From contig JAZBRS010000057.1 in the NCBI GenBank assembly GCA_037176725.1, forward strand, positions 84,093,501 to 84,157,500: DNA of 64,000 nt, in the 5' to 3' direction. How positions within the stretch are numbered: the first letter of the stretch is position 1; each line of letters opens with the position of its first letter. Below, piece by piece: positions 1 to 64,000 of the stretch. Source of the DNA: Posidonia oceanica (taxonomy: Eukaryota > Streptophyta > Magnoliopsida > Alismatales > Posidoniaceae). Below the pieces are notes generated by a model. That model saw only the letters and a program-made list of their open reading frames with translations. It was not told the DNA's origin and did no database searches. The position numbers and the translations under genes were made by a program.

Positions 1-2757
1 TGCCGGCTACTCGCGAGGGCTGGAGCGGCTTCAGGACGTGCTTCCGGTGCTTCCCAGTCGAACGGATGGAAGCTTCAGATCTCAGAGAGAGATCTGGAAC
101 TTTTGGGTTCAGAGGATGAAGCCGGAGGTCGGAGAGGATGTTTGCTGCTCGTCTGGCTGGATGGAGCCCTCCGGGAGGTTGCTGGAGGTCCGGGGAGCGA
201 TGCTGGATGATTGGATTATGGTTCTGGAGAGTGTGGAGTGAGTTTGATGGCTGGGTCGTCTTCTGGTCCGAAGGTGACACAGGTGTTTGGAGTGAGGTTT
301 AGGGTCTGTGGTGGGCGAGAAGGGCTGATGTTTGGGGCTTTGGAAAGGTGGAAGTCAGGTGAATAGCTGGGTGTAGTTTGGGAGGATTCTGTGGATTGTG
401 GAGGGGGGAATTATGGAATGGGTTCTAGTTGGTTGCAGTTGGCTTCAGAGGATGATTTGGGGCAGTTTTGGGTGATGGAATGGCTGTAGAAAGGTGAAGG
501 GGAATGGCTGTGTTTTGGGTGAACTTGGGGGAGTAATTGGGAGGAGGATGAAGGCCGGGAAGGAGTTTGGTTTTCTGGAAAAGAAGGAAGAAGGTTTTCT
601 GAAGATTTCAGAAGGAATGGGAGAAGGATTAGGTGTGGAGATTGGTCTGAGATGAGGCTTCTCTCCGGGATGTCAAAGGCTCCCTCAGACACACTCTTCT
701 GCTCTCTCTTCTGGAAATTGGAGGAGGCAGAGAAGAAGAGAGGAAGGTTGTTTCAGGTGGAAGAAATGGAGTGAAAATGCTCTCACTAACTGCTGGTGAT
801 GGTTTGCTCGTTGCTCGCTCTCACAGGTTGCCAACTGAAGGTCGACTCTCCTCTGGATTGAAGGAAGGACGGAGGATTATATCTGGGGAGCGGAGGCTGC
901 TGGCGCACTGGGAGTTTTCAAATTCGGCCGGCGGCCACTACAGCGGAGGGGACGGGGCGACCGGTCCCGGATTTGGTGCTGAGATGAGGAGACGGCGGGC
1001 TGCTGTAGACCGAAGTGACGGAGCTTCAAAATTCAAATGGAAGGAGGGAAGGGCAGCCGGCCGTCGTGGGAAGAATCTGCAGAAGAAGTATGCAGAAGGA
1101 GAAGGAGGGAGACAAAGTGTGCGGGCCGGACTGCTGCGGGCCGAGAAAAGCAGAGAAAATAAAAGAAAAAGAAACGGGCTGGGTTGAGCCCAGTAAGGAA
1201 AAGTAAGAAAGAAAGAAGGGAAATAAGAAAGAAAGAGGGGGTAGAATGGGGAAATAAAATAGGTAAAAATAAACTAAAAATAAGTAAAAATATTAGAAGA
1301 GTTGTGCTGTAGATTAGGATTTTAATTAAGATTTTTAATGGTTATTTTGAGTTGATTAATGTGTTTTGGGCTTGGTTAGGGTTTTAGGGTTTTGATTTTG
1401 TTTTTAATTGGTTTTCACTTGATTAAGTATTTGTTAAACCCTTTTTAAAATTATTTTAAAATTATGTTTCCTTTGTGGGACATTTAGAATATTGATTAGG
1501 ATTTTTTTAGGATTTATTTTGTATTAATTTAGGGTTGGTTTTATGTTTTTAAGTTGTAGTCTTCTTAGGGTTTTTCTTTCTTAAATCTTTTAAGTTATGT
1601 TTTAATTTTTATTTATTGGTTATTTCTTGAAGTTTTTAGTTGGATTTTTCTGGTTTGATAGGGTGTTTTTTAAGTCTTTTCAGATGTATTTTTCTTTCCT
1701 TTTTAATTAAGTTTTTAACTTGTTTTTCTTATGTTTATTAGGTTAGGTCTTTTGCCTTCTTTAATTACTTGTTTTAGTGTTTGATTTTCAATTCTTCTTT
1801 TTGGGTTTGTTTTTTAATTCTTCTGATGGGTTTTTACTTTTGCTGGGTTTAGATCTTATTTTAGTTTTTTCCTTGATTTTTCAGTGTTTTCTTTTGATTT
1901 GTTTTGCATTTTTTAGTTTGCATGTTTGATTTTTCTTTTAACTTGATTTAGTTAGGTTTAAGCTGTTAATAGCTTGTTTAATATTTTTTAATTGTTTTTC
2001 TTAAGGTTCTGATTTGTTGTCTTATGTTTTGAGGTTTTGCAGATTTTTATGGATTTTTGTGGATTTTTGCAAGAGAGGGAAAAGTAAAGGAGAAAGAGGA
2101 AAGAAATGGAAAAAGGGGGGGATAAAAGGAAAAAAGATAGGTTGGAGGAAAACGATTTTTTAAAAATTCAGAAAAAGTGTTAAAAATAAAGTAAAAATAG
2201 GTATAAGATAGAGGAAGGATAGAAGCACAGAGGGGGCCCACAGCCAGACCAGAAAAAGGATAAGAAAGGGATGAAAAGAGAGATGATAATCAGGAGAGAG
2301 AGAGGAGAGAGAAAATGATAATCCCAGAGAGAGAAAGGGATAATTTGGGTGAAAGAGGGTCCTAATGGTCTTGGAATGGGGTGAAAGTTGGTGAGTGGGT
2401 AGTCTAGGGTTTGAAGTCTTGGGTCTGAAGTTTTGGTCTGATTCTAAGGAGGTTTTGGAGGGGTTTCAAGGTGTAGAAGAAGGGTAGTTTCTCCTAAGTT
2501 TTCTAGGATTTTCAAGGATGGGTTGGGTTTGGAAATTCCTAGGTTTTTTGGGTAGGTTTGTTGAGTGGATAGTGGTAGGTTTTCCTATGGATTTTGGTTA
2601 GGTTTTGAGGTTGGGAAGGGGGGTAAAGGTTTAGGTCAAAATGGGCTGATTTTGAAGGGCAGAGAGGAGGATTAGGGTTAGGGTTTGGTTGGGGTTTGAT
2701 CCAGCAATCATCAAGAGGACTCCAAGGGTCCAAGCCTGCCAAGATGGGGTGTCAACA
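1..2757 (-). mobile_element. Element A, 3' LTR (partial, cut by window start)
   Basis: This stretch is collinear with 22456-25212 at a constant offset of 2455 bases, with about 16 substitutions and no indel found by eye. The LTR's 5' end on the minus strand is TGTTGACACCCC, seen here as its complement ending at 2757, and a polypurine tract follows at 2758-2770. It is therefore the 3' LTR of a minus-strand element, and about 3.2 kb of it lies outside the window. Content in sense order: a C/T-rich head, an AT-rich block with telomere-like AAACCCTAA words, and a GC-rich block. No TSD can be checked on this side. Confidence 0.95.
874..883 (-). promoter_or_regulatory. Candidate TATA box of LTR A
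   Basis: The sense strand reads AGATATAATCC here, after a long C/T-rich tract and ahead of a GC-rich block. The same word is in the 5' LTR at 23329-23338, and the solo LTR has GATATAAG at 52507-52514. Conservation in two related but diverged LTRs makes it a plausible core promoter. No start-site evidence is visible. Confidence 0.35.
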
Positions 2758-2825
2758 GATGCCCCTCCCTGAGTGAGGGCAAGCGGAGCGCGGCCGCTGC
2801 TCAGGGTTGACAAGACACCCCATCT
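2742..2825 (-). promoter_or_regulatory. Polypurine tract and nested inverted repeat, element A
   Basis: The sense strand reads CAGGGAGGGGCATC directly before the LTR tip, a typical plus-strand primer tract. Two inverted repeats surround it. The outer pair is 2742-2753 with 2814-2825 (12 bp, AGATGGGGTGTC against GACACCCCATCT), so the LTR tip pairs with a site about 60 bases upstream. The inner pair is 2767-2773 with 2800-2806 (CCCTGAG/CTCAGGG). The same arrangement occurs in C (26230-26309) and B (60836-60915). Confidence 0.8.
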
Positions 2826-2826
2826 G

Positions 2827-3304
2827 ACCAGCGGGAGCAGCGGGTTGCTATGGGTGTGGGCTACTTATTCGGCGGATGCACCGAAGATCGTAGCCCGTTG
2901 CCACAATGCAAGATGCCAGTGCAGGTGGATGCTGTGCTGTGTGTATGCATGCTGATGCAGGTGCAATGCAAGAGTTAGTATAAAAGTTAGTGCAGCTAGA
3001 AGAAAATGCTAATGCTGTGCAAGTGATATTGATGGTGTTAAAGTACTATGCAGTGCTAGCTAAGAAAATGCTGAGATGATGCAAAGAAAATGGTAAAAGG
3101 CGCGATGTGGTGCGACTGTCCGGCAGGGAGACCAGACTTGCACGACAAAGCGAAGGAAAACAGGGTGCAGCTGGTCCCCGCCCGGGGAGCAAGCTAGCAG
3201 GAAAGAAGGGTGCGAGGGGAGAGAGGCCAACTCTCCTATCGCAGGAAGGGGGTGCGTGACTTCATCTTCCTGGGACAAGGTCACGCCGAAAAGGAGAAAA
3301 AAAT
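2827..3304 (-). other. Element A, conserved 3' noncoding tail
   Basis: No gene is visible. The segment aligns loosely with 60380-60835 of element B and keeps short hairpins: GTGAC/GTCAC at 3256-3260 and 3280-3284, and a CCCC/GGGG hairpin near 3175-3190. Close to the LTR the words for a sequence ending in a CGAATAAGTA-like motif are shared with B and C. It sits between the hairpin array and the polypurine tract. Confidence 0.6.
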
Positions 3305-4216
3305 GATAAGGTGACGGGCTTATCGTCCGGATAGTTTACGGTCCTATCAACCGGGAGTGACAGTTTACGGTCCTGTCAACCGGAGCAGTTGTGAGTGATA
3401 GTTACTGAATATCAGCCGTATAACATGGTTGTGGGATAGTTTAGGAGTATCAGCCTAACGACAGTTTACGGTCCTGTCAACCGGTGGATAGTTTACAGAC
3501 CTATCAACTGGAGCGACAGTTTACGGTCCTGTCAACCGGAAACCACAAACCATGAGTGATAGTTACTGGATATCAGCCGTATAACGCAATGCCGGATAGT
3601 TTACAGTCTATCATCTGGAACGACAGTTTACGGTCCTGTCAACCGGCGGATAGTTTACAGACCTATCAACTGGAGGATAGTTTACAGTCCTATCAACTGG
3701 AAACGGCATTGCGAGGGACAGTTACTGGATGTCAGCCGTACAACATCATTGCGCGTGGTAGTTTACAGTCCTACCAACTGGTGGATAGTTTACAGACCTA
3801 TCAACTGGAGCGACAGTTTACGGTCCTGTCAACCGGCAAATAGTTTACAGACCTATCAACTGGAAACGCGCAATGATGAGGGATAATTACTGGATATCAG
3901 CCGTATAATGCAATTGCTGGTGATAGTTTAGGAGTATCAGCCTAACGACAGTTTACGGTCCTGTCAACCGGTGGATAGTTTACAGACCTATCAACTGGAG
4001 GATAGTTTACAGACCTATCAACTGGAAACCGCAATTGCAAGGGACAGTTACTGGATGTCAGCCGTATAACGTAATTGCACGCGATAGTTTACAGACCTAT
4101 CAACTGGAGCGACAGTTTACGGTCCTGTCAACCGGTGGATAGTTTACAGACCTATCAACTGGAAAAGTGCAATTACGAGAGACAGTTACTGGATGTCAGC
4201 CGTATAACACAACTGC
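3305..4216 (-). repeat. Element A, covarying hairpin-cassette array
   Basis: About 27-base repeats each form a short hairpin, GATAG...CTATC or GACAG...CTGTC, with GGTAG...CTACC once (3757-3761/3771-3775). They are grouped in five cassettes bounded by complementary words: 3424-3434 with 3543-3554; 3585-3593 with 3705-3713 (9 bp); 3744-3755 with 3867-3878 (12 bp); 3909-3917 with 4031-4039 (9 bp); 4070-4080 with 4167-4177 (11 bp). Between cassettes sits a hinge with its own hairpin, GATA...TATC or GACA...TGTC. An outer pair, 3385-3393 with 4208-4216 (9 bp), closes the domain. A GATAAG/CTTATC hairpin lies at 3305-3324. It is noncoding; its function is unknown. Confidence 0.9.
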
Positions 4217-4400
4217 GGGCCGACCATGGATCGACCAGAAGATAGTTTAGGAATATCAGCCTGAGATAGTTTCGGATATCAGCCTAGCACGAGTGATTGA
4301 TAGATTGATAGTTTCGGATATCAGCCTAGCACGAGTGATTGATTGATTGATAGTTTCGGATATCAGCCTAGCACGAGTGATTGATTGATTGATAAGAGGG
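4217..4400 (-). repeat. Element A, GATAG-TTTCGG-TATC repeats with GATT runs
   Basis: There are three near-identical copies of a unit of about 45 bases that contains GATAGTTTCGGATATCAGCC and ends in GATTGATTGATT. The word forms a GATA/TATC hairpin like the neighbouring array. The GATT run matches, in inverted sense, the (AATC)n tract at 59160-59372 of element B, so the order of modules is the same in both elements. Confidence 0.75.
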
Positions 4401-5180
4401 GGCAAGATCATGATGAGAATGATAAGATATCGGACTTATCGGCCGGCAAAGAGGGGATGAGGTAATGATGAGAAGTTGATCTAAAGAGGGGGATGAGATC
4501 ATGATGAGAAATTAGGCTAAAGAGGGGGATGAGATCATGATGAGAAATTAAGCTAAAGAGGGGATGAGATCATGATGAGAAATTAAGCTAAAGAGGGGGA
4601 TGAGATCATGATGAGAAATTAAGCTAAAGAGGGGGATGAGATCATGATGAGAAGTTAAGCTAAAGAGGGGGATGAGATCATGATGAGAAGTTAGGCTAAA
4701 GAGGGGGATGAGATCATTATGAGAAATTAAGCTAAAGAGGGGGATGAGATCATGATGAGAAGTTAAACTAAAGAGGGGGATGAGATCATGATGAGAAGTT
4801 AAACTAAAGAGGGGGATGAGATCATGATGAGAATTTAAGCTAAAGAGGGGGATGAGATCATGATGAGAAGTTAAGCTAAAGAGGGGGATGAGATCATGAT
4901 GAGAAGTTAATCTAAAGAGGGGATGAGATCATGATAAGAAGTTAAGCTAAAGAGGGGGATGAGGGAATGACGAGAATGATAAGATATCGGACTTATCGGC
5001 CGGCAAAGAAGGGATAAGGGAATGATGAGAATGATAAGATATCGGACTTATCGGCCGGCAAAGAAGGCGTAAGGGAATGATGAGAATGATAAGATATCGG
5101 ACTTATCGGCCGGCAAAGAAGGGGTAAGGGAATGATGAGAATGATAAGATATCGGACTTATCGGCCGGCAAAGAAGGGGT
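4401..5180 (-). repeat. Element A, 36-bp tandem array flanked by GATAAG hairpins
   Basis: About 14 copies of a 36 bp unit run from about 4455 to 4970 (copy starts at 4528, 4563 and 4599 show 35-36 bp spacing). Each carries the palindrome ATCATGAT and the purine run AAAGAGGGGGATGAG. A GATAAG...CTTATC hairpin followed by GGCCGGC stands before the array, and four more copies stand after it (about 4978-5180). B has a long GATAAG array at the same place but lacks the 36-mers, so these amplified only in A's lineage. Confidence 0.9.
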
Positions 5181-5247
5181 AAGGGAATGATGAGAAGAAA
5201 TCATCCCATGACGCCAGGAACGTCATAGGGGAAAGGGGGAAGGAATG

Positions 5248-5325
5248 ATACCAAGGGGCGATCAAAAGATGCCCCTGGTGTCGGGATGACACCAGGGGTT
5301 GGCCAGCGCGTCCTTGGCATCGAAA
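5248..5325 (-). repeat. Element A, CCCCTGGTGTC inverted-repeat module, copy 1
   Basis: CCCCTGGTGTC at 5272-5282 pairs perfectly with GACACCAGGGG at 5288-5298 over a 5-base loop. The module of about 80 bases is repeated at 5971-6050, where the stem is CCCCTGGTATC/GATACCAGGGG: both arms changed together. B has one copy at 58382-58408 with a single G.U-type pair. Confidence 0.85.
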
Positions 5326-5364
5326 GCAGAGAGTGATGACAAGAGTGTCGTGCTTGTCAGACGA

Positions 5365-6240
5365 GTTGTTTGGGGTACCAGCCTGCAAGGGACTCAGCTG
5401 AGGGCGATCAGCTGGGGACTCAGCTGGGGATGACCAGTCGAGAAGAGTGTCAGGTCGACGGACCTTTCGCCGAGCAGTTTGGGGTGCCAGCCCGCAAGGA
5501 ACTCAGCTGAGGGCGATCAGCTGGGGACTCAGCTGGGGATGACCAGCCGAGGAGAGTGTCAGGTTGACGGACCTTTCACCGAGCAGTTTGGGGTGCCAGC
5601 CCGCAGAGAACTCAGCTGAGGGCGATCAGCTGGGGACTCAGCTGGGGATGACCAGCCGAGGAGAGTGTCAGGTTGACGGACCTTTCGCCGAGCAGTTTGG
5701 GGTGCCAGCCTGCATGGGACTCAGCTGAGGGCGATCAGCTGGGGACTCGACTGGGGACGACCAGCCGAGAAGAGTGTCAGGTTGACGGACCTTTCGCCGA
5801 GCAGTTTGGGGTGCCAGCCCGCAAGGAACTCAGCTGAGGGCGATCAGCTGGGGACTCGATTGGGGACGACCAGCCGAGAAGAGTGTCAGGTTAACGGACC
5901 TTTCGCCGAGCAGTTTGGGGTGCCAGCCCGCAAGGGATAATGATCCAGCTGGGGGGCGACCAGCTGGGGATGATACCATAGGGCGGCCAAAAGATGCCCC
6001 TGGTATCAGGATGATACCAGGGGATGGCCGATGCGCCCCTGGCATCAGGACGTAAAGATAGATGAGTGAGTGGATGGATGATAGGTTGACGGACCTTTCG
6101 CCGGGCAGTTGGGGGTGCTAGCCCGCAGGGGACTCAGCTGAGGATGAACAGCTGAGGAGGATGACAGGTTGACAGACCTTTCGCCGGGCAGTTTGGGGTG
6201 CCAGCCCGTAGGGGCCGTGGTCCAGCCGGGGATGACCAGC
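5365..6240 (-). repeat. Element A, 109-bp tandem array
   Basis: The marker GTTTGGGGTGCCAGCC recurs at 5365 (variant), 5474, 5583, 5692, 5801 and 5910, an exact 109 bp period, with two decayed copies near 6105 and 6187. Each unit holds CTCAGCTGAG palindromes and the word GTTGACGGACC. A second copy of the CCCCTGGTATC inverted repeat (5997-6023) is embedded near the end. In B the related words occur as about two short copies at 58192-58320, so this array expanded in A. Confidence 0.9.
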
Positions 6241-6519
6241 TGGGGGCGCCGGATGGCGGAGCTTGATGTCGCGGGCCTGCAGATGCTCTGGGCTCCGGAT
6301 TGGGCGCTGAGGACTTCGCCGCGTTGGGATGTCTGCAAGTCTGATTAGGGGGCCCAAGATAAAGATGATGATGATATGCAATGCAGCAAAGAGTCTTGAT
6401 GCGCAAGTAGAAAGCAGAAACAGTTTCCATTGATATGATCTTGATAAGTACAACGCCTGCGGCAGGCCAGAAATGTACAGCACAATTGAAAGAAGACCAC
6501 ATGATGGTCGCACAAGGGC

Positions 6520-7722
6520 CTAGTCAACCCGGGCCTTCTTTGGCTGCCTGGAGTCGGGGAACAGGGGGCCGCTTGGCGGGACTTCAGTGATTGGCCAGAG
6601 CTGTCGGACTTCAGCTTCGTAATCAGGAGTGCATCCAGTACCTCTTACAGCTGCAACGTCTGTAGATTGGACCCCGTGCTGCATCAGACTAGCAAGCTTC
6701 TTGGTTGGGGCAGTGGTGCTGAGAGGATAAGTCTGTAGAAGCTCGGGCGCTGTACTGTCAATGAAGGCGCCCTGCTGGAAGCCAAACTGGCGCATGACCC
6801 TGATTGGGTGGTACTCTACGCCTGCTGTGAAGCCTGGAAGAATGATCAGCCGCGTGTCACGCGCGCTGAAGAAGATTGTGAATGGCTCTGCTGCAGAGGG
6901 AACGATGCGCCAGATCACAGCGTCGTCAGTCAGTGTTGACAGCCTCTCGTATTCTTCTTTGACGCTCTTGTCTGCTCTAGTACAGGCACTGCTGCAGTAG
7001 GCTTCGAAAGCATGCACTTGAGGGTGCAGAAGGTCCATCTCTAAGTGCGCGGTCAGCCAGACTTGTATGAGTGCTCCGCAACCGTGGAAGTGGCGGCAGC
7101 GATGAGAAATGCGGTCCAGCCCGCGATAAGTCTCTGCCAAGACAACTGGTGCCAGATCTATGTGCTGGGTCACCACAGCTAATGCAATCTCTGCGACTTT
7201 GATGGCCACTGTCAGTCGGCCATGAGTAAAGATTAGTTTGCCAAGGAAGCGGATAACAAATCCTCGGAGCCACAGCTCATCTCCGAGGTCAGCACGCTCG
7301 TTCATGATATCATCGAAGTGTGCAAGGCGAAGCATGGGCTCTGGTCCACTGGTGCAGATTAGCTTCTGTTGGCAGTCTTGAGTGGAGAGTCCAGTCAGTT
7401 GGTTCAGGACTCGGAGATATCCGTCGCGCCTCATGAAAACAGGCGGCCCCAGGATCTTTGAAAAGCCGCATATCCGACGCACCTCTTCCAGTGTGGATGT
7501 CAGCTCAGTTTTGTTGAAGCGGAAGACATGATGCGTCGGCTTCCAGAATCTCGCGGCGGCACACAGAAGGTGGCGGCTGACCTCCACATCAGCAGCCTTT
7601 AGCAGCTTAGTTGGTATGCCCCATAGGCGCAACTTTTCACAGTCTTGTAGAGTGAGCCTGCTGATCCACTCTCGCAGGGTTTCCGAGCAGTGTGCAGGAG
7701 TCAGCAGAGTAGGAAAGCCCAT
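6520..7722 (-). CDS. Plant-mobile-domain-like accessory protein of element A
   Basis: A 400-residue intact frame lies between pol and the 3' repeat zone in the sense orientation. I place the start at ATG 7722 (MGFPTL...), because element B begins at the equivalent ATG; the open frame extends 45 codons upstream. The sequence resembles the plant mobile domain family: a first helical block, then ARFWKPTHHVFRF (residues 57-69) followed by TSTLEEVRRICGF (75-87), and the later block WLRGFVIRFLGKLIFTHGRL (151-170). The C-terminus DSRQPKKARVD is basic and could act as a nuclear localisation signal (inference). Plant mobile domains are known from Arabidopsis MAIL1/MAIN and from mobile elements; extra ORFs are known in plant Ty3/gypsy elements. 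The role here is unknown. It is still open although gag-pol in the same element carries two frameshifts. Expression probably needs splicing or an internal promoter. Confidence 0.75.
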   Translation of the reverse strand: MGFPTLLTPAHCSETLREWISRLTLQDCEKLRLWGIPTKLLKAADVEVSRHLLCAAARFWKPTHHVFRFNKTELTSTLEEVRRICGFSKILGPPVFMRRDGYLRVLNQLTGLSTQDCQQKLICTSGPEPMLRLAHFDDIMNERADLGDELWLRGFVIRFLGKLIFTHGRLTVAIKVAEIALAVVTQHIDLAPVVLAETYRGLDRISHRCRHFHGCGALIQVWLTAHLEMDLLHPQVHAFEAYCSSACTRADKSVKEEYERLSTLTDDAVIWRIVPSAAEPFTIFFSARDTRLIILPGFTAGVEYHPIRVMRQFGFQQGAFIDSTAPELLQTYPLSTTAPTKKLASLMQHGVQSTDVAAVRGTGCTPDYEAEVRQLWPITEVPPSGPLFPDSRQPKKARVD

Positions 7723-9171
7723 TGTACTGGTTGCAGAAGACAGGCTGATTACTGCAAGGCTTGAGGTACCTGCTATCAATAAACAGTCAGATCTCGCAGG
7801 CATATAATCACTGACAGCAAGCAGAAATTGAGACTGAAAATGTAGTTCCATATGCATTCAGCAGAACATAGCAATTAAGCACAAATAAACAAAGGGAATT
7901 GGCAGCAGTCCGGCGCACTCGGGGGCGAGGGTTGGCAGGTGATCTGGACCGGCGCAGCTTGAGTGTCGTCGATGCGCTCTGCTGGGGAGGAGTATTGTCT
8001 CAGGGCCGAAGAGCGTTGCAGAGCGGGAGAGATTGATGGAAGAGGAAAGGAATGAAAGAGGATGCATGTATGCATGATGCAGGTGAAATGTTTATGAAGA
8101 TGAGTAGTATGCTTAGATGGATGAGTATGCTTGGGTGCCCTCAGCGTACGGAGTGCTTTGGTGCCTGCTGCAGAGGAAGGGAGTGGTCCTTCACTCACTG
8201 GGCCCTACTCAGACTCTCGGCTTATTGGTGGCGCTCCGGAACAGGTCGTTGGCATTATACAGGTGGTGATGTGGTGAGGACAGGCTACTGGCTGCACTCT
8301 TAGGACCTACACCTATTCTTTCAGCTCTTTTTTTTTTTTTGAAAGGTTTCTCCCTCATAGGTATGCAGTCTTTTTCTGCCCCTAGCTAGGAGAAGGTATG
8401 TGTTTGCTCTTGGGAGGATGTGGTGGACCTCTTTTTTAGGCTTGACACGCTGGGGATCTCTAGTAAAATATGGGGGATAACGGTGCCTGTGTTTTTTGGG
8501 CTACCTTTGCCCTTTTTCTTCTTCTTTTTTTTTTGTTTTGCTTGCTTTTCTCCTTTTTTTTTTGTTTCTGTTTTTGTTCTATCTCTTTTTTTTTTCTTTT
8601 TTTTTTGCTTGATCTTTTTCTCCTTTTTCTTTTTTTTTTTCAGGCTTTTGCTATCCCCATTCTGGTGGCAAAAGAAGGGTGCTTGAATTGTAATGGATTT
8701 AGGCTTTGGGTCTGCTGTGTGATGGGTAGAAGGAGCAGGGTCAGACTGCACACCCCTATCTCTAGGGCCGGCTTCTGTCTTCGTCTTCTGTTCCTTGGAG
8801 GTGCCCAAACCTAGATGTCTATTCTCACTTTTTTCAAGCTCACAACCTAACATTTTTTCTCCCTCAGAGGTGTATGTCCTTGCGAGATTAGGCATTTCGC
8901 CTGTCCTTATTGGTGGTGGCTCCCTCACTTGCTAAGACATCTAAGTAGTGCCAGGTGAGGCAGGGTGACTCTTTCCAGAGCAGGCAAGCACTTCTGGTTG
9001 TCATCACCAGGCTGAAGATGCAATGTTTGAGAGGATGACGATGATGATTTGAAAAGAAAGGGTGCAAGAGCTGAAAGGATGACGATGATGATTTGAAAAG
9101 AGAGTTGAAGCAAGAGGGCGAGAATGCAAGTGCAGGTGGGAGAAGGGTATCTGCAACGGGGCCGCTTTTGG
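7723..9171 (-). other. Element A, noncoding spacer between pol and accessory gene
   Basis: No convincing gene. On the sense strand 8510-8650 is an almost pure A/G tract, which gives long low-complexity frames that I reject. Motifs shared with B (49481-50608 and 56343-56709) include the 10-bp palindrome CCTAGCTAGG at 8382-8391 and repeated GAGGGAGAAA words. Possible 3' splice sites such as TTGCTGTCAG and TGATAGCAG precede the accessory ATG. The point matching the solo-LTR insertion in B is near 8075. Confidence 0.6.
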
Positions 9172-11575
9172 CTACTGATAGTACTTCTTCAGATAGCAGA
9201 GGTTGACGGGCTCAGACTGCTCGACCTGGTCCATATCCTCAAGGGTTACAGCGCCTCCCGAAAAGATCTGTTTGACCACGAAAGGGCCATGCCAGTTGGG
9301 TCGGAATTTTCCTCGACCGTCAGGCAAATGAATGGCGCGCAAGACAAGGTCCCCTGGCTGAAAGCTTCTGGGCTGGACCTTCTTCAAGAATGCTCTGGCC
9401 ATCCGCTTCTGATAGCAGTGAGCGTTGTGCATGGCTTGCAGTCTGCGCTCATCAATCAAGTTTAGTTGGATGCAGCGATCTTCGACCCATTCTGCTTCTT
9501 CCAACTCAGCTTCCCGCAGGATCCGCAGAGAGGGGATCTCCACTTCAACAGGTAACACCGCTTCCATGCCGTACACCAGAGAGTACAGGGTGGCTCCTGT
9601 AGAGGTCCGGATTGATGTCCTGTACACCCAGAGCGCGTACGGGAGCTTGTCGTGCCAATCCTTGTGGATTTCTGCCATTTTCTTCAGGATTTTGACAATA
9701 TTCTTGTTTGCAGATTCCACTGCTCCGTTCATCTGAGGCCGATAGGGCGAAGATCGATGGTGCTTGATCTTGAGACTTTGCAGGTATTCTTCGATCCTTT
9801 TGGCAATGAAATTTGAGCCGTTATCGGAGATGACAGAGTGTGGGACCCCATATCGGGCAACAATATTGTTTCTGATGAATTTTTCTGTTGCCGCAGCAGA
9901 GACCGTCCTATAAGAGGCTGCTTCCACCCACTTGGTAAAGTAATCGATCGCTACCAGAATGTAACGATGACCATTCGAAGCAGCAGGGTGGATGGGGCCG
10001 ATGACGTCGATCCCCCAGATGGAGAAAGGCCATGGCGAAGACATGTTGTGCAGCTGATGTGGAGGGGCCTTGATGAAGTTACCATGGATTTGACAGTTGT
10101 GGCATCTACACACGAACCGGCAGCAGTCGGCTTCTATGGTCTGCCAGAAATAACCTTGCAGCATGATCTTTTTGGCTAGGAGGACGCCATTCATGTGCGG
10201 GCCACAGGTCCCCGCATGCACTTGAAGCATCAGCATGTCAGCCTCCGATTTGTTCAGGCAGCGCAGTAGCATCTGATTGTATGACCTTCTGTACAGCTGC
10301 CCAGCCCCTAACACATACTTTGACGCCAGACGCGCCAAAGTCCTCTTGTCTGTTGCCGTGGTATCAGGAGGAAAGCTACCAGACTCCAGGAAGGATTTTA
10401 TGTCTTGATACCAGGGCTGCCCCTCTGCGGGATCCGCTTCCTCTATGCTCATGCAGTATGCAGGCTGTTTAATGCGAGTGACTGATACATCCACAGTGCT
10501 GTCTTCTGAAATGGTGAGCCAGGATGCCAGAGTTGCTAGTGCGTCTGCATACGCGTTCTTTGCTCTGTTCAGGTACGTGAAGCGGATGCTCTTGAATTTT
10601 TCCATCAGCCTCAGTAGGTGTTCGTGATACGGCACAAGCTTGGGATCTTTTGTCTTCCAATCGCCGTTCACTTGAGAAATTACCAGCATGGCATCGCCGT
10701 GCACATGCAGCTTTTGCGCCTCATGCTCGAGGGCGACTTTCAACCCCAGGATGCACGCTTCGTACTCTGCTTCGTTGTTTGTGCAGGTGAAAGTCAGCTT
10801 CCTTGCGAAAGGAGTCATCTGTCCTTGGGGTGTGGTCAGCACTGCACCTATGCCTCGGCCCTTCTTATTGACCGCACCATCAAAGTAGAGCCGCCATTCC
10901 TCTACTTCTTCGGGATCTTTCTGCTCAGAGTCCTCCATTGCAAAAAGAATGTCTTCATCAGGGAACTGTGTCTGGAGGGGCTGGTATTCAGGCAGAGGGA
11001 GGTCAGCAAGATGGTCTGCCATTGCTTGGCCCTTCATGGACTTCTGTGTGACGAAGGTGATGTCGTACTGGGACAATAACACCTGCCACTTGGCACATCT
11101 GCCCACCATGGCCGGCTTCTGAAAGAGGAATTTGATGGGATCATGCCGGCATAAGAGCTGCACTAGGTAGGCCATCAAGTAGTGTCTCAGCTTCTGTGCA
11201 GTCCAGACAAGGGACAGGCAAGTCTTCTCTAGTGTTGTGTACCTGGCTTCACATTCATTAAACTTCTTGCTCAGGTAGTAGATGGCGCGCTCCTTCCTGC
11301 CAGATTCGTCATGTTGGCCCAAGACGGCGCCCATGGAATGCTGCGTGGTAGAAAGGTAGAGAAGCAAGGGTCTCCCCGGCGTAGGCGGGACCAGGACAGG
11401 AGGCTTGATCAACAGCTGCTTGATCTTGGCAAATGCAACCTGACACTCCTCGCTCCAGTGAATCTGCGCATTCTTCCTCAAGAGCTTGAAGATGGGTTCA
11501 CAGATGGGCGTAAACTGTGCAATGAAGCGACTGATATATTGTAAACGCCCAAGCAGACTTCTGACTTCTTTTTCA
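9172..11575 (-). CDS. pol: Element A pol, 3' part: RNase H, archaeal-type RNase H, integrase
   Basis: The continuation of pol after a one-base deletion near 11575, open for about 770 codons. In order: the RT-linked RNase H remnant (LLLYLSTTQHSMGAVLG, where the usual first aspartate is absent); a second RNase H with FDG, NEAEYEA, HGDAMLV and AYADALA supplying the acidic residues; an integrase zinc region (CRCHNCQIHGN); the catalytic core with GIDVIG, SDNGSNF and AVESANK giving D, D and E; and a C-terminal region ending LCYLKKYYQ. Two RNases H with a decayed first copy is the hallmark of the Tat lineage. In the element the products degrade the RNA of the hybrid and insert the cDNA. The frame is complete to the natural stop, but it is cut off from gag by two upstream deletions. 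Confidence 0.9.
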
Positions 11576-14500
11576 GTCTTGGGGGTGGCATGTCCACGAT
11601 GGCTTGTGCTTTCAACGGGTCCACCTCAATCCCCCTTTGGCTAACAATGTGGCCGAGCAATTTGCCAGAAGATACCCCGAATACGCACTTCTTGGGATTC
11701 AGGCGCAGCTTGTACTTCCGTAGACGGTCAAAGAGCTTTCTGAGACAGGCAAGATGATCCTCGGGCCCTTTGGTTTTGGCAATCATATCGTCTACATAGA
11801 CCTCCACTTCTTGGTGCATGAGGTCGTGGAATAGCGCAGTCATGGCCCTCTGAGAGGTTGCACCAGCATTCTTCAGGCCGAACGGCATGACTTGGTAGCA
11901 GAAGACTCCCCAAGGGGTGATGAATGAAGTCTTTTCCATGTCTTCTTCTGCCATCTTGATCTGATTGTATCCAGAGAAGCCGTCCATGAAGGAGAGCATT
12001 TTGTGGCCCGCTGTGTTGTCGACTAGGACGTCGATATGAGGCAATGGAAAGTCGTCCTTGGGACTCGCCTTGTTCAGGTCCCTGTAGTCGATGCAGATCC
12101 AGATTCGGCCATCTTTCTTGGGCACGGGTACAATGTTTGCTAGCCATTCAGGATAAAGAACGACCTTCAGAAAGTTGACTCCAAGCTGCTTCATTATCTC
12201 TTCTTTGATCATGAGCAGCCACTGCGGTCGCCATCTTCTTAGCTTCTGCTTTACTGGCTTGGCATCTGGATTTAAGGGCAGATTGTGCACCACTATCTCT
12301 ATGTCAAGGCCGACCATATCTTCATAACTCCAGGCGAAGACATCCGCATATTCTTTCAGGAATGCGATGAATTCTGCTCGAGCCTGGGCGGACAGCTGGG
12401 CACTGATGCAAACTTCTCTGACTTCCTCAGCTGTGCCGATGTTGACAACCTCCGTTTCTTCTTCGACATGGAGGTTGGGGCCTTCTGGGTCGTCGTCATA
12501 GGGCCGGAACTCGGGCAAAGGTTCGTCAGTCTCGTCCATGCCCGTATCATCCTCTTCTTCATAAGCAACAAGTTCTGAGAGGATCTCTTTCTCAAAAGAG
12601 GGACTTGTGATGTCGGAAGAGTGCATGTGTTCCGCTGCTTGGCCTTGGTGACGCTTCATGATGGTCACGCTCACTCGAGTATTCTTGTAGCCTCGGTGCG
12701 CGACCTCCGTCCCAGCAACTCCTTCTACTGTTTGCTCTGGCCTGACTGATTCTGCTGAGTGCTCTGCCGACTGTGCTGCTGAGGCTGCTGACTGCTTTAC
12801 TACTGAGGCATTCTGCTCTGCTGCTGCTGCATCTACTGCTGATGCTCCTCCCTCTGGGTCTTCTAGTGTGCTCTTGGAGGATACGCCGGACTGGCGGCTG
12901 ATCTGGCCACTACCGCTCGATGTCTTGCTCCAGTGAGGCATGGGTTGCACAAACCACCTAGACCCGCCTTCTGGTTGAAGAGTGATGAACTCATCTGGTC
13001 TAGGGGAGTCCGGCGCTGCTGAGTCTTCTAGGACCATGATAGAAGCATGGTCCTCTTGTAGAGGAGGATCCGTAACTACGGCTTTTCCTTTCCTTTCTGC
13101 AGCTTGATGGTCTGCCAGGTCTTCTGCTATTGACTTGATCTGTTCTTGATAGAGTAGCTCTAAGTCAGACATCCAAGAATCGACCTGGGCTTCTATCGCC
13201 ACTCCTTCTTCCTCGTCTGAGGGGGAGTCGACGTAGTAGGCGCCGGGGGCCTGCGGCACTGGCCCGGCTGCAAGACGGATTGCTGCCCTTGGAGTCTGCA
13301 TGATCTGGTTCACGGGCGCGTCCGCTGATGGCAGTTCTGATGTAGAAGGCCCAAATAAACAAGTCAGCGGTGCCATAGATGGATATGCTGCCAGGGTCAC
13401 TGTTGGAGAGTAAGCAGGGGTGCTTTTCAGAGGGCTCAAGGGCCCGGAGAGTGTAGTGCTCAGTTGGCTTTTTGTATCGGTCCGTAACTGAGAGAGCGCA
13501 GCCTTTGACGCCATAGGGTCTTGCCATGAGAGCTGCTGCGGGTCGTCAGGAGAATGCGGAGTGGACTGCGCCAGCTGCATTCCTGAAGATGATGCTGAGG
13601 GAGCGGGCGGGGCCACGCTGCTGACTGAGTTGATAGACTGCCCCTCCAGAGATAGGGGCAGTGGCACTGATGTTGCTGTGACCGCTGGTAGCACACTTGG
13701 TTCTGCCAGAAGGAGTGTCTCTGACTCCTGCACTGCTGCTGACTGATCTTGAGGAGCTGATGTGGCCGCAAAAAGATGAGAACTTGCATTTGCCACAGGG
13801 CCTGCTGAGCTGCCTGCTGTTTCTGCCAGAGGGGGAGCTGAATAAACTGACTGTGGGGCCTCTGCTCCGACCACTGTTTCTGCTGAGCTGATTGGGACTG
13901 CCTCTGTTGCATCAGACTGCTCCTCATCCGAGTAGTAGTCCTCAACACACACCCAATCCTCTGCCGGAGCTGTGGCTTGGTAATTGGTTGATCCCAGAAT
14001 TCCTGCACTGGTAAAGTTAGTGAGGTCTCTGGGAATGGCTGGTGTATGGGCTTTGAGCTGGAAGCAGTGATCTTCGTTGAGCTTTGGTTCGTAGCCGAGA
14101 CCTTCCGATTTCCTTCGCTCCACAGCTACGATCGGCTCCGCGATCCCTTGGCCGTGACGCCCGAGTGGCGTACCCTTTGTGTAACCCCACCTGTGACATA
14201 CGTTCTCGACCATTCGAAAGGGGTTATTGTGAACGGCCAAGGAGTTGACACGTTCAAGATCCGGAACAAAGTTAACTGGCTCACACTGGTTAACACGATA
14301 GAGGGCTTCAGAAGTCTCGGGGTCAAATGGGATAGATTGCGAAGACACGGGGGAGACTGCTTCGATCCGCTCCTTCTCAAAGTTCTCCGCCATGACGATA
14401 ATGACATCATTGCCACGACGGTACTTTATCATTCGATGGAGGGTCGAAGGAAGGACCTGATGCTTGTGGAGCCAAGGGCGCCCAAGCAGAAGATTGAAGT

Positions 14501-15829
14501 TAGGCTTCAAGTCGACGACATAGAATTCTACGTCGAAGACGACCGGACTGATAGCCAGAGGGATAATCAAAATCCCTAGAGCGTCATGGTGAGTGTTGTC
14601 AAAAGCAGTCATTCCCTTCACGGCCGGTGTGATATCCTCGGCTTTGAATCCGAGCTTGGTTGCTGTACGCAAGGGGCAGACATTAAGGCCTGACCCGTTA
14701 TCAACCAGTGTTAGGGGAATGCGGAAGTTTTTGAACTGCACCGTGACGAATAGGGGCTGGTTGTGATTAATCCCTGCCGGAGGCAGCTCATCACTTGTGA
14801 AAGAGATGACCTGGGGCTCCGCGATTAACCCAACCATGCTCTCTAAGGCGGAAGGCTCAATGGACTGGGACACACGAGCAGCCTGGAACATGCGAAGGAA
14901 AGCCTCGCGGTGCTCGGCAGAAGTGTGGATCAAATCCCAGATGGAGATGTCGGCTTTAACCTTCTTAAGCTGGGAGGTTAGATCTGCTCTAGGTTGGCTT
15001 CTCCTAGCAGCTGGAGGGGTGGTTCTAGCAGGTTCTAAGGGGGTAGTGGCAGGGAGCTGGGTTACTACAGGCTGGACAGGGATTTGGCTAGCTACAGGCT
15101 GATCTGGAGTTGGATTTTCTATGGGTTGGCTAGAGGGTGGGGGCATAACAGGTCTAGAGTGAGTTGGCCTAGTTGCTGGTGCTGGGGGCCTATGAATCCT
15201 CCCCGATCGCGTGACTTTTGCGCACATTTCTGTGGCGTAGCTGTAAGGGACGCGATGGGTGTCCAGGGTCAAATCAATGACGACTGGAGCATGTGCTGCG
15301 AGCACAAGAGGGGTTACAGGGGGACCTACAGGATGTTGAGGTCTATCTAGGGGATATGGTTGTTGGGGTGGGAAGGCTGGGGCAGGTTGAGGTCTGCCTA
15401 GAAGGTGTAGCTGAGGCTGCCCTAAAAGGTGAACGGGAGAACTAGGCTGTGCTCTAGCTAAGAGGTGTACAGGAGATTGAGCCTGAGGGAGCGTGGTGGG
15501 AGGCGCGAGAGGGCGCTCTGGCCTGGCACGCGGTCGGATTAAATGGATTCCCGACTCGGAGCCGGCAACTGCCGCGAGATAGAGACTGACTGGGAAGGGC
15601 TCAGAGATGTCAGAGATAAGATCAGAAGGGTCTACTTCCGAGGTAGCAGGCCCAGAAGGAAAGACAGAGTGGACGCCTGAGGTTCCCGCCCCTCCCGGAT
15701 AAGAGTGCTCCGGTAAAGGTTGGCGGACGATGCCAGAATGCGGGGGAACAGCTGGAGATGCAGATGCATGAGTGTGTGCTTGAGTGGACGCCTCGTGCAT
15801 GTCGATCACAATCGTTCCCGATTCGATCA
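11478..15829 (-). CDS. pol: Element A pol, 5' part: protease, G-patch, linker, reverse transcriptase
   Basis: About 1450 codons open. The first frame codon here is TTG, and the frame actually enters from the gag zinc-knuckle region upstream. In order: a proline-rich spacer; an aspartic protease with LVDNGSG near residue 375; a G-patch-like segment near 545-590 (RWGYTKG, GRHGQGI, GLGYEP); a 400-residue Ser/Ala/Gln-rich linker; and the reverse transcriptase with YRDLNKA, FMDGFSGYNQ, MPFGLKNAG and YVDD at 11787-11798. Compared with B, one base is missing near 11575 after CCACCCCC, so the frame ends in about 30 nonsense residues. With one base more, the frame would run on into RNase H. The bases otherwise show no decay. 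Confidence 0.9.
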
Positions 15830-17908
15830 AGTCCTGAATTGCGTTCCGCAGGGAGAAGCAATTGTCCGTCGAATGCCCGACGCTTCGATGGAAATTCCAG
15901 AAGAGGTCCGGCCTAAACCAATGCGGCAGAGGGCTTGCGGCGGACGGACCTCTGGGAACTTCAGGAGCGATGCCTCCTTCGGCAAGATGACCGTGAGTGG
16001 TTCCACCAGTGGGGTGAAATTCCTCCTCTCAGCGGGTGGTCTTCTTTGCCTTAGGTGTGAGCCTTGCTGGACCGGTGCGGCAGGATAGACTGGTCTAGCG
16101 GTGGTTGTGATGTGCGGTGTGTGCAGGTTCCTAGGTGCAGGAGCGTACACCATCTGAGCTGGGGCAGGCCGAGACGGCAAGCGAACAGGCACAGCAGGAG
16201 AATCGACGAATGCAACAGCGGGTTTCGGCGAATCCTTCCTCTTCGGGCGGTTGTTGCTGCTGCCGCTGTTGTTGTTGTTGGAGGCGCTGCTGTTGGCATT
16301 GTTGCTGCTTATCACTGCCTGCTTAGCGAACGTAGAGAGAGCCGGGAAGTTGCCACTCCGCAAAGAACTCTCCACGCGCGCTCCAGCTCTGATGAGTGCC
16401 GCAAAAGTAGTGACTGGCTGAATGCTAAGCAGAGCTCCGAGAGACGGCTGCGCCCCTTTGATGACGATCTCGATAGATTCCTCGTCAGAGGGTCTATCTC
16501 GAACCTGAGAGGCAAAGGCGCGCCAGCGGCCGACGTACTCCCCGAACGGCTCGCCAGAGTTCTGCTTGATGGCGATCAAGTCCGCCCTCTTTGGGACAAG
16601 ATCGAGGTTGAAGGAGTATTGCTCCAGGAACGCCTGACTGAGGTCGTTCCAAGTCTTGATGGCTGACATATCAAGTGATGTGAACCACTTGAGTGCCAGC
16701 CCGGTCAAACTCTTCTGGAACAAGCGGATCAGCAACCTCTCGTCAGCCTGAAGCTGAGCGAGATCACCGCAATACGCCTTCAGGTGTGCTACGGGGCAGC
16801 CCCTACCATTATACTTCTCGAAGTCCGGGATTTTGAACTTCGGAGGGAGTACCGCCTCTGGAAAGCAACAGAGGTCCCAGAACTGGTAGGTCTGGTGCTC
16901 AGTACCCTGCACTAGTCGTAGTGCCTTCTCCAAGACGTCCATCCGGTTATTGATGGGGTCTGGAATTGCTGCTGCAGGAGGGGGATCAGCAGGGGTAGTG
17001 AGCACATACGCCGAATGGGTCGCACCTAAGTGCTCCTCCGGATCTACCATAGCGTCGCCTGGTGGAGCAACGGGATGGCCGGCGTATCCGTGCTGGGGGA
17101 CAGTGTATGCAGGAGTGTATGCAGGATGCTGGACTTGGTGGAGAGGAGAAGAATAAATGCCATGCTGTGCTGGGATAGGGGGAGGAGGACGGAGCGCCAG
17201 TTGCTGTACAGGCGGAGTGCCAGACAGCGAGCCAGCGAGGTACTGGGCTCCAGCCGGTCCAAAGGGTTGACCACCAGAAGGAAGTGGAGCATGCTGTGCC
17301 AAGTGTTGTGCAGGAGGCGGTAAACGGGCCCCCATCGTCGGAACCGTGAGCAGTTGCGATGATGGTCGAGGCGGAGGTGCAGAGGTTGATGCATGAAATG
17401 CAGGAACTGGCCTGGGAGGAACCTCAGGAACGACAGAGACAGAAGAAGGACGAACTGATAGAGCCATGCCCTGCAGTCTCTGGGCGAGCTCCATCAGATG
17501 CTGGTACTGTGCCTCGGGCGTCTCGCTAGTGGGGACGCTGAAGTGCAGTGCCGGCGGAGACTGAGAAACAAGTGGCACGGACACAGACTGTTCGGGAGGG
17601 AAGGATTCTACAGAGAAGGTCGCAGCAGCGGTGGAAGGGATGTCGAAAGCGACGTATCCCTGGGACGGAGGGGGCAATGGCGTCTCCGGAGCGCGAGTAG
17701 CGGCCGTCAAGATAGACTCGGCGACCGGATCCGGAGGAAGGGAGGCTTGCCACTGTCCCGGGGTGTACTGAGAACCTAGAGACGTCAGAGGAGGAAACCC
17801 TGGCATCGGAGGGGGAACAAGAGGGACAGAAAGAGCAACCGGAGGGGCCGAAACGGGAACACCCTCCGTGACAGGAGTAAAAGAGGACTCACTAACGTAC
17901 TGGGCCAT
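15827..17908 (-). pseudogene. gag: Element A gag (capsid), frameshifted before the zinc knuckle
   Basis: The start chosen is ATG 17908 (MAQYVSE), which B shares and which sits in a good context (GCAATGGCC). The same frame is open 53 codons upstream but has no ATG there. A Pro-rich N-terminal half is followed by the Ty3/gypsy gag core (KFKIPDFEKYNGRG through LKWFTSLDM and FLEQYSFNLDL, roughly residues 355-450), then an Asn/Ser run. One base is missing near 15935 relative to B, so the natural frame leaves gag and ends at TGA 15829-15827. In the correct frame the zinc knuckle follows, but its first Cys is Trp (TGG at 15897-15899; TGT in B at 42682-42684). Gag forms the particle and the knuckle binds RNA. 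The gag and pol frames are otherwise continuous, so the ancestor was probably one gag-pol frame. Confidence 0.85.
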
Positions 17909-19216
17909 TGCTGACCTAGAGCGCGTGAGAACAGGGCTGCGACGAGTATTCAAGCGGCGAGTTCTAAGAGGAGCTATCGTCGCAAATGCGGATAGCTCGG
18001 AAGGGGAATGGTCGCGAACTAGGTCGCAAAAGGGCGTCAACGAGGGTCGATACTCGAGCTCTGGCAAAGGGAAACTCGCTTACCGATCACGCTGACACAA
18101 CAGAAGGAAGTTAGGGTTAGAAACTAAAAGATGGATGCACATGAGTTATTTAAGTGGCATGAATGGTATGCATGCTTTCTAGTATGCCCCCTTACCTAAC
18201 TAGTGTTTCCTAGCAAGGCTGTCTACTCCGAGTATCCCTGGGTGTACGGGTCACCGACTCAGGTCAGAAAAAGTAGGTCTCCTGTCTAACTCCCGGCCCA
18301 AAGCTCAGGTAATGACAGGGTGGTGCGTTGGTGGCCTCTACCCCGCCAAAGCGTGGGTGGTACCCTCTACTAACACCGACACGACCCCCGGACAAGGAGG
18401 GGACGGACCGACCAGCTTATGCCATGCCTAAAGCAGTGGAACAAGAGGCCGGGACCGTCCTTCGCAGACTAGTTGGTGGACTCAGAGGAGAAGAATGCAT
18501 GCCCTATATGATGCTTATGCAAATGATTAGAGTTTTTTATCTTGCACATTTTATTAACCAAAGGGAGTGAAGAGTTGTTTGTAGTCTCTAGTTGCCCCTA
18601 GAAGTTCTTTTTACTTACATTTTTTAGTTAATCATGGGGAAAGCAGGCAAGTCTCTACTATCCTAAGCATGGCAAGTGCAAAAGGGAAGAAAATCAGTCA
18701 AAATGGCAAGCAACCATCACACAACACAACAAAAGGCATGTTCATGGCATGTGCGAGTGTTTGTGAACATGATGGTGAGAAAGAAACATTCATCAAGTCA
18801 AAAGGCATGTAAGCATAGTATGTGCGTGTGTAGTGACACAGCAAGAGTGTAAAGAAGCATTCAACATCCAAAAAGCATGTATTTTGGCCAATCAAAGTAT
18901 GTAGACATGTAATGTGCAAGAATGAAAGCTATAGTAAGCAAGTAAGGTAAAGCAAGGTAAAAGTAAGCAGACTGTAAAGGAAATAAAGGTACAAGCGAGG
19001 CAGTAAGTAAATAAACAAGCAAAGGAGCAAAGCCAGGCAGAAGAAAGCGTAAACCGAGACAAAAGAGGTGCAAAACCCAAGCAAAGTAGCTACGAAGCGA
19101 CTCGCTAAGAGTTTGCACAGAAAAGCGAACAAAACAGGCGAAGAAGGCACACAAGGCAGACAAAACTGCAAAACAAGCGAGCGAAAAGCCGGGAACGAAA
19201 GCTGGAGTCTAGTCTA
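17909..19216 (-). other. Element A leader between PBS and gag
   Basis: About 1.3 kb without a supported gene. It is similar to 39365-40671 of B. In sense order it holds an AT-rich part, a short conserved stretch near 18580-18620 (AGAAC, CCTAG and GAGAC words) and the splice-donor-like TCG-GTAAGCGAG at 18075-18086. Packaging and dimerisation signals of LTR elements normally lie here, but I see no decisive motif. Confidence 0.6.
18075..18086 (-). promoter_or_regulatory. Candidate splice donor upstream of gag
   Basis: The sense strand reads GATCG|GTAAGCGAG with GT at 18083-18082. The same word is in B at 40492-40505, also about 170 bases before the gag ATG. Such a donor could make a subgenomic RNA for the accessory gene. 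This is inference. Confidence 0.35.
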
Positions 19217-19235
19217 GTCCCCAGCAGAGTCGCCA
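19217..19235 (-). promoter_or_regulatory. Element A primer binding site
   Basis: The sense strand reads TGGCGACTCTGCTGGGGAC, one base after the LTR end ...CGCTACA. This class of PBS, complementary to the 3' end of a tRNA (probably tRNA-Arg, from memory of Ogre-type elements), fits Tat elements. B has the near-identical TGGCGACTTCGCTGGGGA at 39347-39364. Confidence 0.85.
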
Positions 19236-19236
19236 C

Positions 19237-22200
19237 TGTAGCGATCCCGATCGGAATCAGGCTCGCTAATATTTAGCGGCGATTGAGATCCGAGGAAGAG
19301 GCTCAACTCGAAAATGCTTAAAATCGAGGAGAAAAAGGAAAGATAAGACAAATCAGAGTCGCCACCACGTCTATTAACGGAAGACGAGGAAAACCGGGGA
19401 AATGTGTGGATCAACACGCAAAACCGAGCAAGAAATGCAGAGCAAAGCAATGCAAAGGAAAACAGATGCAAACAAATGCAAATGAAATGACTCTAGCTTA
19501 GGATAAGGGCAGTACGGTCATTGCGGGCCAAAAGACAGGGTAAGGACTCCTGTTACGTGCGGAGAAGGTGTTAGGCACCCCCGACACGCCCGAAAATCGG
19601 TCTTTCTAGGCTTACGCTCGCATACGCAGAAGAATGCAGGATTGAATGCCTATGTGCCTATAAATGCCTGAATGAATGCTCAAGGTGTGCTCTAAGTGGG
19701 AAGAAGCAAAGCAAGGAAGTAAACGTGCTCTCTAAATGCTCAGCTACGCTGTCTGTGTTCCGAACCAGGCGAAACCTAGCTCGTGAGAACTCCAGGCAGT
19801 AAGCATCACAGCCCTATATGCAAATGCAAGCGAGAAGACAAAACAGCGAGAAAACCATGCAATGCGATCGACATGCAAAGGAAAACCGCGTAAAATGCGC
19901 AAAACGAGGTGAGAAATGAGCAACGCACGCAAAACGATGCAAAAGAGCGAAACCGGCACGCAAAACGAGCGGAAAAGCAAGACAGCACGCAAAACAAGAC
20001 AAGGGAGCAAAGGGGCACGCAAAACGAGATGAGAAAACAGAATGGCATGCAAAACAGAGCGAAAAAACAAAACTGGCATGCAAAACGAGCGAGAAAGCGA
20101 GGCAGCGCACAAAACAAGGCAAGAAAACAGGAGGGCACGCAAAACGGTGCCAAGACGAGGGCGGGCACGCGGAACGGTGCCAAAACAGCGAAGCAAAACC
20201 TTGGAAAAGCCATGAGAATGCAAGAAGGCAGAAAGAGATTAGAAGAGGCTAAAGGGGAATCAAAACAATGTGTGTGTAAGAACAGACGTCGTTTAGGACC
20301 ACTCAGAGTAGGTGTGAAGACCTACAGAGGGGAGAGTGTGCAAACGGAGGGATTACCACCTCTTTGCGACTGTTTCCCACTAAACCGTCCCACGGTGTGT
20401 CTCGCATGCTGCCCAAAGCTCGCGATGCGATCGGATCGTGGAAAAAGGGGGAAGAAAGTCACATTAAGTGGTAAATCCAAGGAAAACTCAACACAAAACA
20501 CACAGGGGTACGCGAAACGGGGATTTGGAGATAGAAGTAGAAAGGGGAGGCCCTATTCTACATGCTCAAAGAGACAGAAAGCGAAAACAAGAAAAACTGT
20601 GCAAATGGCATGCAAATGAATGCAATGCAGGGGTTCAGGAGGACATACCTGGAGATCCGGGAGCCTGATCTGAAATCTGTCAGGTCCATGCTGAAGAACG
20701 CCTCGCCGCGGTCGCCTGGGCAGCTGACTTGAGAAGATCGAACGGCCGGATTGAAAGATATCACAGCTCCAAGGCAGGAGGGCCAGAACAGGGGAGAAGA
20801 ACAGATCTAGGTGTTCAGGAGGTCCTAGGGATGTGCAAAAAGGTCCTCCCAAGTGAAAGAGAGCAAAAAGTACTTAGTGTGTGCAAGAAGATGCCAAAAT
20901 GCAAGGCTAAATGAATGCAAGATGCATGCAAAAGCAAGAAAAGGCAAAGAGAAGAAACAGGGAAAAACCAGGATTTCAGAAGGCATTTTGAAAAAGTAAG
21001 GGGCTAAAAATGCAAATTTTCCAGAAAACAGGGGTCTATAGGGGAGGGTTTTGAAAATAAGAGAGGACAGAGGTCTATTTTATAAAAACTGGGCTCAGAA
21101 AACTGTTTTGGAAAGAGGGTATGCTTTAGGGAAGGTTTTGAAACCAAAAAAGTAGTCAGAGTGCAATTTTTGGAAGAAACTGGGGTCTAAAATGCAATTT
21201 TCCAAAAAACAAGGTTCCAGAGAGTCTGGGAATACTAGTGGAGGGTCTGTATGAAATTTGGTAGGCATAGGAGCTAGAATGCAACCTAGGGGCAAAATGG
21301 TCTTTTCACATGATTTTTTAAAAGATGCAAGGACCTATGTGTGATTTCGAAATCATGCAGGGGCTGAAAATGCAATTTAGTGTGGAAAACATGCTCTGAA
21401 AAATAAAGGACAGGACCACAGTGCAATTTTTAAAAAGATCAGGGTCAAAAATGCAATATAATAAGCTAAAAATGCATGCAACAGCTACTGTGCATTTAAA
21501 ATGGACCTAAATGCAAATATACAAAAACAGAGGGTAAAATATGCAATGCAGTATGCAAAATAAGAAAATGAACCCTAAGTTCTACAGTGCATGGACCTAC
21601 ATGCAAAAATAGAAATATGCAGGGACTTGAAATGCAATGCAGTATGGTAAAATAAATGCAATTAAATTAACTGATATAAGACAGGACCTACATGCAAAAA
21701 ACGAAAACTGAGGGGCTGAAAAGCAAAATATTATAACAGCACAGCACAGTAAATGGACCAACTTGCAAATACTGAAAACCATAAACAGATTATGCAATTT
21801 AATATGATTTCGATTTAAAAACACAGCAGATTAAATGAAATAACGACTGGAACGTAAAATGACAGAAACTTAAACCAAATATGCAATATTTACCCTAAAA
21901 CTATATAAACAGAAAAATAAGTAAACAGTAAACGGCCGACGGCCGTGAGCACTGTAGCAGCAAGCTGCCAGTGCTTGCGACCGCCGGCACAGGGCTGCTG
22001 GAGACGTGCAGTCCGGCGGGGGAGGTGCTCTCGGAGCTGACGGAGGCAGGGCGGCGATCGGTGGAGGACGAGATGGCCTGGAACGCTCTGGAACGACCGC
22101 CGGAGCTCTGCAGAGGTTCAGTAAGCTCGTCCGGCCGTTCGACGCAGCGAAGCTGCATTCTGAAGACCGGAGGAGCCTCCTGACGTCCGTGCGGAGCTGA

Positions 22201-25200
22201 GGGGGGGACTAAGATCACATTCCGCTGGCTGGAACATCGTGAAGGCCGGAGAACTGCGCCGGAGAAGATGACCGGACCGGCGAGCAGAAATGGAGCAGGA
22301 GGGCCGGAAAAGCTATTCTAAAGGGCAGAGAAGCAGCACGGGAAGAAAAGAAGACTAGGGGGAGAAAAACTTACCTCTTTATGCGTCTGAGTCGTCCTCC
22401 CAACGTCGGTGGCTTCAGCAGTCGTCGGCGGAGGTCGTCCGGTCGCTGCGGGTGCTGCCGGCTGCTCGCGAGGGCTGGAGCGGCTTCAGGACGTGCTTCC
22501 GGTGCTTCCCAGTCGAACGGATGGAAGCTTCAGATCTCAGAGAGAGATCTGGAACTTTTGGGTTCAGAGGATGAAGCCGGAGGTCGGAGAGGATGTTTGC
22601 TGCTCGTCTGGCTGGATGGAGCCCTCCGGGAGGTTGCTGGAGGTCCGGGGAGCGATGCTGGATGATTGGATTATGGTTCTGGAGAGTGTGGAGTGAGTTT
22701 GATGGCTGGGTCGTCTTCTGGTCCGAAGGTGACACAAGTGTTTGGAGTGAGGTTTAGGGTCTGTGGTGGGCGAGAAGGGCTGATGTTTGGGGCTTTGGAA
22801 AGGTGGAAGTCAGGTGAATAGCTGGGTGTAGTTTGGGAGGATTCTGTGGATTGTGGAGGGGGGAATTATGGAATGGGTTCTAGTTGGTTGCAGTTGGCTT
22901 CAGAGGATGATTTGGGGCAGTTTTGGGTGATGGAATGGCTGTAGAAAGGTGAAGGGGAATGGCTGTGTTTTGGGTGAACTTGGGGGAGTAATTGGGAGGA
23001 GGATGAAGGCCGGGAAGGGGTTTGGTTTTCTGGAAAAGAAGGAAGAAGGTTTTCTGAAGATTTCAGAAGGAATGGGAGAAGGATTAGGTGTGGAGATTGG
23101 TCTGAGATGAGGCTTCTCTCCGGGATGTCAAAGGCTCCCTCAGACACACTCTTCTGCTCTCTCTTCTGGAAATTGGAGGAGGCAGAGAAGAAGAGAGGAA
23201 GGTTGTTTCAGGTGGAAGAAATGGAGTGAAAATGCTCTCACTAACTGCTGGTGATGGTTTGCTCGTTGCTCGCTCTCACAGGTTGCCAACTGAAGGTCGA
23301 CTCTCCTCTGGATTGAAGGAAGGACGGAGGATTATATCTGGGGAGCGGAGGCTGCTGGCGCGCTGGGAGTTTTCAAATTCGGCCGGCGGCCACTGCAGCG
23401 GAGGGGACGGGGCGACCGGTCCCGGATTTGGTGCTGAGATGAGGAGACGGCGGGCTGCTGTAGACCGAAGTGACGGAGCTTCAAAATTCAAATGGAAGGA
23501 GGGAAGGGCAGCCGGCCGTCGCGGGAAGAATCTGCAGAAGAAGTTTGCAGAAGGAGAAGGAGGGAGACGAAGTGTGCGGGCCGGACTGCTGCGGGCCGAG
23601 AAAAGCAGAGAAAATAAAAGAAAAAGAAACGGGCTGGGTTGAGCCCAGTAAGGAAAAGTAAGAAAGAAAGAAGGGAAATAAGAAAGAAAGAGGGGGTAGA
23701 ATGGGGAAATAAAATAGGTAAAAATAAACTAAAAATAAGTAAAAATATTAGAAGAGTTGTGCTGTAGATTAGGATTTTAATTAAGATTTTTAATGGTTAT
23801 TTTGAGTTGATTAATGTGTTTTGGGCTTGATTAGGGTTTTAGGGTTTTGATTTTGTTTTTAATTGGTTTTCACTTGATTAAGTATTTGTTAAACCCTTTT
23901 TAAAATTATTTTAAAATTATGTTTCCTTTGTGGGACATTTAGAATATTGATTAGGATTTTTTTAGGATTTATTTTGTATTAATTTAGGGTTGGTTTTATG
24001 TTTTTAAGTTGTAGTCTTCTTAGGGTTTTTCTTTCTTAAATCTTTTAAGTTATGTTTTAATTTTTATTTATTGGTTATTTCTTGAAGTTTTTAGTTGGAT
24101 TTTTCTGGTTTGATAGGGTGTTTTTTAAGTCTTTTCAGATGTGTTTTTCTTTCCTTTTTAATTAAGTTTTTAACTTGTTTTTCTTATGTTTATTAGGTTA
24201 GGTCTTTTGCCTTCTTTAATTACTTGTTTTAGTGTTTGATTTTCAATTCTTCTTTTTGGGTTTGTTTTTTAATTCTTCTGATGGGTTTTTACTTTTGCTG
24301 GGTTTAGATCTTATTTTAGTTTTTTCCTTGATTTTTCAGTGTTTTCTTTTGATTTGTTTTGCATTTTTTAGTTTGCATGTTTGATTTTTCTTTTAACTTG
24401 ATTTAGTTAGGTTTAAGCTGTTAATAGCTTGTTTAATATTTTTTAATTGTTTTTCTTAAGGTTCTGATTTGTTGTCTTATGTTTTGAGGTTTTGCAGATT
24501 TTTATGGATTTTTGTGGATTTTTGCAAGAGAGGGAAAAGTAAAGGAGAAAGAGGAAAGAAATGGAAAAAGGGGGGGATAAAAGGAAAAAAGATAGGTTGG
24601 AGGAAAACGATTTTTTAAAAATTCAGAAAAAGTGTTAAAAATAAAGTAAAAATAGGGATAAGATAGAGGAAGGATAGAAGCACAGAGGGGGCCCACAGCT
24701 AGACCAGAAAAAGGATAAGAAAGGGATGAAAAGAGAGATGATAATCAGGAGAGAGAGAGGAGAGAGAAAATGATAATCCCGGAGAGAGAAAGGGATAATT
24801 TGGGTGAAAGAGGGTCCTAATGGTCTTGGAATGGGGTGAAAGTTGGTGAGTGGGTAGTCTAGGGTTTGAAGTCTTGGGTCTGAAGTTTTGGTCTGATTCT
24901 AAGGAGGTTTTGGAGGGGTTTCAAGGTGTAGAAGAAGGGTAGTTTCTCCTAAGTTTTCTAGGGTTTTCAAGGATGGGTTGGGTTTGGAAATTCCTAGGTT
25001 TTTTGGGTAGGTTTGTTGAGTGGATAGTGGTAGGTTTTCCTATGGATTTTGGTTAGGTTTTGAGGTTGGGAAGGGGGGTAAAGATTTAGGTCAAAATGGG
25101 CTGATTTTGAAGGGCAGAGAGGAGGATTAGGGTTAGGGTTTGGTTGGGGTTTGATCCAGCAATCACCAAGAGGACTCCAAGGGTCCAAGCCTGCCAAGAT

Positions 25201-25212
25201 GGGGTGTCAACA
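19237..25212 (-). mobile_element. Element A, 5' LTR (complete, 5976 bp)
   Basis: The left boundary (LTR 3' end, ...GATCGCTACA in sense) abuts the PBS; the right boundary is the LTR tip TGTTGACACC in sense. In sense order: C/T-rich head; AT-rich block; GC-rich block with a TATA-like word at 23329-23338; a strong donor-like AAAGAG|GTAAGT at 22380-22369; an AT-rich stretch with repeated TGCATTT words (about 20950-21900); a second donor-like CCAG|GTATGTCC near 20648; about 33-base GGCACGCAAAACG-type repeats (19905-20190); and the block GGGGGTGCCTAACACC near 19565-19585 shared by every LTR in the window. Frames on either strand in this region are low-complexity and are not called genes. Confidence 0.95.
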
Positions 25213-25217
25213 GATAC
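25213..25217. other. Probable target site of element A (GATAC)
   Basis: The five bases next to the outer end of A's 5' LTR. Tat insertions here make 5 bp duplications (see the solo LTR). The partner copy lies beyond the left window edge, so it is unconfirmed. Confidence 0.4.
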
Positions 25218-26295
25218 TCACAGTAGTGCACGGCCTTGGGATCGTTTTCTTGGTTTCGCATGCCCGGCATTCCACTGTCTATACACTGCATTCCACTGCA
25301 TCTTCATTACATGACATCATATAGCTTTCTTGTACCCACCGTAGAGTCAGTCCTAGTATCGCATTTCATCATCACACGGACATGGCATGCTTAGGATCCG
25401 AACCCCTAGTTCGTGTATTGCTTAAGGTACCATTCTCGGCACCCGCAAGACTTTCGCAGCTTGCCCGCTTCGGATGGCACCTGCAGTAGTGTGCGGCCTT
25501 GGTATCGTTTTCTCGGTTTCGCGTGCCCGGCGTTCCACTGTTTATACCCTGCATTTCACTGCATAGCATCACGTACTTAGGATTCGAATCCCTGGTTTGC
25601 GTATTGCCTAAGGTAGCATCCTCAACACCCGCAAGACTTTCGCAGCTTGCCGGTTTTGGATGATACCCGCAATAGTGTGTGGCCTAGGACCGTTTTCTCG
25701 ATTTCACGTGCCCCATTGCATAACATTGCATTCTTATTGCACTGCTACTCCTCTGTAGTCATCATACCAACTTCCACACTCCATTTCTCGGGTGTTATAG
25801 GCCCGTCATTGCATGCACATCCACTGTACCCTTACTTTCAGCATCTTTACATTCAGCCTTTTACTTTCAGCACTTGCATTGCCTATGCCTACAGCAGAAG
25901 CTTGGCAAACGACACCCCTGCACTAGAGCTGTACACCGCTCAGCGCACCCAATCGTCCGGCTCTCCCGAAGTATTGCCCGACGATGCTGCATTGCATTCT
26001 CTGCCTTTTCCGCGTGCATGCATCACTCGCTTTCCCCTCAGAGGAGTACAGCGCAATGAGCATTAGCGTAGGCATCACATTTGCATTAGCACCCTACACT
26101 AGCCTTTGCATTAGCACTGCATCCTAGTGTTCGCATTCATCTACATTAGGCGACGAGTCATGAAGTTCGGTGCATCCACCGAATAAGTGACTCACGTCTA
26201 CAGCAACATCTGGCTCTCACCCATGTCAGATGGGGTGTCTTGTCAACCCTGAATAGCGGCCTCGGTCCCCTTGACCTCGCTTAGGGAGGGGCATC
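25213..26295 (+). mobile_element. Element C, 3' internal fragment (interrupted by A)
   Basis: This ends in a polypurine tract directly before C's 3' LTR and shares the last 130 bases with A and B. No gene is visible. It holds degenerate units of about 180-260 bp, recognisable by GTAGTG(T/C)(G/A)CGGCCTTGG at about 25221, 25484 and 25667 and by CCCGCAAGACTTTCGCAGC at 25446 and 25626. The GATAG hairpin array present at this distance from the LTR in A and B is absent. C therefore belongs to a different subfamily with its own 3' repeats. The rest of C lies left of the window. Confidence 0.75.
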
Positions 26296-26309
26296 TGTTG
26301 ACACCCCAT
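26230..26309 (+). promoter_or_regulatory. Polypurine tract and inverted repeat, element C
   Basis: TTAGGGAGGGGCATC precedes the LTR tip at 26296. ATGGGGTGTC at 26230-26239 pairs with GACACCCCAT at 26300-26309, as in A and B. The inner CCCTGA...TTAGGG stem is weaker here. Confidence 0.75.
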
Positions 26310-29300
26310 TTTGACAGGTTAAATTGGGGGGTCTCTCCCTTTGGTGGCTTCAAACCCTAAATCCTTTTCAAACCTAAAACCCTCCATTTCAAACCTAAAT
26401 CCTAAACCCTAAACCTACACCCCATTCCAAAACCAATATCATTCCTTAAACCCTAGGAAAACCCATCCCTTCTTCAACCTAGAAAACTACACAAAAACCC
26501 TAGGAAAACCCATCCTTTCTTCAACCTAGAAAACTACACTTAAAACCCTAAGAAAAACCTATCAAAAACCCTAGGAAAAGCCTCTCAAAACCCTAGATCA
26601 CATCCCCCTAAACCCTAGAAACACTAGGTCACAAAATCCTTCCAAATCCAAGTCATTATCCTCTTCTTTCCCCTAATTATCCTCTCCCTTTCTCCTCATT
26701 ATCCTTTTCCTCTCTCCTCATTATCCTTTTTTCTCTCCTCTTTATCCTCGCTCTCTCTTTCTCCTTCTTTTCTTGCTCTCCATTGGGCCCAGCCCACTCT
26801 GGCTACTCTTCACCTCTTCCCCGTCCTTTCTTCTATTTTATTTCTATTTTTATTTTATTTTGTTCCATCTTATTTGATTTTTAATTTCCTCTTTCCCTTT
26901 TCTTTCCTCCTTTCTTCTTTCTTTCTTTCTTTCTTTCTTTCCTATCTTCCCATTTCTTTTTCTCCAAAACCCTAAACCCTAACCAAACTCTAAACCTAAA
27001 TCCTAAAAAACCTACACCGCAAAAAGAACCCTTAAGAAAAACATAAAATAAAACAATCACAACAGCATAAAATCAATCAAAAACAATTTAAAAACTTAAA
27101 TCTAAATAAAACAAATCACAACAACTTAAAATCAATCAAAAATAATTTAAAAACTTAAATCTAATTAAAAACAAATAAAAAAAAACTTAGAATCAACCAA
27201 AAACAATTTAAAAACTTAAATCTAATTAAAAGCAAATCAAAACAACCTAAAATCAATGAAAAACAACTTAAAAACTTAAATCCAATTAAAACAAATCAAA
27301 ACGACTTAAAATCTACTAAAAAAACAATTTAAAACTCTTTAAAAACAATTAAGAAAGAAAAACATAAGAAAAACAATTCAAGACTCTTTAAAAACAATTA
27401 AGAAAGAAAAACATGAGGAAAGAAAACAAACACTTCAAAACCTTTTTTTTTAAAAAAAAAGAAGAAGAAAAACAATCTTCTAAAAATTAAAAAACTTCAA
27501 AACCCTAATTCAAAACTTAAAAAAGGAAAAACAAGCAATTAAAAATCCAGAAAAAAATAATTAAGAAACTTAAACAACAATCACTCAAAAAATCTAAAAA
27601 AAATACAACTTAAAAACCCACAAAACTTAACTCCTTTTTCTCTTCCATTTTCTTCTTTCCATTTCTTTTTTTTTCTTTTTCCCCATTTCTTCCCTTTTTC
27701 TTTTCCCTTTCTTCCCTAATTCTCCTCAATCCCAAGCCCACCAAGCCTCTTCCTTTTTCTCCTTTCCTTATTTTTTTCTTTCTCCATCCATTTCCTTCTC
27801 CATTTCTTTTCTCCTTTTCCCCTACATCCACAGGCCCGGTCCATTCCTTTTTTTTCTTTTTTCTCTCCATTTTTCAGCCCAGCCCAACCACCTTCCTTCT
27901 CCTCCTCTTCTTCTTCTTCTTCTCTTCTTCCTCTCACAAACACTAATAACACAGCCAACCCCCTCCGTTTTCAAACCGCCCTGACACCCTCAAAGACTTT
28001 CTGGCCATCCTCCTGACATCCACTCCATCACCACGACCTCCATACCCTGCCACCCTGTGGCTAAGACCAAGACCAATTCATCTTCACCTTAACCCACAGA
28101 CACACTCACACACATCGACAGACACAGAGAGAGGGAGGGGGAGAACAAAACCAATTCACCCCAGAACGGCCACCTACAGACACCAAGAACTCCTCCAAAC
28201 CCTCACGAACCCTTGTGATCCCAGAAATCACCCAAACCTCCCCAGCAAACTCCCAGAAGCCTCCCCCCGAACCCAACTCTCACACCACTGTAAACTCCAT
28301 CCCAAAACTAGCACCACAGCCCCGATTAGCCACCCAAACTTCCCCAGCAAACTCCTGGAACAACCACCTCCCTGAGCCAACCAGTACTTCACCCTCACAC
28401 ACCCTATAGCCCCAGAAATCCACCACAAACACTTCCACTCCCTTTCCTGTCCGAAAGCTCCAAAACCTCACACCGCACTCCTAAGCAACCACCACCCCAA
28501 TTAAACCACACCACCACACTCCTGGGACCTCCACCAACCCAGAGGAGCCTACACCTTGGCCTGGAGAGCCACAGATCGTCGGGACGACCTCAGCATCACC
28601 GGCCAGCATCCAAAAATCCCAGATCCCACTCCAACTGTCGCAATCAGCTTCTAGGCGCACCTGGAGCACTGCCTGCGTGTGTGCAACTCACCGGCATCGT
28701 CCAGTTGCCCTCCCGGCCCTCCGAGCACCGCAGCAACCCACCGCCGAACTGCTGCGAGCCATCGGCGTTGCTAGGCCTCCTCAGCATTCACCATAGGTAA
28801 ATCAATGCACATTTATGTTCCTTGTATGCATGCCATCGTTTCTAGCATTTTAGGTAGATTTTTACTGCTTTGAGTCAAATTTTGGCTCGCGGCTCCGGTG
28901 TTCGTCCCCGGCGCCAGCCAACGCCGGCGATCGCCCTCCGCCTGCATCCGACCTCTCCGGCTTTCCGCAGCAAGTCCCCGGGCTCTGACTCGCCACCAGG
29001 ACGCTCGCCGCACCTGCCCGTGGGTCCTTGGCCTCGTCGCCGTGCCATGCACCCGCTGAAGCCACCGCTGCCGCCTCCTCCTTCGCCACAGTCGCTGGAA
29101 TCGCGCGGGGAAGAAGACTGTAGCAATATTTTTCTTTTTTTAAAAAAGTTATAAGATTTAGATGCATGCATTATTGTAAAGTTCCTAAGTTTTAAATATT
29201 TGCGTTCAAGTCCTATGCTTGTTTAGATTCGATTTAAATCTGAATTAAAACTATATGGCATTGCTTTTTATTTCTATCATTTCCTTTATTTATATTTTAG

Positions 29301-31482
29301 TCCCGCTGTAGTTCAAAAGCTTTTAATATCATTTCTTTTCAATCCAGTAGTTTATTATATTTGCACTTGAGTCCTGCAGTTGATTAATATCATTTAAATG
29401 CTTGTTTTTTATCTTATTACATTACATTTAACTTCTGCAACTTATTATATTTGCTCTTGGGTCCTCTGTTGATTTATCATGTCATTTAAATGCATTTATT
29501 ATCTTATTACATTGTGTTAAAGTCCTCTGTTTATTTTGAATTGCATTTAGGTCCTGTTTCAGTTGATGAATGTCATTTATTTCTATTTTTTACCTTACTA
29601 CATTGCAATGAGGCCCCTGAATTTATTTTATTTGTCTTGCAGTCCTCAGTTGGTTGATGTTTGATTTAATTTGCATTTATTATCTTATTACATTGCATAA
29701 AAGTACCGTAGGTTTCCATATTGCATCTTAGTCCTCAGACCATGCATTCATTCATTTAATTCACATGTTTACCTTACTACATTGCATTTTAGACCCTGTC
29801 TTTTATTTTATTTACTTTCAAATCCTGTGGTTGATTAGAAATCATTTAATGTACATTTAAATCATGCTGCATTGCTAAAAAACACAAAAACATGCTGTAA
29901 TTGCACTTTAGTCCACATTCTGTGAATCAGTAGTTTAAATTTGCATATTTCATTGCATATAAAACTCACAAAAATTCTATAATTGCACATCAATCCTCAG
30001 ATCATTCATCTTTCATTTAATTTCTGTTTCTTATCTTATTTCATTGCTAAAATATCCAAAAAAAACTTGTTTTATTTGCATTTTAGTCTTCAATGCATTT
30101 AAATACCATGTTAGTTGTAATTCAAACCACATTGCATTGTTAAAAAATCCAACAGTTTTCTGAAATTGCACATAAGTCTATGTTTTTCAACTTTTACAAG
30201 TTTGCATGCTTTCTTTGCATTGCATTTAGGCCCTATAAGTTTTCAAAAACTGCATTTAGGTCCTTTTCTTGCATTTTTGCATGCATTCATCCTAATTAGC
30301 ATTGCATTTAGCTCATGCATCACTGCATTAGCATTCTTGCACACATTTGCACTGTTCTGCACACCCGTAGGGACTATTTGCACTTAGATCCCTACCTTTT
30401 CTGGCCCTTGAGCCTCTTGACTTGAAACTTGAATAACTTTTGATCAGACAGTTGGATTTCCACGATCTGACTGTCCAGGTCTTCCTGGTTGAATGATCTT
30501 CCATTCTAACCAAAGTTATCTCAGATCAAGCCTCGGATTCTCAAGATAAGTCCATCTGAAGCACAACACATCATTCATTTGCATTGTATGCATCATTTTG
30601 CATGCCTGCATCTGGTTTTGCTCGTTTTCGCACCGTTTTGCATGCCTGCTATCGCTTTTGCATCGTTTTGCATGTCTGCATTTGTTTTTGCACCGTTTTG
30701 CGTGCCCACTTTCCTTTTCACTTGCTCTTGCACCGTTTTGCGTGCCTGCTTTCGTTTCTTGCACCATTTTGCGTGTTTGCCCATGTTTTCCTTTGCATGT
30801 CACTTGCATGTGTATGGTTTTACCGCTATTTTGTTTTATCGCCTGCATTTGCATTTAGGGCAGTGATGCTTACTACCTGGAGTTCTCATGGACCAAGGTT
30901 CACCCGATTCGGGATACAGACAGTGCTGTTGAGCACTTAGACTGCACGTTTAATTCCTTGCACACATTCTATCACTTAGGACACACATTTGAGCATCTAG
31001 TTAGGCATTCATGGCACTTAGGCATTCAAAGTATGCATTTCCCTGCGTATGCGAGCGTAAGCCTAGAAAGACCGCTTCTCAGGTGTGTCGGGGGTGCCTA
31101 ACACCTTCCCCGCACATAACAGGAGTCCTTGCCCCTTTCTCATGGCCCGCAATGACCATATTGCCCTTATCCTAGGCATGAGTCACATCATTGCATTTCA
31201 TTGCATCCCATTTCATTTGCATTGCTTCGCATTGCATCTTTTGCTTGGTTTTGCATGTTTAGTCATGCATTTCCCTAGTTTTCCTTGCTCCCGACTTAAT
31301 AGACATGGTGGCGACTCTGATTTGTCTTATCTTCCCCTTTTCTTTCCTTTTTTCCCTTTTTTAAGTGTTTTCGAGTCAAGTCTTCCTTCTCGGATACACT
31401 TGCTAATAGTGAACCAGATTCTGATCGATGCACGCGAGCTTTGGCAGCGTGCATGGACGATCCGAACACCGGGATTACTACA
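26296..31482 (+). mobile_element. Element C, 3' LTR (5187 bp)
   Basis: The sequence begins TGTTGACACC and ends GGATTACTACA. The head differs from LTRs A and B (many AAACCCTAA words and AT-rich Lys-codon-like repeats), but the second half is shared: a donor-like ATAG|GTAAATC at 28793-28803, a TGCATTTAGGTCC-rich stretch (29170-30360), the second donor site mutated to AAG|ATAAG at 30543-30550, CACCGTTTTGCGTGCC-type repeats (30596-30800), and GGGGGTGCCTAACACC at 31090-31105. The following five bases are CATTG; the other copy of any duplication is outside the window. Confidence 0.9.
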
Positions 31483-33560
31483 CATTGCCATGCTCAAGCA
31501 GTTGAGCCCAAGCATCTTCAGGAATTTCCACCTATCATCAGCATATTTCTGAGGAGTGGGGTAGCACCATGCATACCACTTCACGTACTTTGACTCCTGG
31601 GACTCCCGAGCAGTTGCAGAAAGCCGAAGCGCACTCAGTGACACTCGCCTGCCGATGTGAACCTAGTGTGCTATGTACTCTAGGACCATCCTCTCATCTC
31701 GATCACCATCTTCCTTGCGAACGTGGATCAGAGGGGTCAGAACTGCATCGGCCTAGACGACTAGCTCCTGATTTAGCAGACGTGGACAACGATGGATGGG
31801 ATACAGCACTAACGATGTGGCACTCACTAGGACAAGCTCAAGGTCACTATGAACTGTGCTCATCACCTGCACCTTATGAGCTCCTACCAGCTTCGGAACA
31901 AAGTCAAAATCCTGCAGTGACAAGCGTCCAAGGCGGAGAAAGCAGTCATGGAAGCTCAGGCCAGCAAAATCTATATCACAGCAACAATGGGACATGAACC
32001 ACCTATGCAGCAGTAGTAGAGAACCAAAGAATTTCCTTGAACAAGAGGCACTAGTGAGCCCCTCCATGGTGTAAGCCAATACCGCAGGAGCCAAGCACAA
32101 GTCTGGACGAACAGCCACCAACATTAGGAGATCCACATGGTGAAGATCCATTGTGAAATTCGCGTCTGCAAACAAGGCAAGGCCACCGACTGCTACAAAC
32201 AAGCACTTCCTTAGCTCAGTCTCAGCAAGTTGCCTGGTGCTAAGAACCTCCCATAGGCCTCGAAGAAAGAGTCTCCCCGAGTGCATCAAAGCCTTGCTAG
32301 CCTCCTAATCCATTACTAAATACCCGCCTATCTTCTTGGAGCCCACTGTCTCAACAGAAATGGCGAAACGATCATCTGCTGCTTCAGTAGATTCCACTGC
32401 CAACCCAAGTAAAGAAGACACCTCCTCACATGTGATCAAAGTCTCCCCACAAGGAAGGTTGAAAGTATTGGAGGAGCCATTCCAGAAAGCCATCAAGGCA
32501 TGCAACAATGGCCAAGGCATAGGCGTGAGAATCAAATCGAGTAGCTTATCGAAACCACTGCACCCGAAGAGATGCTTGTTATCCTCTACTCGATTGATCA
32601 AACCAGCCACCCATGGCAGAGTATACCGGAAAGAATTGTGGAAGTCCGGGCATCCCGTGAGGTTCACTACGGCCTAGACAAGCAACATTCAGAGGCAAAA
32701 CCACAAAGAAAGCATGCAAAGACAGAGAGGAGAACATACCTGGTCATCCCAGATAGCTTTCATCAAGTGGTTGGGGATATCAACCACCCACTTCACTTGG
32801 AAGGTCGAAGAAGAGAAGGAAGGAAGCTTCATGATCAAGCTAAGGGATTTACTTATGCAGAATGCTTCCTGAAAAGCAAGGACGACCGTCTTTTATCTCC
32901 CCTTATCAAAAGAATCAGGATTTAAAACGATTTCTGAACTAAATAAGCCAAGAGGTCGCGCGTCGCCCTAACAACCGGTGACTAGCTTAGCCGCCCATTC
33001 AAGAGACGACTAACCCAACAGAACAAACCATCTACTACTATGAAGCCGAGGAGTGAACTCTTGCCTTGAGTTCACACACCGTCCGCCGCAACCACTGTGA
33101 ACACCTGATGACATATTGGATTGGCAAATGAAGGGTTCACTCCCTCACCCGGTTCTCTTCGCACGGAACCTCTTTACTTGCCAAATCGAGTTGTGGGACG
33201 ATGGTCATTTCCAGAGAGTGCTGGTCACACTTGAGGACGGAAAACACTTGACCACAACGAATTGCATTCATTCATTTTGCATATGTCCATATGGTTTGGG
33301 ACCAACCGTACCCCGTCGGCCTAACCTAGCATATGGACCATTCATTGCATTGCATTGCATGTTGACCTTGCATTATCATCATATGTTTGAATCATGCATC
33401 CATGCATTTTTTCATATCATTGGAAGTGGAGCACGGATGGAGCATTGTTCTTCAAGAGTGTTAGAAACCCTTTAGGCATGTGATTCTCCTAGAGTCAACC
33501 TAGTTCATACCTATTCTCTTATCAATTCCAATCTGAGTGAAGTCTCAAACAAGATGTCAC
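31483..33560. other. Relic D: older sequence between elements C and B
   Basis: It lies between the 3' end of C's LTR and the 5' tip of B's LTR. It contains a broken accessory-gene homologue on the minus strand (31753-32667), so it is probably a remnant of an older minus-strand Tat element. The remaining 31483-31752 and 32668-33560 show no gene. Several perfect inverted repeats are present: 33053-33060 with 33068-33075, 33070-33076 with 33096-33102, and 33285-33293 with 33330-33338. Confidence 0.55.
31753..32667 (-). pseudogene. Divergent plant-mobile-domain-like gene, broken by one stop
   Basis: Two stretches in the same frame (32667-32305 and 32304-31753) are separated only by TAG at 32307-32305. 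The first has FWNGSSNTFNLPCGE followed by TCEEVSSLLGL, the pattern typical of plant mobile domains and equivalent to ARFWKPTHHVFRF...LEEVRRICGF in element A. The second has FLRGLWEVLSTRQLAE and later DLCLAPAVLAYTMEGL, equivalent to LRGFVIRFLGKL and DLAPVVLAETYRGL in A. Identity to A is low, so D is an older branch of the same accessory gene. The start is not certain; the visible ATG at 32667 may be internal. It could be a host-derived copy rather than a retrotransposon gene, but the setting favours the latter. Confidence 0.6.
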
Positions 33561-36500
33561 TGTTGACACCCCATTTTGACAGGCTTGATCAATTGGAATC
33601 TCCTGTAGCTTCTGGATTCAAATTTAGGTCCAAACCTACACAATCCTCTTCATCCTTCTCTCCAAAACTAGCCAAACTTAACCTAGAATTACACCCCTTT
33701 CCCAAGCCCAAAAACTACCCAAAAACCATAGGAAAACTCACTATTCCCAACTTAGCAAACCTACCCAAAAACCCTCAAAATTTCAAACCAAAAGCACTCC
33801 CAAAAACCCTAGAAAACCTAAGTAAAACTACCCTTTTTCTACACCTCAAAGCCCTTCCAAAACATGCCCAAAACCAGACCAAAATCCTAGGTCGAACACT
33901 AGAGACCCTAGGCCACACATTCCCCAAATTTCACCACTTTCCAAACCCCCTAACCCCTTCATTTACCCAAATTATCCTTTTCTCTCTCCTAGATTATCCT
34001 TTTCTCTCTCCTCTCTCTCTCTCCTGATTATCCTCCTTCTTTTCACCCCCTTGTCTCCCTTCTTCTTGCCTGGCTATGGCCCCCCCTTGTGCATCTATCT
34101 CTTCTGAATCTTATTTATATTTTTACCTTATTTTTAGCATTTTCATTGGCTTTCTAAAAAATGTTTTCTTTCAACTCTTCCTTTTCCTCTTTACTCCTCC
34201 ATTTCTCCCTTTCTTCTTCCTTTTCCTTCTCTTACTAAATCTCTAAAAAATCCTTAAAAAACCTTTAAAACCCTAAAATAAAAGGAAAACAAACCAAAAC
34301 CCTAAAATAAATAATTAAAAAGTTAAACAAACAATTAAAAAACCAAAACCTGACTAAATCTAGCTAAAATGGAAAAATAAGAATGCAACTTAAAAATGCA
34401 AAACAAACAAAAAGAAAAATGCTGTAAAATCAAGGAAAAAACCAAAATATAATCAAAACAAGTAAAAATGAAGACCCTACTAAAAACAATCAAGAAAACA
34501 AATCCTAAAAGAAAGGAAACACTTAAGAAATGCTAGGGCTAGTAATTAAGAAAGAAAAACTTAACTTAACAATTCTAAAAGAAACAATTCGAACACTTAA
34601 TTAAAAAATAAAAACAAACAATCAAAATGTAAGAACAACTAATTAAAAACTTAACAAGAAAACCTAACCTACAAAATATTAAAAGAACTTAACAAACAAA
34701 AATAAAAAACAAATCAAAGAAGACTTAAGAAAAAAGGGCTAAAATCAAAAGCCAAAAATCACTCTAATTAATCAAAAAACAAACTTTAAAAAATCCTAAT
34801 TAACATCCCAAGTATTTAACAAGAAAAATGTAATTAAAAAACAACTTAACAAACATTTAAACAAAATAAAAAACAAATCAAGAGCAAAGAAAACCCTAAA
34901 AACCCTAATCAAAACTAAATCTCTTTAAACCTAATTAACCAATTAAAAACAACCATTAAAAAAGTTAATCAAAGTCCTAACCTTAAGCACAACTATTCTA
35001 AAAACCTTTTCTATTTTTTTTTTATTTTTATCTTTTTTTATTTCCTTCTTCTTTCCCCTCTTCTTTTCCCTTTCTTCCTTTCTTCCTTTCTTTCTATTTT
35101 TTCTTTTTTTCTTGGGCCCAGTCCGGCCCGTTCCCCTCCTTCCTTCTTCCTTTCTTTTTTTCCTTTTTTTCCTTTCACGCGGAGCCCGGCCCGCAGTCCA
35201 CAGCCTTCTCCCTCCTCTTCCCTCCTTCTTCTTCTTCTTCTTCCTCAAATTTCTCCCGCCAGTGTCCCTCTCCTCTTCAAAAAAATTTGATTTCTCTTCT
35301 CCCTCCCGATCACCTCAACCTCCAACTCATCTCCACCTCTCTCATGTCTCAGCAGTTTCTCTAGGGGGCATTACTTGCCATCACCTCCGGCCGTCCTTCC
35401 TCTCCAGCAGCAGCCTCCCACCGGTGGAATTTGAATTCCACTGCGCGCTTCTCCTCCCTAGTAGCTGCTTAAAACCCCGAGCATCCTCCTCCTTCATCGC
35501 CCTTTGGTCGTCCGAGAGAGAGAGAGAGCATCCAGAGCCCAGAAGCCACCCAGAACTCCCTTCTCTTCCCACTGAAATCAAGCCCTCTTCCTCTTCTTCC
35601 CTTTCATCCACACCAGAGCCCAAAACAGCCCTCAAACTTCTCCCAATTCCGTCCCCAAATCCACCCAAACAACCACCATTTCAGGCCTTCCTTCCACGCC
35701 CCGAACCACCTCTGAATTCACCCTCCATCACCCTGAAAACCCAACAGAACCCAACACTTCTCAAAATTCCCAGCACTGCAACCCACCAAATCCCTCCAAA
35801 CTCCACCTAGCAACTCCCCAGAATCTCACCTTCTAAACCCACCTGAGCTTTAGCTCTAACCCTCACCACAGACCGAATCCATCACCACAAACACCTCTGC
35901 CCATTTCTTCTAGAAAATCACCCAGTGACCAAACTTCTTCTCCAGCCCCTTCCCAGCCCTCCTGAGCATCTAGAAACAGTCACGAACCCTCCAGAAGCTC
36001 GCCGGCACCCTCCTCTCGATCCGAAGAGCAGCAGACACTCCTATCCACCTCCGGTTGCTTCTTGAGCACCCACTGAAGCCGAATCTTCCTCCAGGCCGTG
36101 AAGCTTCGCTCCGGACGTCCAGGAAGCTCTGGAGTACTCCACTAATCCATTCCCACCACTCCCGAGCCAACGACGAGCTCTGCAATAGCCAGACGATCTC
36201 CGCCGGCGATCACTGAAGCACCAGACGTCGGGGGAACTCCTCAGCTGCGGAATCAGGTACCACTCTTCTCCCTTAGTCTAGTTTTTCTCCTCTCGTGCTT
36301 CCTGGCCTGTTAGAATAGGATTCCAACCCCTCTTCCGCCGAGTCGTCGCCGCCGTCGTCTCGTCTTCTCCGGTGAGCTCCGCGACTGGAATTGTCGCTTC
36401 GGTAGCAGAACTCGCATCCAGGGATCGCCCGAGCTCCGCACTGACTCCAGGATCACTCCGGTGGCTTCGAAATGCCACGACGACGCTCCGATCATCTTCC

Positions 36501-39345
36501 CTGCCTCCGAGCAGGTCTGTAGAGCTCTGTTCAGCTCTCCAACCTACTCCAGGCAGCACCAAGCCGCGCCGACGCCACTCTGAGCTCCGCCCGCCTTCGG
36601 AGAACGTTGCCAACCAACCAGCGCTTCCCCAGTAGCCCTTCTCCGGCGTCCATGGCCACTGGAAGCTTCTGCTACAGTGACCATGGCCGCTGGCTTTTTA
36701 CTGTAGCGTTATTTTTCTGTTAGTTAGCTATTTTGTTACTAAATTGCATTTTCAGTCCCTGTTTTTACTTTATTGTGTTCTGGTCCTACCTCTGTTTAAG
36801 ATTCATTTAATTCTGAATTTAAATCATATGAAATTGCATAAAAAATCTAAAAAATTAATTAATTACGTGTTAGTCCTTCTGCTGTGTTTTCTTTCAATGT
36901 TTATTTTAGTTTCGGCCCTCTGGTTTTCCATTTTTGCATGTTAGTCCTTCAATCATTAATCTGATTTAATGCTTATATTTTACCTTAGTAAATTGCATTT
37001 TTAAACCCTGTCTTTTTCATCATTTGCATTTTAGTCTTCTGTTCTGTTAACTTATGCATTTATTTTTCAATTTTTCTTACTACATTGCATTACATCCCCC
37101 ATACTTTCTGATTTTTGCATATAGGTCCTTCATTAATGCACAGCATACATTTAAATGCATATTTTACTTATAAAATTGCATTTTAAATCCTGCATGTTTT
37201 AAAAATTACATATAGGTCCTCTGCATGCTTATAAAAGTCATTTAAATGCATATTTTTGCTTATAAAATTGCATTTTAGACCCTACATATTTAAAAATTGC
37301 ATATAGGTCCTCTGTTTGCATTCTCATACCATTTAATACCACTGTTTTGCTTACAAAATTGTATTCAACCCCTGCATGTTTCAAAATTGCATGTTGATCC
37401 CCCATATGATTTCAAAACTTATCCTAATGCATGTTTACCTTATAAAATTGCATTTTGAACCCTGCATTTTGCAAAATTGCACTCAGACCCTCCAGTTTTC
37501 GAAAACCTTGCATAAAAGCCCCCTAACTTTTCAAAATCTTTGCATTTAGACCCCCATTTTTCAAAAATTGCACATAAGTTACCAAATTTTCTGAAAAATC
37601 ATCCTTAGGTTTTTTCTTGCATTTCTACATGCATTGCATTCATGCATCTTTGCATTTGGCATTCCTACACACACTTAAGCATTCTTAGCTCCCATTTACA
37701 TGGGAGGACCTGTTTTGCACATCCCTAGGACCTCCTGTACACCTAGATCCATCTTCTCCCTTGTTCTGGCCCCTCTGCCTTGAAGCTGGGATATCTTCTG
37801 ATCTGGCTGTTGGATCTTCTCAACCAAGCTACCTGGACGACCCCAGTGGAGCGCTCTTCAGCATGGACCAAGCAGTTCTCAGATCAGGCTTCAGATTTCC
37901 AAGGTAAGTCCTCCTGAACCCCTGCACAGCATTCATTTGCACACCATTTGCATTCCAAGCATTGTTTTCGCTTTCTGATTTCTCGAGCATGTAGATTAGG
38001 ACTTCCTCTTCTTATCTATCAACTCTGTCTCTTCTTTTCGCGTACTCCCAGTGTTTTGTGTTGCGTTTCCCCTGGATTCACCACTAATTGCGACTTCCCC
38101 CCCTTTTTCCACGATCCGATCGCATCGCAAGCTTTTGGCAGCGTGCGAGACACATCGTGGGACACTTTGGTGGGAAACAGTCACAAAACAGTGGTAATCC
38201 CTCCATTTGCTTCTCTTCCCCTTTGTAGGTCTTCACACCTACTTTGCGCGGTCCTTAAACAGTGCCTGTTCTCACACACACACTATTTTGCTTCCCCCTT
38301 GCTTCTCTTGTTCTCCCTCTTTGCATCTGCATCTGCATGGCTTTGTCGATGTTTTATTTCGCCTGCTTTGGCACCGTTTTGCGTGCCCGCTCTGTCTTTG
38401 GCACCGTTTTGCGTGCCCACTTCGTCTTTGGCACTGTTTTCCATGCCTACTTCACTTTTGGCACTGCTTTGCATGCTGGCTTTGTTTTCTCGCACCGTTT
38501 CGCGTGCCGCTTTGTTTTCTTGCGCCGTTTCACGTGCCAATTTGTTTTCTTACACCGTTTTGCATGCCACTCTGTCTTTTGTGCCGTTTTGCGTGCCGAT
38601 GTTGTTTTCTTGCACCGTTTCGCGTGTCGCTTCCATTTCTCGCATCGATTCACGCGTTTTACGTCGTTTTCTCTTGCATGTTGCCCGCATTGCTTGGTTT
38701 TACCGCTGTTTTGCTTTTTCACTTGCATTTGCATATAGGACAGTGATGCTTACTGTCTGGAGTTCTCACGAGCCAGGTTTCGACCAGTTCGGAACACAGA
38801 CAGCGTTGCTGAGCACTTAGACTGCACGTTTACTTTCCTGTTTACACTTATGAGCATTCATTCAGGCATTTATTGGCATTTAGGCATTCAAACCTGCATT
38901 CTCCTGCATATGCGAGTGTAAGCCTAGAAAGACCGATTCTTGGGCATGTTGGGGGTGCCTAACACCTTCCCCGCACGTAACAGGAGTCCTTGCCCAGTCT
39001 TTTCGCCCATAATGACCATATTGCCCTTATCCTAGGCATGAGTCATTTCATTTGCATTCATTTGCATTTGTTTTCCTTTGCATTGCTTTGCATTGCCCCC
39101 TTTGTTTGGTTTTGCGTGTTAACTCACGCATTTCCCCCGGTTTTCCTTGTCTTCCGATAATAGACACAATGGCGACTCTGAATTGTCTTATCTTCTTCTT
39201 TTCTTATCTTTTCTCCTATGTTTTAAGTGTTTTCGAGTTGAGCCCTCCTCCTTGGACATAGCTGCTTACAGTGAGCTTGATTCCGATCGATGCACGCGAG
39301 CTTCTAGTAGTGTGCATGGACGATCTGAACACCAGGATTACTACA
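33561..39345 (+). mobile_element. Element B, 5' LTR (complete, 5785 bp)
   Basis: It begins TGTTGACACC at 33561 and ends ...GGATTACTACA at 39345, one base before the PBS. The same head recurs at 60902. The head differs from LTRs A and C, while the 3' half matches them: a donor-like CAG|GTACCAC at 36254-36263, a TGCATTT-rich AT stretch (36740-37680), a strong donor-like AAG|GTAAGT at 37901-37909, TTTTGCGTGCC-type repeats (38360-38660) and the conserved GGGGGTGCCTAACACC block (38949-38964). Open frames inside are low-complexity. Confidence 0.95.
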
Positions 39346-39346
39346 G

Positions 39347-39364
39347 TGGCGACTTCGCTGGGGA
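39347..39364 (+). promoter_or_regulatory. Element B primer binding site
   Basis: TGGCGACTTCGCTGGGGA stands one base after the LTR end. Compared with A, two neighbouring bases are inverted (TTCG for TCTG), which weakens the match to the tRNA primer and fits an old element. Confidence 0.8.
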
Positions 39365-40671
39365 TGCTAGACTTCGGCTTTCATTTTGGCTTTTCGCTCG
39401 CCGCTTTTGCAATTCTGCTTGCCTTTGTTTGCCTCTTTGCCTGTTTTGGTCGCTCTTCTGTGCAAACTCCTAGTGAGTCACCTCGTGGCTACTTTGCTCA
39501 GGTTTTGCACCTCCTTTGCCTTGGTTTGTGCTCTGTCTTGCTCTGCTTTGCCTCTGTTGCTTGCTTACTTATTTATTTCCTCGCTTCTGCTCTTATTTGC
39601 TTTACAGCTTACCTGTCTTTACTCTTTTTATCTTGCTTACTTATTATTGTTTTATTTCCTGCACGATGCCTATCTACACACTTGTTTGGCAACAATGCAT
39701 GCTTTTTGAATGATGAATGCTTTTTTTACACATTTGCTATGTCACTACGCACGCACATGCCCTGTATATATGCCTTTTGACATGATAAATGCTTTCTCTT
39801 CACTATCATGCTCACGAACACTCGCACATGCCATGCACCTGCCTTTTGCTGTGTTGTATGCTGTTTGCCTGCCATACTTGACTGATTTTCTTCCCTTTTG
39901 CACATGCCATGCCTAGGATAGTAGAGACTGTTTGCTCTCCCTATGGTTAACTAAAAATGGCAAGTAAAAAGAACTTCTAGGAGCAACTAGAGACTTCAAA
40001 CAATCCTACACCCCCTTGGGTTAATAAAATGCGCAAGATAAAAAAACTTTAAGCATTTGCATAAGCATCATATAGGGCATGCATTCTTCTCATCTAAGTC
40101 CACCTATTAGTTTGCGAAGGATGGTCCTGACCTCTTGTTCCACCGCTTTTGGCGTGGGCCAAGTCAGTCGGTCTGTCCCCCCTTTGTCCAGGGGTCGTGT
40201 CGGTGTAGTGGAGTGTACTGCCCATGCTTTGGCGGGGTCAGGGCCACCAACGCACCACCCTGTTATTTCCTCAGCTCTGGCTAGGAGTTCGATAGGGAGA
40301 CTACTTTTTCTGACCTGAGTCAGTGACCCGTACACCTGGGGATACCCGAAGTAGATCGCCTACTAGGATACACTAGATAGGTGAGGGGGGCATACTAGAA
40401 AGCATACATATCATTCATGCCATCTAATTTAACTCATTTGCATCTGTCTTTTAGTTTCTAATCCTTGTTTGTCTCTGCCTGTGTCAGCAGTGATCGGTAA
40501 GCGAGTTCCCCTTGCTAGAGCTTGAGTACTGACTCTTTCTGACACCCCTATTGCGACCTTGTTCGCGACCATTCCGCTTCTGAGCTATCCGCCTTTGCGA
40601 CGATAGCTCTTATTAGGAATCGCCGTTTGCATACCCGTCGCAGCCCTATTCTCATGCGCTCTAGGTCAGCA
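39365..40671 (+). other. Element B leader between PBS and gag
   Basis: No gene. It matches A's leader in opposite orientation. Near the gag start it has a pyrimidine-rich run ending GTGTCAGCAG (40481-40490), a good 3' splice-site candidate, followed at once by TGATCG|GTAAGCGAG (40491-40505). Confidence 0.6.
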
Positions 40672-42770
40672 ATGGCCCAGTACGTCAGTGAGCCTCTCTT
40701 TACTCCTGTCACGGAGGGTGTTTCCGCTCCGGCCCCTCCGGTTGCTCCTTCTGCCCCTTTTGTTCCCCCTCCGACACCAGGGTTTCCTCCCCTGATGCCT
40801 CTAGGATCTCAGTATGTCCCGGGACATTGGCAAGCATCTCTTCCTCCGGATCCGGTCGCCGAGTCTATCTTGATGACCGTTACTCACGTTTCGGAGACGC
40901 CATTGCCCCATCCTTCCCAAGGATACGTCGCCTTTGACATCCCTCCTACTGTTGCTGCGACTTTTGCTATAGCACCTACTCTTCCCGGACAGTCTGTGTC
41001 CGTGCCGTTTGCCTCTCAATCCTCGCCGGCACTGCACTTCAGCGTTCTTGCTGATGGAACACCTGAGGCTCAGTACCAGCACCTGATGGAGCTTGCCTAG
41101 AGACTACAGGGCATGGCTCTATCGGTTCGTCCCTCCTGTGCTCCTGTCGTTCCTGAGGTTCCTTTGAGGCCAGTTCCTGCATTTCATGCATCTACCTCGA
41201 CACCTCCGCCTCGACCATCATCTCAACTGCTCACGGTTCCGACGATGGGGGCCCGTTTACCGCCTCCTTCTGCACAACACTTGGCACAGCATGCTCCTCT
41301 TCCCCCTGGTGGTTAGTCCTTTGGATTGGCTGGAGCCCAGTACCCCACTGGCTCGCTGTCTGGCACCCCGCCTGTACAGCAACTGGTGCTCCAGCATCCT
41401 ACCCCTCCCACAGCACAGCATGTTCTCTACCCTCCTCCCTTGCATCAGGCCCAGAACCCTGCATTCATCCCTGCATACACAGTTACCCAGCACGGATACG
41501 CCGGCCATCCCATCGCTCCACCAGGTGACGCTATGGTAGATCCGGAGGAGCACTTAGGTGCGACCCATTCGGCGTATGTGCTCACTACCCCTACCGATCC
41601 CTCTCCTATGGCAGCAAATCCAGACCCCATCAACAACCGGATGGACGTCTTGGAGAAGGCACTACGACTAGTGCAGGGTACTGAGCACCAGACCTACCAA
41701 TTTCGGGACCTCTGCTGCTTTCTAGAGGTAGTACTCCTTCCGAAGTTCAAAATCCTGGACTTCGACAAGTACAATGGTAGGGGTTGCCCCGTAGCACACC
41801 TGAAGGCATATTGCGGTGATCTTGCTCAGCTTCAGGCTGACGAGAGGTTGCTGATCCGCCTGTTCCAGAAGAGCTTGACCGGGCCGGCACTCAAGTGGTT
41901 CACATCGCTTGATATGTCAGCCATCAAGACTTGGAATGACCTCAGTCAGGCGTTCCTGGAACAGTACTCCTTCAACCTCGATCTAGTCCCAAAGCGGGCG
42001 GACTTGATCGCAATTAAGCAGAATTCCAACGAGCCATTCGGGGAGTACGTTGGCCGTTGGCGTGCCCTTGCTTCACAGGTTCGAGATAGACCCTCTAACG
42101 AGGAGTCTATTGTGATCGTTATCAAAGGGGCGCAGCCATCTCTTGGAGCTCTGCTTAGCATCCAACCAGTCACTACTTTTGCAGCACTCATCCGAGCTGG
42201 AGCGCGTGTGGAGAGTTATTTGCAGAGTGGCAACTTCCCGGCTCTCTCTGCGTTCGCTAAGCAGTCCGTGATCAGCAGTAACAGTGCCAACAGCAGCACC
42301 TCAAACAACAACAGTGGTAGCAGCAACAACCGTCCAAAGAAGAAAGACTCGCTGAAAATCGCTGTTGCATTCGTCGACTCTCCTGTTGTGCCTATTCACT
42401 TGCCGTTTCGGCCTGCCCCAGCTCAGATGGTGTATGCTCCTGCACCTAGGAATCCACCCACACCACAGATCACAACCACCGCTAGACCGGTCTACCCCGC
42501 CGCACCGGTTCAGCAAGGCTCATACTAGAGGCAAAGAAGGCCACCCACTGAGAAGCGGAAGTTCGCCCCACTGGTGGAACAGCTCACGGTCATCTTGCCG
42601 AAGGTTGCATCGCTCTTGAAGTTCTCGGAGGTTCGCCCGCCCCCAAATCCTTTGCCGTATTGGTTTAAGGCGAACCTCTTCTGTAATTTCCATCGAAGCG
42701 TCGGGCACTCGACGGACAATTGCTACTCCCTGCGGAACGCTATTCAGGACCTAATCGAATCGGGAACGAT
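40672..42770 (+). pseudogene. gag: Element B gag, with premature stops
   Basis: This is the homologue of A's gag, with the same start MAQYVSE at ATG 40672. Stops interrupt it at 41098-41100 (CAG in A, TAG here), 41314-41316 and 42526-42528. The gag core is preserved (KFKILDFDKYNGRG, LKWFTSLDM, FLEQYSFNLDL), followed by an Asn/Ser run and then an intact zinc knuckle, C-x2-H-x4-H-x4-C, at 42682-42723. Gag runs without a stop into the pol frame here, which supports a fused gag-pol ancestor. Confidence 0.85.
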
Positions 42771-45700
42771 TGTGATTGACACGCACGACACATCCACTCA
42801 AGCACACGCACATGCATCTGTACATTCAGCTGTTCCCCCTCATTCTGGCATCATCTACCAACCTCTACCGGAGCACACTTATCCGGGAGGGGCCTACTAC
42901 CTCAAGCATTCACTCTGTCTTCCCTTCTGGGCCTACTACCTCTGTCGTAGACCCTTTTAATCTTATTTCTGATATCTCTGAGCCTTTCCCTATTAATCTC
43001 TATCTCGCAGCAGTTGCCGGCTCCGAGTCGGGAGTTCACATGATCTGACCGTGTGCCAGGTCGGAGCGCTCCTTCGCGCCCCTTACTGTGCTTCCTCAGG
43101 CTCAACCCCCTGTACATCTCCTAGCTAGGGCCCAGCCTAGATCCCCTGTCCACCTCTTAGGGTGACCTTAGCTAGAATCCCCTATACATCTTCTAGGCAG
43201 ACCTCAGCCAGCCCCTGCCTTCCCACCCCAACAACCTTACCATTTAGATAGACCTCAATACCTAGTAGGTCCCCCTGTAACCCCTCCTGTGCTCGCAGCA
43301 CGTGCTCCGGTGGTTATTGATTTAACCCTGGACACCCATCGCGTCCCTTACAGCTACGCCACAGAAATGTGTGCAGAAGTAACGTGATTAGGGAGGGTCT
43401 ACAAACCCCCAGCACCGGTAGTTAGGCCAAATTACCCTGAACCTGCTATGCCCCCACCCTCTAACCAACCCACAGCAGATCCGGCCTCTAACCAACCTGT
43501 AGCAAGCCAAATCCCTACCCAACCTGTAGCAGCCCAATCTCCTGCCACTACCCCTTTAGAGCTTGCCAAAACTACCCCTCCTGCTGCCAAGAAAAACCAA
43601 CCCAAAGCTGACATAACCTCTTAGCTTAAGAAGGTCAAAGCCGACATTTCCATTTGGGACCTAATCCACACCTCTGCCGAACACTGCGAAGCTTTTCTTC
43701 GCATCTTCCAAGCCGCCCGTGTGTCCCAATCTATTGAGCCTTCGGCCTTGGAAAGCATGGTAGGGATGATTGTGGAGCCCCAGGTCATCTCTTTTATGAG
43801 TGATGAGCTACCTCCGGCGGGGATTAATCACAATCAACCCCTGTTTGTCACAATTCAGTTCAAAAACTTTCGCACTCCCCTAACGCTGGTTGATAACAGG
43901 TCAGCCCTTAACGTCTGCCCCTTGCGTACTGCAACTAAGCTCGGATTCAAAGCCGAGGATATCACACCAGCCATGGAAGGAATGACAGCTTTTGACAACA
44001 CCCACCATCTCTGGGGATCCTGATTATTCCTCTTGCCATTGGCCCGGTCGTATTCGATGTAGAATTCTATGTCGTCGACTTGAAGCCAAACTTCAATTTC
44101 CTGCTTGGGCGCCCTTGGCTCCACAAGCATCAGGTCCTTCCCTCGACCCTCCATCGAATGATAAAGTACCGTCACGGCGATGATGTCATTGTCGTCATGG
44201 TGGAGAACTTTGAGAAGGAGCGGATCGAGGCAGTCTCCCCCGTCTCTTCACAAACTATCCCGTTTGACCCTGAGACTTCCGAAGCCTTGTATCGTGTTAA
44301 CCAGTGCGAGTCGGTTAACTTCATTCCTAATCTCGAATGCGCCAACTCCTTGGCCGTTCACAACAATCCTTTTGGAATGGTCGAGAATGTATGTCACAGG
44401 TGGGGTTACATAAATGGTACACCGCTCAGGCGTCACGGCCAGGGGATCACAGAGCCGATCGTGGCGGTAGAGCGGAGGAAATCTGAAGGCCTCAGTTATG
44501 AGCCCAAGCCCAACGAAGATCACTGCTTTCAACTCAAGGATCCGGAACCAGCCATCCCTAGAGACCTCACTAACTTCACCAGTGCAGGAGTTCTGGGATC
44601 AACAGATGATCAAGTCACGGTGCCGATAGAAGATTGGGTCTGCATTGAGGACTACTACTCAGATGAGGAGCAGTCTGGTGCAGTAGAGGCAGTCCCAACT
44701 GGTAGCAAGGCTCTGATCAGCACAGAGGTGCCATGGTCAGTTTGTTTGGCTCTTCCTTCAGTAGATACAGCAAGCAATTCAGCAGACTTTGTGGCAGAAC
44801 TGACAAGCTCTTACATTTCTGCAGCCACATCTACATTACAAGCACAAGCAGCAGCAGCAGCTCAGAAGTCAGAGACACTCCTTCTGGCATAGTCAGGCAG
44901 GCTACCTGCGGTTGCAGTTGCATCAGTATCGCTGTCACTCTCTCTGGAGGGACAGTCAGTCAATTCAGTCAGCAGCGCGACTCGGCCCACTTCAGCAGCC
45001 GCATCACCGAGAATGCAGTCGGTGCAGTCCGCTTCACATCCTCCTGCCACAAAACAGCAACTCTCATGGCAGACCCCCATGGCGTCAGAGGCTGCACTCT
45101 CACAGTCACAACCAGATGCAGAGGACCAATTGAGCACCATAATCTCCTGGCCCTTGAGCCCTCAGAAGAGCGCCTCTGCTTGCCCTCTAACTGCAACAGT
45201 GACCCTGGCAGTGTACCCGTCTGTGGCCCCGCTGACTAGTCTGTTTGGATCTCCGATGCCGAAGCTACCGCTATCAGGCGCGCCCATGAGCCAGACCATC
45301 CAAATACCAAGGGCAGCGATCCATCTTGCAGTTGGGCCATAGCCACAGGCCCCCGGCGCCTACTACGTCGACTCACCCTCGGATGAGGAGGAAGGAGTGG
45401 CGATAGAAGCCCAGGTCGATTCATGGATGTCTGACTTAGAGTTACTTTATCAAGAACAGCTCAAGTCGATAGTAGAAGACTTGGAGGAGCACCAAGCCGC
45501 AGAAAGGAAAGGGAAAGCCATGGCTACAGACCCTCCTTTGCGAGAAGACCATGCCTCTATCATGGTCCTGGAAGAAGACTCAGCAGTACCGGACTCTCCT
45601 AGACCAGATGAGCTCATCACTCAGCAACCAGAAGGCGGGTCTAGGTGGTTTGTGCAGCACATGCCTCACTTAGGCAGTGTAGCAAGCGGCAGTGCCCAGA

Positions 45701-48700
45701 TCAGCCGCCAGTCCGGCATACCCTCCACGAGCAGACTAGAAGATTTAGAGGAGGAAGCGCTAGCAGTCCAAGCAGCAGCAGTAGTAGAGTAGAAAGCAGA
45801 ATCAGTAACAGAATCATTAGCAGCCTCAGTAGCATGGCCATCAGCAGCATCAGTGACAGAATCAGCAAGGCCCTCAGTAGAATCAGCAGAGCACTCAGCA
45901 GAATCAGTCAGGCCAGAGCAGACAAAAGAAGTTGCCAAGATGGAGGTCGCGCACCGAGGCTACAAGAATACTCGAGTAAGCGTGACCATCCAGAAGCGTC
46001 ACCAAGGCCAAGCAGCGGAACACATGCACTCTTTCGACATCACAAATCCTTCTTTTGAGAAAGAGATCCTCTCAGAACTTATTGCTTACAGAGAGGAGGA
46101 TGATACAGGCGAAGACGAGACTAACGAACCATTGCCCGAGTTCCAGCCCTACGATGACGACCTAGAAGGCCCCAACCTCCATGTTGAAGAAGAAACAGAG
46201 GTTGTCAACATCGGCACAACTGAAGAAGTCAGAGAAGTCCGCATCAGTGCCCAGCTGTCCCCCCAAGCTCGAGCAGAGTTCATCGCATTCTTAAAGGAAT
46301 ATACGGATGTCTTCGCCTGGAGCAACGAAGATATGGTTGGCCTTGACATAGAGATAGTGGTGCACAATCTATCCCTGGATCTAGATGCCAAGCCAGTAAA
46401 GCAGAAGCTGAGAAGATGGCGACCGCAGTGGCTGCTTATGATCAAAGAAGAGATCATGAAACAGCACAGAGTTAATTTCCTCAAGGTCGTCCTTTACCCT
46501 GAATGGCTGGCAAACATTGTACCTGTGCCCAAGAAAGATGGCCGCATCTGGATCTGCATCGACTATAGGGACCTGAACAAGGCGAGTCCCAAGGACGACT
46601 TCCCATTACCTCACATTGACATCCTAGTCGACAATACAACGGGCCACAAGATGCTCTCCTTCATGGACGGCTTTTCTGGATATAATCAGATCAAAATGGC
46701 AGAAGAAGACATGAAAAGACTTCATTCATCACCCCTTGGGGAGTCTTCTGCTACCAAGTCATGCCGTTCAGGCTGAAGAATGTTGGCGCAACCTACCAGA
46801 GGGCCATGACTGCACTATTTCACGACCTCATGCACCAGGAAGTGGAGGTTTATGTAGACGACATGATTGCTAAAACTAAAGAGCCTGAAAATCATCTTGT
46901 CTGTCTGAAGAAGCTCTTTACTCGTCTACGAAAATACAAGTTGCGCCTGAACCCCAACAAGTGTGTATTCGGGGTGTCATTTGGAAAACTGCTAGGCTAC
47001 ATTGTTAGCCAAAGGGGGATTGAGGTGGACCCAATGAAGGCCAAAGCCATCATGGATATGCCACCCCCTCGGACTGAAAAGGAGGTCAGAGGCTTGCTTG
47101 GGCGTTTACAATACATCAGTCGCTTCATTGCACAGCTTACGCCCATCTATGAACCCATATTCAAGCTCCTGAAGAAAAATGCGCAGATTCATTGGAGCGA
47201 GGAGTGTCAGGCTGCATTTGCCAAGATCAAGCAGTTGCTGATTAAGCCTCCTGTCTTGGTTCTCCCCACTCCAGGGAGACCCTTACTTCTCTACCTTTCT
47301 ACCACGCAGCATTCCATGGGCACCGTCTTGGGCCAACATGACGAATCTGGTAGAAAGGAGCACGCCATTTACTACCTGAGCAAGAAGTTAAATGAATGCG
47401 AAGCCAGGTACAGTACAATAGAGAAGACTTGCCTATCCCTTGTCTGGGCTGCACAGAAATTAAGGCACTACATGATGGCATACCCAGTTTAGCTCTTGTG
47501 CCGGCATGATCCTATCAAGTTCCTCTTTCAAAAACTGGCCATGGTAGGTAGATGTGTTAAGTGGCAGGTGCTGCTGTCTCAGTACGACATCACCTTTGTC
47601 ACTCAGAAGTCTATGAAGGGCCAAGCTATGGTAGACCATCTTGCTGATCTCCCACTGCCTGAATATCAGCCACTCCAGACGCAGTTTCCAGATGAAGACA
47701 TTCTGTTTGCAATGGAGGACTCTGAAGACAAAGATCCTGAAGATCAGGAGCAATGGCAGTTATACTTTGATGGTGCTGTAAACAAGAAAGGCCGAGGCAT
47801 TGGCGCAGTGCTGACAACGCCTCAGGGACAGATGATTCCCTTCTCCAGGAAGCTGACTTTCAAATGCACCAACAACGAAGCAGAGTACGAAGCATGCATC
47901 CTAGGACTGAATGTTGCTTTCGAGCATGAGGTGCAGAAGTTGCTGGTGCATCGCGATGCTATGCTGGTGATCTCTCAAGTCCATGGCGAGTGGAAGACGA
48001 AAGATCCGAAGCTATTGCCATATCATGAACACTTGCTGAAGCTGATAGAACAATTTGCAAGCATCCGCTTCGCATACATGAACCGAGCAAGGAGTGCATA
48101 TGCAGATGCGTTAGCAACCCTAGCGCCCTGGCTCAGCATACCTGAAGATGGCACAGTGGATGTATCTGTTACTCGCATTGAGTAGCCTGCACACTGTATG
48201 AGCATTGAAGAGGCAGATTCAATAATAGAGGAGCAGCCCTGGTATAAAGACATAAAAGCTTTCTTGGAATCTGGCAGCTTTCCACCCGTACCTCAGTAGT
48301 GGACAAGAGAACTCTGACGCGTCTGGCGTCAAAGCATGTATTGGGGGCGGGACAGTTGTACAAGAGATCATACAATCAAATGCTCCTGCGCTGCCTGAAC
48401 AAATCAGAGGCTGATGCGCTGATGCTTCAAGTGCATGCGGGGACCTGCAGCCCGCACATGAATGGCGTCCTCCTGGCCAAGAAAATAATGCTACAAGGAT
48501 ACTACTGGCTAACTATGGAAGCTGACTGCTGCCGATTTGTGCACAAATGCCATAACTGCCAAGTGCACGGCAACTTTATTCGGGCGCCCCCTCAAGAACT
48601 GCACAGCATGTCCTCGCCGTGGCCCTTCTCCACTTGGGGGATTGATGTCATTGGCGCCATCCACCCTCCAGCTTCTAATGGTCATCGTTATATTCTGGTA

Positions 48701-49480
48701 GCGATTAATTACTTCACTAAGTAGGTGGAAGCGACCTCCTACAAAACGGTGACTCCCGTGGCTACAGAAAAGTTCATCAGAAACAATATCATAGCCCAGT
48801 ACGGGGTCCCACATGCAATTATATCTGACAATGGCACAAATTTCATTGCTAAGAGGATCGAAGACTATCTACAGAGCTTCAGTATCAAACATCACAGATC
48901 CTCGCCTTACCGGCCACAGATCAACGGTGCAGTGGAGTCCGCCAACAAAAATCTGGTCAAAATCCTGAAGAAGATGGCGGAAACTCATAAGGACTAGCAC
49001 GACAAACTTCCTTACGCACTCTGGGTGTATAGGACATCTATCCGCACTTCAACAGGTGCCACCCCATACTCTCTGGTGTATGGCATGGAGGCGGTGCTGC
49101 CCATCGAGGTAGAGATACCCTCACTGCAGATCCTACGCGAAGCTGAGTTGGATGAAGCAGAATGGGTCGAAGACTGCTGCGTCCAACTGAATCTGATTGA
49201 TGAGCACAAGCTGCAAGCTATGCATAATGCTCATTGCTACCAAAAGAGAATGGCCAGGTCATACTTGAAGAAAGTTCAGCCAAGAGGATTCCAGATAAGG
49301 GACCTTGTTCTACGCGCCATTCATTTGCCTGATGGTCGAGGGAAATTCTGACCTAACTGGCGTGGCCCCTTTGTGGTCAAACATGTCTTTTCGGGCGACG
49401 CTGTAACTCTTGAAGATATGGATCAGGTCGAGCAGTCTGAGCCCGTCAACCTCTGCTACCTCAAGAAGTACTATCAGTAG
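42771..49480 (+). pseudogene. pol: Element B pol, many stops and frameshifts
   Basis: Collinear with A's pol to the same end (LCYLKKYYQ, stop 49478-49480). Decay: stops at 43385, 43622, 45790, 47490, 48183, 48722, 48995 and 49349, plus a one-base loss near 46712. The protease motif is DNRS instead of DNGS (near 43893), and the G-patch-like region has lost two glycines (LRRHGQGI, GLSYEP). Reverse transcriptase YVDD is at 46851-46862; the second RNase H lies at 47755-48130 (FDGA, NEAEYEA, HRDAM, AYADALA) and the integrase at 48540-49480 (GIDVIG, SDNGTNF, AVESANK). It cannot make a working polyprotein. Its first RNase H also lacks the catalytic aspartate, so that loss is ancestral. Confidence 0.9.
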
Positions 49481-50608
49481 CCGAAGGCGGCCCCGTTGTA
49501 GATACTCTTCTCCCACTTATACACTTACATTCTCGCCCCTTACATTCTCATCCTACCTGCATCTTCTATCTTGTCTCCTACTTTTGTTCTTGAACATCCG
49601 CTTATGCTTCCTCTATCCTACTCTTGCATCCTCTCTTTTCAAATCATCATCGTCATCTTCTCAAAACATGCATCATCTTTTTCAAATCATCATCGTCATC
49701 CTCTCAAATCATGCATTGCATCTTCTGCCTGGTGATGAAAATCGGAAGTGCTTGCCTGCTTTGGGAGGAGTCCACCCTGCCTCACCCGGCACTACTCAGA
49801 TGCCTTAGCTAGTGAGGGAGCCACCATCAATCAGGACAGGCGAACTGCCTAAACTCGTAAGGACATACACCTCTGAGGGAGAAAAAATGCTAGGATGTGA
49901 GTTTGAAAAAAAGTGAGAATAGACATCTAGGCTTGGGCACATCCAAGGAACAGAAGACGAAGACAGAAGCCGGCCCTAGAGATAGGGGTGTGCAGTCTAA
50001 CCTTGCTCCTTCTACCCATCATATAGCAGACCCAAAGCCCACATCCATTACAACCCAAACACTCTTCTTTTCACCTCCAAGATAGGGATAGCAGAAGCCT
50101 ATGAAAAAAAAGAGAAAAAGAGAAATCAAGCAAGCAAACAAAAACAAAAAAGAGAAGAGAAAAAACAAGCAAAAAGAAAAAAAAAAAAGAAAGAGAAAAG
50201 AAAAGGGTTAGACAAGGATCAACCCGAAAAATACAGGAAATATCATCCCCCCGTACCTTACAAAAGACCCAAGGGTGTAAACCTAAAAAAGGTCTACCAC
50301 CTCCCTCCAAAGCAAACACTTACCATCTCCTAGCTAGGGGCAGAGAAAGACTGCATACCTATGAGGGAGAAATCAAAAAAAGAGAGCAGAAAGAGTAGGT
50401 GTAGGTCCTGAGAGTTCGACAAGTAGCCTGTCCTCACCACACCACCACCTGTATACTGCCAACACCCGTTCTAGAGTGCCACCAGCAAGCTAAGAGTCCA
50501 AGTAGGGTCCAGTGAGTTAGGGACCACTCCCTTCCTCTGCAGCAGGCACCAAAGCACTCCATATGTTGAGGGCACCCTAGCATACTAATCATTTCTTAAG
50601 CATATCAA
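49481..50608 (+). other. Element B, noncoding spacer after pol
   Basis: No gene. It aligns with A 8060-9171. Shared features are GAGGGAGAAA words, an A/G-rich tract (50100-50210), and the palindrome CCTAGCTAGG at 50328-50337. It is interrupted by the solo LTR at 50614. Confidence 0.6.
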
Positions 50609-50613
50609 CCTGC
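50609..50613. repeat. Target-site duplication CCTGC, left copy
   Basis: CCTGC immediately precedes the solo LTR tip; the identical right copy is 56338-56342. The uninterrupted sequence in element A (ACCTGCATCA on the sense strand, near 8070-8079) contains CCTGC once. Confidence 0.95.
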
Positions 50614-53600
50614 TGTTGACACCCCATCTTGGCAGGCTCGGACCCTTGGAGCCCTCTTGGTGATTGCTGGATCAAACCCCAACCAAACCCTAACCCTAAT
50701 CCTCCTCTCTACCCTTCAAAATCAGCCTGTCTTGACCTAAACCTTTACCCCCCTTCCCGACCTCAAAACCTAACCAAAATCCATAGGAAAACCTACCACT
50801 ATCCATTCAACGAACCTACCCAAAGACCTAGGAATTTCCAAACCTAACCCATTCCCAAAAACCCTAGAAAACTTAGGTAAAACTACCCTTCTTCTACACC
50901 TTGAAACCCCTCCAAAACCTCCTTAAAATCGGACCAAAACTTCAAGCCCAACACTAGAAACCTTAGGCTGCCCACTCGCCAATTCTCACCCCATTCCAAG
51001 ACCATTAAGACCCTCTTTCACCCAAATTATCCTTTTCTCTCTCCGGGATTATCATTTTCTCTCTCCTCTCTCTCTCCTGATTATCATCTCTCTTCTCATC
51101 CCCTTCTTATCCTTTTTCTGGTCTGGCTGTGGGCCCCCTCTGTGCCTCTATCCTTCCTCTATCTTATCCCTATTTTTACTTTATTTTTAACACTTTTTCT
51201 GAATTTTAATAAATCGTTTTCCTCTAGTCTATCCCTTTTCCTCTTATCTCCCTCTTTTTTCCATTCCTTTCCTCCTTCTCTTTTCCTTTTCCCCCTTTTG
51301 CAAAAATCCACAAAAACCTATAAAAATCTGTAAAATCTCGAAACACAAAAGAAGCAAATCAGAACCCTAAGAAAAACAATTAAAAAATGTTAAACAAGCA
51401 ATTAACAACTTAAACTTAACTTAAGCAAGCTAAAAAGAAAACCAAGCATGCAAACTAAAAAATGCAAAACAAATCAAAAGAAAACACTGAAAAATCGAGG
51501 AAAAAGCTAAAATAAAATCAAAACCCACCAAAGGTAAAAACCCATCAGAAGAATTAAAAACAAACCCAAAAACAAGAATTAAAAAAAAATCAAATGCTAA
51601 AACAAGTAATTAAGGAAGACAAAAGACTTAACTTAATAAACATAAGAAAAACAAGTAAAAAACTTAATTAAAAAAGAAAAGAAAAACACATCTGAAAAGC
51701 CTAAAAAACACTCTATCAAACCAGAAAAATCCAACTAAAAACTTCAAAAAAAATCAACAAAGTAAAAATCAAAACACAACTTAAAAGATTTAAGAAGGAA
51801 AAACCTTAACAAGACTACAACTTAAAAGTCTAAAAAACATCCTGATTAATGGGAAATTAAATCCTAAAAAATCCTAATTAATATCCTAAGTGTCCAACAA
51901 GGGAAACACATTTTTTAAAACAATTTAAAAAAAGGTTTAACAAACATTTAATCAAGTGAAAACTAATTAAAAGCAAAACCAAAACCCTAAAATCCTAATC
52001 AAGTCCAAAACCCATTTAAACCACACTAATTAACCAAAAGGAGTCATTAAAAAATCTGATTAAGATCCTGTTTCACAGCACAAGCACCTTAATATTTTTA
52101 CTTATTTTTAATTTGTTTTTTCCTATTTTATTTCCCCATTCTACCCTCTCTTTCTTTCTTCCTTCTTTCTTTCTTTCTTTCTTTCCTTACTGGGCTCAAT
52201 CCGGCCCGTTTCCCCTTTTTTCTTTTTTTTCTTTCTTTTTTCTCGGCCCGCAGCAGTCCGGCCCGTTTTCTCCTTCTTCTTCCTTCTTCTTCCTCGCGCT
52301 TCCACCGGATTTCCTTCCCACGAGCTCGCTGCTACAGATCTCCCTCCATCCATTTGAATTCGAAGCTCCGTCCTTTCATCTACAGCAGCTCGCCGTCTCC
52401 TCATCTCAGCACCAAATCCGGAGTCGGTCGCCTCGCCGTCTCCTCTGCTGCAGTGGCCGCCGACGAATTTGAAATTCGGAAGCGCGCCAGCAGCCGGCCT
52501 CCACCAGATATAAGCCTCTCCTTCGTTCCTCCTTCGGGGCAAATGAACCTTCAGCAAGAGAGCAAACCCAGAGAGCGTGAGTGATCTCAGAGAGCAATTC
52601 AGAGAGCCATTCCCACTTCCCTTCTTCCACCTGCAACTCCTTCCTCTTCTTCTCTGTCTCCCCCACTTCTAGAGGAGAGAGTGGCCAGAAAGAGTGGTTT
52701 GGGAGTCACCTCTGTATCCCGGAGAGAGACTCCAATCCCCCAGCCTCCTCCACCCAATTCCCTTCCCTTCCTCTGCCAAAAACTTCAGCAAAACCTCCCC
52801 TCTCTTTTCCAGTGAGCCAGGCCCTTTCCCAGCCTCCATCTTCCTTCCTGTTACTTCCCCAATCTCACCCAGCACCTGACCTTCTTCCTCCAACATTCAC
52901 CAGCCGTTCCACCACTTAAAATCTCCCAGAAACACACCCTGATCCCAACTGAAACCCAACTCCTTCCCTTCGGCAATTCCCTCTACTCCAGCTCACCGCC
53001 TTCCCCCAAACTTCTTCCAGAGACTCACTGGACCTCCATCTTCTCAAAACACCAACCATCAAACCCAGCCACCCACCACAGATCGAGAACTCCACTCCAA
53101 ACACCTGCATCAACCACAGACCAAAATTTGTCCCAACTCCCAAACCCCCTCCACTCGTACCAGAAACCTTCTCCGAGCATCCAGCTACACTCCTCAGACC
53201 TCCAGCAACCTCCCGAAGGGCTTCGCTCCGCCAGACGAGCAGCCAACACCTCCCCCGGCCTCCGGCAGTATCAGGCGAACCCAAAAGTGCCGGATCTCCC
53301 TCCAGCCTTCGCAGCTCACGTCTGACCACCTGGGAAGCTCCGGAGGATCGTTCTGAGGCGACTCCAGCCTTCGCGAGCCGCTGAAAGCCTCCCCTGCAAC
53401 TGGACGACGACCACCGGCCGACTCCGACACTGCCGAGGTCGGGAGCACCTTCCTGACACGATCGCAGGTACCACTCGCTCCCCCCCTCTCTCTCTCCTCC
53501 TCCTGCTGCTTCTCCGCCAGTCAGAACCGAGTTCCGAGCGTTCCGGACGCAGTTGCAGTTCGCCGGACAGCTCTCCTTCTCCGGCGCCGGCTGTTCTTCC

Positions 53601-56337
53601 TCCGGACACTTCGACCACCCGAGCGAGCTCCGGACCATTCCCAGAGCTCCGGACGATCGCCGACGTCGTTCTCCGCCCTCCCGCGCATCCTCAGCCTCCC
53701 CTGTCGACGGCCACGGGTACTGCCGGCGCTCTGCTACAGTACTCGTCGCCGTCGACCAGTTACTGTGCATTTATTTTATTCTGGCTAAAGTTTTAAGTAA
53801 ATATTGCATATTTGGTTTAAGTTTCTGTCATTTTACATTCCGGTCCTTATTCCACTTAATCTACTGTGCTTTTAAATCAAAATCATATTAAATTGCTGTT
53901 TTTATTGATGTTTTTCAGTATTTGCAATCTGGTCCATTTACTGTGCTATGCTGTTATAATATTTTGCATTTTAGCCCCTCTGTTTTCGTTTTTTGCATGT
54001 AAGTCCTGCACTAAATCATTTTATTTAAATGCATTAACTTTACCATACTGCATTGCATCCTGGCCCCCTGCATGTTTTTATTTTTGCATTTAAGTCCCAT
54101 GCACTGTAGCAACTTAGGATTTATTTTTTATTTTTGCATACTGCATTGCATATTTTACCTTCTAGTCTTGCATATTTGCAGTTAGGTCCATTTTAAATGG
54201 ACAGTAACTGTGCTGCATGCATTTTAGCTTATTACATTGCATTTTTGACCCTGATCTTTTTAAAAATTGCACTGTGGTCCTGTTATTTAATTTTCAGAGC
54301 ATATTTTCCATGCTAAATTGCATTTTCAGCCCCTGCATGATTTCAAAATCACACCTAGGTCCTTGCATGTTTTAAAAAATCATGTGAAAAGACCATTTTG
54401 CCCCTAGGTTGCATTCTAGCTCCTATGCCCACCAAATTTCATGCAGACCTTCCACTAATATCCCCAGACTCCCTGGAACCTTGTTTTCTGGAAAAATTGC
54501 ATTTTAGACCCTAGTTTTTTTCAAAATTGCACTCTGACTTCTTTTTGGTTTCAAAACCCCTTTTAAAGCACACCCTCTTTTCAAAACAACTTTCTAAGCC
54601 TAGTTTTGCCAAACAAAGCCTTGCCCTCCCCTGTTTTCGAAATCCTTTCCCATGGAACCCTGTTTTCTGGGAAATTTGCACTTTTAGCCCCTTCTCTTTT
54701 CCAAAATGTACCCTGAAATCCTGGTTTTTCCCAGTTTCTTATCATTGCTTTTTCTTGCTTTTGCATGCATCCTGCACTCATCTAGCCTTGCATTCTAGCA
54801 TCTTCTTGCACACACTGAGCACTTCTAGCTCCCCTTCACCTGGGAGGACCCTTTTGCACACCCCTAGGACCTCCTGAACACCTAGATCTGCTCTTCTCCC
54901 CTGTTCTGGCCTTCTGCCTTGAAGCTGCAATATCTTGCAATCCGGCCGTTGGATCTTCTCAAGTAAGCTGCCCAGGCGACCGCAGCGAAGCGCTCTTCAG
55001 CATGGACCAGACGGATTTCAGATCAGGCTCCTGGATCTCCAGGTATGTCCTCCTGAACCCCTGCATTGCATTCATTTGCATGCCATTTGCACAGTTTTCC
55101 TCGTTTTGGTTTTCTGTCTCTTTGAGCATGTAGAATAGGGCCTCTCCTTTTTGCTTGTACCTTCAAATCCTCGTTTCGCGTTTCCCTGTGTGTTTTGTGT
55201 TGAGTTTTCCTTGGATTTGCCACGCAATGTGACTTTCTTCCCCCTTTTCCACGATCCGATCGCATCGCGAGCTTTGGGCAGCATGCAAGACACACCGTGG
55301 AACGGTTTAGTGGGAAACAGTCACTAAGAGGTGGTGATCCCCCCGTTTGCACACTCTCCCCTCTGTAGGTCTTCATACCTACTCTGAGTGGTCCTGAACG
55401 ATGCCTGTTCTTACACGCACGTTGTTCTGCCTCCCCTTTGGCCTCTTCTAATCTCTTTCTGCATTCTTGCATTTGCATGGCTTTCCCGAGGTTTTTGCTT
55501 CGCTGTTTTGGCACCATTCTGCGTGCCCGCCTTTGTTTTGGCACCATTTTGCGTGCCCATCTGTTTTCTTGCCTTGTTTTGCGTGCTGTCTTGCTTTCTC
55601 GCTTGTTTTGCGCGCCGTTTTCGCTCTTTTGCATTGTTTTGCGTGTGTTGCCCTTTTCTCGTCTCGTTTTACGTGTTTTGCGCCGTTTTCCCTTGTGTGT
55701 CGATCGCATTGCATGGTTTTCTCGCTGTTTTGTTTTCTCGCTTGCATTTGCATATAGGGCTGTGATGCTTACTGTCTGGAGTTCTCACGAGCCAGGTTTC
55801 GCCTAATTCGGAACACGGGCAGCGCAGCTGAGCATTTAGAGGGCACGTTGACTTCCTTGCTTTGTTTCTTTCATCACTTAGAGCACACCTTGAGCATTCA
55901 TTCAGGCATTTATAGGCACATAGGCATTCAATCCTGCATTTTTCTACGTATGCGAGCGTAAGCCTAGAAAGACCGATTTTCAGGCGTGTCGGGGGTGCCT
56001 AACACCTTCCCCGCACGTAACAGGAGTCCTTACCCTGTCTTTTGGCCCGCAATGACCATACTGCCTTTACCCTAGGCTAGAGTCATCTCATTTGCATTTG
56101 TTTGCATTTGTTTTCCCTTGCATTGCTTTGCTTTGCATTTATTGCTCGGTTTTGCGCGTTAATTCACGCATTATCCCGGTTTTCCTCGTCTTCCGTTAAT
56201 AGACGTGGTGGCGACTCTGATTTGTCTTATCTTTCCTTTTCCTCCTCGATTTCCAAGTGTTTTCGAGTTGAGCCTCTTCCTCGGATCTCAATCGCCGCTG
56301 GGATATAGCGAGCCTGATTCCGATCGGGATCGCTACA
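50614..56337 (+). mobile_element. Solo LTR of the A subfamily inserted in element B (5724 bp)
   Basis: It begins TGTTGACACCCCATCTTGGC and ends GGGATCGCTACA, like LTR A from tip to tip, but is 252 bp shorter and diverged. It is flanked by the 5 bp repeat CCTGC, with B sequence continuing on both sides. No PBS or polypurine tract adjoins it, so it is a solo LTR left by recombination between two LTRs of a full element. It keeps GATATAAG (52507), CAG|GTACCAC (53465-53474), CCAG|GTATGTCC (55040-55050), TTTTGCGTGCC-type repeats (55505-55690) and the GGGGGTGCCTAACACC block (55990-56005). Confidence 0.95.
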
Positions 56338-56342
56338 CCTGC
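56338..56342. repeat. Target-site duplication CCTGC, right copy
   Basis: Identical to 50609-50613, directly after the LTR end CTACA. Confidence 0.95.
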
Positions 56343-56709
56343 ATCACGCATACATGCATCTCCAATCATCCTTTCCTTCTTATCAATCGTTCCGCTCTGC
56401 AACTTGCCCTGACTCTGAGACAGTACTTCTTGCCAAGCACATGTTGACGTTGCTCGGGCTGCACTGGTCCAGATCTCCTGCCAGTCCTTGCCCCTGTGTC
56501 CACAAGATTGCTGCAGATTTCCTTTGCTTATGTCTGCATAGCTACTATATTCTGATATTAACTGCTGGATACATATTGAACTGTTATATCAGCCTCAGAT
56601 TTTGCTTTCTGTTAGCGATTATATGCCTGTGTGTTCTGACTGTCTATAACATTGATAACAAGTACCTTCAAGCTCTGCAACATCTGCCTGTACCCCTACG
56701 GCCTGTGCC
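56343..56709 (+). other. Element B sequence resumes; region before accessory gene
   Basis: It continues from the target site with the words of A 7723-8070. No gene. In A the frame is open for 45 codons upstream of the accessory ATG; here the equivalent stretch is broken, which supports the ATG at 56710 as the true start. Confidence 0.6.
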
Positions 56710-57912
56710 ATGGGATATCCAACTCTTGAAACCCCAGTGCACTGTTCTGAAGTCCTGTGGGGCTGGATTGGCAAGCTTACTCAAGAAGACTGCGAGAAGC
56801 TGCACCTCTGGGGCATACCCACGAAACTGTTAAAGGCGGCTGATGTTGAAGTAAGCCGTCACCTTCTGTGCGCTACTACAAGATTCTGGAAGTCGGCGCA
56901 CCATGTCTTCTACTTTGGAAGGACTGAGCTGACACCTACTCTAAAGGAGGTGCGCCGCATCTGTGGCTTCTTCCGGTTGATGGGACCGCCCATTTTCATG
57001 AGGCACAACAAATACATAGCGGTCCTCTGCAAGCTATTTGAGCTATCTACTGACCGGTGCCAGCAAAGACTGATCTGCACCAGCGGCCCCACACCCATGC
57101 TGCGCTTACACTACTTTGATGAGATCATAGAAAAGAGCGCTGAACTCGGGGATGATCTGTGGCTTCAGGGATTTGTCACCCGATTTCTGGGGGAGCTGAT
57201 CTTCACTCATGGCCAGATGACAATCGCGATAGAAATTGCTGAAATCGCACTTGCTGTGGTGACTAGGCAGATCGACCTGGCACCAGTCATCTTGGTAGAA
57301 ACTTACTACAGACTGGACTGCATCTCCCATCGCTGCCGCCACTTCCATGGCTGCGGAGTGCTAGTACAGATCTGGCTGGCTGCACACCTTGAATTGAACT
57401 TGCTGCGCCCCTGAGGCCACATCATTGAAACATACTGCAACAGCGGCCACGCCAGGACAATCAAAAAGATCCCTGAAGAATACAAGAAGCTATCTGAGCT
57501 GACGGACGACACCGTCACGTGGCGCATCATCCCATCTGCGGCCAAGCCTTTCACTATCTTCTTCGATACCCGTGATGCGCGACTCGTGGTGCTGCTTGGA
57601 TTCACCGGAGGCGTGGAGTATCACCCCATCCAGGTCATGCAGTAGTTCGGCCTCCAGCAGGGCGCCTTCATAGACAGCACAGCCCCAAGGCTCCTTCAAG
57701 CATATCCTTACAAGACAACATCTGCTACAACAAAGCTGGCTAATCTCATGCAGCATGGAGTGCGGTCTACTGACCTGGCATCTGCACAAGGCTCGAGATG
57801 TACTCCCGAATATCTGACGGAGGTACAAGCTTTCTGGCCTATCAGTGAGATACCTCCTGGCGCTCCGCAATTCCCTGATTCCAGAAGGGCAAAGAAAGCC
57901 CGGACTGACTAG
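56710..57912 (+). pseudogene. Accessory plant-mobile-domain-like gene of element B, two stops
   Basis: This is collinear over its full length with the 400-residue protein of A, starting MGYPTLETP and ending RRAKKARTD. Stops are TGA at 57412-57414 and TAG at 57643-57645 (CAG in A). The central blocks are kept: TRFWKSAHHVFYF, LKEVRRICGF, WLQGFVTRFLGELIFTHGQM and DLAPVILVETYYRL. The first 234 codons are still open. Conservation between A and B is close to that of pol, so the gene was under constraint in the family before B decayed. Confidence 0.8.
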
Positions 57913-58191
57913 AGCGTCCATGTAACTGCTAGTCTATCTTTTGCTGTAAACTTTTGGCTTGCCACAGGCATATAATCAAGTTCAATCAATACAAAGGCAT
58001 TCCGAGCCATCTGTTTGCATTCCAAATCTGCTTCAAGCGCATGCATGAACATATCAATCATATCTGTAGGGCCGTTGGCCAAACTTGCTGCCAAACACCG
58101 TAGGAAAGTCCTCATCAATCAACCCAAGTGCTGACCCATGACATCTGAACAAGCAAAGCTGCCGGGCACCGTCATCCGGATCTTCATCAGC
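57913..58191 (+). other. Element B, spacer after accessory gene
   Basis: No gene or clear repeat. It corresponds to A 6240-6519. Confidence 0.5.
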
Positions 58192-58440
58192 AGGCTGGCA
58201 CCCCCAACTGCCCAGCGATAGGTCCGTCAACCTGTCATTCTTGGCTGGCACCCCCAACTGCCCAGTGATAGGTCCGTCAACCTGTCATCATCCTTGGGCT
58301 GGTACCCCAAACTACTCGTCTGGCAAACACGACAGTTTTGTCTTCATCCTCTGCTTTCGATGCCAAGGACACGTTGGCCAACCCCTGGTATCATCCTGAT
58401 ACTAGGGGCATCTTTTGATCGCCCCTTGGTATCACTCTCT
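58192..58440 (+). repeat. Element B, TTGACGG-type repeats and CCCCTGGTATC inverted repeat
   Basis: Two direct copies of GGCTGGCACCCCCAACTGCC followed by GATAGGTCCGTCAACC (about 58194 and 58244), and a third diverged copy, match the marker words of A's 109-bp array. CCCCTGGTATC at 58382-58392 pairs with GATACTAGGGG at 58398-58408 over a 5-base loop, with one G.U-type pair. Confidence 0.75.
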
Positions 58441-58503
58441 CTCTCTTTCCCCCATGATATTCCTGGTATCATGGGATGATTCGCCCTTGCGAAATCCATT
58501 CAC

Positions 58504-59159
58504 TTGCCGACCGATAAGTCTGATATCTTATCATCTCTCTCCCTTTGCCGGCCGATAAGTCCGATATCTTATCATTCCTTCATCCCCTCTTTGCCGGTCG
58601 ATAAGTCCGATATTTTATCATTCTATTCTTTTATTCATTTGCTGGCCGATAAGTCCAATATCTTATCATCTCTTTCCCTTTGCCAGCCGATAAGTCCGAT
58701 ATCTTATCATTCATTTATCCCCTCTTTGCCGGCCGATAAGTCTGATATCTTGTCATTCTATTCTTTTATTCATTTGCCGGTCGATAAGTCTGATATCTTA
58801 TCATCTCTTTCCCTTTGCCTGCCGATAAGTCCGATATCTTATCATTCTATTCTTTTATTCATTTGTCGGCCGATAAGTCCGATATCTTATCATCTCTTTC
58901 CCTTTGCCGGCCGACAAGTTCGATATCTTATCATTCCTTTATCCCCTCTTTGCCGGCCGATAAGTCCGATATCTTATCATTCTATTCTTTTATTCATTTG
59001 CCGGCCGATAAGTTCGATATCTTATCATTCCTTCATCCCCTCTTTGCCGGCCGATAAGTCCGATATCTTATCATTCTATTCTTTTATTCATTTGTCGGCC
59101 GATAAGTCCGATATCTTATCACCCCTTTCCCTTTGCCGGCCGATAAGTCCAATATCTTA
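58504..59159 (+). repeat. Element B, GATAAG hairpin array
   Basis: About 14 copies of TGCCGGCCGATAAG, then TCCGATAT, then CTTATC, each a 6-bp stem with an 8-base loop, separated by three alternating T/C-rich spacers. A has the same module in five copies around its 36-bp array. Long frames across it are repeat artefacts. Confidence 0.9.
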
Positions 59160-59337
59160 TCAATTTTTTTCTTATCAATCTTTTTCAATCAATCAATCAC
59201 TCTTTTTCTTATCAATCAATCACTCTTTTTCTTATCAAACTTTCAATCAATCAATCCCTCTTTTTCTTATCAATCATCAATCAATCAATCAATCAATCCC
59301 TCTTTTTCTTGTCAATCATCAATCAATCAATCAATCG

Positions 59338-59373
<36 letters not shown>

Positions 59374-59382
59374 CTGCTCTTT
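59160..59382 (+). repeat. Element B, (AATC)n-rich simple repeat
   Basis: AATC runs interspersed with CTCTTTTTCTTATC, ending in a pure (AATC)n tract at about 59310-59372. A has a shorter inverse GATT run at 4290-4395. Confidence 0.9.
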
Positions 59383-60379
59383 TCGGTTGATAGGACCGTA
59401 AACTATCATCTTGGGCTGATGTCTTATTTAGCCCGTAGTTGTGTTATACGGCTGACATCCAGTAACTATCCCTCGTAATTGCACTTTCCGGTTGATAGGG
59501 CTGTAAACTATCATTCTTTGGCTGATGATCCAAAACTCATCCTAGGCTAATATCCAAAACTATCACTTGCAATTACGTTATACGACTGATATCCAGTAAC
59601 TATCCCTTGCGATTGCACTTTCCGGTTGATAGGATCGTAAACTATCGCTCTCGGTTGATAGGCCCGTAAACTATCGCTCCCGGTTGATAGGCCCGTAAAC
59701 TATCGCTTCCGGTTGATAGGACCGTAAACTATCACTTGCAATTGCATTATACGGCTGATAACCAGTAACTATCCCTCATGATTGCGCTTTCCGGTTGATA
59801 GGTCCGTAAACTATCACTCCTGGTTAATAGGCCCGTAAACTACCGCTTCCGATTGATAGGTCCGTAAACTATCGCTTCCGGTTGATAGGACCGTAAACTA
59901 TCGCTGTGCCAATCATGTTATATGGCTGATATCTAGTAACTATCACTCGCAAATGCCTTTTCCGGTTGATAGGACCGTAAACTATCGCTCCCGGTTGATA
60001 GGCCCGTAAACTATCGCTTCCGGTTGATAGGACCGTAAGCTATCATTCTCTGGCATTTGCGTTATACGGCTGATATCCAGTAACTATCACTCATGGATTG
60101 TGCTTTCGGTTGATAGGACCATAAACTATCGCTCCCGGTTGATAGGCCCGTAAACTATCGCTTCCAGTTGATAGGACCGTAAACTATCCTACATAATCAT
60201 GTTTTACGGCTGATATCCAGTAACTATCACTCACAACTGCTTCCGGTTGATAGGTCCATAAACTATCATTTCCGGTTGATAGGTCTGTAAACTATCGTTT
60301 CCGGTTGATAGGTTTGTAAACTATCGCTTCTGGTTGATAGGACCGTAAACTATCTAGCCGATAAGCCTGACACCTTATC
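59383..60379 (+). repeat. Element B, covarying hairpin-cassette array
   Basis: The same design as A 3305-4216, in the opposite orientation. Hairpins are GATAG...CTATC. Cassette words: 59474-59483 with 59568-59577 (10 bp); 59608-59617 with 59737-59746 (10 bp, one G.U); 59777-59784 with 59910-59917 (8 bp); 59948-59957 with 60052-60061 (10 bp); 60092-60102 with 60191-60201 (imperfect). The outer pair is 59435-59443 with 60232-60240 (9 bp, one G.U). Each hinge contains GTTATACGGCTGATATCC. The closing GATAAG/CTTATC hairpin is 60360-60365 with 60374-60379. The number and order of cassettes match A. Confidence 0.9.
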
Positions 60380-60835
60380 ACCCTCTTCGCGCGACTTTGT
60401 CCTAGGAAGGCAAAGTTCCGCATCCCCTTGCGATAGGAGAGTCGGCCTCTCTCCCCTCGCACCCTTTTTGCTAGCTTGTTCCCCAGGTGGGGACAAGTTG
60501 CACTTTTCTTTCTCGCCTTGTCACGCAAGTTTGGCCTGCCTGCTGGGTCTTTGCGCCACATCGTGTTTCTCTTTCAGCATTTTTCTTTTGCATCATCTTT
60601 GCACTTTCCTTTTCTAGCACTGCATACTAGTCCAGCATCATCATCATCTTGTGCTGCATCAGCATTCCTAGCTGTACTAACTTTTGTGCTAACATTTGCA
60701 TTAGCATACATTGCATACATTGCATCTCATCCATCTGCACCTGCACTTTGCATGGCGACAACGAGCTACGACTTTCGGTGCATCCGCTGAATAAGTAACT
60801 CACGCTAATAGCAATCTTCTGCTCCCGTTGGTCAG
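60380..60835 (+). other. Element B, conserved 3' noncoding tail
   Basis: No gene. Hairpins: ACTTTG at 60394-60399 with CAAAGT at 60411-60416, and CCCC/GGGG near 60481-60493. The segment ends in the CGCTGAATAAGTAACTCACG-type words shared with A and C. Confidence 0.6.
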
Positions 60836-60915
60836 ATGGGGTGTCTTGTCAACCCTGAGCAGCGGCCTCGCTTCGCTTGACCTCGCTCAGGGAGGGGCAT
60901 CTATTGACACCCCAT
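60836..60915 (+). promoter_or_regulatory. Polypurine tract and nested inverted repeat, element B
   Basis: AGGGAGGGGCATC (60889-60901) precedes the LTR. ATGGGGTGTC at 60836-60845 pairs with GACACCCCAT at 60906-60915, and CCCTGAGC at 60853-60860 pairs with GCTCAGGG at 60885-60892. The LTR tip itself is TATTGACACC, a G to A change from TG. Confidence 0.85.
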
Positions 60916-63900
60916 TTTGACAGGCTTGATCAATTGGAATCTCCTGGTAGCTTCTGGATTCAAATTTAGGTCCAAACCTACACAATCCTCTTCATCCTTC
61001 TCTCCAAAACTAGTCCAAACTTAACCTAGAATTACACCCCTTTCCCAAGCCCAAAAATTACCCAAAAACAACAGGAAAACTCACCAATCTCAACTTAGCA
61101 AACCTACCCAAAAACCCTCAAAATTTCAAACCAAAACCACTCCCAAAAATCCTAGAAAACGTAGGTAAAACTACCCTTTCTCTACACCTCAAAACCCTTC
61201 CAAACCTTCCCCAAAACCAGACCAAAATCCTAGGTCCAATACTAGAGACCCTAGGCCACACATTCCCCAAATTTCACCTCTTTTCAAACCCCCTAACCCC
61301 ATCATTTATCCAAATTATCCTTTTCTCTCTCCTAGATTATTCTTTTCTCTCTCCTCTCTCTCTCCTAATTATCCTCCTTCTTTTTACCTCCGTTTCTCCC
61401 TTCTTCTAGCTTGACTGTGGGCCTCCCTTGTGCATCTATCTCTTCTGAATCTTATTTATATTTTTTACCTTATTTTTAGCATTTTCTTTGGCTTTCTAAA
61501 AAATGTTTTCTTTCAACTCTTCCTTTTCCTCTTTACTCCTCCATTTCTCCCTTTCTTCTTCCTTTTCCTTTTCTTTTCCTTCTCTTACTAAATCTCTAAA
61601 AAATCCATAAAAAACCTTTAAAACCCTAAAACAAAAGGAAAACAAACCAAAACCCTAAAAGAAATAATTAAAAACTTAAACAAACAATTAAAAAACCAAA
61701 ACCTGACTAAATCTAGCTAAAATGGAAAAATAAGAATGCAACTTAAAAATGCAAAACAAACAAAAAGAAAAATGCTGTAAAATCAAGGAAAAAACCAAAA
61801 TATAATCAAAACAAGTAAAAATGAAGACCCTACTAAAAACAATCAAGAAAACAAATCCTAAAAGAAAGGAAACACTTAAGAAATGCTAGGGCTAGTAATT
61901 AAGAAAGAAAAACTTAACTTAACAGTTCTAAAAGAAACAATTCGAAAACTTAATTAAAAAATAAAAACAAACAATCAAAATGTAAGAACACCTAATTAAA
62001 AACTTAACAAGAAGACCTAACCTAAAAAATATTAAAAGAACTTAACAAACAAAAATAAAAAACAAATCAAAGAAGACTTAAGAAAAAAGGGCTAAAATCA
62101 AAAGCCAAAACTCACTCTAATTAATCTAAAAACAAACTTTAAAAAATCCTAATTAACATCCCAAGTATTTAACAAGAAAAACGTAATTAAAAAACAACTT
62201 AAAAGACTTAACAAACAATTAAACAAAATAAAAAACAAATAAAAAACAAAGAAAACCCTAAAAACCCTAATCAAAACTAAATCTCTTTAAACCTAATTAA
62301 CCAAATAAAAACAACCATTAAAAAAGTTAATCAAAGTCCTAACCATAAGCACAACTATTCTAAAAATCTTTTCTATTTTTATTTTATTTTTATCTTTTTT
62401 TATCTCCTTCTTCTTTCCCCTCTTCTTTTCCCTTTCTTCCTTTCTTCCTTTCTTTCTATTTTTTCTTTTTTTCTTGGGCCCAGTTCGGCCCGTTCCCCTC
62501 CTTCCTTCTTCCTTTCTTTTTTTCCTTTTTTTCCTTTTGCGCGGAGCCCAGCCCGCAGTCCACAGCCTTCTCCCTCCTCTTCCCTCCTTCTTCTTCTTCT
62601 TCTTCCTCAGATTCCTCCCGCCAGTCTCCCTCTCCTCTTCAAAAAAATTTGATTTCTCTTCTCCCTCCCGATCACCTCGGCCTCCAGCTCATCTCCACCT
62701 CTCTCATGTCTCAGCAACTTCTCCGGGGGGGCATTAATTGCCGTCACCTCTGGCCGTCCTTCCTCTGCAGCAGTAGCCTCCCACCGGTGGAATTCGAATT
62801 CCATTGCGCGCTTCTCCTCCCCAGCAGCTGCTTAAAACCCCGAGCATCCTCCTCCTTCATCGCCCTTTGGTCGTCCGAGAGAGAGAGCATTCAGAGCCCA
62901 GAAGCCACCCAGAACTCCCTCCTCTTCCCACTGAAATCAAGCCCTCTTCCTCTTCTTCCCTTTCATCTACACCAGAGCCGAAAATAGTCCTCAAACTTCT
63001 CCCAATTCCGTCCCCAAATCCACCCAAACAACCACCATTTCAGGCCTTCCTTCCACGCCCCGAACCACCTCTGAATTCACCCTCCATCACCCTGAAAACC
63101 CAACAGAACCCAACACCCTCTCCTCTCAAAATTCCTAGCACTGCAACCCACCAAATCCCTCCAAACTCCACCTAGTAACTCCCCAGAATCTCACCTTCTA
63201 AACCCACCTAAGCTTCAACTCTAACCCTCACCACAGACCGAATCCATCACCACAAACACCTCTGCCAATTTCTTCCAGAAAATCACCCAGTGACCAAACT
63301 TCTTCTCCAGCCCCTTCCCAGCCCTCCTGAGCATCTAGAAACACTCACGAACCCTCCAGAAGCTCGCCAGCATCCTCCTCTCAATCCAGAGAGCAGCAGA
63401 CACTCCTATCCACCTCCGGCTGCTTCTTGAGCACCCACTGAAGCCGAATCTTCCTCCGAGCCGCGAAGCTTCGCTCTGAACGTCCAGGAAGCTCCGGAGT
63501 ACTCCACTGATCCATTCCCACCACTCCCAAGCGGACGACGAGCTCTGCAACAGCCGGACGATCTCCGCCGGCGATCACTGAAGCACTAGACGTCGGGGGA
63601 ACTCCTCAGCCGCGGAATCAGGTACCACTCTTCTCCCTTAGTCTAGTTTTTCTCCTCTCGTGCTTCCTGGCCTGTTAGAATAGGATTCCAGCCCCTCTTC
63701 CGCCGAGTCGTCGCCGCCGTCGTCTCGTCTTCGTCGGTGAGCTCCGCGACTGGAATCGTCGCTCCGGCAGCAGAACTCGCATCCAGGGATCGCCCGAGCT
63801 CCGCACCGACTCCAGGATCACTCCGATGGCTTCAGAATGCCACGACGATGCTCCGATCATCTTCCCTGCCTCCGAGCAGGTCTGTAGAGCTCCGTTCAGC

Positions 63901-64000
63901 TCTCCGACCTGCTCCAAGCAGCACCAAGCTGCGCCGACGCCACTCTGAGCTCCGCCCGCCTCCAGAGAACGTCGCCGACCGACCAGCGCTTCCCCAGCAG
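60902..64000 (+). mobile_element. Element B, 3' LTR (partial, cut by window end)
   Basis: It matches 33561 onward with several small indels and clearly more substitutions than the LTR pair of A (about 4-5 percent in sampled stretches). It carries the same donor-like CAG|GTACCAC near 63622. About 2.7 kb lies beyond the window. The divergence agrees with the decay of B's genes. Confidence 0.95.

Follow-up and report, generated by a model that had tools for sequence, protein, structure and literature searches.

What is a repeat array that keeps five different pairs of complementary words, and what could it do for the element that carries it? The question arises from the window, the whole stretch of 64,000 nucleotides of Posidonia oceanica DNA that was analyzed, in which an earlier note, made from the letters, had described five cassettes, each bounded by a private word and its reverse complement, and a sixth pair closing the whole. 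All of these pairs were found where that note had placed them, letter for letter: CATCATTGCGCG and CGCGCAATGATG (3744/3867), CGTAATTGCAC (4070/4167), CGCAATGCC (3585/3705), TGCAATTGC (3909/4031), and CATGGTTGTGG and CCACAAACCATG (3424/3543), the last with one bulged base. The closing pair (3385-3393/4208-4216) is a perfect 9-mer.

The best explanation, with a probability of about 0.55, is that the array encodes a cis-acting and conserved RNA domain that an Ogre/Tat-type element carries in the untranslated 3' portion of its genomic RNA; this domain would display pseudoknots and most likely serve export or packaging. At the level of sequence, comparison of copies establishes the anatomy and shows that several subfamilies have conserved it; it also shows that the arms covary, as do the two crossing stems of the commonest unit. 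The crossing stems also favor RNA over DNA as the acting molecule, without proving it.

Host Element and Genomic Setting

The array belongs to a ~25.2-kb Ogre/Tat-type Ty3/gypsy retrotransposon on the minus strand of the window (element A), with the following features.

1-2757 (to ~2760), minus: 3' LTR, cut by the window start; TG boundary read from the sequence
~22456-25215, minus: 5' partner LTR, 99.4% identical to the 3' LTR; length ~2.76 kb
9172-15830, minus: pol ORFs with RT, RNase H, a second (archaeal-type) RNase H and integrase, by domain matches
6520-7857, minus: plant mobile domain (PMD) ORF (PF10536, E 1.8e-20), the last ORF, upstream of the array

In common with Ogre elements, element A is very large and has long LTRs and non-coding tandem repeats, the arrays here preceding the 3' LTR; it also has a G-patch ORF on the minus strand between the LTRs. 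The ORF at 9172-11481 matches RT_RNaseH (34-138), RVT_3 (199-317) and rve (484-581), the second RNase H being placed between RNase H and integrase as in Ogre elements, an order that suits Ogre and Retand equally. Dual RNase H order together with a PMD ORF corresponds to the description of Ogre elements, 57% of which carry this extra ORF, in the available part of the source (PMC6317226). A diverged second element (element B), in which a gag domain was detected, has its LTR pair at 33560-36635 and 60901-64000 (94.5% identical), and the LTRs of the two elements are ~71% identical where alignable. Inside element B, between pol and its PMD ORF, an LTR like that of element A (~80% identical) and a stretch like the 5' internal region lie at 50613-56337 (plus strand), as insertion of a partial element would leave them.

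The five-arm array sits between the PMD ORF and the 3' LTR and should therefore be part of the genomic RNA. In six of six copies, from three subfamilies other than that of element A, the domain stands behind RT, RNase H-integrase and PMD matches; none of the six is non-autonomous, and hence none separates a cis role from that of a passenger. Between the array and the LTR, the polypurine tract (2761-2771, minus) is enclosed by an 11-bp inverted repeat (region 2743-2824), in which sense GATGGGGTGTC (2814-2824) is matched with GACACCCCATC (2743-2753), with which the 3' LTR begins, and which has an inner pair, CCCTGAG/CTCAGGG, around the tract. Sequence similar to this repeat occurs in 16 of 22 loci, and the last pair differs in most.

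With at most two mismatches, the repeat core GTTGATAGGACCGTAAACTATC occurs at 447,748 places in the host genome (2.96 Gb, 80 contigs), and its reversed control at no place in the same genome. Viral contigs scanned with two unit patterns gave no match. The single genome-contig match, on a bacterial contig, was taken as chance, about two being expected by our own estimate for 19 specified bases in 257 Gb on both strands. A protein search with the PMD ORF returned ten relatives on short contigs, which are uninformative for the RNA.

Anatomy of the Five-Arm Domain

In the sense of the element, the domain and its immediate neighbors are composed as follows.

4208-4216, minus: closing stem, 5' arm, sense GCAGTTGTG
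3385-3393, minus: closing stem, 3' arm, sense CACAACTGC
4070-4177, minus: arm 1, sense CGTAATTGCAC (4167-4177) pairing with GTGCAATTACG (4070-4080)
4138-4162, 4111-4135, 4083-4107, minus: pseudoknots of arm 1
3909-4039, minus: arm 2, sense TGCAATTGC (4031-4039) pairing with GCAATTGCA (3909-3917)
4001-4025, 3974-3998, 3947-3971, minus: pseudoknots of arm 2, with an AGG/CCT type unit at 3922-3945
3744-3878, minus: arm 3, sense CATCATTGCGCG (3867-3878) pairing with CGCGCAATGATG (3744-3755)
3839-3863, 3812-3836, 3784-3808, 3757-3781, minus: pseudoknots of arm 3
3585-3713, minus: arm 4, sense CGCAATGCC (3705-3713) pairing with GGCATTGCG (3585-3593)
3676-3700, 3649-3673, 3622-3646, minus: pseudoknots of arm 4, with a shortened unit near 3595-3618
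3424-3554, minus: arm 5, sense CATGGTTTGTGG (3543-3554) pairing with CCACAACCATG (3424-3434), one bulge
3515-3539, 3487-3511, 3460-3484, minus: pseudoknots of arm 5, with an AGG/CCT type unit at 3435-3458
4181-4208, 4043-4070, 3882-3909, 3717-3744, 3558-3585, 3397-3424, minus: six linkers, sense GTTATACGGCTGAYATCCAGTAACTRTC
3359-3383, 3330-3354, minus: two pseudoknots of the commonest type (t1) 3' of the closing stem, with a GATAAG type unit at 3305-3331
59435-60240, plus: five-arm domain of element B, homologous to that of element A, with closing arms at 59435-59443 and 60232-60240

The five arms and the closing stem recur in this order in diverged element B, whose arm 4 stem is one A-U pair longer. 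Pairing of each word with its own partner outscores all 119 alternative permutations, within either element as well as in the two A-by-B crosses; being the best of 120, the private pairs are not due to chance. The minus strand of 3300-4230, folded as the earlier note had proposed, has an energy below those of all 20 dinucleotide shuffles (z = -3.36).

The linkers stand before, between and after the arms and have a GAYA/TRTC stem with GG/CC. In element A, three of the six carry GACA/TGTC and three GATA/TATC. They pass the shuffle control poorly, 59 of 500 shuffles doing as well. A GUUA/UAAC pairing was left out of the linker pseudoknot, since no loop would remain between the stems. In the linkers at 3397-4208 (minus), GUUA/UAAC with CUG/CAG is nevertheless a possible alternative that could hardly coexist with GAYA/URUC, and the linkers may switch between alternative stems.

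Conservation and Covariation of the Arms

Other copies were drawn from the genome in several samples. The first 20 loci (L010-L029) came from the first matches on one contig (C1) and were not chosen for arms, while a second 20 (L030-L049) were chosen by an intact 3' word of arm 3. Further samples comprised six upstream stretches and 16 copies with a mismatch in arm 3 (L056-L071). Subfamilies were sorted by eye from the words, without a tree. F1 holds element A of the window, L012 and L030-L049, which are near-identical to one another, so that this subfamily is probably young. F2 holds element B and most of L010-L029; F3 (L010, L014, L020, L021, L025) has arms 3 and 4 in swapped order; and F4 consists of L022 and L028. 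One inter-linker segment of L022 begins with CACAACTGCA and finishes with TGCAGTTGTG; these are the closing words in reversed order, which two tandem arm domains would be expected to give.

Exactly five cassettes were counted in 34 of 42 loci, four in four and fewer in four, 20 of the 42 having been chosen by one arm word. Counting G-U pairs, the closing stem is fully paired in 35 of the 38 loci tested and perfect in 31; four of the 42 were skipped for having too few linkers, one of them without a cassette. The closed domain is 696-865 nt long in this survey. The cassette, closing-stem and arm-row counts used a strict linker test that excludes AGG/CCT units.

The two elements of the window and L010-L029 together gave 97 cassettes, in whose outer eight pairs 731 of 776 cells are paired; all outer seven pairs are standard in 76 of the 97. 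Among the 32 distinct arm rows of this set, 89.8% of cells are paired, compared with 74.2% in shuffles, and 56 cells are changed on both sides, compared with 18.8 (0 of 1000 shuffles as high). Extending the set to all 58 loci, with 262 cassettes and 42 distinct rows, gave 72 such cells against 21.8, again with 0 of 1000 shuffles as high. For the 38 rows of the 42 loci, 20 of which were chosen by one word, sliding the partners lowered covariation from 0.615 to at most 0.135. In shuffles of these rows, four of five measures were reached by 0 to 2 of 500, and the fifth, which counts pairs with both sides changed, was reached by 17 of 500. Their fourth arm pair is A-U in 22, G-C in nine, C-G in three, G-U in two and unpaired in two. 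Swapping arms between cassettes reduced the mean score from 22.6 to 14.2, and a score of at least 18 was reached by 89 of 97 own but 1764 of 9008 swapped pairs, in a test that used a looser linker criterion and cut arm 2 of some F1 copies wrongly.

Unconstrained RNAalifold of 12 copies recovered the closing stem and three of the five arm stems (arms 2, 3 and 5), with arm 3 changed on both sides at six of eight pairs; the stems of arms 1 and 4 were not recovered from these copies. Overall, the five-arm domain proposed by the earlier note is upheld by the 34 of 42 loci with five cassettes and by arms that covary against shuffled and slid controls. The number five is not general, since a further subfamily among L056-L071 has four arms in the copies read, and three in one of them.

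The Commonest Unit

The small inverted repeats within the arms had been read as simple hairpins, a reading that has to be replaced: most are predicted to be H-type pseudoknots with a second, crossing stem. The sense unit of the commonest type, t1, is CGG-UU-GAUAG-GN-CCG-UAAA-CUAUC, in which CGG/CCG (stem 1) crosses GAUAG/CUAUC (stem 2). Three to four units per arm, the number given before, applies to element A, while arms of other copies hold one to five units of the commonest type.

The layout was scanned for strictly, with Watson-Crick pairs only (stem 1 of 3 bp, loop of 2, stem 2 of 4-6 bp, gap of 0-2, loop of 4). Positions 3300-6300 of element A hold 28 such units (shuffle mean 0.6, maximum 2; antisense 2) and positions 58180-60420 of element B hold 17 (shuffle mean 0.7, maximum 4; antisense 3). 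Across the whole window there are 33 matches on the plus strand and 42 on the minus, and kilobase bins with at least four occur at the two arrays only. The 42 loci gave 934 units, chance matches included. Different letters meet the same layout: stem 1 may be CGG, CAG, AGG, TGG or GGG, and stem 2 GATAG, GACAG, GGTAG, GATAAG, GATA, GATGA or GGCA. Moreover, the stems are combined in several ways, CGG/CCG with GATAG, GACAG, GATAAG, GATGA and GATA, and TGG/CCA with GATGA, GATA and GATAAG.

Both stems are complete in all 18 t1 units of element A, whereas pairing with the 3' arm of the next unit completes stem 1 in 12 of 17 and stem 2 in 11 of 17. The same comparison is uninformative in element B (stem 1, own 16/20, next 16/19; stem 2, own 19/20, next 17/19), because nearly all of its units are of one kind. 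The 117 distinct t1 rows contain 18 double-changed cells in stem 1 (8.7 expected) and nine in stem 2 (1.6 expected), values reached by 0 of 1000 shuffles; as the rows are related by duplication, these cell counts overstate the number of events. Among the 41 rows seen at least twice, the counts are 10 against 4.7 and three against 0.2 (1 of 1000 shuffles each). For the 21 distinct rows of the window, three of five measures were reached by 2 of 500 shuffles, and the other two were not unusual (34 and 470 of 500 as high). One F1 unit segregates an A-U pair (nine copies), a G-C pair (eight) and a G-U intermediate (one).

Stem 1 is short, at 2-3 bp, and five units folded alone take one hairpin, stem 1 or stem 2 depending on type, with a program that cannot predict pseudoknots. 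A fourth stem-1 pair was dropped, its 3' base being hypervariable and pairing in 10 of 18 units of element A and 10 of 20 of element B.

Other Unit Classes and Arrays

Upstream of the closed domain of element A lie further units, some of which share the pseudoknot layout; the last line gives the units of element B as a whole.

4241-4394, minus: an AGG/CCT type unit (4241-4264) together with related units in a 42-nt tandem array; both lie 5' of the domain
5143-5169, 5088-5114, 5033-5059, 4978-5004, 4421-4447, minus: GATAAG type pseudoknots, sense GCCGGCCGATAAGTCCGATATCTTATC
5364-6209, minus: 109-nt array and flanks, with eight GGCA/TGCC type and seven AGGT/ACCT type units
5208-5226, minus: hairpin ATGACG/CGTCAT, ATGATA/TATCAT in element B
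5272-5298, minus: hairpin CCCCTGGTGTC/GACACCAGGGG
58190-60380, plus: all pseudoknot-type units of element B (20 t1, six linkers, 16 GATAAG type, others)

The fit of these classes to the layout is uneven. The outer stem-1 pair is mismatched in the 42-nt array. In the 21-nt AGG/CCT class (121 units), it is standard in 59 units and mismatched in 62, 46 of which are one variant. Of 35 units of the GATGA class, 34 have the standard pair, and when the two classes were counted together by a looser rule at 22 loci, the figure was 80 of 99. The GATAAG units pass the shuffle control poorly (101 of 500 shuffles). Units of this type, with up to seven mismatches, number from one to 24 per copy in L010-L029, most of which keep five arms. 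A 36-nt tandem array of 14.4 units (4448-4963, minus) without the pseudoknot layout interrupts them; similar repeats occur in L012 and L014, and none was reported in element B.

The units at 5364-6209 resemble the layout loosely. Stem 2 is complete in six of the eight GGCA type units, and the AGGT units fit poorly, with stem 2 complete in none of seven as drawn and stem 1 in all seven in element A, and with stem 2 complete in two of two and stem 1 in neither in element B. Pairing in the hairpin at 5208-5226 is kept at eight of nine matched places in the sampled loci. The hairpin at 5272-5298 recurs as GGTATC/GATACC at 5997-6023 and in element B.

Broken and Apparently Restored Pairs

The history of individual pairs can be followed in arms 3 and 4. 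The fourth pair of arm 3 is C-G in element A and G-C in F2 copies, element B among them. Genome-wide, 6,535 cassettes combine 5' CATCATTGCGC with 3' CAATHATG and so have A, C or T where G would pair. The pairing pattern CAATGATG has 6,234 strand matches, nearly all of them cassettes counted twice, and thus corresponds to ~3,100. All 16 mismatched copies read, seven of them F1-like and nine forming the further subfamily, carry C x C at this pair. The C x C state is therefore commoner than the restored C-G state, and roughly two thirds of the lineage have this pair broken; with 6,535 unpaired against ~3,100 restored cassettes, a broken pair is tolerated. The simplest order of events is G-C to C x C to C-G.

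Arm 4 offers a like series, both halves being long in F2, one shortened in seven of nine further-subfamily copies, whose halves differ by one base, and both short in F1. It appears that such pairs were restored, and in arm 3 only after the broken state had reached thousands of copies. The earlier note had held that its domain would fall if one arm changed without the other as often as expected by chance; this is not so overall, but it is the case locally at arm 3. In L056-L071, broken intermediates and restored states stand side by side as a natural series of compensatory change.

Proposed Function and Alternative Explanations

We infer that the domain folds as RNA in vivo. A 9-bp stem would close a multiloop of about 0.7-0.9 kb, from which usually five, sometimes four, arms would emerge, each with its own 8-12-bp stem and joined to the next by linker units. 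Each arm would bear one to five compact H-type pseudoknots of the commonest type, further units of like layout lying mostly upstream. Adjacent near-identical repeats would be prone to misfold onto one another; with private words, each arm may pair within itself, and the multiloop may owe the layout of its arms to the linkers and the closing stem. The product would be a surface with many copies of one knot, suiting a protein that makes many weak contacts. By analogy, the most likely function is the routing of the full-length RNA, through nuclear export, packaging or both, with translation or stability ranked second.

The strongest competitor, which nevertheless seems unlikely, is a 3' translation or stability domain like the viral upstream pseudoknot domain, which would raise translation or protect against exonucleases rather than route the RNA. 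The known viral upstream pseudoknot domains hold a few pseudoknots each, whereas the branched array here would have twenty or more. Exonuclease-resistant plant viral RNAs pair their loop with the 3' flank, while the sense layout here pairs it with the 5' flank. In addition, Rfam 15 covariance models gave no match, tRNA-like or other, in the window including the LTR at the gathering threshold or in 2760-6500 at E up to 1. This alternative nonetheless gains from the position of the domain, downstream of the pol and PMD ORFs, and from the consecutive small pseudoknots in a 3' UTR, which are the form of the viral domain as far as the available part of the source goes (PMC10976276).

Less probable than either RNA reading is a DNA-level feature, in which the inverted repeats would act as single-stranded DNA or cruciforms in replication, or as sites for DNA-binding proteins. 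Inverted repeats are identical on both strands, and the substitutions give this view some room: single changes in t1 stem 1 (295 units, 22 loci) show no excess of G-U, with 26 against 32 A-C, and the arm rows show little bias, with 17 G-U and 12 A-C cells in 38 distinct rows. However, the t1 units of F1 (18 copies with exactly 18 such units) depart from Watson-Crick pairing in 10 distinct G-U events, three A-C and one other, a lean that points weakly in the direction expected of sense RNA. Furthermore, a DNA site or cruciform needs no two crossing stems with fixed loops that recur in different letters. In pseudoknots, a 2-nt loop spans the deep groove of a 5-bp stem and a 4-nt loop spans a 3-bp stem, and the loop lengths here fit the sense strand, with 2 nt over the deep groove of the 5-bp stem and four A-rich nt over the 3-bp stem.

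It is similarly doubtful that the array is a by-product of replication, its tandem repeats made by strand transfer and its palindromes kept perfect by template-switch correction without selection: such repeats are common in the 3' UTR of the Tat lineage, for which illegitimate recombination or abnormal strand transfer was proposed (PMC7004042, in the part available), arrays differ widely in length and arms in their number of units, and template switching could also produce the broken and restored states of arm 3 and the unequal halves of arm 4, but it should not readily correct 3-nt crossing stems, which covary, elements A and B, with LTRs ~71% identical where alignable, agree in arm order and private words (F3 has two arms swapped), and the layout recurs in units of different letters.

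If the cis-acting domain is indeed a working RNA scaffold, this would explain the persistence of repeats at that place and provide a handle on the export and packaging of plant LTR-retrotransposon RNA. Its thousands of copies would then be a natural series of broken and restored base pairs. More tentatively, the domain may found a class of its own among large ornate RNAs, as a polyvalent scaffold with about twenty or more like H-type pseudoknots on self-folding arms. Tat/Ogre 3' UTR repeats would then be, in general, selected RNA machinery, a platform for sorting or packaging genome RNA, and not replication by-products.

Comparison with Known Systems

The hypervariable 3' UTR tandem repeats of Tat/Ogre elements are said to have been described by Macas et al. 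in 2009. The repeats and their place are thus known, and we cannot match the architecture seen here to that of any described RNA. The literature searched, in the parts available, held no report of a folded domain or of pseudoknots in these repeats, which have been regarded as by-products of high variability from which satellite DNA can spring (PMC7004042). In lineage, in place and in varying repeat number and length, the array here is like those repeats. In contrast, the available part of that source presents them as variable and as a source of satellites, and mentions no fold, fixed arms or pseudoknots.

The viral upstream pseudoknot domain resembles the present one in that compact H-type pseudoknots follow one another in the 3' UTR of a plant RNA, a feature that sequence grammar and covariation point to here as well. 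The viral domain, so far as its partial description goes (PMC10976276), has a tRNA-like 3' end, whereas the Rfam models matched no such end here, and the domain is internal to the transcript, branched and larger.

Among retroviral elements, the post-transcriptional element of MLV/XMRV, of ~1,400 nt and seven stem-loops, promotes export of retroviral RNA and is likewise a large multi-stem cis RNA region. It belongs to another element class, and the part of the source available describes no pseudoknot array in it (PMC5767303). Export of LTR-retrotransposon RNA has not been directly studied in plants, according to the available part of a second source (PMC12786077). In the mouse LTR retrotransposon musD, a pseudoknot and a kissing loop of the transport element (MTE) are needed for export (PMC5767303, PMC12786077, both in part). 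The MTE has one pseudoknot and one kissing loop, shown by experiment, while the domain here would have many predicted pseudoknots on arms. Overall, the two would share a cis-acting RNA, a pseudoknot, a long-range interaction and the export of full-length RNA, and the tertiary contact within a structured RNA that marks elements of the MTE/CTE type may have a counterpart here, as the covariation of the crossing stems suggests.
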